Origin: a virus
Virus record (IMG/VR): IMGVR_UViG_3300009370_001553
Coordinates: 1-44,885 of that record
Direction: 5' to 3' (one strand)
DNA length: 44,885 nucleotides
Part shown: one piece after another, positions 1 through 44,885 of the stretch
Position numbering within the stretch: the first letter of the stretch is position 1
How the letters are laid out: each line of letters opens with the position of its first letter
The notes under the pieces: model-generated
Databases searched by the model: none
Seen by the model: the letters and a program-made list of their open reading frames with translations, nothing else
What the model was told of the DNA's origin: nothing
Made by a program: the position numbers and the translations under genes

Positions 1-3000
1 TTAAACACATCAAACACTATTATTTTTGAAGGTGCAACTGCTGACAATTACGAAACTACATTAACAGTTGTAGACCCAACAGCAGATAGAACAGTATCTT
101 TACCCAATGCTACAACAACGTTAGTAGGTACAGATACTACAGATACACTTACAAATAAAACATTAACATCTCCTTCAATAAATGGTGCGTATACACTTCC
201 AACATCAGACGGTAGTAACGGACAAGTAATACAAACCGACGGAAGTGGAACATTATCATTTGCAGACTCTTCAGGTGGTGGTGGTGGAAATAACACAGCA
301 GTAAAACAATTTAATTATTATAAACTAGGAACAACATCAGCAGTTATAGATGAATTTGATTTAGACGAATTTAGAGGTGCTGTTTATAATGTTACAATGG
401 AAGATCATGACAATTCATTAATTGGTTATGTAAAAATTTCTGTTGTACACAATGATTCTACTCCTTTTATTTCTGTATACGATGTAAATGAAGATAGTAC
501 AAACATAGTTAATTTTACTGCGGCAATATCTGGAGATATGTTGCAATTGTCTGGTTCAACACAAAGCTCCACACATACAAATTTAAGAATTTATAGAGTT
601 GCATTAGGTGATCATCATGAAACAGTTACAAATACAAACTCAAAAATTATAAAAGCATCAACAGCGATTACTACTGCTGGAGTAACAATAGATTCATTTA
701 CAAAAACAGAAATACAAGGTGCAAAATATGTTGTTTTATTTAAAGATTCAACACAATCTGAATATCAAATTTCAGAAGTAAGTTTAACTCATGACGGTAC
801 AACTGTATATTTTAACGATTATGCTAAAGTATCAACTAGAAGTGATTATGCTTTTACCATGACATCAACAATTTCATCATCAACATTAACATTAACAGCG
901 GCATCAACTGGTGGTACATCTGCCACAGCAATATTATATAGACAAGATTTGGGTTCTAAAACAAAATTAGGTGAAGTTGACAATACATTTTACGGTAAGA
1001 AAAGTGATATAGACTCTTCAGCCGAAACTATTGATTCATTTGACGTATTCAAATACAGGTCTGCAAGATACTTTATTAATATAGGACACTCTGGAGATAC
1101 TGCATATCAAAATTCTGAAATAACGTTGACTGTTAATTCAGCTGGTACAGATGCAACTATAAGTGAAAGTGTTGTAAGAACTGGGTCAACAGATTTAGCA
1201 ACATTTACAGCAGATGTATCTGGTGGAAAAGCAAGATTAAGAATGCAGGGTACATCAGCAAATAATGTAATTTATTTTGCAAGATTGGCAATGGAGGCCA
1301 ATAACATTTATAGAGCAAACGCACAAACATCAGACGATTTATATATTACACATAATAATTTCACACTAAAAGCGGAAATGCTTGATTTATCCGGTGCTAC
1401 TGGATCATTAAAACTACCTTCAGGAACTACTGCACAAAGATCATCAGGTGAAGTTGGTATGTTAAGATATAATTCAACAACAAGTACGTATGAAAGATAT
1501 GACTCTTCGGGTTGGACAGCAATTACAACAACTGCTTCAACAACAGATTTAGATGACACAACAACTGGAGTAAAAACTTCTATTGGAACTTCCGCAACAA
1601 ACATTGATACTTTTACTTCAAGTTCTTATGATTCTGCATTTTATCTTGTGGTAACAAGAGACGAAATTAATGAAGAAACTGCCACAGATCAAATAAGTTT
1701 AGTACATAATAACACAACGGCATTTGTTGCATCAGGTGGTGGTATTAGATCAGGAGATAATGATCACCTAACATATACAGCAGATATTAGCACTGGTACA
1801 GTAAGATTAAGAGGTACAGGTACAAGTGATGTAAACTCAATTAAATTCTTTAGAATTGCAATGGGCGATGATACAAGTGCTACGTCTTCAGGTGCAACTG
1901 CAATTGTATTAAACACAGATGTTGATAGTGCTGTAGAAAATATAGATACCTGGGCTCATGCTTCTTATAGAGGTGCAAAATATTATATTAGTGCAAACAA
2001 TTCATCAAAAACAGAATTACAAAACATAGAATGTTCAGTTGTTCACAACGGAACAACCGCCTTTATTACAACATACAACGACGTATACACTGGTAATAAT
2101 GCTTTAATAACATTGACAGCAGACATCGATGGTGATAACGTAAGATTACGTGCAACAGGTAATGAAGCAAATACTGCGGTTAAGATGTATAGAATTTTAT
2201 TAGGAGATTCAGAATCAGACACAACTGGAACCAACACAAAAGTTGTTGGTGCAGTAACAGTATCATCATCTGCAACAGCAATAGACACTTTTTCAAGTGA
2301 CTCATACACAGGTTCTCACTATGTTGTAGTTGGTTACAACTCAAGTGAGTCTGGTACACCAGCATCTGTTTCAGAAGTATTTGTAGTACATGACGGGTCA
2401 ACTGCTTACGTAAGTTCAGGACCAATTGTATCATCAAAAGGTACAGATCAATTAACATTTACAGCGGCATTATCAGGTACAACAGTAACATTATCCGCGG
2501 CAAGTACTAGTGGAGGATCTACAACTGTTAATGCTTTTAGAACACATATAAAAAGAGAAACGGCAGGTGCCTCAACATCATTACAAGTTTTAACAAGTAA
2601 TGATCAAACAATCACAGGTGATAAAACTTTTGCGGATAATGCCAAACTTATTATGGGTACTGGTGAAGATTTAAAAATATATCACTCAGGTAGCCATAGT
2701 ATTATTCAAGACGCTGGTGCAGGTAACTTAAGAATTAGAGGTAGTATTACACAAATAATGGGTAATAGTAATGACGAAAGCCATGCAGTCTTTACTGAGG
2801 ATGGTTCAGCAGAACTTTATTATGATGGTACAAAGATGTTTGAAACAACAACTTCTGGTGCACAAATTACAACTACATCAACTAGTGACGCATTATTAAT
2901 TGATATGACTGAAGCAAGTTCAACAGCGGGACCTGTATTGTCATTAAAAAGAAATAGTGCAAGTCCAGCAGACTCAGATTATCTTGGACAGATTAACTTT

Positions 3001-3459
3001 AAAGGTGAGAACGACGCTGACCAAGAAGTAAACTACGCTAACATTACTGGAAAAATACTAGATGCTTCAGACGGATCTGAAGACGGTATTTTAGAAATGG
3101 CACACCTAAAAAATGGAACAAGCACAACAACAATGAGATTTAGATCTGATAGTTTACAACTATTAAATGACACTAACCTAAGGGTTACTGGTCACGTAGA
3201 ACTAGGCGTGTTGGATAGTGATCCATCTACAACTGCCAACTTTGCACACATATACGCCAAAGACGATACGTCAAGTGCTGAAGTATATGTAAGAGACGAA
3301 GCAGGTAACGTTACAAAACTTTCACCGCACAACGAAAAAGGAAATTGGGAATACTTCTCAAGAAATACAATAACAGGTAAAACTGTTAGAGTTGATATGG
3401 AAGAAATGATTAAAGATATTGAAAAATTAACAGGTAAAAAATATATCAAGGAGGAATAA
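1..3459 (+). CDS. Large repeat-built tail fibre / virion protein (5' end outside window)
   Basis: The frame is open from base 1, so this is the 3' part of a longer gene; the ATG at 397 is internal. About 1152 residues are visible. The first ~100 look like fibre-shaft sequence (TLTNKTLTSPS). Then come six ~95-residue repeats, each with an ID-F start, a V-H-[DN]-x-[ST]-T-x-[FY] strand and an F-T-A-x-[IVL]-[SD] strand, interrupted after the third by a short module ending in SSGWTAI. The C-terminal third (TGDKTFADNAKLIMG, DLKIYHSGSHS, AELYYDGTKMFETT) is typical of marine phage fibre proteins, and it ends in a charged helix-forming tail (MEEMIKDIEKLTGKKY). No enzyme motif is seen. Likely role: adhesin or decorated fibre on the virion. 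The next gene starts within the stop codon (1-nt overlap), so the two are co-translated. Confidence 0.8.
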   Translation, partial: LNTSNTIIFEGATADNYETTLTVVDPTADRTVSLPNATTTLVGTDTTDTLTNKTLTSPSINGAYTLPTSDGSNGQVIQTDGSGTLSFADSSGGGGGNNTAVKQFNYYKLGTTSAVIDEFDLDEFRGAVYNVTMEDHDNSLIGYVKISVVHNDSTPFISVYDVNEDSTNIVNFTAAISGDMLQLSGSTQSSTHTNLRIYRVALGDHHETVTNTNSKIIKASTAITTAGVTIDSFTKTEIQGAKYVVLFKDSTQSEYQISEVSLTHDGTTVYFNDYAKVSTRSDYAFTMTSTISSSTLTLTAASTGGTSATAILYRQDLGSKTKLGEVDNTFYGKKSDIDSSAETIDSFDVFKYRSARYFINIGHSGDTAYQNSEITLTVNSAGTDATISESVVRTGSTDLATFTADVSGGKARLRMQGTSANNVIYFARLAMEANNIYRANAQTSDDLYITHNNFTLKAEMLDLSGATGSLKLPSGTTAQRSSGEVGMLRYNSTTSTYERYDSSGWTAITTTASTTDLDDTTTGVKTSIGTSATNIDTFTSSSYDSAFYLVVTRDEINEETATDQISLVHNNTTAFVASGGGIRSGDNDHLTYTADISTGTVRLRGTGTSDVNSIKFFRIAMGDDTSATSSGATAIVLNTDVDSAVENIDTWAHASYRGAKYYISANNSSKTELQNIECSVVHNGTTAFITTYNDVYTGNNALITLTADIDGDNVRLRATGNEANTAVKMYRILLGDSESDTTGTNTKVVGAVTVSSSATAIDTFSSDSYTGSHYVVVGYNSSESGTPASVSEVFVVHDGSTAYVSSGPIVSSKGTDQLTFTAALSGTTVTLSAASTSGGSTTVNAFRTHIKRETAGASTSLQVLTSNDQTITGDKTFADNAKLIMGTGEDLKIYHSGSHSIIQDAGAGNLRIRGSITQIMGNSNDESHAVFTEDGSAELYYDGTKMFETTTSGAQITTTSTSDALLIDMTEASSTAGPVLSLKRNSASPADSDYLGQINFKGENDADQEVNYANITGKILDASDGSEDGILEMAHLKNGTSTTTMRFRSDSLQLLNDTNLRVTGHVELGVLDSDPSTTANFAHIYAKDDTSSAEVYVRDEAGNVTKLSPHNEKGNWEYFSRNTITGKTVRVDMEEMIKDIEKLTGKKYIKEE
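337..2560 (+). repeat. Six degenerate ~95-residue protein repeats in the fibre gene
   Basis: Approximate units: 337-620, 670-960, 1015-1310, 1575-1880, 1920-2215 and 2265-2560. Each unit begins with a short I-D-[ST]-[FW] stretch, then [GS]-[AS]-x-Y, then a V-H-[DN]-[GND]-[ST]-T strand, and ends with a L/F-T-A-x-[IVL] strand followed by an arginine/leucine strand and F/Y-R-[IVT]. Similarity is at protein level and the DNA has diverged. A non-repeat insert of ~250 bp separates units 3 and 4. The pattern suggests tandem beta-sandwich domains. Confidence 0.75.
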
Positions 3460-4094
3460 TGCCAAAACGATATAGTTTAATGAAAGTAGAAGACGACGAT
3501 ACTGATAATAAACCAGTAACGGATAAAGACGGCGACTTTCACAAAAAACAAGTATTAGAAAAACTTGTTGTAAGAAATACATCCACTAGTGAAAATAATA
3601 TATTAATGATCACTAGAGCAGATTCTTCTGCGGGTGGTCCTCATATGACCATGGAAAGAATTTCCGACAGTCCAGCAAAAGGCGATATATTAGGAAAAAT
3701 ACAATGGAAAGGTAGAAACGATGCTGGCGAAACTATACGTTATGCAAGTATTGATACTAAAATTAGAGATGCAAAAAAAGGAACAGATGATGCTGGTTTA
3801 GTTTTTACTACAAGAGTTGGCGGACAACACAAATCAATGTTAATCGTACAAAACGATGGCGTAATTGTTCACGTAGATAAACCTTTAATGTTGCAGGCAC
3901 AAGGTTATAAAAAAACTAGATTATTTGGTACCAATGCAACAGCAAGAAGAGATATATATTTTCCTGATCAAGCCGGAACTGTAATGGTTAATGAATCAGG
4001 AAAAGTTATGGCAACCGACTTACCAACAAGCGATCCTAACAACGAAGGTCAACTTTGGAACGATAGCGGTACTATAAAAATTAGTGCTGGTTAA
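3459..4094 (+). CDS. Virion structural protein, fibre-associated
   Basis: 211 residues. It starts at the ATG overlapping the fibre stop codon, with a strong AAGGAGG ribosome site at 3448-3454. The middle part (DSPAKGDILGKIQWKGRNDAGE, quoted in part: KGDILGKIQWKGRND) parallels the fibre C-terminal region (DSDYLGQINFKGENDADQ), so the two proteins share a domain and probably a place in the virion. The end (NNEGQLWNDSGTIKISAG) is the short beta module that closes many marine phage structural proteins. No enzyme motif. Likely a fibre or baseplate-periphery component. The exact position in the particle cannot be read from sequence. Confidence 0.65.
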   Translation: MPKRYSLMKVEDDDTDNKPVTDKDGDFHKKQVLEKLVVRNTSTSENNILMITRADSSAGGPHMTMERISDSPAKGDILGKIQWKGRNDAGETIRYASIDTKIRDAKKGTDDAGLVFTTRVGGQHKSMLIVQNDGVIVHVDKPLMLQAQGYKKTRLFGTNATARRDIYFPDQAGTVMVNESGKVMATDLPTSDPNNEGQLWNDSGTIKISAG

Positions 4095-4100
4095 AATAAG

Positions 4101-4211
4101 TTAAATCACAACATCGCAATAACAATGTTCGCAAGGACATATTCCGTATTCGTCTGCGTGAAGTTCCTCATCACAGTGACAAGGGTGATAACATTTATTA
4201 CATTCGATCAT
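4101..4211 (-). CDS. 36-residue Cys/His-rich microprotein
   Basis: A short reading frame tail-to-tail with the fibre-associated gene. It has 8 Cys (positions 4, 7, 11, 13, 25, 27, 30, 32) and 4 His in 36 residues. The arrangement is CxxCxxxCxC, then an acidic hinge (DEELHADEYG), then CPCEHCYC, i.e. two four-Cys knots that could each bind a zinc or iron. On the minus strand a GAGGAGAA ribosome site lies upstream at about 4222-4229. Its spacing better suits an ATG at 4219 that reads only three codons before a stop, so initiation at 4211 may involve coupling. The density and symmetry of Cys codons argue against chance. The CPCEHCYC core resembles CQCENCTC in the 22-residue protein at 18155. Function unknown; metal binding is inferred. 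Confidence 0.6.
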   Translation of the reverse strand: MIECNKCYHPCHCDEELHADEYGICPCEHCYCDVVI

Positions 4212-4236
4212 ATGGTCATTCTTCTCCTCTACGATA

Positions 4237-4282
4237 TGTGTTAACGTGGCACCTGGTTATAGGTCTGATCCACGTTAACACA
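4237..4282. promoter_or_regulatory. 13-bp perfect inverted repeat with nested hairpin
   Basis: TGTGTTAACGTGG (4237-4249) and CCACGTTAACACA (4270-4282) are exact reverse complements, separated by 20 nt that contain a second small stem ACCT/AGGT (4251-4254 and 4261-4264). No T-run follows on either strand, so a simple intrinsic terminator is unlikely. It lies directly upstream of the ribosome site of the 36-residue Cys-rich gene and would form in that gene's 5' leader. It could be a regulatory RNA element, a processing site or a protein-binding palindrome. Confidence 0.55.
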
Positions 4283-4285
4283 AGT

Positions 4286-4344
4286 TAAAAACGATGCTTA
4301 ATGATCGGTGTCAACTCGAGCGAGAGTGTAAAAGTTGCATCGTT
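4286..4344 (-). terminator. Candidate intrinsic terminator downstream of the Nudix gene
   Basis: Arms AACGATGC (4290-4297) and GCATCGTT (4337-4344) are reverse complements. On the minus strand the second arm runs into TTTTT (4291-4287). The 39-nt interior holds a further ACTC/GAGT stem. It sits about 110 nt beyond the Nudix stop codon, where the gp14-gp15-Nudix transcript would end. The long interior makes it an atypical terminator, so a structured RNA is an alternative. Confidence 0.4.
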
Positions 4345-4452
4345 ATATTAGTATCTATATAAAATATATTAAATTTGAATATTATTTGAGTTTGTTAATT
4401 CTGCATATATGAGTCATATGGTGGTTCAAAAATTGAGATAAAACAATTCTGA
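4345..4452. other. AT-rich intergenic stretch
   Basis: Together with the two hairpin elements (4237-4344) this makes a gene-free stretch of about 240 bp. This part is very AT-rich and I see no convincing ORF, tRNA or promoter in it. Confidence 0.4.
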
Positions 4453-4881
4453 TCACACAATTAAGTCTAAAATAGTTTGTAACTTACCTTTTATACTTTT
4501 ATTATTAACAGTATTTTTTAATCCTGCGTGTAAATTTTTTGGCCAACATTCAAACGCAGTCCAACAATATCCTGAATGTTCCTTATTTAATTTTGGTATA
4601 AATTCTGATTCAACAGCAATAAGATATGTATGAAAGAAAAACTTTTGATCATTTGATGTAAACAATTCTAAAGGTATTACTTTTTTAAATTTTGGTGTAT
4701 AGCCCACTTCTTCTTGTATTTCTCTTTTTAAACCTTCAAATGCAGATTCAGTAAAACGTGCTTGTCCACCAACTAACCCCCACATTCCACGTGTTTTAGC
4801 ATCGGTTCTTTGTACAAACAAAAAACGTTTTGTTGATGTACAATAAAACAAGGCACCAGAACAAATTATATTTTCTTTCAT
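4453..4881 (-). CDS. Nudix hydrolase
   Basis: 142 residues, a normal size for a single-domain Nudix enzyme. The Nudix box is complete: G-x5-E-x7-REIQEE-x-G, within GGQARFTESAFEGLKREIQE (starting near residue 38) followed by EVGY. It supplies the Glu residues that bind the divalent cation. Nudix enzymes cleave nucleoside diphosphates linked to another group (damaged dNTPs, nucleotide sugars, NADH, capped RNA). The substrate here cannot be read from sequence. It lies 30 nt behind gp15 on the same strand and is probably co-transcribed with gp14-gp15. The start is the first ATG. Confidence 0.9.
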   Translation of the reverse strand: MKENIICSGALFYCTSTKRFLFVQRTDAKTRGMWGLVGGQARFTESAFEGLKREIQEEVGYTPKFKKVIPLELFTSNDQKFFFHTYLIAVESEFIPKLNKEHSGYCWTAFECWPKNLHAGLKNTVNNKSIKGKLQTILDLIV

Positions 4882-4911
4882 ATGTTAGTATAACAATTTA
4901 TTATGATTTTA

Positions 4912-6390
4912 TCAAGGAGTTGTTGCGTCAGTTGATGCATCATAACCAGCACTAGCACCACCATCTAATACTATTGACCAATTACCAGCAGTATAAATGC
5001 CTTCATATGATTTAACCCATTCCGTACCATTAAATCTATACTGTATTCCTGTATGTGAATTTGTAACATAATGTTGCGTAGAATCTGGATGTGATGCATC
5101 AAATACTTTTAACCATCGACTGCCAGCACTAAGACCAGCATTATATTCAATAATATCACCTACACTAGCAACCAATGTTCCCCAAGTATCGCTTGTATAT
5201 GTGGAAGTGGAATCTCCAACATCATTTATAATCAAATATCTAGTATTGGGAGTTGGTGTTGCTCCTGGGTCAAATGTTGCAGGATTAATAATTTTTGTTA
5301 CCGCTGTTAAAGTATTTGCCGGAATAGTATCTTGATCAATATTGAATAATAAAATTGTTTCTTCTAAAGCATTAACAGCAATTGTTCCAATAATTTCATT
5401 TCCGTTTGGTTGCTTTAATCTTATTTGTGATGTATCGTTTCTTACTTTACCATATTGATCTAAAAGGGTTTTCCAATTAATTGCAGGTCCAAATGTTTCA
5501 TATGGGTCAAAGTTTGATGGTTCATTAGCACCTGTATAATATCCAGAACCCCCTGTTCCTATTCCTGGTTCTGTACTTGTTGTGGTTGTACCAGTACTTC
5601 CTAATAATCTTAATTGATTTCCTGTAACTAATAAACCATAATTGTTCGGCGTGATATAACTTCTTGTTAACAATGTTCCGTCAATTAATCCCGATGTAAT
5701 TCCGCCATCGTCGTCATATATGCTCATTATAATTTTTTGTATAACACCTAATTTTGATACTTTAACAGGTGGTGATAGCCATATTGGCATAGAAAAATTT
5801 ATTGTTGCAATATCAATTTCTGTATCTGCACCAATAGGTATTGTTCTAGAACTAAATGTTGTGCTTGTTAATTCAACATAACTTAAACTAGTCCAATCAA
5901 TATAATTGTCTGTTTTTTGTATTTCAAAATCAGGATTAAACAAATATAAAATTTGTTCCATTATTTGTAATTTTTGATCTGTATTTGTTGTCCATATATC
6001 TGCTGTAACTTCTAACCTAAAAGGAGAAGGCATAACTTTTTCAATAGTATATCCTGCACCTAATTTATTATCTGCATATGTTCCATCAGCTAAAACATCA
6101 CGTTCTTTTAAATGTTGTTTTTCAATATGATAAGGATTTTGCATTCTTTCTCTATCATAATTTAATTCTCTAACATAAGCGGCAATTCTTGGAGCATATT
6201 GTAATGCGTTTTCACTATTATTTCTAATAATGTTTGCAACTTGTCTTGTTGGGTCTCCATAAACAACCGGAACTGCTCTTAAAGTTACGGCATCATCTTT
6301 ACCTTTTCCTGTTTCCACAGAAAAATTACTCAAAACTCTTATAAATTGAGTTAGAAATTTTCTAATTTGCCCGTCGTAAAAATGTAACAT
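4912..6390 (-). CDS. gp15: Tail sheath stabilizer / completion protein (gp15-like)
   Basis: 492 residues against about 270 in T4. The N-terminal ~250 residues fit gp15: a start of the type FYDGQIRKFLTQFIRVLSNF, the segment IMEQILYLFNPDFE (T4 has VEQILPYFQPHF), and INFSMPIWLSPPVKVSKLG (T4: FEVNGWMYPPV). In T4, gp15 forms a hexameric ring that caps the sheath and joins the tail to the head. The second half is extra: low-complexity Thr/Gly linkers and two short beta modules with the Trp motif (QYRFNGTEWVKSYEG), also found in gp14 and the sheath. It begins at the ATG that overlaps the gp14 stop by 1 nt. It lies on the strand opposite gp13, unlike T4. Confidence 0.8.
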   Translation of the reverse strand: MLHFYDGQIRKFLTQFIRVLSNFSVETGKGKDDAVTLRAVPVVYGDPTRQVANIIRNNSENALQYAPRIAAYVRELNYDRERMQNPYHIEKQHLKERDVLADGTYADNKLGAGYTIEKVMPSPFRLEVTADIWTTNTDQKLQIMEQILYLFNPDFEIQKTDNYIDWTSLSYVELTSTTFSSRTIPIGADTEIDIATINFSMPIWLSPPVKVSKLGVIQKIIMSIYDDDGGITSGLIDGTLLTRSYITPNNYGLLVTGNQLRLLGSTGTTTTSTEPGIGTGGSGYYTGANEPSNFDPYETFGPAINWKTLLDQYGKVRNDTSQIRLKQPNGNEIIGTIAVNALEETILLFNIDQDTIPANTLTAVTKIINPATFDPGATPTPNTRYLIINDVGDSTSTYTSDTWGTLVASVGDIIEYNAGLSAGSRWLKVFDASHPDSTQHYVTNSHTGIQYRFNGTEWVKSYEGIYTAGNWSIVLDGGASAGYDASTDATTP

Positions 6391-7556
6391 TAATTGTCAG
6401 CCTTCGGTTTTAATGCATTTGATAATGACTGTCTTTGATCTACTGTTAAACCATTAATATTAGTTGTGCCTGATGCATTAACAAATTTAGTTTTCCAATT
6501 TTCTTTTGTATCCGTATTACTCATAGTTATTCTAACTGAATCTTCTATTTTAACCCATCTGGTTCCATCAAAACGGAACAATCTATTTGGTAGATAATCT
6601 GTTCTTAAGAAGTAATCACCTGTGTCAACATTAGAAGTTGGAAATGTTATACCAAATCCTGCAGGATTTCCGTTTGGTGCAACACCGTCACCGTCTAAAT
6701 AGAAACCATAATGTGATGCCGCTGGTGTATCTATTGTTGCATTTATTGTTTTATTTGTACTAATTCTATCAGTAGTATTAACATTATCGGTTCTAATATT
6801 TCCTCTTTCATCAATTGGTGCAACATAATATTGTTTATAATTAAATCCTGCTTTTGGTGAATCTGCTTCTGCCTGTGCAACAACTTGATCATTAATAGTT
6901 TTTTCTCTATTATAAGTTGACATATAATTAGCAACCGATCCTTCTGTTGTAGCGTCGCCTATAATATCTCTAAATTCTTGTGCATCAACTAGTGTTTTTA
7001 ATTTCAATCTTAACAAGTGTGGCCACCAAGTTTGTGAAAATCCCTCTGCCGCTCTGTTAACATCTTCTATAACATAATATCTTTTAAGTGCAATTGGTAT
7101 ACTTTCATCTAAAGAATAGTCTTCTTTCATATGTGGAAATTCAATAACATCTCCAGACATAGGTTTTCTACCTAATCTTTCAACTATATCATTCATATGT
7201 ACAGTTAAAAATATTGTATCATTTTGTAAAAACATACCAAATTGTGATAGATTAAAATCTATATCTTGTACGTTGTATATTCCTCTTATAACATAAACAT
7301 CTGGTGAGTATTTTCTATCTCTATTTTCTAAAAATAGTAAATCTTGTATCGTTCTTTCGTTAAGACTATCGCCCGAATACTGTGGTAGTGTAGGTGATGC
7401 TTCACCGTCTTTGTTAGTATCTCCCTGGTCATAGGGGCCTAAATATTTGTGGAAATGTAGATCGGTTCCCCCAACCGTAAACATCTCTTTAATGTTACGA
7501 TCAAAGAATTTATAGTCGTTGCCTTTTTCTGGCTTAAAAATGGATAATCTTGGCAT
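6390..7556 (-). CDS. gp14: Neck protein (gp14-like)
   Basis: 388 residues from the chosen start (MPRLSIFKPEKG; an upstream in-frame start at 7580 would lie beyond the promoter box). The gp14 signature is in the first half: DVYVIRGIYNVQDIDFNL, then LSQFGMFLQNDTIFLTVHMN and SGDVIEFPHMKEDYSLDESI, matching T4 SNFGMQVQDEVTLS and EGDLIYFP. gp14 and gp13 form the T4 neck, to which the tail docks. The C-terminal ~180 residues are an addition ending in a Trp module (NRLFRFDGTRWVKIED) and a small helical tail. Transcription probably starts at the AATAAATA box at 7572-7565, 8 nt before the ATG, with no Shine-Dalgarno sequence. Confidence 0.78.
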   Translation of the reverse strand: MPRLSIFKPEKGNDYKFFDRNIKEMFTVGGTDLHFHKYLGPYDQGDTNKDGEASPTLPQYSGDSLNERTIQDLLFLENRDRKYSPDVYVIRGIYNVQDIDFNLSQFGMFLQNDTIFLTVHMNDIVERLGRKPMSGDVIEFPHMKEDYSLDESIPIALKRYYVIEDVNRAAEGFSQTWWPHLLRLKLKTLVDAQEFRDIIGDATTEGSVANYMSTYNREKTINDQVVAQAEADSPKAGFNYKQYYVAPIDERGNIRTDNVNTTDRISTNKTINATIDTPAASHYGFYLDGDGVAPNGNPAGFGITFPTSNVDTGDYFLRTDYLPNRLFRFDGTRWVKIEDSVRITMSNTDTKENWKTKFVNASGTTNINGLTVDQRQSLSNALKPKADN

Positions 7557-7560
7557 ATCA

Positions 7561-7600
7561 CACATATTTATTGATTGCACAACTACTATAAATATGTGTA
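7561..7600. promoter_or_regulatory. Divergent late promoters in an inverted repeat
   Basis: ACACATATTTAT (7561-7572, preceded by a at 7560) and ATAAATATGTGT (7588-7599) form a perfect 12-bp inverted repeat around a 15-16-nt centre. Each arm holds a T4-late-type box: TATAAATA on the plus strand (7587-7594) facing gp13, and AATAAATA on the minus strand (7572-7565) facing gp14. Start codons follow after 5 nt (7600) and 8 nt (7556). No Shine-Dalgarno sequence precedes either ATG. Confidence 0.75.
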
Positions 7601-8361
7601 TGTCAGAACTTCAAACAGGCCAACAAGAGATATTTGATTACGTAAAAAATAATCTAGGTGAGGGTATGATAGATGTTGAATTAGACCCAAAACACTATCA
7701 AACAGCACTAGAAAGAGCAATCAATAGATACAGACAGCGTTCTTCAAATGCTGTTGAAGAGTCATATGCTTTTCTTGAATTACAAGAGAATCAAAACACA
7801 TATATTTTACCAGATGAAGTTATTAATGTGAGAAAATTATTCAGAAGAACAGTAGGTTCACGTACAGAAGGTGGCGAAGGTGGTACATTATTTGAACCAT
7901 TCAATTTAGCATACACAAATACGTACTTGTTAAGAGCAGGAGCAACAGGTGGATTAGCCACGTATTTTGCTTTTGCTTCTTATCAAGAATTAATAGGTAA
8001 ATTGTTTGGCTCATTTATACAATTTCATTTTGACGTTGCAACTAAAAAACTTACAATAACACAAAGACCAAGAGCAGATAAAGAAACTGTTTTAATGCAT
8101 ACTGACAATTTTAGGCCAGATATTACATTATTCAAAGACATTTATGCAAAACCGTGGATTAGAGATTACACACTAGCAGTATCAAAAACTATGCTAGGAG
8201 AAGCAAGAGGCAAATTTAATACTATTGCTGGTCCACAGGGTGGTACAACTCTTAATGGTGCTGAACTTAAACAGCAAGGCCTTACTGAAATGGAAAGATT
8301 AGACCAAGAAATTGGCGATTTTGCAGAAGGTGGAACACCTCACAGTTTTGTTATTGGTTAA
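7600..8361 (+). CDS. gp13: Neck protein (gp13-like)
   Basis: 253 residues from ATG 7600 (T4 gp13 is about 309). Start chosen because the TATAAATA box at 7587-7594 lies just upstream, making upstream in-frame codons unlikely to be transcribed from it; ATG 7594 is also possible but overlaps the box. The N-terminus (GQQEIFDYVKNNLGEGMIDV, then ELDPKHYQTALERAINRYRQRS) and the aromatic middle (TLFKDIYAKPWIRDYTLAVSK, in part) are typical of the gp13 family. The protein forms the neck with gp14 and links the head portal to the tail. It is read away from gp14 by divergent promoters, whereas T4 has 13-14-15 on one strand. Confidence 0.8.
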   Translation: MSELQTGQQEIFDYVKNNLGEGMIDVELDPKHYQTALERAINRYRQRSSNAVEESYAFLELQENQNTYILPDEVINVRKLFRRTVGSRTEGGEGGTLFEPFNLAYTNTYLLRAGATGGLATYFAFASYQELIGKLFGSFIQFHFDVATKKLTITQRPRADKETVLMHTDNFRPDITLFKDIYAKPWIRDYTLAVSKTMLGEARGKFNTIAGPQGGTTLNGAELKQQGLTEMERLDQEIGDFAEGGTPHSFVIG

Positions 8362-8377
8362 TTCATAACCATATAAT

Positions 8378-8385
8378 TTTAAATA
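8378..8385 (+). promoter_or_regulatory. Candidate late promoter box TTTAAATA
   Basis: TTTAAATA lies 7 nt before the ATG at 8393, the same geometry as the other boxes. A TATAAT stands immediately upstream (8372-8377). No Shine-Dalgarno sequence is evident. The region is AT-rich, so chance occurrence is possible. Confidence 0.4.
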
Positions 8386-8392
8386 AAAGCGA

Positions 8393-8575
8393 ATGAAAGA
8401 CTCTCGTTATAAAAGATATTGTGATTGTGACATAGATGAATTGGAAGAGATTGTAACTGATTTAGAAAATATGTCTATTAGTGCGTTAAAAAATAAAAAG
8501 TTAAACCTAAGAAAAACCATCCTAGGTGCAGTAAAAGAAGCAAAATTAGAGATTGAAAAAAGACTAAAAAAATAG
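8393..8575 (+). CDS. Small charged protein, unknown function
   Basis: 60 residues, rich in Lys and acidic residues (MKDSRYKRYCDCDIDELEEI), predicted mostly helical with an Asp/Glu N-terminal half and a Lys-rich C-terminal half ending LEIEKRLKK. It lies between gp13 and the dNMP kinase with short gaps (31 and 12 nt) on the same strand. A DCD motif with Cys 9 and 11 is visible, but there are too few ligands for a metal site. I do not recognise the family. Confidence 0.6.
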   Translation: MKDSRYKRYCDCDIDELEEIVTDLENMSISALKNKKLNLRKTILGAVKEAKLEIEKRLKK

Positions 8576-8587
8576 TATAATCAATTA

Positions 8588-9193
8588 ATGTTAATAGGAT
8601 TAGTAGGATTAATGGGGTCTGGTAAAGATACTGTCGCTGAACATCTTGTAGAATATCATGGATTTAAACGTGATAGTTTTGCAAAAAGTTTAAAAGATGC
8701 AGTAGCATCAATGTTTAATTGGGATAGAAAACTTCTAGAAGGTAGTACTAAAAAAAGTAGAGAATGGCGTGAACAGCCCGATGCTTTTTGGAGTGAACGT
8801 TTTGGTAAAGAAGTTACACCTAGGTGGGTATTACAATACTTTGGTACTGAAGTAATGCGTGGTCAAATGTATGATGCTATTTGGATAGATAGTTGTATAG
8901 GCAGATATAAAGGTGAACCAACTGTTATTTCAGATACAAGATTTGTAAACGAAATTAAAACTATTAAAGCACAAGGTGGCAAAATTATGTGTGTAAAAAG
9001 AGGTGAACTACCTACACAAAAAGAAATGCAAGAAAAGGGTGCTCATCAATCTGAATGGGATTGGTTGAATAGTGACTTTGATTTTGTTATTGAAAATAAC
9101 GGAACTAAAGAAGAACTATTTGAAAAAGTTGACGAATTATTCATCAGCAATAAGATCACCAACACGCCAACCAAGTCTACGCACACTGCTTAA
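8588..9193 (+). CDS. Deoxynucleoside monophosphate kinase
   Basis: 201 residues. The N-terminus is a P-loop kinase: beta strand LIGLVGL then GLMGSGKDT (Walker A, residues 7-15). DSFAKSLKDAVASMFNWDR, WVLQYFGTEVMR and VISDTRFVNEIKTIKAQGG match phage dNMP kinases of the T4 gene 1 type, in which the D-T-R-F motif lies in the substrate and lid region. It phosphorylates dNMPs to dNDPs for phage DNA synthesis. The final 57 bp overlap, tail to tail, the 3' end of the minus-strand gene at 9137-9496. Confidence 0.88.
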   Translation: MLIGLVGLMGSGKDTVAEHLVEYHGFKRDSFAKSLKDAVASMFNWDRKLLEGSTKKSREWREQPDAFWSERFGKEVTPRWVLQYFGTEVMRGQMYDAIWIDSCIGRYKGEPTVISDTRFVNEIKTIKAQGGKIMCVKRGELPTQKEMQEKGAHQSEWDWLNSDFDFVIENNGTKEELFEKVDELFISNKITNTPTKSTHTA

Positions 9194-9496
9194 TCTTTGA
9201 CAATTAGCACATACAGTTTTTAAATTAGCATTATTTGTATTCCTTAAATTTCCGTCTACAAAAAGTACATCTAATTGCAACTGATCTTGTGCTTTAAAAC
9301 CACATAATTCACATTTAGATTTTTTATGATATCCTGATCTTTGTAATGCTGTAACACCACCTATTTTTAACTTTTTCTTTTTACGATTACAAGTATCACA
9401 TAATTTACGCCAATAAATTTTCGTACCTTTTTTATATCCATAAGCTCTTGGCTTAGATTTACATTGTGTACATAACGGCCTTATACCTATAATCAT
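9137..9496 (-). CDS. HNH-like double zinc-ribbon protein lacking the catalytic His
   Basis: 119 residues from ATG 9496; the frame extends upstream to 9610, but a CGTAAATA box (9512-9505) 8 nt before 9496 and conserved-looking sequence only from MIIGIRPLC favour this start. The first zinc ribbon is CTQC...CDTC (near residues 8-35), the second CELCGF...CANC. The second half has HNH layout (LDVLFVDGNLRNTNNANLKT then VCANC) but both His positions of the usual L-x-x-H-H/x-D-G pattern are Leu and Phe. It may therefore bind DNA or metal without cutting, or use other residues. It reads antisense to the flanking genes and overlaps the dNMP kinase end by 57 bp. Confidence 0.65.
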   Translation of the reverse strand: MIIGIRPLCTQCKSKPRAYGYKKGTKIYWRKLCDTCNRKKKKLKIGGVTALQRSGYHKKSKCELCGFKAQDQLQLDVLFVDGNLRNTNNANLKTVCANCQRLSSVRRLGWRVGDLIADE

Positions 9497-9504
9497 TACA
9501 ATCG

Positions 9505-9512
9505 TATTTACG
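9505..9512 (-). promoter_or_regulatory. Candidate late promoter box CGTAAATA (minus)
   Basis: On the minus strand CGTAAATA ends 8 nt before ATG 9496 of the zinc-ribbon gene, the same geometry as the gp14 box. No Shine-Dalgarno sequence is present. Confidence 0.4.
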
Positions 9513-9567
9513 TCGCCTATATAGGTACCAAATTTTGTAGAATAATGTCGTAAAATGCATTTGATTA

Positions 9568-9575
9568 CATAAATA
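9568..9575 (+). promoter_or_regulatory. Late promoter box CATAAATA for the sheath gene
   Basis: CATAAATA lies 38 nt before the sheath ATG. This gene also has a good ribosome site AAGGAG at about 9598-9603. It is thus the clearest conventional (leadered) late promoter in the window, in contrast to the boxes abutting start codons. Confidence 0.6.
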
Positions 9576-9613
9576 GTTCTAGTATACGTATAATTGCAAG
9601 GAGAATACAAAAC

Positions 9614-12600
9614 ATGGCATTAACATCACCAGGAGTAGAAGTAAGTGTAATAAATGAGAGTTTTTATGTACCATCAGATGCAGGTACTACACCTCTTTTT
9701 ATAGTAACATCATCAACAGATAAAACACCAGGATCAGGTTCGGGTACAGCATCAGGAACAACAGCGGCTAATGCTGATACTGCTTACTTAATTTCATCAC
9801 AAAGAGAATTAACAGAAACTTTTGGAGATCCAAAATTTTATACAGACACTTCAGGAAATCCATTACATGGTTACGAATTAAATGAATGGGGATTACAAGC
9901 GGCTTACAGTTTCTTAGGTATTGCTAATAGAGCATATGTACTAAGAGTAAATGTAGATACTTCTGAATTAATTGGTAGTGCAACAGCTCCAACAGCAGAT
10001 CCATCAGATGGAACATACTGGTTTGACCTTGCATCAAGCAGTTTTGGACTATTCGAATGGTCACAAACAGATCAAAAATTTACAGCAAAAACACCAACGT
10101 TGATTACATCAGTTTCAGACCTAGTAGGAAACGCATCAACAGGTGCACCTAAAACATCAATAGGTTCACAAGGTGATTATGCAGTTAACACAACTCACGT
10201 TTCAAACAAAATTTACAAAAAATCATCAAGCAATACTTGGGTACAAGTAGGGTCAAGTGCTTGGCACTTAACACTACCAGTTATATCAGTTGCATCAGGC
10301 ACTACTGTAACTAGTGGACAAACAATGCACATTAATGGTACTGCGGTAACACCAGGTGGAACAGCATTATCAGATGTTGCAACAGCAATAAACATTTCAA
10401 GCGATGGTGGTGATGGCGCGGCTTTGGCCGGCATTACTGCATCAGTTCATGCAACAACTGGAAACTTAGAAATATTCCACAATGGTTTAGGATTTGGAGA
10501 TTCAACAGCTGGATACAATACAATTAGATTTGAAGAAGGTACTGGAGTATTAGCTTCTTTAGGAATTACAGCAGGTACATATAAAGGTACTAAATTTTTA
10601 CAAGACAAACACACTAACAGACCAACTTGGAAAACTGCAGATGAAAACAGACCTAATGGTTCTGTTTGGCATAAAACAACATCAGCAAATAGTGGATCAA
10701 ACATTGTTGTAAAACTTTACAGTACATCAGATGGATCTTTTGGAAGTGTGAGTGCACCATTATATGCAACAAACAATCAAGCAATTTACAATATAGATCC
10801 AACAACAGGTGGAACTGGTATTACAGTAGGTACATTATATACACAATATAATATTACTGAACAAACAGTTGACGGACAAAGTGATAATACACCAAACGTT
10901 GGTGACTTACAATTATTTAGATATGAAGGTGGAGTAACAACAATTTCATCTAAAACAACATATCCAAGTACAACAGCAGGTGAAACATTTACAGTCAGAG
11001 AATCATTAAAAAATCAAGATGCACTAGACACTGCAAAAACAGTTACTATGGTATCGGGAGATGGTTCAACACTAGGTGATGCAGAAGATTTTGTAACAGC
11101 ATTTACGGCGGCTGGTTTTACAAACTTAACAGCATCAATTATTTCTTCAGGCACATACAAAGGTGCAATTGAAATTAAACACAGTCTAGGTGGTGAGTTC
11201 AGAATGAATAATTTAAGTGGTACACCATTAGATGATGTTGGATTTGGTACAAGTGTGGCACATAGTTATGGTGGATACACAGCAAATTCGACTACATTAA
11301 TTGACAACTTATATGTTACTCCAACAGGTGACTCAGAAGATTCAACTGTAGGTAACGAAGTAATGGCTAGTAACTGGAAACGTTTAAGTTACACAGCAAG
11401 TACAAGTGCACCAACCAATGAACCAACAGATGGTACATTATGGTATGACACATCGATTGATGTAGCAGACATCATGGAACATAATGGAACAACTTGGAGA
11501 GGTTATTTAGGTGTTAATGCAACTACATCTCCAAAAGGTCCACAGTTTTCAGCAACAGCACCAACTACACAATGTGATGGTACTCCACTTGTTAACAAAG
11601 ACTTATGGGTTGATACAAGTGATTTAGAAAACTATCCAAAACTTTACAAATATAATACTTCAGCAACATTAAGTTCAACTAACACAGCAAACCAAGTTGC
11701 AGTTACAACAACTGGTGCGGCTTGGGAATTAGTTGACAAAACAGACCAAACAACTGAAGACGGTATTTTATTTGCAGATGCTAGATGGCATACTTCAACT
11801 GAAAAAGGAGCTGACGGAAATACACAGGCTGGTACAGCAAGTTCAATTGTTGATTTATTAAGTGATCACTTCTTAGATCCAGATGCCCCAGATCCAACAA
11901 ACTATCCACAAGGTATGTTGTTATGGAATACTAGACGTTCTGGATACAATGTAAAAGAATACAAAAACACTTATATTACAACAGCAAAATATCCAAGTTC
12001 AGGATCAAGCGGATTAGGTAACATTAGATACAGCAACGAATCAGTTGCAGGTTACTACCCAGACAGATGGGTTACTAAATCAGGTAACAATGCTGATGGT
12101 TCAGGAACTTTTGGAAGAAAAGCACAAAGAAAAGTTGTTGTACAACAATTAAAATCAGAAATTGACACTAACCAAGCAATTAGAGAAGACCAAAGAGGTT
12201 TTAACGTAATAGCTTGTCCAGGTTATCCAGAAGCAATTGCTAATATGATTAGCTTAAACACTGATAGAAATCAGACAGCATTTGTAGTTGGTGATTCACC
12301 ACTTAGATTAGCTGGTACAGCAACAGCAATTCAGGATTGGGCAAATAACACAGCGGCGGCAACTGACAACGGTGACGACGGATTAGTAAGTGCAAGTGAT
12401 TACTTGGGCGTATTTTATCCATCAGGACAAACAACAGACAATTCAGGTAACACAATTGTTGTTCCATCAAGTCACATGATGCTAAGAACACTAGCAAATA
12501 ATGACAATGTTGCATATCCATGGTTTGCACCAGCAGGTACAAGACGTGGTGTTGTAGACAATGCAACATCAGTTGGATATATTGATGCAAGTGAAGGTGA

Positions 12601-13060
12601 ATTTAAAACAATATCTGTAACAGAGTCAATAAGAGATACGATGCATTCAGTTAAAATTAATCCAATTACTTTCTTTTCGGGAGCAGGAATTGTTAACTTT
12701 GGTAATTTAACTAAAGTATCAGGAACTTCGGCATTAGATAGAATCAATGTTTCAAGACTAGCAGTCTACTTAAGAACACAATTAGATGCAGTTGCTAAAC
12801 CGTTTATATTCGAACCAAACGATGAATTAACAAGAAACGAAATTAAACAAGCAATTGAATCATTTATGTTAGAATTAGTTGGACAAAGAGCATTGTACGA
12901 CTTCTTAGTAGTTTGTGATGATACAAACAACACACCTACTAGAATAGACAGAAACGAACTGTATGTAGATATAGCAATTGAACCAGTTAAATCGGTTGAA
13001 TTTATTTACATACCATTGAGAATTAAAAACACAGGAGAAATTGCAAAATTAGGGAACTAA
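9614..13060 (+). CDS. gp18: Tail sheath protein (gp18-like), strongly enlarged
   Basis: 1148 residues against about 659 in T4. The first ~120 residues (ALTSPGVEVSVINESFY, then YSFLGIANRAYVLRVN) and the last ~310 from residue ~838 (VVVQQLKSEIDTNQAIRED, FNVIACPGYPEAIANMISL, AVYLRTQLDAVAKPFIFEPN) are the conserved sheath core, which polymerises around the tube and contracts. The ~700 residues between are mostly insert: six Trp-containing beta modules near residues 125, 182, 338, 596, 650 and 750 (e.g. EPTDGTLWYDTS...HNGTTWRGY) and two similar domains near 220-330 and 455-560 (ALSDVATAIN; DAEDFVTAFTAAGF). These should sit on the outer surface. AAGGAG precedes the ATG. Confidence 0.9.
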   Translation: MALTSPGVEVSVINESFYVPSDAGTTPLFIVTSSTDKTPGSGSGTASGTTAANADTAYLISSQRELTETFGDPKFYTDTSGNPLHGYELNEWGLQAAYSFLGIANRAYVLRVNVDTSELIGSATAPTADPSDGTYWFDLASSSFGLFEWSQTDQKFTAKTPTLITSVSDLVGNASTGAPKTSIGSQGDYAVNTTHVSNKIYKKSSSNTWVQVGSSAWHLTLPVISVASGTTVTSGQTMHINGTAVTPGGTALSDVATAINISSDGGDGAALAGITASVHATTGNLEIFHNGLGFGDSTAGYNTIRFEEGTGVLASLGITAGTYKGTKFLQDKHTNRPTWKTADENRPNGSVWHKTTSANSGSNIVVKLYSTSDGSFGSVSAPLYATNNQAIYNIDPTTGGTGITVGTLYTQYNITEQTVDGQSDNTPNVGDLQLFRYEGGVTTISSKTTYPSTTAGETFTVRESLKNQDALDTAKTVTMVSGDGSTLGDAEDFVTAFTAAGFTNLTASIISSGTYKGAIEIKHSLGGEFRMNNLSGTPLDDVGFGTSVAHSYGGYTANSTTLIDNLYVTPTGDSEDSTVGNEVMASNWKRLSYTASTSAPTNEPTDGTLWYDTSIDVADIMEHNGTTWRGYLGVNATTSPKGPQFSATAPTTQCDGTPLVNKDLWVDTSDLENYPKLYKYNTSATLSSTNTANQVAVTTTGAAWELVDKTDQTTEDGILFADARWHTSTEKGADGNTQAGTASSIVDLLSDHFLDPDAPDPTNYPQGMLLWNTRRSGYNVKEYKNTYITTAKYPSSGSSGLGNIRYSNESVAGYYPDRWVTKSGNNADGSGTFGRKAQRKVVVQQLKSEIDTNQAIREDQRGFNVIACPGYPEAIANMISLNTDRNQTAFVVGDSPLRLAGTATAIQDWANNTAAATDNGDDGLVSASDYLGVFYPSGQTTDNSGNTIVVPSSHMMLRTLANNDNVAYPWFAPAGTRRGVVDNATSVGYIDASEGEFKTISVTESIRDTMHSVKINPITFFSGAGIVNFGNLTKVSGTSALDRINVSRLAVYLRTQLDAVAKPFIFEPNDELTRNEIKQAIESFMLELVGQRALYDFLVVCDDTNNTPTRIDRNELYVDIAIEPVKSVEFIYIPLRIKNTGEIAKLGN

Positions 13061-13066
13061 TTTTTG

Positions 13067-13074
13067 GATAAATA
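13067..13074 (+). promoter_or_regulatory. Late promoter box GATAAATA overlapping the tube ribosome site
   Basis: GATAAATA (13067-13074) runs directly into AGGAG (13074-13078), 10 nt before ATG 13085. A transcript starting ~6 nt past the box would lack this ribosome site, so the AGGAG can serve only read-through mRNA from the sheath gene. Two expression modes for the tube gene are implied. Confidence 0.55.
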
Positions 13075-13084
13075 GGAGAAACAC

Positions 13085-13708
13085 ATGGCAATATCAACAT
13101 TATCAAAATTTACAGTACCTTTAGCAAACGACCAAAGTTCAGCATCACAAGGCTTGTTGATGCCAAAACTACAATATCGTTTTAGAGCTATCCTGGAAGG
13201 TTTTGGAGTATCAACACCGAGATCAGAATTAACAAAACAAGTAATGGATATTACAAGACCAAATTTAACATTTGATCAAGTAACACTAGATGTATACAAC
13301 TCAAGAGTATATGTTGCAGGTAAACATACTTGGGAACCAATTACAATTACTTTAAGAGACGACGTTAATAACTCAGTCACTAAACTAGTTGGTGAACAAA
13401 TTCAAAAACAATTTGATTTCTTCGAACAAGCAAGTGCGGCATCTGGTATTGATTACAAATTTACAGGCAGAATTGAAATGCTTGACGGTGGTAACGGAGC
13501 AAGTGCACCAAATGTATTAGAAACATTTGAATTATATGGTGCATATGTTGAAAACGTTAACTACAACACACTAGCATACAACGTATCAGAACCATCAACT
13601 ATCACTATGTTAGTAAGATATGACAACTGTATACAAACACCACAAGGTACAGGAATTGGTACAGCAGTAGCAAGAACAGTTGGTACATTAAGTACAGGCG
13701 GCGGTTAA
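13085..13708 (+). CDS. gp19: Tail tube protein (gp19-like)
   Basis: 207 residues (T4 gp19 about 163). LMPKLQYRFRAILEGFG, then VMDITRPNLTFDQVTLDVYN, VYVAGKHTWEPITITLRDD and VLETFELYGAYVENVNYNTL are the tube-protein strands in their usual order. Hexameric rings of this protein make the inner tail tube through which DNA passes. It follows the sheath gene, as in T4, with a 24-nt gap. The C-terminal ~20 residues are Gly/Thr rich and appear flexible. Confidence 0.9.
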   Translation: MAISTLSKFTVPLANDQSSASQGLLMPKLQYRFRAILEGFGVSTPRSELTKQVMDITRPNLTFDQVTLDVYNSRVYVAGKHTWEPITITLRDDVNNSVTKLVGEQIQKQFDFFEQASAASGIDYKFTGRIEMLDGGNGASAPNVLETFELYGAYVENVNYNTLAYNVSEPSTITMLVRYDNCIQTPQGTGIGTAVARTVGTLSTGGG

Positions 13709-13738
13709 ACAAATTTAGAGTAGCATTTATAATACAGG

Positions 13739-13765
13739 AAAAGCGTCTTTATAGGCGCTTTTTTT
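13739..13765 (+). terminator. Rho-independent terminator after the tube gene
   Basis: AAAAGCG (13739-13745), a 10-nt loop and CGCTTTT (13756-13762) form a perfect 7-bp stem continuing into a run of seven T (13759-13765). It lies 30 nt after the gp19 stop and ends the sheath-tube transcript. The next late promoter begins 5 nt later. Confidence 0.85.
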
Positions 13766-13770
13766 GTGGC

Positions 13771-13778
13771 TATAAATA
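13771..13778 (+). promoter_or_regulatory. Consensus T4-type late promoter TATAAATA
   Basis: An exact TATAAATA, 5 nt before ATG 13784 and directly behind the terminator at 13739-13765. The spacing repeats that at gp13 (7587-7594 / ATG 7600). No Shine-Dalgarno sequence lies between box and start codon. Confidence 0.75.
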
Positions 13779-13783
13779 ACAGT

Positions 13784-15175
13784 ATGCCAAAGATTAATGA
13801 TTACTTAAAAGGCTTCCAAAATAGTCTTCCAGGAATGAAAGACTTCCGACACGCATCACGATTGTATATAGATGACAATTATAAGTTGATGCCAAAACAG
13901 AAATTTCTGTTTCATGTAATATTTCAAACAGACGAAACTTTGTTCTTTAAAGGATTTAATCGTCATGAAAGTCTTGACTTTAATATGCTTGTTAAGGCTT
14001 GTGACTTACCCAAGTATAATATGAATATAGAAGAAAAATTTCAATACAATAAAAAAATGTATTGTGCTACACGTATTCAATACGATCCTGTAAACATTAC
14101 TTTCCACGATGACCATGCTGATACTGTAAATGCATTTTGGAAAAAATATTATGAATACCACATAGCAGATTCTGTAAATCTAGGTGTGGATGATACCGTA
14201 CTTAATAAAACTAAAGATGATTATTATGATGCAATTGATAATAGAACAACTAATAAATGGGGGATGGATACTCCAATAGAAAGAAAAAAACCTTATCTTC
14301 AAAAAATTATAATTTTTGTTTTACATAAACAAAGATTTACTTCTATGCAATTAGTAAATCCTAAAATTGCTTCTTTTTCTCATGATAATTTAGATGCGGC
14401 AGATGGTACAGGAGTTATGGCAAATACAATGCAAGTGATGTATGAAACAGTTTTATATGATAGTGGAACTATAAACAAAAACGATGTACCTGGCTTTGCA
14501 ACAATACATTATGATCACGAACCGTCACCGTTAACTGTATTGGGGGGTGGAACAAATAGTATATTTGGACCAGGGGGTGTTGTTGATGGTATTGGATCAG
14601 TAATGAAAAATGTACAAAGTGGAAATATTTTAGGTGCAATATTAAGTGCATCAAACACATATAACAATGCTAAAAAAATGAAGAAAAAAGATGTTAAAGA
14701 AGAATTAAAAGGTATTGCAAAAAAAGGTGTATTAGAAGTTGGAAAACAAGCAGGTACAATATCAAATCCTATTAGTTCATTTTCAATTGGTGCGGCAGTA
14801 GCAGGTGGTGTTGCAATAGCAACTGCTAAAGGTATTGCTGATAATAAAAACAGAGCAAATAGTACTGTCATAACAAATCCTAGCATTAATACAACTGATT
14901 TTCTTTCTGCAGACGAATCATATAATCTTGTTACAACAGATTCTAATGTTAAAGACGAAATAGCATCTGGAATATATTACAAAGACATTGGTTCTAGAAA
15001 AGGATTAACAATAGCTGAATCTGATGTTGAATATACTGCTTCAGACGACACAATTAAAAATGTTTATAGAAGTAAAGCAATTACTAATATACGAAAACTT
15101 GTTACTGAAGGATATACAAAAATAAACAGAACAACACAAGACGTTAGTATAGCAACCGAGAAAGCAGGATTATAA
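13784..15175 (+). CDS. Second tail-tube-like protein (baseplate tube-cap or initiator candidate)
   Basis: 463 residues from ATG 13784. A GTG in frame at 13766 is rejected because it lies in the terminator/promoter. The N-terminal ~240 residues have tube-fold traits: MPKQKFLFHVIFQ, CDLPKYNMNIEEKFQYNKK, TRIQYDPVNITFHDD, then a late strand pair (MYETVLYDSG). This order mirrors gp19 (LEGF..., RPNLTF..., KHTWEPITITLRDD). The second half is different: Gly-rich GGGTNSIFGPGGVVDGIG, a Lys-rich helix, a hydrophobic Ala/Gly stretch (SIGAAVAGGVAIATAKGIA) and a charged tail. T4 has two such tube-like baseplate proteins, gp48 and gp54. Which one this is, or whether it is new, cannot be decided by eye. Confidence 0.55.
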   Translation: MPKINDYLKGFQNSLPGMKDFRHASRLYIDDNYKLMPKQKFLFHVIFQTDETLFFKGFNRHESLDFNMLVKACDLPKYNMNIEEKFQYNKKMYCATRIQYDPVNITFHDDHADTVNAFWKKYYEYHIADSVNLGVDDTVLNKTKDDYYDAIDNRTTNKWGMDTPIERKKPYLQKIIIFVLHKQRFTSMQLVNPKIASFSHDNLDAADGTGVMANTMQVMYETVLYDSGTINKNDVPGFATIHYDHEPSPLTVLGGGTNSIFGPGGVVDGIGSVMKNVQSGNILGAILSASNTYNNAKKMKKKDVKEELKGIAKKGVLEVGKQAGTISNPISSFSIGAAVAGGVAIATAKGIADNKNRANSTVITNPSINTTDFLSADESYNLVTTDSNVKDEIASGIYYKDIGSRKGLTIAESDVEYTASDDTIKNVYRSKAITNIRKLVTEGYTKINRTTQDVSIATEKAGL

Positions 15176-15552
15176 TGGCAGAATTTTATACAAACTTACC
15201 ACCAAAAGAAAAAGATAATTTAGACAAAACAATTGACAAATTAACAAAAACACAATATGAAGAAGAGTATCAATTCAATGTTGGGGAGTATGATGCAACT
15301 ATAGCTTTTTTTGTTAAAAGAGGCTTTCAACGAACTGCGGCAGAATCAACTGCTTACGTAATTTTATCTCAAGCAAAAATTGATAGCATAAAACCACAAG
15401 TAATACTTGACAAATTAACTTATGCATCAGAGGCTCAACTTTCTGAATTAATAACCATTGTACTAAACGCAAATAGATACAAATCCAGTAGGTTAGGTGT
15501 GAGGCAAACGCTTGTTACAAAGGAAACTGTGTCTAGAAATATAATAGACTAA
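15175..15552 (+). CDS. Conserved-looking protein of unknown function
   Basis: 125 residues. It starts within the stop codon of the tube-like gene (TAATG) and its own stop overlaps the gp4 start in the same way, so the three are co-translated. Composition is mixed, apparently helical; the central GEYDATIAFFVKRGFQRTAA and LSELITIVLNANRYKSSRLG stand out. No signal, membrane segment or enzyme motif. Position between a tail protein and a head-completion protein suggests a role in the virion. I do not recognise the family. Confidence 0.65.
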   Translation: MAEFYTNLPPKEKDNLDKTIDKLTKTQYEEEYQFNVGEYDATIAFFVKRGFQRTAAESTAYVILSQAKIDSIKPQVILDKLTYASEAQLSELITIVLNANRYKSSRLGVRQTLVTKETVSRNIID

Positions 15553-15992
15553 TGTTACCAAGATTCGCTAAAGGAAAATTTCACCCCAAAAACCAAGAAA
15601 AATATGTAGGTTTAAAAACACCAACTTATAGATCAAGTTGGGAACAAGCATTTATGAGATTATGCGATGAACATCCTAACGTTGCAAAATGGGCAAGTGA
15701 AAGTATTAAAATTCCTTACAGACATCCTTTCACTGGCAAGTATACTATATACGTTCCTGATTTTTTTGTTGTTTATAACGATAAAAATGGACGTAAACAC
15801 GCCGAAATGATTGAGGTTAAGCCAATGTCCCAGACAATATTAGAACGTGCTGGTAAAAGTATGGGAAAGAAAAAACAAGTTGTAATAAACATGGCTAAAT
15901 GGGAGGCGGCAAACGCCTATGCCAAACAAAATAGAATGCGGTTTAGAGTTGTATCAGAAGACCAGTTATTTCATCAAGGCACACGTAAATAA
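15552..15992 (+). CDS. gp4: Head completion protein (gp4-like, nuclease fold)
   Basis: 146 residues, the usual length (T4 gp4 about 150). The family sequence is very clear: KNQEKYVGLKTPTYRSSWE, AFMRLCDEHPNVAKWASESI, IPYRHPFTGKYTIYVPDFFV and KHAEMIEVKPMSQT. The pattern E (SSWE), D (VPDF) and E-x-K (IEVK) resembles a restriction-endonuclease / TnsA-type active site. In T4, gp4 is needed to finish filled heads before tail joining. It begins in the stop codon of the gene before it. Confidence 0.9.
   Translation: MLPRFAKGKFHPKNQEKYVGLKTPTYRSSWEQAFMRLCDEHPNVAKWASESIKIPYRHPFTGKYTIYVPDFFVVYNDKNGRKHAEMIEVKPMSQTILERAGKSMGKKKQVVINMAKWEAANAYAKQNRMRFRVVSEDQLFHQGTRK
15984..15991 (+). promoter_or_regulatory. 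Candidate late promoter box CGTAAATA
   Basis: CGTAAATA ends 7 nt before ATG 15999 of the radical SAM gene. It coincides with the last codons and stop of gp4, so it may be chance (Lys codon plus TAA). It is listed because the spacing matches the other boxes and no Shine-Dalgarno sequence is present. Confidence 0.35.
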
Positions 15993-15998
15993 TTTTTA

Positions 15999-17039
15999 AT
16001 GTACCAAATTGATACTATAGAAAGTATTACAATTGAAGCCACGAATTTTTGTAATGCTAAATGTCCACAATGTGCTAGATATAATTATTATGGAGAACTA
16101 CAAAAAGATCTACCTTTAATGCACATTAACACAAACAATTTACTAAATTTACCTTTACAAAAAATGAAAAGTTTAAAAAAAATTAAGTTTAATGGCAATT
16201 ATGGAGACCCATTAATGCATCCACAAATTGACAAAATATTTGAAACTTTTCAAAACTATGCAATGACTGTTAGTACTAATGCGTCTTTAAGATCAATTGC
16301 TTGGTGGGGAAAACTTGCCAAATATAATATGAAAGTCAAATTTGCAATCGATGGGCTAGAGGATACGCATTCATTATATCGTAGAAATACAGACTACAAA
16401 AAAATTATGGACAATGCAAAAGCATTTATAAATGCTGGTGGTAATGCAGAATGGCAATATATAATTTTTAAACATAACGAACATCAAGTAGATGAAGCAA
16501 AACTATTAAGTGAAAAATTAGGTTTTAAAGGTATTGTTTTTCAATACAGTGACAGATTTTTAGCGACAAACAAAACTCCTGTATATGAAAATAAAAAAAT
16601 TGCATACTATTTAGAATCTGCTACTAAACAAAAAACCATGCATGAATTAAGTGGAGCAAAAGAAGGAACATTTTACACAAAAAACTTTTTAAATAACGAA
16701 AACATGACTAGTGAAATACAATGCCCATGGGCAGAAACAAAACGTTTACAGATAAGTGCAGATAGTCTTGTTTTTCCTTGTTGTTATATGTTGAATGTTT
16801 TGGTGAATAAACCAATTCATAAAAGCCTTTGGGAAAAAATAATCAAGTCATATTCTGGAGTAAACTTAAATTATCACACATTTGAAGATATTCTAACAAG
16901 TGAAATTTTTCAAAAACTTATCCCAGCTAGTTTAAAAAACAAACCTCATATTACTTGTATAGAACATTGTGCAAATAACTTTAGTAAAGGTAAACTGTTT
17001 GGCCAAGAACAGACAGTCTTAAATAGTGCATATGACTAA
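15999..17039 (+). CDS. Radical SAM enzyme with C-terminal SPASM-like Cys cluster
   Basis: 346 residues. The radical SAM motif CNAKCPQC (CxxxCxxC; Cys 18, 22, 25) follows ESITIEATNFCNAKCPQC, holding the [4Fe-4S] cluster that splits S-adenosylmethionine. The barrel strands follow (FNGNYGDPLMHP, VSTNAS, VKFAIDGLEDTHSLYRR). A second Cys set begins near residue 241: CPW, PCC (~262) and CIEHC (~320), the spacing of a SPASM/twitch domain that carries an auxiliary Fe-S cluster. SPASM enzymes usually modify peptides or proteins. It sits inside the packaging genes, between gp4 and small terminase, and overlaps gp16 by 8 nt. The substrate is unknown. Confidence 0.85.
   Translation: MYQIDTIESITIEATNFCNAKCPQCARYNYYGELQKDLPLMHINTNNLLNLPLQKMKSLKKIKFNGNYGDPLMHPQIDKIFETFQNYAMTVSTNASLRSIAWWGKLAKYNMKVKFAIDGLEDTHSLYRRNTDYKKIMDNAKAFINAGGNAEWQYIIFKHNEHQVDEAKLLSEKLGFKGIVFQYSDRFLATNKTPVYENKKIAYYLESATKQKTMHELSGAKEGTFYTKNFLNNENMTSEIQCPWAETKRLQISADSLVFPCCYMLNVLVNKPIHKSLWEKIIKSYSGVNLNYHTFEDILTSEIFQKLIPASLKNKPHITCIEHCANNFSKGKLFGQEQTVLNSAYD
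17018..17025 (+). promoter_or_regulatory. Candidate late promoter box CTTAAATA
   Basis: It lies within the 3' end of the radical SAM gene, 6 nt before ATG 17032 of the small terminase gene. No Shine-Dalgarno sequence. Confidence 0.4.
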
Positions 17040-17550
17040 AAAGTTAGAAGATATATTAAATTTACCAAATGTTAAAGAAGAGTTTAAAAAGGTAGATAAA
17101 AAAGAAAAAGAAAATGCTAATAACACAATTGGTAAATCAAAAAATTTAGATCCCGAAACACATAAAAATTTACAAAAAAGTTATGCTGAATTTGACAAAA
17201 TTGCGGCCTCATTACCCCAAGTAAAAGGACTAGGAGATTTATCAGATTTAGAATTAGATAAACTGGCTGTTGAAGCTGAAGAAAGTTATAAGAATTTAAT
17301 GGACTTAGGAATGAATGTGGACTCACGTTATTCAGGGCGTATTTTTGAAGTTGCAAGTACTATGTTACGTAACGCCATAGATGCAAAGGGTTCTAAAATA
17401 GACAAAAAACTTAAAATGGTTGAACTACAACTTAAGAAGCTCAAGATAGACAAAACAGGTGGAGACGACGTGGGTTCTGTTGAAGAAAGCGACGGTTTTG
17501 TAATATCAGACCGTAACGAGTTAATGAAGAAGTTACTTAAAAAAGACTAA
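17032..17550 (+). CDS. gp16: Small terminase subunit (gp16-like)
   Basis: 172 residues (T4 about 164). A GTG two codons upstream is possible, but the ATG is better placed behind the CTTAAATA box. The layout fits gp16: a short N-terminal segment (KKLEDILNLPNVKEEFKKVD), a Lys-rich linker, a long helical core (LMDLGMNVDSRYSGRIFEVA then STMLRNAIDAKGSKIDKKL) and a C-terminal peptide ISDRNELMKKLLKK like the T4 tail SPTELMDEI. gp16 rings bind the packaging substrate and stimulate gp17. Here the two subunits are separated by an unknown, two small genes and an acidic protein. Confidence 0.75.
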   Translation: MTKKLEDILNLPNVKEEFKKVDKKEKENANNTIGKSKNLDPETHKNLQKSYAEFDKIAASLPQVKGLGDLSDLELDKLAVEAEESYKNLMDLGMNVDSRYSGRIFEVASTMLRNAIDAKGSKIDKKLKMVELQLKKLKIDKTGGDDVGSVEESDGFVISDRNELMKKLLKKD

Positions 17551-17553
17551 ATA
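17546..17553 (+). promoter_or_regulatory. Candidate late promoter box ACTAAATA
   Basis: It overlaps the gp16 stop codon, 6 nt before ATG 17560; no Shine-Dalgarno sequence. CTAAATA is also a plausible variant of the late box in T4-like marine phages. Confidence 0.45.
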
Positions 17554-17559
17554 TTGCAT

Positions 17560-18153
17560 ATGAGCACATTTACAAAGTATCTTACAGAAGCGGCTAAATC
17601 ATATGACTATAAAATTAAGGTAGCAGGTGATATCGACAAGGATTTTGCAACACGCATGGAAACTTGCCTTCAAAAATTTGAAGTTGCTAAAATGTCAGCA
17701 GGAAAGAAAACTCCAATACAATCACTTCCATTAGATTTTCCAGCATTAACAAATGAGGCTGTAACAATTTTTGATGTAACAACAAATTATCCAACAGCAG
17801 TTAGAGAAATGCATGAATATCTAGCAGATTATATGAATATTTCTCCGGCAATGATTGTTGTAAGAAAACCGGATGAACCAACAGAAGAATATCAAGAGCA
17901 AATGGCAGTTGCAGGCAAATCAGAATACAAAAACAAACTACAAGATATTGAAATGTCAGATGCACCTAAAGTAAATGCAGAAGAGTTTCATTCTTCAAAA
18001 GCAAATATGAGCTTATTAAAAGAATTATTAAAAGATAGAAAACAAAACGATAATCCAAAAGAGAAAGAAAATGCTACAACTAAAGAAGATTCACCAGCAG
18101 ATTCTCCTTTAACAAAAGCAACTAACCCACATCCAGATCCAAAAAGGAAATAA
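17560..18153 (+). CDS. Conserved-looking virion- or packaging-associated protein, unknown
   Basis: 197 residues from ATG 17560; a TTG two codons earlier is less likely. The N-terminus (STFTKYLTEAAKSYDYKIKV, AGDID) and the mixed alpha/beta part (VTIFDVTTNYPTAVREMHEY, ADYMNISPAMIVVRKPDEP) look like a folded domain of ~115 residues. The last ~60 residues are hydrophilic (KDRKQNDNPKEKENATTKED) and probably disordered. No enzymatic motif. Its place between the terminase subunits suggests a late role. I do not recognise its function. Confidence 0.6.
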   Translation: MSTFTKYLTEAAKSYDYKIKVAGDIDKDFATRMETCLQKFEVAKMSAGKKTPIQSLPLDFPALTNEAVTIFDVTTNYPTAVREMHEYLADYMNISPAMIVVRKPDEPTEEYQEQMAVAGKSEYKNKLQDIEMSDAPKVNAEEFHSSKANMSLLKELLKDRKQNDNPKEKENATTKEDSPADSPLTKATNPHPDPKRK

Positions 18154-18154
18154 T

Positions 18155-18223
18155 ATGCCTTGTAATAATCCAAATTGTCAGTGTGAAAATTGTACTTGTG
18201 AAAATTGTACTTGTGGAGAATAA
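18155..18223 (+). CDS. 22-residue seven-Cys microprotein
   Basis: ATG 18155 with the ribosome site AAGGAAA just upstream (about 18145-18151) and a 1-nt gap from the previous stop; the following ATG is 3 nt after its stop. The peptide is MPCNNPNCQCENCTCENCTC plus GE, with Cys at 3, 8, 10, 13, 15, 18, 20 (32% Cys). The CENCT unit is a perfect 15-nt tandem duplication (18182-18196 and 18197-18211). The CxCxxCxC spacing is metallothionein-like. Placement in a tight co-directional set with its own ribosome site makes chance unlikely. Metal binding is inferred. It lies between two radical SAM genes, so a modified-peptide precursor is a more speculative alternative. Confidence 0.65.
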   Translation: MPCNNPNCQCENCTCENCTCGE

Positions 18224-18226
18224 ATT

Positions 18227-19648
18227 ATGGAAATGATAGACGTTTTAAATAAATTACAAGAAATCGCAGAAACAAAACCCGAACTAGTTAAAGATGCTGT
18301 TGAAAGCGTTGAAAAAACTAATCCAAAAAATGTTACAGAATTTCGAAACGTTGTTACTCCACGTGATGAATCACATTATAGAGAAATGATGAAGCATCTT
18401 CAAGACATGGAAATAGATCCTGTGAATAGAAGAGATCCTTCATTAATGAAGGAAATACAACAAAGAAGAATGGAATTAAGAAACTGGGCAGAAAAAAATA
18501 TAAAAAAAGAAGATGGTTTGGAAGAAAGAAAGCCTGGTGGAATGTCAGATATACACATTGGTGCAGATGAATACATAGGAAATTATACACGTGATGATGC
18601 ACCTGATACTTTAAAAATGCCAAAAGCAGATGTATTAAGAGCAATGGACGCAGAAGCCAAAAGATCACCTTTTCCAAAATCATATGAAATTGAAACAGCA
18701 ATGAAAATGGTTGATGAAAAATTTGAAGATGACGGCTCACCTAAAGACGAAATGCCAGAACCAGATGAAGTAATGGCAAGTGCTGAGCCTCAAACAACTG
18801 AAACACCGGTGCAGGAAAAAACAATTGGTCAAGGACTACCTATAGGAACCGAAGCATTTTTAAATATGGGTTCAAAATTAGATATTAATTTTAGTAGAGA
18901 CCAAGCATATATGGTGTCTGGTGTTTTAAACAGATTAGACCAAGATGCTTTATTAAAAGCAGTAGATGAATATAAATCACAAGAATTAGATCCTGATCAA
19001 GCAGAGAGTAAAGAACTAAATACAAATACAATGACAACAGAAGGTAAAAAACAAGTAAACGAAGCAAAAAAAGTAGACGAAGCAATAACAATGACTGCTG
19101 ATTCACCAGAAGAAGCAGGTATGTTAATGCAAATGTTAAAATTAGCAGGTGTACAGCAAGTAACACCTGATATGATTGGTGCAGAAGAACCAGCAGAAAA
19201 TCCACCACACGGTGAACCGGGTCATGTATGTGGTACAGACGATGATGCTATTGGATCAAACGACATGGGTAAAATGAGAGATGTTGTTACTGCTCCAGAT
19301 GAAGAAAAAGCAGAAGAAAATTTTGCAAATTCTGAAAAAGAAGCAGAAAGAGATTTACCAAAAACTTCAGATGTTGACACACTAGTTAATGTTCATTCTG
19401 GTGGTTTAAACAAACAAAAACAACAAGTAAGAAAAGAATATCCAGGAGATAATCCACTTGCAGTTGAAGATACAATTACTGAAGAAGATTTGGCAAATAG
19501 TTTTAGAGCACAATACGAAGACTTTAAAGCATCATATCAAGAAGCGGCAAAAGTTACTGAAAAAAAAGCAAAACCAGACTTTTTAGATATGGATAAAGAC
19601 GGCAATAAAAAAGAGCCGATGAAAAAAGCAATTTCTGATAAAAAATAA
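18227..19648 (+). CDS. Large acidic, scaffold-like protein, unknown function
   Basis: 473 residues, strongly charged (very rich in Glu, Asp, Lys), probably extended or helical with disordered linkers. Visible parts: an N-terminal helical region (NKLQEIAETKPELVKDAVES), a patch LPIGTEAFLNMGSKLDINFS (near residue 205), a conserved-looking segment TADSPEEAGMLMQMLKLAGV (near 288), and a tail with DFLDMDKDGNKKEPMKKA whose D-x-D-x-D-G resembles a calcium loop or dockerin-like tag. GGAG precedes the ATG. Its place among packaging genes suggests an assembly role. No catalytic motif. Confidence 0.6.
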   Translation: MEMIDVLNKLQEIAETKPELVKDAVESVEKTNPKNVTEFRNVVTPRDESHYREMMKHLQDMEIDPVNRRDPSLMKEIQQRRMELRNWAEKNIKKEDGLEERKPGGMSDIHIGADEYIGNYTRDDAPDTLKMPKADVLRAMDAEAKRSPFPKSYEIETAMKMVDEKFEDDGSPKDEMPEPDEVMASAEPQTTETPVQEKTIGQGLPIGTEAFLNMGSKLDINFSRDQAYMVSGVLNRLDQDALLKAVDEYKSQELDPDQAESKELNTNTMTTEGKKQVNEAKKVDEAITMTADSPEEAGMLMQMLKLAGVQQVTPDMIGAEEPAENPPHGEPGHVCGTDDDAIGSNDMGKMRDVVTAPDEEKAEENFANSEKEAERDLPKTSDVDTLVNVHSGGLNKQKQQVRKEYPGDNPLAVEDTITEEDLANSFRAQYEDFKASYQEAAKVTEKKAKPDFLDMDKDGNKKEPMKKAISDKK

Positions 19649-19663
19649 AAACAATCAAAAAAT

Positions 19664-19882
19664 ATGAGTGTAAGCGGAAAAGTAAAATGGTTTAACGAAA
19701 CTAAAGGGTTTGGTTTTATCGCTCGAGACGACAAGGAAAAAGATGTATTCGTTCATGTATCAGCAGTTAGAAACTCTGGTATGAGTGGCCTAAAAGAAGG
19801 TCAAAAGATAACATTTGATGTTGATCTAGCGGCAAAAGGCCCTTGTGCAGTTAACCTAGCAGAACCAAACATAAACAGTTAG
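19664..19882 (+). CDS. Cold-shock-domain protein (CspA family)
   Basis: 72 residues, a complete cold-shock domain. The RNA-binding motifs are present: RNP1 KGFGFIA (residues ~14-20) and RNP2 DVFVHVSA (~28-35), with the usual KVKWFNETKG start and LKEGQKITFDVD strand. Such proteins bind single-stranded RNA/DNA and melt RNA structure. It is encoded between the acidic protein (15-nt gap) and the large terminase. A phage copy could assist translation of late mRNA or bind DNA; this is inference. No box or clear Shine-Dalgarno sequence is seen upstream. Confidence 0.95.
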   Translation: MSVSGKVKWFNETKGFGFIARDDKEKDVFVHVSAVRNSGMSGLKEGQKITFDVDLAAKGPCAVNLAEPNINS

Positions 19883-19903
19883 TTTTCTTAACATATTAAT
19901 AGT

Positions 19904-19911
19904 ATTAAATA
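19904..19911 (+). promoter_or_regulatory. Candidate late promoter box ATTAAATA for large terminase
   Basis: It lies in the 37-nt gap after cspA, 8 nt before ATG 19920; no Shine-Dalgarno sequence between. The spacing matches other leaderless-type starts. Confidence 0.45.
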
Positions 19912-19919
19912 GTGTTACT

Positions 19920-21515
19920 ATGGCGTATGTATCATTAGACTCTGAGCAAATTAAAAAAGCTCATAAGAAACACAAATATAATAAAACTCAAGTTGATCAA
20001 CTTGAGAAGTGTATGGATCCTAAAACAGGACCGTTGTTTTTCATGGAAACATTCATGAGAATACAACATCCTACTAAAGGAGAAATGGCTTTTCAACCAT
20101 ATCCATATCAAAAAAGATTAATAGAAGCATACAACAATCACAGATTTTCGGTGTCAATGCTACCAAGACAAACAGGAAAAACAACCTGTGCATCAGGATA
20201 CATTATTTGGTATGCTATGTTTCATCCAGATTCACAAATATTAATTGCCGCACACAAATACGCAGGTGCATCAGACATTATGTCTAGGGTGCGTTATGCT
20301 TATGAGATGTTACCTAGTTGGATTAAAGCAGGTGTAACACAGTACAACAGAAACTCAATAGAATTTGATAATGGTTCCAAAATAATGGCAACTACTACAA
20401 CTGAAAATACTGGACGGGGTTTGTCCTTAACAATGATATATTGTGATGAGTTTGCGTTCGTGCAACCACCAGAGAAAGCAAAAGAATTTTGGACTTCACT
20501 ATCTCCTACATTGTCAACTGGAGGTAAATGTATGATTACTTCAACTCCAAACAGTGATGAAGATCAGTTTGCATTAATTTGGAAAGAGGCAAATAAAAAA
20601 TTTGACGAATATGGCAATGATCAAATTGTAGGAACTAACGGTTTCTATGCCATGAAAGCACACTGGTCTGAACATCCTGATAGAGATGACGAATGGGCAA
20701 ATACAGAAAAAGCTAGAATAGGTGAAGAAAGATTTAGAAGGGAACACGAATGTGAATTCTTAATCTTTGATGAAACTTTAATTAACAGTATAACCTTAGC
20801 AGAAATGGAAAGTACAGCACCAATAGAAAAAACAGGACAAGTACGTTGGTTTAAAAGGCCAACACCTGGAATGACTTACATGGTATCACTTGATCCAGCT
20901 ATGGGAACAGGCGGTGACTATGCGGCTATACAAGTATTTGAATTGCCTACATTTGAACAAGTTGCTGAATGGCATCATAATACAACACCAATGAATCAAC
21001 AAATAAGAATTTTACAAGGAATTAACAAGTACATTCACGATACTATAATAGAAAAAGATTCAACAGCAACACCACAAATTTTTTATTCAATGGAAAACAA
21101 TACTATTGGTGAAGCGGCATTAATGAGAGTAATGGACATAGGTGAAGAAAACATTATGGGTATGTTTTTATCAGAACCTATAAGAAAAGGACATAGAAGA
21201 AAATTTAGAAGAGGGTTCAATACTACTGCTAAATTTAAAATAGACGCTTGTACTAAATTTAAAGAACTTGTAGAAAGTGGTAAAATGAAAATTTGTTCTA
21301 ACTTGCTTATATCTGAATTAAAAGACTTTGTTGCAACAGGTATGAGTTATAAAGGAAAGCCTGGACAGCACGACGACTTGGTTAGTGCTTGTTTATTAAT
21401 GACACGTATGATGAAAGTACTAGCAGATTTTGATCCTAAAATATTTGAAAAATGGACTGATAGAACTTCTGAATGGACAGCTCCAATGCCTATATTTGCA
21501 AACCTGTACGGTTAA
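19920..21515 (+). CDS. gp17: Large terminase subunit, ATPase/nuclease (gp17-like)
   Basis: 531 residues (T4 about 610). ATPase motor: PYPYQKRLIEAYNNHRFSV then Walker A LPRQTGKTT (near residue 82), Walker B MIYCDEFAF (near 172), and the coupling motif ITSTPNS. C-terminal RNase-H-like headful nuclease: MVSLDPAMGTGGDYAA (first Asp, near 324), SMENNTIGEAA, and GQHDDLVSACLLM (last acidic pair, near 484). It docks on the portal, pumps DNA into the head and cuts the concatemer. It is separated from gp16 by four genes, whereas in T4 they are adjacent. Confidence 0.95.
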   Translation: MAYVSLDSEQIKKAHKKHKYNKTQVDQLEKCMDPKTGPLFFMETFMRIQHPTKGEMAFQPYPYQKRLIEAYNNHRFSVSMLPRQTGKTTCASGYIIWYAMFHPDSQILIAAHKYAGASDIMSRVRYAYEMLPSWIKAGVTQYNRNSIEFDNGSKIMATTTTENTGRGLSLTMIYCDEFAFVQPPEKAKEFWTSLSPTLSTGGKCMITSTPNSDEDQFALIWKEANKKFDEYGNDQIVGTNGFYAMKAHWSEHPDRDDEWANTEKARIGEERFRREHECEFLIFDETLINSITLAEMESTAPIEKTGQVRWFKRPTPGMTYMVSLDPAMGTGGDYAAIQVFELPTFEQVAEWHHNTTPMNQQIRILQGINKYIHDTIIEKDSTATPQIFYSMENNTIGEAALMRVMDIGEENIMGMFLSEPIRKGHRRKFRRGFNTTAKFKIDACTKFKELVESGKMKICSNLLISELKDFVATGMSYKGKPGQHDDLVSACLLMTRMMKVLADFDPKIFEKWTDRTSEWTAPMPIFANLYG

Positions 21516-21557
21516 TTTAAAATATTTTTTCCATATTTTTTACCAATAAGTATCAAT

Positions 21558-23126
21558 ATGAAAGTACTTTGTTTTGGCGATAATACATCAAAAGAAGCAT
21601 GGGCACATAAATTATCAAAAAATTTTGCAGAAAAAAATAAACTAACTTTTCGTGGTATGTTTAATAATAATACTAAAGAAATTTTAGACGGTTGCTATCA
21701 TACAAGCACTCATGAATTATCTACTAAAAAAATAATAGAATCAAAAAAGAACTTTAATCAATTTATAATTTTAGATCAACCACAAGAAAGATATTCGCAC
21801 CATAGTTTATTTCAAAGAATGTTTCAACTAATACAGTTTTTTCGAGAAAAAAATATTGAATTTACAATGTTAAATCCAAAAAATTTTGAAATAATCGAAT
21901 ATTGGACAAATTTGTTGACTACTAATAGAAGTTTTTGTTTAAGACCGTGGATCACATATGCAAGTTTTAATGGATACCGTAGATCTTGTGAAAGGGGTGA
22001 ATCTGCTTTAAAGCCATTAATCAAAAGCACAGACAAAATAGATTGGCAGAATAATGAAGCCTTTAATAATTTAAGAAGTAGAATGTTAAAAGGATTACCA
22101 AACGAAGAGAACTGTGGGTGGTGCATTATGCACGAAAAATTCGGGTCTCACCTAACTACAAGATGGCACGATACTTTACAATGGGCGACAAAATTAAAAT
22201 TAAAAAATATAAATGATTTAAAAAAATTTACAAGTCCGGTTTATTATGAGATTAGACCTGGAAACAAATGCAACATAATGTGCAGATCATGTACTCCCGG
22301 ATTTAGTTCATTAATCGAAGAAGAATATAAAAATATAGATCATCCATATTTTAAAAAATATTATGAAAAACAAAAACGTGGTTATGATTCTTTTGACGTT
22401 GTGGATTTAGATACAGCAAAAACAATATATGTTACTGGAGGTGAGCCAACAATAAATGCTGAATTTTATGCCTTTTTAAGAAAATGTATTAAAGAAAATA
22501 AAACAAATTTTAATTTAAGAATAAATTCAAACTTTATGAAAATAAGCAATCCTATAAGAGAATTATTCAAACATTTTAATGATATTGGATTTACAGTAAG
22601 TATTGATGGTACACCAAAAGTGACTGAATATATTAGATGGAAAACGGTTCAAGAACAAGTAGAAAAAAATATTTACTTACTAAAAAATGATGGACATGAA
22701 ATGGCCTGCATTAGTGTCGTAAGCATATACAATATTACCACTATAGGTGAGACTCTTGAATATTTAGAAACAAAGTTTCCATTTTTTACAGTGCAATTAA
22801 ATTATGGTGGACATCGTGGCGATATATTAAACTGTTTTAATCATCCAAACAAAGATATGGTAATTGCAAGTTTGGAAAAAGCACGTAAATCTAAAATTTA
22901 TTATGACAACGAAAGAGATACAAAATCTTTACTAGATTCTTTATACAAGCACTATACTAGTGATTATAAAGTTGATTACGACAAACTAAAGAAATTTTTT
23001 GAATATAACGATATATTAGACAAAAGTAGAGGTTCAAAATTAGGCGATTATATACCCGAATTAGAAGCCTGTAGAAAACTTATAAATACACAATATGAAC
23101 CCAAAAACGTCACAAGACCTTTTTAA
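21558..23126 (+). CDS. Twitch-type radical SAM protein
   Basis: 522 residues. Three parts can be seen. Residues 1-~120: an N-terminal alpha/beta region (MKVLCFGDNTSKEAWAHKL; FIILDQPQERYSHHSLF). Residues ~125-190: a Cys-rich segment FCLRPWITYASFNGYRRSC and NCGWC, resembling a SPASM/twitch auxiliary-cluster domain placed before the core. Residues ~230-430: the radical SAM core with NKCNIMCRSC (CxxxCxxC), VTGGEPTI (SAM binding) and VSIDGTPKV. This order (twitch then core) is known in a family of bacterial radical SAM proteins associated with polysaccharide or peptide loci; substrates are mostly unknown. It starts 42 nt after gp17 and overlaps the next gene by 32 nt. Confidence 0.85.
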   Translation: MKVLCFGDNTSKEAWAHKLSKNFAEKNKLTFRGMFNNNTKEILDGCYHTSTHELSTKKIIESKKNFNQFIILDQPQERYSHHSLFQRMFQLIQFFREKNIEFTMLNPKNFEIIEYWTNLLTTNRSFCLRPWITYASFNGYRRSCERGESALKPLIKSTDKIDWQNNEAFNNLRSRMLKGLPNEENCGWCIMHEKFGSHLTTRWHDTLQWATKLKLKNINDLKKFTSPVYYEIRPGNKCNIMCRSCTPGFSSLIEEEYKNIDHPYFKKYYEKQKRGYDSFDVVDLDTAKTIYVTGGEPTINAEFYAFLRKCIKENKTNFNLRINSNFMKISNPIRELFKHFNDIGFTVSIDGTPKVTEYIRWKTVQEQVEKNIYLLKNDGHEMACISVVSIYNITTIGETLEYLETKFPFFTVQLNYGGHRGDILNCFNHPNKDMVIASLEKARKSKIYYDNERDTKSLLDSLYKHYTSDYKVDYDKLKKFFEYNDILDKSRGSKLGDYIPELEACRKLINTQYEPKNVTRPF

Positions 23127-25458
23127 TAAAATTAGATCACAATTCTCAAACATACAAGTAGGAGATGAAAATGGTGTTCCTACAGCTGATCCAAGCAGTG
23201 CAGTATTTTTTGAATTTGAATTTAAAGAAGATGCTGACACATTTGGAGCCGTAAGTGTTAGTTTAGCTGACGGTGAGAACATGAAAGTATTTTACAACCG
23301 TAATTTAATAGACAAAATAGACGAAGATAGCAAGGACGAATGGTATGCATTTTTAAAAGAACTAAAAGACTTTGCAGTAGAGCATCAATTAGCATTTGAT
23401 GTAAGGGATATTACTAAATCAAACCTAACAAAACAGGATTATAAGAACCTAGCAGATACGAACACAACGGTAAATACTGATGAGATGTCAGAAGAACTAA
23501 ACAGAATTACAAATTTAGCAGGCGTGAAAGAAGAACCAGTGGATCGAGGAGCACCAGCCGACAAAGGAAGACCAGCCGAGCCAGAAGCAGGATTAACTGG
23601 GGGCGTGGCACCAACAACTATTGCAAAACAGTTTCCTGGCGTAGATGACAAATCATCATTAGTACGAGCAGTTACAAAAATGAAATCAGGAGAATCTAAT
23701 TACACTCGTGATGAAATAACTGCGGCCGCTGATGCTTTTAAAGAAATACTTGCTAAAGATCCAAAAGAAACTTCAAGATTAATGACAATGCTTAAAGGGG
23801 TAGCACAAAAAGCAAATCCTTTTAATCATCCAGATGATTGGGTAGGACATGGAATGATGAAAAACAAAGCCGCAAATGCCAAGGGTAAAGGAAGAGGAAC
23901 TCCCGATAGTAGAAGAGGAACTATATGGGGAACTGAATCAGCTAATGAACTAGACAAAATTACTAAACTAGCAGGTGTTTCAGAAGGCCTAACAGGCACA
24001 GCAAGAAGATCATACGAAGACTTAGAAAAAACAAGATTAATAGTTAGACACTCAGGCAAAGTAGATGAAGAAATTCCTGGCTCTAGATCAAGACATATTG
24101 AATCATTATACATTGAAAACGAAGATGGTGAAAGATTTAAGTATCCATTAACACACCTAGCAGGTGCAAGAGCTATGCAAAGACACGTTGCTAACGGTGG
24201 AAGACCACATGATGAATTTGGCGAACACATTGTTAAAACATCAGAAGATATTGCAAAATTAAATTCATTTTCAAGATACGTTTCTCATAAAGATCAATTA
24301 AACGATAATGCAGGTGATATTATAGAAAAAACAAAATTACAATTAGAAAATTTAAGAGAATATATAAGAAATATATCAAAACAACCTCATTACGAAGCGG
24401 CATCTAAAGACTTTAAAACATCAGAAGAAATTGTTTTAGACGACGAAACTATTGCTAAATTAAGAGAAAAATTTACACTTAAAAATTTAGACAACAGAGT
24501 AGAAGATGCACTTCCACTTATTAACAAAATTATGAGTGAGTTAGAAGCACCAAAAGAGGAACAACCAGTAACAGAATTAGACCCAGGTGAAGAACCAATT
24601 GATGCTCCAGTTGAGCCAGCAGTTGACCACGCAATGATTGTTAAACAGTTTTTAGCAAACCCAGACAGCAAAATATTGCTTAATAAAAATATGCCTGATG
24701 AGAAAAAATTTGATGTTCCAAAAGCGTCACCAGAAGATGCAAGAATTATGACAACACTTTCAGATATTGCGTCTAGAATGCTAACAAAAACTCCTGATGA
24801 GGACAGAGTGGCAAACTTTGCTTCTAGAGTAGCAGATCAAATGAGCAAAACTGGAATGCCTTTTGATCCTGAAGATCCAGATGCTAATAAAAATAGAGAT
24901 ATTGCAAAAGCATTAGTAGCAAAATACGACAAAGCATCTCAAGAAATTGATCCAGGAGATTTTAATCCTAAAAAACATCCTAAACTAGACAAAAGAGCAA
25001 GAGGCGAAACAGCAGAATTTGAAGATTGGGTTAACAATACAGTTAATCCTAAAGAAAGTATGCCAGATATGGAAGATGGCCGAGCACAAGTAGCTCAAGA
25101 TATGTGGAATAAAAATAAAGATTTACAAGCACAATATAAAACTTGGCAAGACTTTTTGAATTCAGAAGACTTCGAAGAATATGTAGGTCATATAATGAGC
25201 AAATATGATTGGGAAGCCGCTGAAGGAATAAAATTTGAAGATATTAAACCTTTTATTGAACAACATTTAAAAGAAGGCGGTGACAAAACTACTGCAATTA
25301 AAACTGCAATTGAAAATTTTAATGCAGATAAATTAAAAGAATCTAGAGGTAAAATAGTAGAATCAATTAAAGCCAAAGCAGACGGCCATGCACAAGACAT
25401 CGCAGGCATTGAAGGCGAAGTTGAAAGAATATCTCAACTAGCAAATTACCAACAATAA
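23095..25458 (+). CDS. Large acidic structural/scaffold-like protein
   Basis: 787 residues. The first ~120 form a folded domain (FFEFEFKEDADTFGAVSVSL; NMKVFYNRNLIDKIDEDS; WYAFLKELKDFAVEHQLAFD), a pattern I associate with conserved marine T4-like phage proteins. The remainder is acidic with Pro-rich linkers and helical blocks. A short motif recurs: LNRITNLAGVKE (~133), LDKITKLAGVSE (~285) and a partial VERISQLANY at the C-terminus. The segment at residues ~240-280 is Lys/Arg/Gly rich (AKGKGRGTPDSRRGT). No catalytic motif. Start lies within the radical SAM gene (32-nt overlap). Confidence 0.6.
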   Translation: MNPKTSQDLFNKIRSQFSNIQVGDENGVPTADPSSAVFFEFEFKEDADTFGAVSVSLADGENMKVFYNRNLIDKIDEDSKDEWYAFLKELKDFAVEHQLAFDVRDITKSNLTKQDYKNLADTNTTVNTDEMSEELNRITNLAGVKEEPVDRGAPADKGRPAEPEAGLTGGVAPTTIAKQFPGVDDKSSLVRAVTKMKSGESNYTRDEITAAADAFKEILAKDPKETSRLMTMLKGVAQKANPFNHPDDWVGHGMMKNKAANAKGKGRGTPDSRRGTIWGTESANELDKITKLAGVSEGLTGTARRSYEDLEKTRLIVRHSGKVDEEIPGSRSRHIESLYIENEDGERFKYPLTHLAGARAMQRHVANGGRPHDEFGEHIVKTSEDIAKLNSFSRYVSHKDQLNDNAGDIIEKTKLQLENLREYIRNISKQPHYEAASKDFKTSEEIVLDDETIAKLREKFTLKNLDNRVEDALPLINKIMSELEAPKEEQPVTELDPGEEPIDAPVEPAVDHAMIVKQFLANPDSKILLNKNMPDEKKFDVPKASPEDARIMTTLSDIASRMLTKTPDEDRVANFASRVADQMSKTGMPFDPEDPDANKNRDIAKALVAKYDKASQEIDPGDFNPKKHPKLDKRARGETAEFEDWVNNTVNPKESMPDMEDGRAQVAQDMWNKNKDLQAQYKTWQDFLNSEDFEEYVGHIMSKYDWEAAEGIKFEDIKPFIEQHLKEGGDKTTAIKTAIENFNADKLKESRGKIVESIKAKADGHAQDIAGIEGEVERISQLANYQQ

Positions 25459-25574
25459 CACTTTTTCCAATAATAGTAGTAGACAATAGATAAATATAGT
25501 TGTATATTATGTACTATATGTCTAATATACATTTAGGCAAACAACAAACATAGGCACACAAGGAGGCTTACATT
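25459..25574 (+). promoter_or_regulatory. gp32 leader: late-type box and hairpin operator candidate
   Basis: The 116-nt gap holds GATAAATA (25489-25496), then an exact 9-bp inverted repeat TGTATATTA / TAATATACA (25501-25509 and 25523-25531), then an A/C-rich, probably unstructured stretch and a strong AAGGAGG ribosome site (25560-25566). T4 gp32 represses its own translation by binding a structured plus unstructured 5' leader. This layout has the same two elements, but equivalence is inferred. A weak sigma70 match, TTGTAT-N17-TAATAT, also lies here. Confidence 0.5.
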
Positions 25575-26558
25575 ATGGCTACATTGGCTGAAATAAGAGC
25601 GAAGTTAAAATCTCAAGAAGTGAATCGCTCCACTTCATCAACAGGCGGAGACAACGCCATCTATCCACACTGGAATATAAACGAAGGCTCAGAAGCAGTC
25701 GTTAGATTCTTACCTGACAAAGATCAAGGTAATACTTTTTTCTGGACAGAGAGAAACATGATCAAACTACCTTTTGCAGGTATTAAAGGTCAAAGTGATT
25801 CTAGACCAATCCAGGTACAAGTACCATGTATGGAGATGTACGGAAAAACTTGTCCAGTTCTAACAGAAGTTAGACCATGGTTTAAAGATAAAAGTATGGA
25901 AGACATGGGCAGAAAATATTGGAAAAAGAAAAGTTATATTTTCCAAGGTTTTGTTGTAACTAATCCGTTAAACGAAGATACAGTACCAGAGAATCCAATT
26001 AGAAGATTTATTATTGGACCTCAAATTTTTAACATTATTAGATCGGCGTTACTTGATCCGGAAATGGAAGAGTTACCAACTGATTATGTAAAAGGTGTTG
26101 ACTTTAGAATTAATAAAACAACTAAAGGTGGATACGCTGACTACTCAACGTCAAAATGGTCAAGAAGAGAACGTGCTCTAGACGAAACAGAAAGAGCAAA
26201 TATTGATAAATTTGGATTACATAATTTATCAGACTATAGACCAAAAGAACCATCAGATGCAGAAGTTAAAATAATTAAGGAATTATTTGAAAAATCTGTT
26301 GAAGGTGAATCTTATGATCTTGAGAAGTATGGGCAATACTTTAGACCTGCAGGCATAGGTGCTAGACAAGTGTCTGTACCAACAGCAAGTAGACCTGCAC
26401 CAGTTGAGAAGACTGCTGATCCGGTAAATGCTGAAGTAAAAGCTGAAGCACAACCAACACCAGCGGCTCAACCAACACCAGCGGCTCAGCCTGCAGGTGA
26501 TAGTGCCAAAAGAGCAGAGGATATTTTGAAATTAATTAGATCAAGACAAGCAAAATAA
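25575..26558 (+). CDS. gp32: Single-stranded DNA-binding protein (gp32-like)
   Basis: 327 residues (T4 about 301). The OB-fold core shows YPHWNINEGSEAVVRFLPDK, FFWTERNMIKLPFAGIKGQ, and YIFQGFVVTNPL. CMEMYGKTCPVL with Cys at about 87 and 95 lies where the T4 protein has its zinc subdomain, but the full His/Cys set is not evident. The C-terminal part has a Pro/Ala/Gln repeat (QPTPAAQPTPAAQP, encoded by an 18-nt direct repeat near 26453-26490) and ends RAEDILKLIRSRQAK, the probable protein-interaction tail. It coats ssDNA and organises replication and recombination. AAGGAGG precedes the ATG. Confidence 0.92.
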   Translation: MATLAEIRAKLKSQEVNRSTSSTGGDNAIYPHWNINEGSEAVVRFLPDKDQGNTFFWTERNMIKLPFAGIKGQSDSRPIQVQVPCMEMYGKTCPVLTEVRPWFKDKSMEDMGRKYWKKKSYIFQGFVVTNPLNEDTVPENPIRRFIIGPQIFNIIRSALLDPEMEELPTDYVKGVDFRINKTTKGGYADYSTSKWSRRERALDETERANIDKFGLHNLSDYRPKEPSDAEVKIIKELFEKSVEGESYDLEKYGQYFRPAGIGARQVSVPTASRPAPVEKTADPVNAEVKAEAQPTPAAQPTPAAQPAGDSAKRAEDILKLIRSRQAK

Positions 26559-26570
26559 TCTGACATTTAC

Positions 26571-26602
26571 CAAGGCCTTAATTGTTGACAGTTAAGGCCT
26601 TG
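26571..26602 (+). terminator. 11-bp hairpin after gp32
   Basis: CAAGGCCTTAA (26571-26581) and TTAAGGCCTTG (26592-26602) are exact reverse complements with a 10-nt loop, starting 12 nt after the gp32 stop. No T-run follows (next is tgtattat), so it may act as an mRNA 3'-end stabiliser or factor-dependent terminator. Its loop and right arm overlap the -35 and spacer of the promoter at 26585-26613. Confidence 0.6.
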
Positions 26603-26613
26603 TGTATTATAAT
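26585..26613 (+). promoter_or_regulatory. Consensus sigma70-type promoter
   Basis: TTGACA (26585-26590), 17 nt, TATAAT (26608-26613): a perfect match at both hexamers and optimal spacing. It faces the 32-residue membrane peptide and uvsX. Host RNA polymerase should use it early in infection. Confidence 0.85.
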
Positions 26614-26622
26614 AAGGATATT

Positions 26623-26721
26623 ATGAAAACAGAAATTAAAAAAATTATAGATTGGGTATTATACAAACAAGTACCTGCTTGGGTATTAATTGTATTAGTT
26701 ATCCTTTGGATTTTGTTATAA
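26623..26721 (+). CDS. 32-residue single-span membrane peptide
   Basis: ATG 26623 with AAGGA (26614-26618) just upstream, 10 nt after the sigma70-type -10 hexamer, so it is the first cistron of the early transcript. The N-terminal half is amphipathic and basic (MKTEIKKIIDWVLYKQ), and the C-terminal half is hydrophobic (VPAWVLIVLVILWILL), ending at the last residue. It is predicted to insert in the inner membrane by its C-terminus. It ends 3 nt before uvsX. Possible roles (superinfection exclusion, lysis timing, membrane attachment of replication) cannot be told apart here. Confidence 0.7.
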   Translation: MKTEIKKIIDWVLYKQVPAWVLIVLVILWILL

Positions 26722-26724
26722 AAA

Positions 26725-27780
26725 ATGACAAAACCATTTGACGTAACAAAATTTAGAAAAAATATAACAAAGTCTATATCAGGACTTGGCATAGGATTCA
26801 ACGATCCAACTGATTGGATTTCTACAGGAAACTATGCATTAAATTATTTAATAAGTGGTGACTTTAACAAAGGTGTTCCATTAGGCAAAGTAACAGTATT
26901 AGCAGGTGAATCGGGATCGGGTAAATCTTTTGTAGCATCTGGCAATTTGGTACGTAATGCACAAAAGCAAGGCATTTATGTAATACTAATTGACACTGAA
27001 AATGCACTAGACCAATCGTGGTTAGAAGCACTTGGCGTAGATACTGACGAAAAGAAACTATTAAGATTAAGTTTATCCATGGTAGACGATGTTGCAAGAA
27101 CAGTTTCAGATTTCATGAAGGGTTACAAAGATGAACATGGCGAAGATAAAGAGAACGCACCTAAAGTACTAATTGTAATTGATAGTTTAGGTATGTTACT
27201 AACACCAACTGACGTAGATCAATTTGAAAAAGGCGAAATGAAAGGTGACTTAGGTAGAAAACCTAAAGCCTTAACAGCACTTGTAAGGAACTGTGTTAAT
27301 ATGTTTGGTAGTTGGAACGTAGGACTTATAGCAACTAATCACACATACGCATCACAAGATATGTTTGATCCTGATGATAAAATATCGGGCGGACAAGGAT
27401 TTATATATGCAAGTTCAATTGTGATTGCAATGAAAAAATTAAAACTTAAAGAAGACGAAAAAGGTAATAAAGTTACAGACATAAGAGGAATTAGAGCGGC
27501 TTGTAAAGTAATGAAAACACGTTTTTCAAAACCATTTGAATCAGTACAAGTAAAAATTCCATACGAGACAGGAATGGATCCTTATAGTGGATTAGTAGAC
27601 TTATTTGAGAAAAAAGGTGTACTAACACAACAAGGAAATAGGTTAAAATACGTAGATAGTGCTAAGAAGGAGCATATTGAGTTCAGAAAAGCCTGGGTCG
27701 GAGATAAATTAATGATGTTGATGAAAGATTTTGATAAATTATCAACAACAACCGAACCTAAGGAAAACAATAATGTCTGA
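26725..27780 (+). CDS. uvsX: UvsX RecA-like recombinase
   Basis: 351 residues (T4 about 390). Walker A GESGSGKS near residue 61, the catalytic Glu region LIDTENALDQSWLEALGVD, Walker B VLIVIDSLGMLL near 149, and the L2-type region GLIATNHTYASQ / ISGGQGFIYASSIVIAMKKL are all present. UvsX forms filaments on ssDNA and drives strand invasion for recombination-dependent replication and repair. It shares the early transcript with the membrane peptide. The next gene starts 8 nt before its stop. Confidence 0.95.
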   Translation: MTKPFDVTKFRKNITKSISGLGIGFNDPTDWISTGNYALNYLISGDFNKGVPLGKVTVLAGESGSGKSFVASGNLVRNAQKQGIYVILIDTENALDQSWLEALGVDTDEKKLLRLSLSMVDDVARTVSDFMKGYKDEHGEDKENAPKVLIVIDSLGMLLTPTDVDQFEKGEMKGDLGRKPKALTALVRNCVNMFGSWNVGLIATNHTYASQDMFDPDDKISGGQGFIYASSIVIAMKKLKLKEDEKGNKVTDIRGIRAACKVMKTRFSKPFESVQVKIPYETGMDPYSGLVDLFEKKGVLTQQGNRLKYVDSAKKEHIEFRKAWVGDKLMMLMKDFDKLSTTTEPKENNNV

Positions 27781-28006
27781 CATGACCCATGAAAATATCG
27801 AACGCATATGGAACTCACTACTACATTATCTACCAGAAAGAACTAAATCAGACGCGGCAATTGACTTTGTAAAAAGTTTAGAAGATATAGGTGTTGATGA
27901 AGATGAAATTAAAGCATCTGCAGAATATGACCCTAAACTAGAACAAGCAATTAATTCTGTGTTTGAGGACCAAGAAGAAGATGATGATTATGATAGTGAG
28001 GAATAA
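27773..28006 (+). CDS. Small acidic protein between uvsX and uvsY
   Basis: 77 residues from ATG 27773, which overlaps the uvsX end by 8 nt and has AAGGAAA upstream; the earlier in-frame start at 27731 lies inside uvsX. Sequence: MSDMTHENIERIWNSLLHYL, then KSDAAIDFVKSLEDIGVDED, and a run of Glu/Asp at the C-terminus (FEDQEEDDDYDSEE). The acidic tail recalls ssDNA mimicry or binding to a basic partner such as UvsY. This is inference; I do not know the family's function. It overlaps uvsY by 1 nt (TAATG). Confidence 0.7.
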   Translation: MSDMTHENIERIWNSLLHYLPERTKSDAAIDFVKSLEDIGVDEDEIKASAEYDPKLEQAINSVFEDQEEDDDYDSEE

Positions 28007-28464
28007 TGAATTGGTATAACGAAGTAAGTAGAAATTTAGATAAAATTCCCGATTGTATCAATTATTTTGATACAGAATTATTACAAGCAAAAAAAGAAAT
28101 TAAAATATTTGGTAGTCTTGAGAAAGCAAGTGCTTCTTTACCAGGTATTGTTGAGCAAAGATTTTCACAATTACAACAACTAGAAGCAATATTAGAGTAT
28201 CTTAATATAGAATTAAGACGTATAAGATCAAAAGCATTTATAAAATACTTTGAACATTACAATAGAGCATTGAATAGTAGAGAAGCAGAAAAATATGTTG
28301 ACGGTGAAACAGAAGTAATTGATTATCAAAAACTTATAAATGACTTTGCTTTAGTAAGAAACCAATGGCTAGGCATTACCAAAGGGCTCGACCAAAAACA
28401 GTGGCAAATAACAAACATTGTTAAACTACGAGTAGCAGGTATGGAAGATGCCACAATCAAATAG
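28006..28464 (+). CDS. uvsY: UvsY recombination mediator
   Basis: 152 residues (T4 about 137). The central segment ILEYLNIELRRIRSKAFIKY, FEHYNRALNSREAEKYVDGE and the C-terminal WLGITKGLDQKQWQITNIVK plus LRVAGMEDATIK are characteristic of UvsY from T4-like marine phages. UvsY hexamers load UvsX onto gp32-coated ssDNA. Its position two genes after uvsX supports the call. It starts within the stop codon of the acidic gene and overlaps the HAD gene by 17 nt. Confidence 0.9.
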   Translation: MNWYNEVSRNLDKIPDCINYFDTELLQAKKEIKIFGSLEKASASLPGIVEQRFSQLQQLEAILEYLNIELRRIRSKAFIKYFEHYNRALNSREAEKYVDGETEVIDYQKLINDFALVRNQWLGITKGLDQKQWQITNIVKLRVAGMEDATIK

Positions 28465-29074
28465 AATAATCCTTACTGACGTAGACGGCGTATTACTAGA
28501 ATGGGAACACCATTTTACTAAATGGATGTTACAGCGAACACTCTTTGATAAAAAAGGAAATAGATATCACCCATATAGATTGTTAGAAGACAAAAAAAAC
28601 ACTTACGAAATGGCAGAGCGTTTTGGTGTTACTATTCCAGAAATTAGAAAAGAGATTAGAGAATTTAACAGAAGTGCTTGGATGGGAACACAACGGCCTA
28701 TGACAGATTCACAAACTTGGGTTAAACTACTACATGCAGAAGGTTGGACATTTATACCAATTACTTCACAAACATCTGACAAGCCAGCACAAGAATTACG
28801 TAAAAGACGACTTGGAGAATTGTTTGGGGATCATGTTTTTTCAAACTACCACATATTAGGTACAGGAGCAGACAAAGATTCAGCATTAGCAGAGTTTCAC
28901 AACACCGGACTGTATTGGGTCGAGGACAAGCCTAAGAACGCTTTAGCCGGGCTCAATTACGGTTTAAAGGTGTTATTATACGACCGTCCATATAACCGAG
29001 ACTTCAACCACCCTGAGATTACCAGAGTAAATAACTGGAAAGACATACACCAAATTTTATCAGGAAGAAAATGA
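28448..29074 (+). CDS. HAD-superfamily phosphatase (5'-nucleotidase-like)
   Basis: 208 residues. HAD motif I is IILTDVDGVLLEWE (Asp 11 and 13), motif II is FIPITSQTSD, a Lys-rich segment follows, and motif IV is YWVEDKPKNALAGL. Layout and size resemble small phage 5'(3')-deoxyribonucleotidase or polynucleotide 3'-phosphatase-like HAD enzymes. It could dephosphorylate nucleotides or the sugars handled by the following genes. It overlaps uvsY by 17 nt and the next transferase by 4 nt (ATGA), so it bridges the recombination genes and the glycan island. Confidence 0.8.
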   Translation: MPQSNRIILTDVDGVLLEWEHHFTKWMLQRTLFDKKGNRYHPYRLLEDKKNTYEMAERFGVTIPEIRKEIREFNRSAWMGTQRPMTDSQTWVKLLHAEGWTFIPITSQTSDKPAQELRKRRLGELFGDHVFSNYHILGTGADKDSALAEFHNTGLYWVEDKPKNALAGLNYGLKVLLYDRPYNRDFNHPEITRVNNWKDIHQILSGRK

Positions 29075-29790
29075 AAATATACATAGGTTGGGATTCAAGA
29101 GAAGACATAGCATTTCAGGTTGCTAGACACTCAATATTAAAAAGAACAAAAAGCGATGTTGAAGTTGTTCCAATTAAACAATACGAATTAAGAACTGCAG
29201 GAATTTATAATCGTCCTATTGATAAAAAAGCATCAACAGAGTTTAGTCTTACACGTTTTGCTGTTCCTATATTAAATGATTATAAAGGTTGGGCAATATT
29301 TGTTGACTGTGACTTTTTATGGTTAAGTGATGTAAAGGAAATATTTGATATGGCTGATGACAAATATGCTGTAATGTGCGTTCATCACGATTATAAACCA
29401 AAAGAAGAAGTTAAAATGGACGGCAAACAACAATTTGCTTATCCAAGAAAAAACTGGAGTTCAATGATGTTATGGAATTGTGGACATCCGTCCAATAAAA
29501 AACTTACTAAAGAAGTTTTAAACAACGAAACTACACCGTTCTTACACAGATTCCGCTGGCTTAAAGATGAGGAAATTGGTGAAATACCTTATCAATACAA
29601 CTACCTAGAAGGTTGGTATAAAACTAATGATGCTAAAGTGGTTCACTATACACGTGGTGGGCCGTGGTTTGAAAATGGTTACATACCAGAAGACATTGGA
29701 CTTAAATCATGGAATGACGTTGACTACGGTAAAGAATGGAGACAAGAAGAACAAGAATATATTAAAACTAAATTCCTTGCGAGGAATTAG
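29071..29790 (+). CDS. GT-A-type glycosyltransferase (GT8-like)
   Basis: 239 residues. MKIYIGWDSREDIAFQVARH at the start, then SLTRFAVPILNDYKGWAIFV and the DxD metal/nucleotide-sugar motif VDCDFLW (near residue 85), plus VVHYTRGGPWF near the C-terminus (the His that GT8 enzymes use for metal). This is a family of small sugar transferases. It is the first clear glycan gene of the island and overlaps the HAD gene by 4 nt. The donor sugar cannot be told. A hairpin spans its stop codon. Confidence 0.8.
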   Translation: MKIYIGWDSREDIAFQVARHSILKRTKSDVEVVPIKQYELRTAGIYNRPIDKKASTEFSLTRFAVPILNDYKGWAIFVDCDFLWLSDVKEIFDMADDKYAVMCVHHDYKPKEEVKMDGKQQFAYPRKNWSSMMLWNCGHPSNKKLTKEVLNNETTPFLHRFRWLKDEEIGEIPYQYNYLEGWYKTNDAKVVHYTRGGPWFENGYIPEDIGLKSWNDVDYGKEWRQEEQEYIKTKFLARN

Positions 29791-29792
29791 TT
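29766..29792 (+). promoter_or_regulatory. Hairpin over the stop codon, masking a ribosome site
   Basis: AATTCCT (29771-29777), loop tgcg, AGGAATT (29782-29788), extended by AACT/AGTT around a single bulged A. The AGGA in the right arm is the only ribosome-site-like sequence for the gene at 29800. A ribosome finishing the previous gene would open it, suggesting translational coupling. Confidence 0.4.
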
Positions 29793-29799
29793 ATGTTTA

Positions 29800-30231
29800 A
29801 TGAACTGGGAAAAATTAAGAAAACCTCATTATCACAAAGAACCGGTTGAATACATTTACGCAACTGGCATTTTTAATCTTAAAGAATACGATAAACTTTA
29901 CGAAAACCAAAACAACCTTTCTCACCAAATTTGGCAAGACTTTGATACCAAATATAAAATTGGTTTTGAATTTTTTAAAGACTTACGTGAGTTTAATAAA
30001 AATAAAGAAGTAATTTGTTTATGGTTTTTTAAAGAAAGATCTGATAGGGAAGCCGGTAACGATATAGATCTAAAAGGAAAAATTATAAAATATCAACCTA
30101 ATACATTTTTAATAACAAGATCTAAAAACATAAAAATAATTAAAAGGAAATCAGTTTTACCTAACAGACCGGTTTTACAATTAGATTTAAGCATAAACAA
30201 ATACAATAAAATTATAAAAATAGTAAGATAA
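29800..30231 (+). CDS. Protein of unknown function in glycan island
   Basis: 143 residues, basic, mixed alpha/beta. Aromatic-rich segments EYIYATGIFNLKEYDKLYEN and VICLWFFKERSDREAGNDID are visible, then a Lys/Ile-rich C-terminus. No known motif, signal peptide or membrane segment. Start taken at ATG 29800; the ATG at 29793 is out of frame. It stands between a glycosyltransferase and a second unknown with no long gaps, so it likely works in the same pathway, but nothing in the sequence shows how. Confidence 0.55.
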   Translation: MNWEKLRKPHYHKEPVEYIYATGIFNLKEYDKLYENQNNLSHQIWQDFDTKYKIGFEFFKDLREFNKNKEVICLWFFKERSDREAGNDIDLKGKIIKYQPNTFLITRSKNIKIIKRKSVLPNRPVLQLDLSINKYNKIIKIVR

Positions 30232-30241
30232 CTAATAGTAT

Positions 30242-30496
30242 ATGAACCACAAAGAAAGAATGTTACAGAAAATAGAACAATTAGGCTTAATTGTTATTCA
30301 TACAGAAATTGCACCATATGGTTCTGGAACTCGTAGATATATGGTTGGACGGAATATAGAAGCACCTGAAAAATCTCATCAAATGGGCAGTGGTAAATGG
30401 CAAATGACTAAAGGTGTACAGGAATGGCTTACACCCGAACCACTTAATGGACCAGACTTAGAAGCTTGGTTAAAAGATTACGAAAACTTTCATTAA
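30242..30496 (+). CDS. Small protein of unknown function
   Basis: 84 residues. N-terminal KERMLQKIEQLGLIVIHTEI suggests a helix-strand start; the middle GSGTRRYMVGRNIEAPEKSH is polar, and the end has WLTPEPLNGPDLEAWLKDYE. No recognisable motif. It shares its stop codon with the next start (TAATG), so it is co-translated with the oxygenase-like protein downstream. Confidence 0.55.
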   Translation: MNHKERMLQKIEQLGLIVIHTEIAPYGSGTRRYMVGRNIEAPEKSHQMGSGKWQMTKGVQEWLTPEPLNGPDLEAWLKDYENFH

Positions 30497-31104
30497 TGAT
30501 TGGGCAAAATTTTGTTGATAAATGCATTAGCACAGATGTAATTACTACTCCATGGCCTCATCAAATTATTGAAAACACATTTGATGAATCTGTATTTGAA
30601 AAATTAAAAACACAATGTATTGAAAAATTAAATTTTCCAACAACAGAATTAGTACAAATTCATCCAAAAGATTATAAAGAATATGGAATAGATTTTTATA
30701 ACGAAACTTTGAATATATGTGAAAGTTTATATGAAAATATAAAAGTGTTATGTGGCAAGTATCCAAAGCATAGATGGTATGAAAACCTAGGAGTCAATGT
30801 ACATATATCTGTTACTCCACCATTACCATGGCAGTTTCACATACACCAGGAAGGTCTTGAAAAAATTTGGAGTGCTGTAACATATGTCTCGCCAGAAAAT
30901 AATGTTGGGACTAAATTTTATACAGCACAAACTAAAGATGCCTACGTAGGCGAAGCAAAATGGAAACCTAATAATACATTTATTTTTTGTGGACAAGAAG
31001 GACATACTTGGCACTCATATGAAAGTAATAAAAATACTAACCGTATTACATTTAATACTTTTATTATGAAGTATAGAAAAAGAGTAACTTTTTATACCAA
31101 TTAA
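30496..31104 (+). CDS. Fe(II)/2-oxoglutarate-oxygenase-like protein
   Basis: 202 residues from ATG 30496; an upstream in-frame start at 30466 lies inside the previous gene. The C-terminal half reads like a double-stranded beta-helix: WQFHIHQEGLEKIWSAVTYV (H-x-E in place of the common H-x-D), GTKFYTAQTKD, WKPNNTFIFCGQEGHTWHSY (distal His) and NRITFNTFIM (Arg that would hold 2-oxoglutarate). The N-terminal PWPHQIIENTFDESVFEKLK is also typical of phage 2OG-Fe(II) enzymes. Possible role: hydroxylation of a sugar, lipid or protein. The convergent minus gene overlaps it by 4 nt. Confidence 0.55.
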   Translation: MIGQNFVDKCISTDVITTPWPHQIIENTFDESVFEKLKTQCIEKLNFPTTELVQIHPKDYKEYGIDFYNETLNICESLYENIKVLCGKYPKHRWYENLGVNVHISVTPPLPWQFHIHQEGLEKIWSAVTYVSPENNVGTKFYTAQTKDAYVGEAKWKPNNTFIFCGQEGHTWHSYESNKNTNRITFNTFIMKYRKRVTFYTN

Positions 31105-31703
31105 TTTTTCCAGTACAATTTATCTATTTGATTAACTTTTCCATGATCCCCTATAATGGCACTACTGTTAAATCCTAAACTTTGCATAAATAGGTCCATC
31201 TCATCTACATCAGGTATAAGAGGTTGTTTAGGGTCTTTATATAAATTTACCTCGTTTAAAACATAAGTTGCTCTTTTAAAAATCTCCGGCGAGCCTTTCA
31301 TTACTAAAAGTTCTGCACCTTGTACATCTTGTTTAATAAAATCATAAGTTGCATCGTTGCCAACAATAGATTTAAGTGTTTGCATTTTTCTTTTTTCTAC
31401 TGCTTGTGAAGGAAATGTGTCAATTCCAAATATGTTTGATCCTTTAGTATAAGTTATTTTATGGCCTTTAATCTGTCTTAAGTGCATATCTACTTCTTTA
31501 TTTTCGTTTCCTAATACAGCAATAAAAACTTCATTTGCACATTTTAATAATCTTCCTTCGTGTTTTTTTCCTGCTTCTATGCAAGTATAATGTGCATCAG
31601 GCCAAAATTCTTTCACATCTCTAGTCCAACTTCCGTTCCATGCACCTAAATCTAAAATTTTTTTTGGTTTAAAATCTAAATTTTCTAAATATTCGTACAT
31701 CAT
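31101..31703 (-). CDS. FkbM-family SAM-dependent methyltransferase (A)
   Basis: 200 residues. SAM motif I KKILDLGAWNGSWTRDVKEF, the acidic strand end CIEAGKKHE, and FIKQDVQGAELLVMKGSPEI (the FkbM signature D-V-x-G-x-E) are clear. FkbM enzymes O-methylate sugars or polyketides, often in surface-polysaccharide clusters. It is the last gene of a four-gene minus-strand operon; its start overlaps the stop of the second methyltransferase by 4 nt. Confidence 0.85.
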   Translation of the reverse strand: MMYEYLENLDFKPKKILDLGAWNGSWTRDVKEFWPDAHYTCIEAGKKHEGRLLKCANEVFIAVLGNENKEVDMHLRQIKGHKITYTKGSNIFGIDTFPSQAVEKRKMQTLKSIVGNDATYDFIKQDVQGAELLVMKGSPEIFKRATYVLNEVNLYKDPKQPLIPDVDEMDLFMQSLGFNSSAIIGDHGKVNQIDKLYWKN

Positions 31704-32368
31704 GCTCTATAAAATACTATGTCTGGCCAGATTTTTATAAGAATTTTAAATCCTAAATTTTTTATATACTTTTCAACCTCTAAATTACTTGAGCCATATT
31801 TTTTTGTATTATTATTAAGCTCTACCATAATATACTGTACATTAGATTGGTTCTCATCGTTGAATGTTAAAGTCTTATAGGCACCTTCAAGCACACGCAT
31901 TTCATACCCTTCGACATCTATTTTTATCATATCTACGTCATCATAATTCCAATAATCAATATTAAACATTTGAACATCTTGAATATTGCTAGATTCTTTT
32001 CCTACTCTAGTATTTTGTGTTGCACTTTCTTGTGTTAAAGACACATTACAAAGTTTATCTCCTATTGCAAGTTTATTGCAAGTAACATGATTAAATGGTC
32101 CCATATTTTTTTGCAAACATTCAAAATTTGTTTTATTTGGTTCAAAAGCAATCACACGTTTACAATAAGGTTGCATTGTCTTGCTCCAAGTACCACACCA
32201 AGCACCTACATCTAAAACAGTTTTAAATTTTTTATTTTGTGAATTACAATATTGTACAAAACTTTTTAAACATTTATCTTGCATATGTGGAGCACCTTTT
32301 TTCCTCCATTGTTCTATTTGAGCATCATCTGATGGTAGCCAAAGATCGTTTATTTTTTCTATGTTCAT
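31700..32368 (-). CDS. FkbM-family SAM-dependent methyltransferase (B)
   Basis: 222 residues. Motif I KTVLDVGAWCGTWSKTMQPY, acidic end VIAFEPNKTNFECLQKNMG, and VDMIKIDVEGYEMRVLEGAY (the D-V-E-G-x-E signature). It has an N-terminal helical extension (PSDDAQIEQWRKKGAPHMQD). Similar in layout to methyltransferase A but well diverged, so it probably acts on a different position or sugar. It overlaps the next upstream gene by 4 nt. Confidence 0.88.
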   Translation of the reverse strand: MNIEKINDLWLPSDDAQIEQWRKKGAPHMQDKCLKSFVQYCNSQNKKFKTVLDVGAWCGTWSKTMQPYCKRVIAFEPNKTNFECLQKNMGPFNHVTCNKLAIGDKLCNVSLTQESATQNTRVGKESSNIQDVQMFNIDYWNYDDVDMIKIDVEGYEMRVLEGAYKTLTFNDENQSNVQYIMVELNNNTKKYGSSNLEVEKYIKNLGFKILIKIWPDIVFYRA

Positions 32369-33177
32369 AAAATACCTTTATCCATTAAAATTTCTATAGC
32401 AGTTCCGTTTGTAAATTCTTCAGGTGTAAATTGTTGATAGGCTAAACTATTTAACCATGGTTCTGGGTCAGCATAAAAAGGTTCTTCTATATCTGCTAAA
32501 TGTAAATTACCCATTGCCTTAGCAAAACTTTTTTCATCACAAAATACAGGTTTACCCATACACACTGCTTCAATGGCACTAATTGAACAACTTGTTACAC
32601 ACGCCCAAGCATCTTTTAAATCTTCAGAAAGTGGAACTGTTGCCTCACTTGGTCCTGATGTTCCTCTACCTCTGGGTTTTTCTCTAACCTTGATTGGCCT
32701 GTCTGTATATCTTTTAATTTCTTCTACTGTTTCTTGTATCCAGTTTGGCCTATCTAAATAATTGTGTATTCCTGTTGAACTAGGACAAACTAATATATGA
32801 GATCCTGTTAAGGTTGGTGCTTTTATTGTGATATTAAACTTGTCAAATCTATCAGACTTACAATCTTTTATAAAAGGAACGTGTATTCTACTTTTACAAA
32901 TACGCCAATAATGGTTGTCTGGTTTTAAATTATTATTATCAAATCTTCCAAAATATGGTGTATCAGTAAACCAAAATTGCTGTTTACGTGCTTCTAATTT
33001 TTTAATTAGTTGTAAGTTATTATTAACAAATCCCCAAAACATTGAATTAGCTAAAGGCTCTGTTGCAACACTATTATCATTTACTATAACTTGTTCAGGC
33101 CAAGACTTTTCAACTCCATTAAACACTTCCCATGCCTTGCTATTTGGATTATTAAATGGTGCGTAAATTGTTAGCAT
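32365..33177 (-). CDS. GT-B-like glycosyltransferase, island paralogue 1
   Basis: 270 residues. It shows the shared plan of four island proteins: a middle strand IKVREKPRG, an acceptor-site region ACVTSCSISAIEAVCMGKPV, and the C-terminal signature LNSLAYQQFTPEEFTNGTAI. The region V-T-x-x-S-x-x-x-x-E-A-x-x-x-G-x-P-V-F is the nucleotide-binding part of GT-B enzymes, as in capsule (KpsS-like) and LPS transferases. It is the only minus-strand copy. It overlaps the SGNH gene by 26 nt. Confidence 0.7.
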   Translation of the reverse strand: MLTIYAPFNNPNSKAWEVFNGVEKSWPEQVIVNDNSVATEPLANSMFWGFVNNNLQLIKKLEARKQQFWFTDTPYFGRFDNNNLKPDNHYWRICKSRIHVPFIKDCKSDRFDKFNITIKAPTLTGSHILVCPSSTGIHNYLDRPNWIQETVEEIKRYTDRPIKVREKPRGRGTSGPSEATVPLSEDLKDAWACVTSCSISAIEAVCMGKPVFCDEKSFAKAMGNLHLADIEEPFYADPEPWLNSLAYQQFTPEEFTNGTAIEILMDKGIL

Positions 33178-33817
33178 CTATAAATTCTTTCAGTTCGTTT
33201 GCCCATTGTGTATGTCCTTTAACTGATGGGTGTGGGTCGTTTGGACTTACAATCATGTTTTCTTTCATTACAAAATCATAATGATTACTATTAAATTTAA
33301 AAAACCTTTTTTCATCTATGCTTTCAACTATTTTATTAAAGTCAGCATTATTTAAATTAACTGCATTAGGTAAAGCATTGTACATTACATATGGAATTTT
33401 GTTTAATTTAAAATACGTTTGTAAGTCAAAAACATGATCTAAAAAATTCATTGTAGCAGTATCATCAATATCCCAGCCGAGATTTGAATTAACAAATCTA
33501 AGTTGATCTGCAACTTTCCAAGTACGCCAAGTTAACTCCATATTAGGTATTCTACCTTTTTTCCAACCATCGTTAGTAACATAATCATTTCTAAATAAAC
33601 TAGACCAACCTATAACTGCAAATGTATCTTTGTATCCGTTTTGTTCAAACCATAATTTTGTAGTAAAGCTGATCCGATCATTGCCTCTGCCTCCCATAGC
33701 TAGATTAAATAATTGTAAATTATATTGTTCAGCAAGTATTTTTGTTACAAATGTATTAACATCATCTTTAGGACGAGGACCTAAAAAACTACAACCATTT
33801 GAAAACAATTTAGACAT
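33152..33817 (-). CDS. SGNH/GDSL-like hydrolase
   Basis: 221 residues. Block I is KLFSNGCSFLG (nucleophile Ser), block III region is MGGRGNDRISFTTKL (Gly-Asn), and block V is SPNDPHPSVKGHTQWANELK (Asp and His). The order and spacing fit SGNH hydrolases, which deacetylate or esterify sugars. The gene starts a minus-strand operon with a GT-B-like enzyme and two methyltransferases. Its start codon overlaps the -35 of a divergent promoter. The substrate is not known; O-acetyl groups on glycans are likely. Confidence 0.7.
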   Translation of the reverse strand: MSKLFSNGCSFLGPRPKDDVNTFVTKILAEQYNLQLFNLAMGGRGNDRISFTTKLWFEQNGYKDTFAVIGWSSLFRNDYVTNDGWKKGRIPNMELTWRTWKVADQLRFVNSNLGWDIDDTATMNFLDHVFDLQTYFKLNKIPYVMYNALPNAVNLNNADFNKIVESIDEKRFFKFNSNHYDFVMKENMIVSPNDPHPSVKGHTQWANELKEFIDANNLRTI

Positions 33818-33838
33818 ACTGCTATTTTATAGTATAAT
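33811..33838 (+). promoter_or_regulatory. Sigma70-like promoter for the GT61-like gene
   Basis: TAGACA (33811-33816), 16 nt, TATAAT (33833-33838). Transcription about 7 nt downstream would begin at or next to the ATG at 33847, so this message too could be leaderless. On the minus strand TATACT (33836-33831) may serve the SGNH operon. Confidence 0.6.
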
Positions 33839-33846
33839 TATTTAAA

Positions 33847-34941
33847 ATGCAAACAGTGAAAAATATTACCAGCATAAAATACTTCTTAGATCGTTTTGAA
33901 ACAGTGGATAATGAGTACTCATTTGACGTGAAATATCACGAGAAGGCACCTAAAACACATTTTCATAGTTTGCCAACTTTTGTTGCTGAGTTTAGGAACT
34001 GTTCAGTTAATACTTTGCCTTGTTTAATTACTGAGGATAGACATCTTATAACTGAAAATGTTTGGCCTTTATTACACAAATACAAATACAAACCCCAAAA
34101 AATCCACGGTTTATGGAATGAATGGACTAACCCTACTATTGATATTGAAATACCTACAATTAAAAAACAACTTGACGGTGCAGGTAGATTTGTTTGGTTG
34201 CCTATAGACAAAGAGAGTGCAAACAATCCGTGGCATATATGGATTGATGTTATATCAAAATTTAGATTAATAGAAAAAAGAGGTGTATTAAATTTTTCAA
34301 GATTCATTTATGTATTAAGCAATCCTAGTGCTTACTTTGATAAAGTTGCTAAAGAAATGTTTCCAGATTTAAAATATTATGTTATGCCTGAAGGAGAAAC
34401 TTGGCGTTTCCAACATTTAATTGTTCCGTCAATGAGCAATCATGATGATGGTATAACAACACCACATCTTCCAGCTTGGCTAAGACATTTTAAAGGACTG
34501 TTTGGTTTAAAAGGTTTAGAACCACATAGAAAAATAATTGTATTAAGACCTGGTGCAAAAACAAGAAAACTAGTTAACTCAGCCGAACTAGTACTAGCAT
34601 TAAAAGGTTGGGAAACAGTTGCATTAGAAAATATGACTATAAAAGAACAATTTAAAACTTTTGCAGAAGCAACTCATATACTAGCGGCCCATGGTGCAGG
34701 ACTAATAAATTTACTTTGGTGCAAACCAGATACAAAAGTAATTGAAATACAAGATAGAAGAATGCTACATAAAAAAGTTTATCCTTTATTATCTCATCAT
34801 TTAGGATTAAAACACGAATTACACCTAGCAACAACAATACCAATTGGATATCAAAATAAAAAACCTAAAGGGGTCAAAAGAATCAATGACTTAATAAATT
34901 TTGAGGTTAATATACCAGATTTAATTAGGCTTTTGGATTGA
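33847..34941 (+). CDS. Glycosyltransferase family 61-like (DUF563) protein
   Basis: 364 residues. The diagnostic part is at the C-terminus: IIVLRPGAKTRKLVNSAELV, ATHILAAHGAGLINLLWCKP, TKVIEIQDRRMLHKKVYPLL; the H-G-A-G-L-x-N pattern marks GT61-type transferases. The N-terminal ~200 residues hold a variable domain (FHSLPTFVAEFRNCSVNTLP; YVMPEGETWRFQHL). Such enzymes move pentoses or GlcNAc in other systems, and phage members are found in surface-polysaccharide islands. It starts the long plus-strand operon that runs to 42612. Confidence 0.8.
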   Translation: MQTVKNITSIKYFLDRFETVDNEYSFDVKYHEKAPKTHFHSLPTFVAEFRNCSVNTLPCLITEDRHLITENVWPLLHKYKYKPQKIHGLWNEWTNPTIDIEIPTIKKQLDGAGRFVWLPIDKESANNPWHIWIDVISKFRLIEKRGVLNFSRFIYVLSNPSAYFDKVAKEMFPDLKYYVMPEGETWRFQHLIVPSMSNHDDGITTPHLPAWLRHFKGLFGLKGLEPHRKIIVLRPGAKTRKLVNSAELVLALKGWETVALENMTIKEQFKTFAEATHILAAHGAGLINLLWCKPDTKVIEIQDRRMLHKKVYPLLSHHLGLKHELHLATTIPIGYQNKKPKGVKRINDLINFEVNIPDLIRLLD

Positions 34942-34960
34942 TATCGTTTAAAATTATAAT

Positions 34961-35776
34961 ATGATTTATTGTGTAAAAACTGAAAGACATAACACAGAAA
35001 AGTACATTGAAAATATAGCTAGAGGTTTACCAAACTCTAAACTTGTATCATATAAAGAAACAATTAATTCAACCGATGCTAAAAAAGTTGCGTTTATGGG
35101 ATTTTTGCGAGGAAGTAATTTAGTATATAGATGGGCTGAAACAAAAGGAATAGACTTCTATTATCTTGATAGGCCTTATTGGGGAGAAAGTAGAGGTACA
35201 CCTTACTGGATGAGATGTACTAAAAATCAACACGTTAAAACAATCGTTGATAACAAACCCGATGATAGATTTAAACAAACATTTAAAAATGAAATACTGC
35301 CTTATCATAAAAACGGAAAATATATTTTAGTCGTTCCACCTAGTCATTCAATTGCATTAATGTTTAATGGTGGTTCATGGTTAGAAGATACACTAAAAAT
35401 ATTGAAGGAGAATACAGATAGAGAAATAGTTATTAGAGAAAAACCTTATAATCCTAAATCATTTTTTGATGGTGAAGGAAAGTTAATGCCTGGACCAAGT
35501 GCAAATAAACAACCACAAAAACCATTTGAATGGGATCAAGTTCATGCAGTTGTAACATTTAATAGTTCAATTACAATTAAAGCATTAACAAACGGTGTAC
35601 CTTGCTTTGCTAACTTTGAAAACCCTTGTTTGCCTATATGTGAGCAAGACTTTAGTAAAATAGAAACACCTATATACGAAGATCCTAGACCAGTGTTTCA
35701 TTCACTTGCTTATGGTCAATTTACACAAGAAGAATTTAGAAGCGGATACGCTATGGAGATATTAGATGGACGTTGA
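34961..35776 (+). CDS. GT-B-like glycosyltransferase, island paralogue 2
   Basis: 271 residues. Same plan as paralogue 1: REIVIREKPYNPKSFFDGEG, VHAVVTFNSSITIKALTNGV (then PCF), and the end VFHSLAYGQFTQEEFRSGYA. The N-terminal part (VKTERHNTEKYIENIARGLP) differs and may choose the acceptor. TATAAT stands directly before the ATG (34955-34960), too close to serve this start in the usual way. It overlaps the next gene by 11 nt. Confidence 0.7.
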   Translation: MIYCVKTERHNTEKYIENIARGLPNSKLVSYKETINSTDAKKVAFMGFLRGSNLVYRWAETKGIDFYYLDRPYWGESRGTPYWMRCTKNQHVKTIVDNKPDDRFKQTFKNEILPYHKNGKYILVVPPSHSIALMFNGGSWLEDTLKILKENTDREIVIREKPYNPKSFFDGEGKLMPGPSANKQPQKPFEWDQVHAVVTFNSSITIKALTNGVPCFANFENPCLPICEQDFSKIETPIYEDPRPVFHSLAYGQFTQEEFRSGYAMEILDGR

Positions 35777-36773
35777 GATATTTAGACGTACAGTAAAAGA
35801 TCGTAGACGTGGCGCTAGTTGGGATCTTTTAAAATATATGGCAGAAGGAATTAAAGCTGTTGGAGATAATCCTATTATGGTTAATGAAAATAAAACAGGT
35901 TCATGGACTGAAAACGAAATGGAGCCTACTGCTAAAATAGGTTGTATGTTTGGCTACGGTGGTTCAAAACAAATGCATCATACTAAAGGTAGACGAAGGG
36001 ATTTAGTTGAACGTGCAAAGAAAAAAGGCATTTACATTATTACTTTTGATGGCGGTATACTATCAAGTTTTGGCAATACAATAACAGATCCTAATCATCA
36101 TTGGCGTGTAGCATTATATTCTCCAATGAATAATGGAAACTTTTTAAGTGATAATAGTCCACCAGATAGGTGGGAAAAAATGAGAGCATTGTGGAAAATA
36201 AAATACGAACCATGGCGGAAATCCAATCCAGAAGATCCAATATTATTTGTACTACAACCAAAAGATAATTGGAGTATGAACGAATTAGATCCTATTGATT
36301 GGTTTAATGATGTACATAAAAAACTAAGACCATTAACAAAAAGAAAATTTTTAATACGTCCACACCCAAATCACATGGCCGCAATGGAAAATAGAAAAAA
36401 CGAATTTCCTAAAGATTGTGAACTTATAATAGGACAAAAGTTTTTTAGTGGTGATGAGAAAAAGCATTATAGATTCAACTTCCAAGACGCATTAAATAAT
36501 TGTCATGCTGTTATTACTCACAATTCTACTGCCAGTATCGACTCTTGCGTTCGTGGAATTCCTACCTTTGTTACCTCAGATCTTGCAATTTGTTGGCCTG
36601 TAGCAAACACTGTTTTAGAAGATATAGAAAATCCAAAATATCCTGATAGAACACAGTGGGTTCATGACTTGGGTTATAAACAATGGACAGAAAAAGAAAT
36701 TAGAGACGGCACAGTGTTTAAACGTTTTAAAGAGAAATTATTTCCATTATATAAGGCAAACAATGAAAAGTAA
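35766..36773 (+). CDS. GT-B-like glycosyltransferase, island paralogue 3
   Basis: 335 residues, the longest copy. Core: KRKFLIRPHPNHMAAMENRK, CHAVITHNSTASIDSCVRGI, and the end VHDLGYKQWTEKEIRDGTVF. The extra N-terminal ~60 residues (DVEIFRRTVKDRRRGASWDL) are not in the others. R-P-H-P is the strand used by capsule Kdo-transferases and CDP-glycerol transferases. It overlaps the neighbours by 11 nt at both ends. Confidence 0.7.
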   Translation: MDVEIFRRTVKDRRRGASWDLLKYMAEGIKAVGDNPIMVNENKTGSWTENEMEPTAKIGCMFGYGGSKQMHHTKGRRRDLVERAKKKGIYIITFDGGILSSFGNTITDPNHHWRVALYSPMNNGNFLSDNSPPDRWEKMRALWKIKYEPWRKSNPEDPILFVLQPKDNWSMNELDPIDWFNDVHKKLRPLTKRKFLIRPHPNHMAAMENRKNEFPKDCELIIGQKFFSGDEKKHYRFNFQDALNNCHAVITHNSTASIDSCVRGIPTFVTSDLAICWPVANTVLEDIENPKYPDRTQWVHDLGYKQWTEKEIRDGTVFKRFKEKLFPLYKANNEK

Positions 36774-37578
36774 AAGAATATCGAATCCTGAGAAATATCC
36801 GCGGAGGATCATTTTACTAAGATATCAATATAAGTTTTGTCATTACTTAATATCAAGTTTTCCTCGTTGTGGGCGTACTTGGGTAAAATATTTTTTAGGT
36901 TATTATATTTCAAAAAATTACAATGTTGCTTATAAAAAACAATTAGATAAAAATAGATTGTCGGAACCAAATCTTGGCATACCTCTAATATTGTTTAGAC
37001 ACGACTATCTAAGTCTGCCGGGATTTATCCCATGGGAAGATTATTTTAATATAGTAAAAGAAAATAAATTTTTATTTGAAGAAGCGATGGAACGACAAAA
37101 AATAATATATTTGTTTAGAGATCCAATAGATGTATTGTTTAGTTTTTGGCCATACCTACAAGATATTCCTTATAAAAATTTTGAATGCCCAAAGCATGAA
37201 AATATTATAAGTTTTGCTGGAGAAAAATATTGGGGCATGGACAGCATTATTAATTTTATGAATTTACAATTAGATCATCATGACAAACACAAAAAGAAAA
37301 AACTAATTATAAAATATGAAACCCTTAAACAAGAGGACAAGGAATGGAAAAAAATAATAAACTTTATATTTGGGCAGTTTAATGAAGAAGCATTTGAATA
37401 TGCTAAAGAACAAACTACTTGGAATAAACTGCAACCTACTAACCCAGCTTTTTTTAGAAAAGGCAGATCAAATTATATAACTGAATTACAAAAGGAGCAA
37501 CAAAAAATATTATTAAACTGGCCAGGATTAGCAAAATTAAATGAAAGAATAAAAAAAAATTATGACTTATATTGTTAA
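36763..37578 (+). CDS. Sulfotransferase (A)
   Basis: 271 residues from ATG 36763; an earlier in-frame start at 36664 lies inside paralogue 3. The PAPS-binding loops are clear: 5'-phosphosulfate loop [17 protein letters not shown] near residue 30 and 3'-phosphate site [17 protein letters not shown] near 112. It transfers sulfate from PAPS to hydroxyls, usually on sugars or lipids. Base composition is very AT-rich (long A runs near 37550). It overlaps the ferredoxin gene by 17 nt. Confidence 0.85.
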
Positions 37579-37897
37579 CGACAAATGTATTAAATGTAAA
37601 CTAATGGACTGTATTGAAGTTTGTCCTGTTGATTGTTTTTATGAAGGGGAGAATATGCTAGTCATAAAACCAGATGAATGTATAGACTGCGGAGTATGTG
37701 AACCGGAATGTCCTGTAGATGCAATCGAACCTGATACTAACGAAACGGCAAATAATTGGATTGATCATAATACAAAGTACAGCGAATTATGGCCTGTAAT
37801 TACAAAAAAAGGAACTCCACCAGAAGACGAAGCAAAGTGGAGAGGTGTTCCAGATAAGTTTAAACACTTTAGTGAAAAGCCTGGAGGACAGGGTTAA
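37562..37897 (+). CDS. 7Fe ferredoxin (FdxA type)
   Basis: 111 residues, the normal length for this class. [18 protein letters not shown] gives the mixed [3Fe-4S]/[4Fe-4S] ligands and [18 protein letters not shown] the other [4Fe-4S] set; the C-terminal half ([17 protein letters not shown]) matches bacterial FdxA. It carries electrons at low potential. Within the island it lies between a sulfotransferase and an amidotransferase. Candidate clients in this genome are the two radical SAM enzymes, or host sulfur or nitrogen metabolism. The start overlaps the sulfotransferase by 17 nt. Confidence 0.92.
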
Positions 37898-37898
37898 T

Positions 37899-39563
37899 AT
37901 GTGTGGCATATATGGAATAACAGCAAGAGATCCTGAATTTATAAATCAATATATTAACAAGTGTAAACATAGAGGACCCGATGGGCAAGGTGTTTGGCAC
38001 GACGATACTGTTACATTAGGACATAATCTTTTAAGCATCATGGCTGATCCCGGTGTATCTAAACAACCATGGCGTACACCTAAAGGAAACAGATTAACTT
38101 ACAACGGTGAGATATTCAACTACTATAAACTTAAACAAAAATATAAAAACTTTAAAGACACAACAGGTTGTGATACAGAACTATTAGCATGGGGTCTAGA
38201 TACATATGGGTTAAACTTTATAGACGAAATAGATTCAATGCATGGCTTTGCATACTATGACATGGCAAAAAAAGAAATTATATTAAGCAGAGACCATGCA
38301 GGTATAAAACCTGTGTACTATGCAGAAACAAAAGAAGGGTTAGTGTTTGGTTCTGAAATAAAAGGTATGTTAGATAAAGTCCCTAATTCACGTTCCATAG
38401 ATAATTTAGCAATGAGTTGTTTGGCACATACAGGTATTAATGCTACACGTAATACTGTGTTTAGTGGAATTAAAAAATTATTAGCAGGTGAAACAATAGT
38501 TTATAACATATCAAATAAAAAAATAAAATCACATAAAAGAATTTTTATAAAACCAAACAGTAATCTGGATTTTGATCCCGAAGGGTTCAGAAACATGGCA
38601 CGTAAAACAGTAAAAATGTGTAGTATTGGGAGAAGAAAAATTGGAGTATTTTTAAGTGGTGGGTTGGATTCAAGTTTAATTGCATACGAACTTAAAAATA
38701 TAATGGGAGAAGCAAACACTTTTACTAACCAGATGAACCCAAATATAATTAGTGGTGGTGAAAACTATAACGAAGATGCCATCTGTGCTCAAGTATTAGC
38801 TGATCAAGAAAACTTTAATCATAAAGAAGTAATAATTACACCTAAAATAATAGAAGACTACTGGGATGATTCGATTTATTTTATGGAACAACCTGCATAT
38901 AATCCAAGTCTTGCCATGTATTGTTATACTAATAAAGTATTACATGACAATGGTATAGTAGTAACAATGGCTGGTGATATGGGTGATGAAATACTAGGTG
39001 GGTATCCAAAATATTGGAAAATGAAAAAACTTAAATTTAAAAGCTGGGCCGCTATTATTGATCATTGGACTCGCAGAATAAAACGTCCAATAACACATAT
39101 TAGGGCAACTGTTAGTGGATTGAAGACATGGTTGCTTGTGGATACGAATAATGTGCGTAAGGAACTACTCAAATGCTATCCAGACGATTTATGGAATCCC
39201 GAAGACCCAATTGGTTCTTATATGGCATTAGATTGTATTACTCAAGTACCAGAAGAATTTTTTAATAGAAATGACAAGTATGGTATGGCATATGGTATGG
39301 AAGGACGTTTTCCGTTAGCAACTAAAATGTTTATGCAATATTGTATGAACATACCTAGTCATTTTAAAATTGGGTCTGCAAAAGGTGATACAAAAATGTT
39401 ATCAAAAATTGCTTATAGCGAAAGACTACCTGATAAAATTATTACAAAAATGAAAACGGGTTGGACTGTACCATTACGAGAATGGTGGAATAAAAATACC
39501 AAAGCAGATATACCAGCAATGATAGTAAAAGATTGGATTAAAACTTATAAAATAAAAACGTGA
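37899..39563 (+). CDS. Glutamine-hydrolysing asparagine-synthetase-family amidotransferase (AsnB-like)
   Basis: 554 residues. ATG 37899 is chosen since Cys 2 (MCGIYGI) must be the N-terminal nucleophile; GGAGGACAGGG precedes it. The glutaminase domain has HRGPDGQGVW, TYNGEIFNY and ILSRDHAGIKPVYYA. The synthetase domain has the PP-loop FLSGGLDSS near residue 252 and the downstream MAGDMGDEILGGYPKYW. Homologues in O-antigen clusters amidate uronic acids, a plausible role here among transferases; asparagine supply is the alternative. Ends with a 4-nt overlap (GTGA) with the next gene. Confidence 0.92.
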   Translation: MCGIYGITARDPEFINQYINKCKHRGPDGQGVWHDDTVTLGHNLLSIMADPGVSKQPWRTPKGNRLTYNGEIFNYYKLKQKYKNFKDTTGCDTELLAWGLDTYGLNFIDEIDSMHGFAYYDMAKKEIILSRDHAGIKPVYYAETKEGLVFGSEIKGMLDKVPNSRSIDNLAMSCLAHTGINATRNTVFSGIKKLLAGETIVYNISNKKIKSHKRIFIKPNSNLDFDPEGFRNMARKTVKMCSIGRRKIGVFLSGGLDSSLIAYELKNIMGEANTFTNQMNPNIISGGENYNEDAICAQVLADQENFNHKEVIITPKIIEDYWDDSIYFMEQPAYNPSLAMYCYTNKVLHDNGIVVTMAGDMGDEILGGYPKYWKMKKLKFKSWAAIIDHWTRRIKRPITHIRATVSGLKTWLLVDTNNVRKELLKCYPDDLWNPEDPIGSYMALDCITQVPEEFFNRNDKYGMAYGMEGRFPLATKMFMQYCMNIPSHFKIGSAKGDTKMLSKIAYSERLPDKIITKMKTGWTVPLREWWNKNTKADIPAMIVKDWIKTYKIKT

Positions 39564-40423
39564 AATATAAAATCATAACAACATTTAAACCTGGTGATTG
39601 GGACAAGTACGCAAAACGTATGGTACAATCTGTACTTGACAAATGGCCTAATGCTGATATAACTGTTTACTATCAAGATCAAAAACCTGATTTTAATCAA
39701 AACGTTACTTGGGTTGATATAGATAAAGCAAATTCAGACTTACATAAATTTAGAGAAAAATATAAAAGCGATCCAGTTGCTATAGGAAAACTTAATGAGA
39801 TTCCTGGTGGGGTTAGACGTTCTCTACGTTTAGCAACAGAAGGCGGACTTGATGCAAAGAAAGAATCATACTTATGGAACGCAGTTAAGTTTAGTTACAA
39901 GGTATCTTGTGTTACACACGCAGTAAAAACATATAATGATTATGATTACGTAATTTGGATTGACGACGACACATACACATTTAGAGATATACCAATAGAA
40001 TTTATAGAAAGTATATGCCCTGATGATACATTGGTTACGTACCTTGGTCGAGAACGTAATATAAAAGATAACAAATATCCCGAGTGTGGACTTGTTTGTT
40101 ATAATATTAACCATCCGCTTATACAAAACTTTGTTACAGATTGGGAAAACCTTTATACATCAGCAAATATATTTGACTTATTAGAATGGCATGACTCGTA
40201 TGTGTTCTGGCACATGACTAAGGAGTACAGACAAAAACACAATGCAAAAGTAAATGATATAGGTTATGCTAAAGGTGTAAGAGGACATCACGTATTTGTA
40301 AATAGTGAACTTGGGCTTTATATTGATCATTTTAAAGGAGATAGAAAAGATACTAAAAGTTCACGTGCAGAGGACATTAAAAAAAGTTCCATTGCAACGG
40401 TTGATTATTGGAAAAACAAATGA
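39560..40423 (+). CDS. GT-A-like glycosyltransferase
   Basis: 287 residues, starting at a GTG that overlaps the previous stop (GTGA). IITTFKPGDWDKYAKRMVQS is a typical sugar-transferase first strand; YDYVIWIDDDTYTFRDIPIE carries the D-x-D motif (near residue 135); VRGHHVFVNSELGLYIDHFK is the closing His region. It probably uses an NDP-sugar and Mn2+. It shares only general design with the transferase at 29071. Its end overlaps paralogue 4 by 4 nt. Confidence 0.72.
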   Translation: MKYKIITTFKPGDWDKYAKRMVQSVLDKWPNADITVYYQDQKPDFNQNVTWVDIDKANSDLHKFREKYKSDPVAIGKLNEIPGGVRRSLRLATEGGLDAKKESYLWNAVKFSYKVSCVTHAVKTYNDYDYVIWIDDDTYTFRDIPIEFIESICPDDTLVTYLGRERNIKDNKYPECGLVCYNINHPLIQNFVTDWENLYTSANIFDLLEWHDSYVFWHMTKEYRQKHNAKVNDIGYAKGVRGHHVFVNSELGLYIDHFKGDRKDTKSSRAEDIKKSSIATVDYWKNK

Positions 40424-41289
40424 AAATAAGTGTTTATACCAAATTTGGTCCTATTAATTCTAAAAACGTTTTTGAAGCGTTTATAGAGAGTTTAAAAAAA
40501 GCTGGAGATGAAATACAACTAAACGAAGATAAAAATAGTGATGTTGCTGTAATATGGTCAGTATTATGGCAAGGACGAATGCTTGGATACCAAAAAACTT
40601 GGAACGAATGCCAAAATAAAAATAAACCAGTTGTAGTTCTTGAAGTTGGGGGTATTAAAAGAAATGAAACATTTAAAGTTGGAATTAATGGCGTTAATAG
40701 AGAAGCAGATTTTGCTAATGAAAACGTTGCTGAAGAACGTTGGAAAAAATTTAATATAGAAATGAAACCATGGAAGTCAACTGGCGATACAATTATAATA
40801 TGCGGACAACACCACAAAAGCCACCAATGGAGAAACAATCCTTCTATGAATGTGTGGTTTGAACAACAAATAAACGAGATAAGAAAGTATACTGATCGTA
40901 AAATTTTAGTAAGACCTCATCCAAGAAACCCTATAGGATTAGATACAACAAAATGGAAAAATGTTTCTTATAACCAACCACAAAGAGATCACACAACAAT
41001 TGACGATACTGATTTTAATAAAAAACTAAAAAACGCTTGGGCAGTAGTTAATTATTCAAGTAACCCTGCTATGCAATCTGTGTTTAATGGGGTACCTGTG
41101 TTTGTATCTGAAGCTAGTTTAAGTTATGACGTTGGTAATACTACACTTGCTAATATTAATAATCCAAACAAACCAGATAGACAAACTTGGGCAAATCGTT
41201 TAGCATATACTGAATGGACAACAGAGGAAATAAAACAAGGATTGCCATGGACAAGAATTAAAAAAAGATTAAAGGAGAAGTATCTATAA
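40420..41289 (+). CDS. GT-B-like glycosyltransferase, island paralogue 4
   Basis: 289 residues from ATG 40420 (ATGA overlap); an ATG at 40408 is in frame but lies further inside the previous gene. Core: RKILVRPHPRNPIGLDTTKW, AWAVVNYSSNPAMQSVFNGV (then PVF), and the C-terminal signature NRLAYTEWTTEEIKQGLPWT. Closest in style to paralogue 3 (both have R-P-H-P and end in a basic helix). N-terminal half has SVYTKFGPINSKNVFEAFIE. Its stop overlaps the next start by 1 nt. Confidence 0.7.
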   Translation: MKISVYTKFGPINSKNVFEAFIESLKKAGDEIQLNEDKNSDVAVIWSVLWQGRMLGYQKTWNECQNKNKPVVVLEVGGIKRNETFKVGINGVNREADFANENVAEERWKKFNIEMKPWKSTGDTIIICGQHHKSHQWRNNPSMNVWFEQQINEIRKYTDRKILVRPHPRNPIGLDTTKWKNVSYNQPQRDHTTIDDTDFNKKLKNAWAVVNYSSNPAMQSVFNGVPVFVSEASLSYDVGNTTLANINNPNKPDRQTWANRLAYTEWTTEEIKQGLPWTRIKKRLKEKYL

Positions 41290-41882
41290 TGATGCTAGAT
41301 TCGGATGCAAAAATAATTTATGTACATATACCACGTACAGGAGGAATCTGGTTTTCGTGTCAGTGGCCAGCACATCATACTATACAAACTTTTTTAAAAA
41401 TCCACGGGTTTGGAAAACACGGAAAACTTTCAGGTATATTAAATAAACTTGATGCTATTGACTATGATTATTCTAATTACAAAATAATAACAATAATACG
41501 AGAACCAATGGATAGAATTGCTAGTAGTTGGGTGTGGTTTTCTAAAGTAAAAGGCACAGCAGAAAAGCACGGATGGAAAAGTATTGATGACATGATAGAT
41601 GAGTATGAAGGAGGAGCAATTAGAGTAAATTATTTGCCACAGACATATTGGTTATGTGAACCAGGAGCAAAGTTTGATATAATTTATAGATTTGAAGATT
41701 TATTAGAAAATTCATTTTTACCACAAAAAGATTTCCCAACTTTCAATACAAGCGAAACTAGCTCAAAAAAATTATTAAGACAAGGTCAAAACCGAGTCAC
41801 ACTATTAACACCAACACAAAAAGAAAGGATTAAAAAAGTTTATAAAGACGATTTTGATTATTATGAACGAAGCAGACATTAA
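41289..41882 (+). CDS. Sulfotransferase (B)
   Basis: 197 residues. The 5'-phosphosulfate loop IIYVHIPRTGGIWFSCQW (near residue 14; other members have P-K-T-G-G-T/S) and 3'-phosphate site IITIIREPMDRIASSWVWF (near 68) are present. It resembles the sulfotransferase-2-like group acting on carbohydrates. It starts within the paralogue 4 stop codon, with a second ATG one codon on. It overlaps the next gene by 20 nt. Confidence 0.8.
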   Translation: MMLDSDAKIIYVHIPRTGGIWFSCQWPAHHTIQTFLKIHGFGKHGKLSGILNKLDAIDYDYSNYKIITIIREPMDRIASSWVWFSKVKGTAEKHGWKSIDDMIDEYEGGAIRVNYLPQTYWLCEPGAKFDIIYRFEDLLENSFLPQKDFPTFNTSETSSKKLLRQGQNRVTLLTPTQKERIKKVYKDDFDYYERSRH

Positions 41883-42612
41883 ACCCATTGAATGGAAACA
41901 ATATACTGGCGAGACAGTTAACACCAATCTTATAATTCGAGGTGGAAAAAAATATCAAGAAACTCAATACTACGAAGACAAAGTTAAAGCAGTACCTAGA
42001 GGTAATGCATATATTATCGGAAACGGTCCTTCGCGTAAAGGATTTGACTTAAACAGTTTAAAAGCATCAGGACAAACATATGGTTGTAATGCTTTGTATA
42101 GAGATTTTGTTCCAGACTTTATTTTTAGTGTTGACGCTAAAATGACTAATACCATGGTAAAAGACAAAGTATATGAAAAATGTATTCACTATGCTCCTGC
42201 ACTAGAAGTTAATAGACACCCTCATAAAAATATTAGTAACTCATATCTACATTTGGTTCCAAACAATCCACACTGGATATCAGGTAATCAAGCATTTTGG
42301 ACTGCCTGTGTACATGGACATAAAAACATTTATTTGCTTGGGTTTGATTTCCGTGAGTTCGGAAAAGATCAATTAAACAACATATATCAAGATACTGAAA
42401 ATTATGGGCCAAGACATAACGATGTTATTTTTGAAACTTGGCTGAGTCAATTTAGACAAATACAAAAAATGAGACCATATTGTAATTGGACTGTTGTACA
42501 TAATGACCCACCAGACTATTTGAAAGTGTCTAATCCGAGTGCTAATTTTGGAAAATTTAAAATATTAAATTATAAAGAATTTAACGATACAGTTTTAAAC
42601 CAACCCTCTTAA
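41863..42612 (+). CDS. DUF115/GT42-like putative glycosyltransferase
   Basis: 249 residues from ATG 41863; a TTG three codons earlier is less likely. The key region is AYIIGNGPSRKGFDLNSLKA, then TYGCNALYRDFVPDFIFSVD, and ISGNQAFWTACVHGHKNIYL. G-N-G-P-S followed by a Cys/Asn-x-x-Y strand is the CMP-sugar-binding layout of GT42 sialyltransferases and of the DUF115 (flagellin-modification) family. It may add a nonulosonic or other acidic sugar; that is inference. It closes the plus-strand island; its last 32 bp overlap the 3' end of the minus metalloprotease gene. Confidence 0.6.
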   Translation: MNEADIKPIEWKQYTGETVNTNLIIRGGKKYQETQYYEDKVKAVPRGNAYIIGNGPSRKGFDLNSLKASGQTYGCNALYRDFVPDFIFSVDAKMTNTMVKDKVYEKCIHYAPALEVNRHPHKNISNSYLHLVPNNPHWISGNQAFWTACVHGHKNIYLLGFDFREFGKDQLNNIYQDTENYGPRHNDVIFETWLSQFRQIQKMRPYCNWTVVHNDPPDYLKVSNPSANFGKFKILNYKEFNDTVLNQPS

Positions 42613-43045
42613 AACTTTCTTTAAAAGAATAAAAACTATTGTTATGATTTGAATAAGGATCTTTAATTACAGTCATTTGATATAAGTGCACCATTTCGTG
42701 TGCTAACGTCTCAATAAAGTCTTGCCATGTTGGAAATTTACAATGCAATTGAATACAATAATCAATTGGTATATGATAAGGAATTATACGTTGATTAAAT
42801 TTACCTTTGGGGGTTTTTCTATTATCCCAATTAGCAATACATCTACCCCAGTCATGTTGTAATTTATTAACTTGAATTTGTACACCACCTAATCTATTAC
42901 CAAACAATATTGCGTTCAGTTTTCTAAACCAATGAGCGGCTACTATACTAGTTGGCTTATATTGTTGAATATTTGCCTTTACTAATAGCGTCTTTTTTAG
43001 TTGTTTTTTCAACGACTTTCGTGTGTTTTTTAAACTCTTTTTCAT
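42581..43045 (-). CDS. SprT-like zinc metalloprotease
   Basis: 154 residues from ATG 43045 (a TTG three codons upstream is possible). The zinc-protease motif TLAHEMVHLYQ (HExxH, near residue 115) follows a helix-rich region IPYHIPIDYCIQLHCKFPTW. N-terminus is very basic (MKKSLKNTRKSLKKQLKKTL), probably for DNA binding. SprT/Spartan-type enzymes degrade proteins attached to DNA. The start codon abuts the -35 of the divergent promoter at 43048. Overlaps the preceding plus-strand gene tail to tail by 32 bp. Confidence 0.8.
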   Translation of the reverse strand: MKKSLKNTRKSLKKQLKKTLLVKANIQQYKPTSIVAAHWFRKLNAILFGNRLGGVQIQVNKLQHDWGRCIANWDNRKTPKGKFNQRIIPYHIPIDYCIQLHCKFPTWQDFIETLAHEMVHLYQMTVIKDPYSNHNNSFYSFKESFKRVGLKLYR

Positions 43046-43047
43046 AG

Positions 43048-43075
43048 TTGACAATATTACCGTTTATGTTATAAT
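43048..43075 (+). promoter_or_regulatory. Sigma70-type promoter upstream of the uvsW block
   Basis: TTGACA (43048-43053), 16 nt, TATAAT (43070-43075): both hexamers are perfect. It faces the gene at 43109 and uvsW. The -35 lies 2 nt from the SprT start codon on the other strand. Confidence 0.8.
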
Positions 43076-43108
43076 ATAATAGTAATTATCAAAAATTAAG
43101 GTCGAGAA

Positions 43109-44425
43109 ATGCAAACAGTTTTACCAAAAACCATTAATGAAGCACTTAAAATACTAGCATATAATGATTATTTTTATGCTGATCGTCATAAGAGCCATAT
43201 TAACCCCCACTATAAAGATAAGGAAACTGTAACATCACTGGCTGAGGCTCAATATCCGTGGACTGAGAAGCAGGCTAAACTTGCAGTTGTAATACTAAAA
43301 AGGTACCTATCTAAATTCCAAAAACACAAAATGGACATAAAACCTTTACTAGATAAACCTGTTTATGACGAACCTTTCCGGGTGATTGATTTTGCTAAAA
43401 GCATAGAAAAATACAAAGACGAAGAAGAAGAATCGTTAATTGATTTAAAATTTCCTTACAACAAAAAAGTTGTCACACTTATAAGACATATTAAGAAAAA
43501 ATTTTCCCTTCCGACTAGATACGCAAAATACAACGGAGAATCTAAGGTATGGACATTCAAACAAACAGATGTTCTGACATATTATCTTACACTAATTGCA
43601 ATAAGATATGATTTTAAATTTGTTGACGTAACATTACTTGACGATTATTACGAAGTAAGAAACGAAAAAAGAGATTATAAAATTCCTACTGCAAAATTAA
43701 TTGGTGGAGAAATTATATTAGAAAATGCTCCAGAGTCCATGATGGAATATTGGAATAAAAATTTAAAAGATAAAAAACCGTTATTGCAACTTGATGCTTT
43801 AAAAAATTTAGGAATTAAAGCAACAAACATTAATGTTGAAGCCAAAACATACACAGCTAAAAAAATTGCAGAACAACACCACCAAAAACTTTGGATAGAT
43901 AAACATGAATACAGCCAAGATGAGATTGTAGCAGGACTTAAAGAACTAGATTGTTTCCCTATCTTAATGCCAATTACTGGAGATGAGACTGATAAAAAAG
44001 ACATAGACGAACTTTGGACATGGATTAAAACATTTGAACGTAATGGTATTAACATATTAAAAGAACTATCTTGGGGTTTTGATTTAAAAGAACCTAACGA
44101 AGATACCTTGGGTGGGTGGTCAATTAAACGACAATTTGACAAAGAGACTCATGACAAAATGTTCGAGTTACACCAAATGAGTAAACAATTTAAATTTATA
44201 GACCAAACAACTAAAGTTATATTTGTACGTAACAGAATACCTCGATCATTAATAAAATCAAAAATAAAACCACGTGCCTCGTTAATTACATTAGGTGGTG
44301 GTTATTATTCTGCAGGCACAGAGAACCTTAAAAGATTACTTGAAAACTTACCTAAAAAGTTGTATTATAGTGATAGTCAGCCAAGCTCTTGGGATTGGAA
44401 TGATGACATTGTAATAAAACTATGA
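43109..44425 (+). CDS. Conserved-looking protein next to uvsW, unknown function
   Basis: 438 residues, no membrane segment or signal. Visible parts: an aromatic N-terminal region (YNDYFYADRHKSHINPHYKD), LAEAQYPWTEKQAKLAVVIL (near residue 45), a central charged segment, and the C-terminal RASLITLGGGYYSAGTENLK, which looks like a beta/Gly turn. LKFPYNKKVVTLIRHIKKKF and KVWTFKQTDV suggest a folded nucleic-acid-associated domain, but no family motif is evident. It overlaps uvsW by 4 nt (ATGA), so the two are translationally coupled and likely work together. Confidence 0.65.
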   Translation: MQTVLPKTINEALKILAYNDYFYADRHKSHINPHYKDKETVTSLAEAQYPWTEKQAKLAVVILKRYLSKFQKHKMDIKPLLDKPVYDEPFRVIDFAKSIEKYKDEEEESLIDLKFPYNKKVVTLIRHIKKKFSLPTRYAKYNGESKVWTFKQTDVLTYYLTLIAIRYDFKFVDVTLLDDYYEVRNEKRDYKIPTAKLIGGEIILENAPESMMEYWNKNLKDKKPLLQLDALKNLGIKATNINVEAKTYTAKKIAEQHHQKLWIDKHEYSQDEIVAGLKELDCFPILMPITGDETDKKDIDELWTWIKTFERNGINILKELSWGFDLKEPNEDTLGGWSIKRQFDKETHDKMFELHQMSKQFKFIDQTTKVIFVRNRIPRSLIKSKIKPRASLITLGGGYYSAGTENLKRLLENLPKKLYYSDSQPSSWDWNDDIVIKL

Positions 44426-44885
44426 GTTCATGTAAACTGGTAATAAAAGACGAAGTAAACGTCAAATTTGAAAACTTAGATTTAAAATGGCGACAAAAAC
44501 TTGCCAACAAATTTAAATATCAAGTTCCTTATGCTTATCATTTACCGGCAGTTAAACTAGGTAGATGGGATGGCAAAATTAGTTTTTTTGGGCTTGGTGG
44601 TACAACATATCTTAATCTAGTTGATCAAATTCTTCCAATACTTGAAGCTGGAGGAGTATATGTTGAGCTTGATGACAAAAGAATAAAACATAATTTTGAA
44701 TTTAAATTAATAGATAAAAATTATCTATCAGATATAACATGGCCAGACAATCATCCTTGTGCTGGGCAACCAATTGTTTTACGTGACTACCAAGTAGAAA
44801 CAATTAATAAATTTTTAGAAGCACCACAAAGCCTACAAGAAATTGCCACTGGTGCAGGTAAAACAATTATTACTGCCGCACTTTG
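44422..44885 (+). CDS. uvsW: UvsW DNA/RNA helicase (3' end outside window)
   Basis: About 154 residues are visible. The N-terminal domain has KFKYQVPYAYHLPAVKLGRW then DGKISFFGLGG, the UvsW N-terminal DNA-binding domain. The helicase then begins with the Q-like QPIVLRDYQVETINKFL and Walker A LQEIATGAGKTIITAAL. In T4, UvsW unwinds R-loops and branched DNA and ends origin-driven replication. Starts at an ATG overlapping the previous stop. Confidence 0.88.
   Translation, partial: MSSCKLVIKDEVNVKFENLDLKWRQKLANKFKYQVPYAYHLPAVKLGRWDGKISFFGLGGTTYLNLVDQILPILEAGGVYVELDDKRIKHNFEFKLIDKNYLSDITWPDNHPCAGQPIVLRDYQVETINKFLEAPQSLQEIATGAGKTIITAAL

Follow-up and report, generated by a model that had tools for sequence, protein, structure and literature searches.

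Bacterial metallothioneins of the SmtA/BmtA type (Pfam Metallothio_Pro) include SmtA, which contains the half-motif CxCxxCxC. The phage peptide described here has this half-motif as well, but SmtA differs from it in being about 56 aa long, in having His ligands and in its zinc-finger fold. Cys-rich peptides are also found in known RiPP systems, in which SPASM maturases act on them, and leader ORFs with Cys codons exist in actinobacteria. Among fungal metallothioneins of known structure is that of Neurospora crassa (PDB 1t2y), which has 25 residues, 7 of them Cys. It takes up six Cu(I), and the metallothionein of Agaricus bisporus takes up about 5.8 Cu(I) (PMC13107397).

The stretch of DNA analysed here (the window) is a virus record of 44.9 kb belonging to a T4-like phage of an uncultured marine group. 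Since its terminase shares no more than 55% identity with those of isolate phages (PA5oct group), there is no close isolate phage. Between two genes of its head and packaging region lies a small ORF for a Cys-rich peptide, and this locus is compared below with the systems above.

The microprotein ORF and its neighbourhood

When the sequence was re-read, the coordinates, strand, ATG, stop codon and 7 Cys given in the original prediction all proved right, and the fitting ribosome site that it proposed is AAGGA, 6 nt ahead of the ATG (Table 1). The 7 Cys among the 22 residues form the array C-x4-C-x-C-x2-C-x-C-x2-C-x-C. The perfect tandem duplication encoding CENCT, also pointed out before, is indeed exact: the 15-nt unit TGTGAAAATTGTACT occupies 18182-18196 and again 18197-18211, and because the duplication is common to the window, L048 and L051 lineages, it is not a recent one. 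At the other end, a GGAG stands 8 nt ahead of the next start, which follows the microprotein stop by 3 nt. Each coding region thus seems to provide, within its 3′ end, the putative ribosome site of its successor.

Table 1. Features at and around the microprotein locus (positions in the window).
Feature	Position	Strand	Basis and remarks
Radical-SAM gene with SPASM domain (rSAM1)	15999-17039		Profile match
Weak terminase-small-like match	17026		Profile search
Upstream gene, PHROG 14802 virion structural protein (E 7.8e-9)	17554..18153	+	Profile match; one border of the junction
AAGGA, putative Shine-Dalgarno of the microprotein	18144..18148	+	Read from the sequence; within the last codons of the upstream gene
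Cys-rich microprotein ORF, 22 aa, MPCNNPNCQCENCTCENCTCGE	18155..18223	+	ORF reading; conserved in relatives
Exact 15-nt tandem duplication, encodes CENCT-CENCT	18182..18211	+	Sequence; also present in L048 and L051 lineages
GGAG, putative Shine-Dalgarno of the next gene (ATG 18227)	18215..18218	+	Read from the sequence; in the last codons of the microprotein
Downstream gene, function not established	18227..19648	+	Other border of the junction; no match of known function
Short cold-shock-like ORF	19664		Named from the sequence
terL	19920		Profile search
Second radical-SAM gene (rSAM2)	21558-23126		Profile match

The gene order runs from the terminase-small-like match (17026) and the virion structural-like gene (17554) through the peptide and the genes at 18227 and 19664 to terL (19920). 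The placement "between gp16 and gp17" was thus an approximate one, as the genes at 17554, 18227 and 19664 intervene. The two radical-SAM genes flank the terminase cluster, and both their presence and their positions vary from relative to relative; NF033640 scored above its cut-off in one of the two proteins, and SPASM is found in the other. Further along the window, the ORFs of the run 29071-42612 include glycosyltransferase-, methyltransferase-, asparagine-synthase- and ferredoxin-like ones, as read from sequence only.

Conservation and patchy occurrence

To gather relatives, the upstream gene and Cys patterns served as queries against viral contigs. Among related T4-like phages, likewise marine and uncultured, four separated lineages have the peptide in one and the same junction, the copies being the window type, the "CRE" variants of L048 and L051, that of L019 (MSCNECKCNCTECNCAYCLCDDCGETRD) and that of L026 (MQCKACKCQCESCTCDYCRCDNCGETRD). 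It had been proposed that frameshifts or stops in relatives would speak against the gene; every copy found is intact, and the relatives without the peptide have a clean, empty junction. Between L048 and L051 there are 0 nonsynonymous and 4 synonymous changes, between L293 and L298 there are 0 and 3, and between the window and L048 there are 1 and 3. L019, L026 and L293 have retained all 9 Cys despite a DNA identity of 68-75%, and non-Cys residues of related peptides, such as GETRD, are kept too. This pattern of substitutions shows selection acting on the predicted protein. The window also has the motif C.C..C.C..C.C within a short ORF just once, and none of 100 dinucleotide shuffles of the window has it, but it is the conservation, beyond the mere rarity of the motif, by which the microprotein is judged to be a real gene.

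Conservation of the copies is combined with a scattered distribution. In a wider search, 68 of 74 readable junctions were empty, the two genes being -1 to 12 nt apart, and the remaining 6 all hold a Cys-rich peptide; nothing else was seen there. The closest relative without the peptide (L006) has the same gene order and a clean junction, its upstream gene being 92% identical in nucleotides, and on a tree built from the two upstream proteins, the distribution of the peptide takes no fewer than 4 gains or losses. The 9-Cys type is also found in another junction, before an unrelated gene, in other phages (L293, L298-L300). As far as these junctions and the tree go, the peptide is an optional (accessory) cargo gene with patchy gain and loss. 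Moreover, the peptide DNA of the window and L051 is 97% identical, against 78% for the flanking gene, which in this small sample of sites is a hint that the peptide is exchanged between phages.

Bacterial counterparts and the metallothionein-like reading

First of all, the composition of the peptide fits that of metallothioneins, which are small and have 20-30% Cys or more: 32% of its residues are Cys, with three CxC, two CxxC, no aromatic residue and no His. The window peptide had no match in Pfam (Metallothio_Pro included) or PHROG at E up to 1, nor in NCBIfam at E up to 5, and the related peptides tested had none in Pfam or NCBIfam. By composition and profile searches, the peptide is classed as metallothionein-like and as outside the named families of these collections. 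A PDB search with the peptide found nothing, blastn of one variant gave chance-level matches only, and no isolate phage was matched in tblastn by the peptide or by a consensus, a result in which the low-complexity filter probably masks the query and which is not evidence of absence. Nothing relevant on phage metallothioneins was found in a literature search confined to open-access papers.

The pattern C.CENCTC is present in more than 100 stretches of viral contigs and more than 100 of bacterial genomes, many of them short Cys-rich ORFs; among the matches listed, 83 of 116 bacterial stretches read as short and Cys-rich. The full motif was found in 1 of the 396 genomes of a Bacteroidota sample, namely the centre genome itself, so the long motif is rare there. 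Regulator neighbours were sought 3 kb to each side of the bacterial peptides. The query proteins came from these very loci, and a few of the following matches are therefore self-matches. Among the matches listed, a CsoR-type repressor lies 111-215 bp from the peptide at 6 loci, an ArsR-type regulator 77-284 bp away at 8 loci, an HMA-AraC-type regulator 164-268 bp away at 5 loci, and a sigma-70-like (ECF-type) gene within 300 bp for 43 of the whole bacterial set, mostly in Flavobacteriia. HMA-AraC-type neighbours were additionally seen at L318 and L320 (n = 2). For examples, Pfam backs the regulator families (PF02583, PF01022 and the AraC HTH), and the N-terminus of the AraC-type regulators is HMA-like in our reading of its MVCPRC motif. 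In addition, a P-type ATPase with an HMA domain is encoded about 0.7 kb away from L220 and L281, peptides of the Mycolicibacterium type, and in Parafilimonas (L211) cation-efflux (CDF) and heavy-metal-binding-domain genes flank MNTIEVNGPNCGNPNCTCENCTCENCTCGQQ. From the first Cys onward, L211 CGNPNCTCENCTCENCTCG matches phage CNNPNCQCENCTCENCTCG at 17 of 19 positions, although short low-complexity Cys peptides can converge and this likeness is not proof of common descent. No Pfam or NCBIfam name was found for the bacterial C.CENCTC peptides.

Two further bacterial groups were met with. At about 43 loci within L176-L292, mostly of Flavobacteriia, a peptide with 11 Cys in about 35 aa (for example MKNKECTCNCEGCSKGNCQNCTCENCTCTNCNC) adjoins an ECF-type sigma factor, and it too has no Pfam or NCBIfam name. 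At L184 and L205, actinobacterial Cys-rich proteins with a HLDHVDYLHDGHAH stretch and CENCTC repeats stand beside an ArsR-type regulator.

Because the bacterial C.CENCTC peptides sit at metal-regulator and efflux loci, the phage peptide is read as a metallothionein-like chelator. The genomic metal link is strong for the bacterial relatives and absent at the phage locus itself, where no metal gene adjoins the peptide. It is rather probable that the gene is a translated accessory one whose product, expressed late along with the head genes, is a miniature metallothionein-like chelator with thiol ligands that buffers or sequesters metal; what carries this reading is the intact ORF, the selection on the protein, the fixed junction, the patchy gain and loss and the bacterial resemblance. 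Translation would be coupled to that of the upstream gene, and the position among head genes suggests late expression, so that the peptide may be made together with the head proteins. Its seven thiolates would then close around soft metal ions in a small cluster, with Cu(I) as the likeliest metal and Zn(II) as a possible one, and metal in the infected cell could be buffered or sequestered in this way. Copper or other soft metals are indicated by the regulators and efflux genes that accompany the bacterial relatives; the sequence by itself is equally compatible with Zn, Fe or Fe-S binding. Since the 7-Cys fungal protein of 25 residues binds about six Cu(I), the size of the peptide suffices. The candidate gains for the phage are protection from copper released in infection, a supply of zinc, or redox buffering.

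Other Cys-rich peptides were observed in this and other phages. A second Cys-rich microprotein of 36 aa (MIECNKCYHPCHCDEELHADEYGICPCEHCYCDVVI), on the minus strand at 4101-4211 of the window, has CxCxxCxC near its end and is metallothionein-like; it is conserved among contigs of relatives, where a diverged form (MTTCNKCYHPCHCGEENDLHADEYGVCTCEGCDC) also occurs. The marine phage C.CENCTC peptides of L069, L082 and L084 lie about 1.5 kb or less from thermonuclease-like and IscU-/IscA-like genes, the names of which come from the sequence only. In the isolate phages L311-L315, which have a thermonuclease gene resembling the neighbour of other phage peptides, no such peptide was found near that gene. 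Peptides of the C.CENCTC and CGETRD types occur in roughly a hundred viral contigs. A tentative and broader proposal, which we would not yet lean on, is that marine phages widely carry unannotated metallothionein-like peptides of 20-45 residues, exchangeable cargo between genes that would control host copper or zinc during infection, the 22-mer being among the smallest natural metallothioneins. If so, phages would manipulate the metal homeostasis of their hosts by means of peptides whose shortness puts them beyond standard gene callers, viruses and bacteria would contain minimal metal-binding peptides in large numbers that are as yet untapped, and the otherwise unnamed bacterial C.CENCTC peptides would gain a testable role through their regulators.

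Alternative readings and known systems

Instead of a metal buffer, the product might be a Zn or Fe peptide with a virion or assembly role, structural or as a chaperone, or a donor of Fe or Fe-S. In favour of such a role, every copy of this phage group is placed among the head and packaging genes, and iron-sulfur proteins are encoded by the phage, namely two of the radical-SAM kind and a ferredoxin-like ORF; but L006 keeps the gene order without the peptide, the Cys array is nearer to metallothionein than to a single zinc knuckle, and the bacterial counterparts accompany regulators for Cu and soft metals. We regard this as unlikely, and a structural or Fe-S role, if there is one, could not be essential across the group.

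The ORF might also be a regulatory leader, the seven Cys codons of which would sense cysteinyl-tRNA and tune the translation of the downstream head gene, as its stop just before the next start and the ribosome site in its last codons would allow. However, no Cys codons are adjacent and no stable RNA structure was found (fold z = 0.30), so that the features of a Cys-responsive leader are missing. Residues other than Cys, such as GETRD, are kept, most relatives do without the peptide, and the 9-Cys form precedes an unrelated gene in other phages (L293). A leader function is therefore highly improbable.

About as improbable is a peptide that serves as precursor or substrate of a nearby radical-SAM protein, in the manner of a Cys-rich RiPP. 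Two such genes lie within 3.4 kb of it, and in L019 a distant radical-SAM gene is just upstream as well; yet peptide and enzyme separate freely at the locus, and their co-occurrence does not back the idea. In L048, L051, L057 and L062 (partial contigs, in which an rSAM gene could be elsewhere) the locus has the peptide and no rSAM1, L023 has rSAM1 without the peptide, and L011 and L034-L036 have rSAM2-like genes without it. Both radical-SAM proteins also score far under the curated cut-offs of peptide-maturase models, and 22 residues with the first Cys at residue 3 contain no leader region. The functions suggested originally were chelation of metal or Fe-S, or a role as peptide substrate. Of these, metal chelation is thus strengthened by the resemblance to peptides of bacterial metal-regulator loci, and the substrate role is weakened, as each occurs without the other. 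Finally, a chance ORF without function, for which its mere 22 codons, the AT-rich genome and its absence from most relatives might speak, hardly deserves belief, being contradicted by the conservation (Cys kept at 68-75% DNA identity with synonymous changes in excess) and by the shuffles, none of which contained the motif.

Compared with known systems, the metallothionein-like peptide resembles radical-SAM RiPP precursors of the ranthipeptide/SCIFF type in being Cys-rich with a SPASM radical-SAM gene nearby, and differs from them in having no leader peptide and no consistent enzyme co-occurrence. With the fungal family I copper metallothioneins (N. crassa 1t2y and A. bisporus) it has in common 7 Cys in about 25 residues, CxC and the lack of aromatic residues, while the N. 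crassa spacing C-x-C-x5-C-x-C-x3-C-x-C-x2-C is unlike its own, and no homology is claimed. The bacterial C.CENCTC peptides are about 30-45 aa long and stand alone beside metal regulators or efflux genes, whereas the phage peptide is shorter and sits in a head-gene cluster with no regulator; for example in Parafilimonas (L211), Gastranaerophilales (L190) and Mycolicibacterium (L220), they share with it both the Cys spacing and the CENCTC core.
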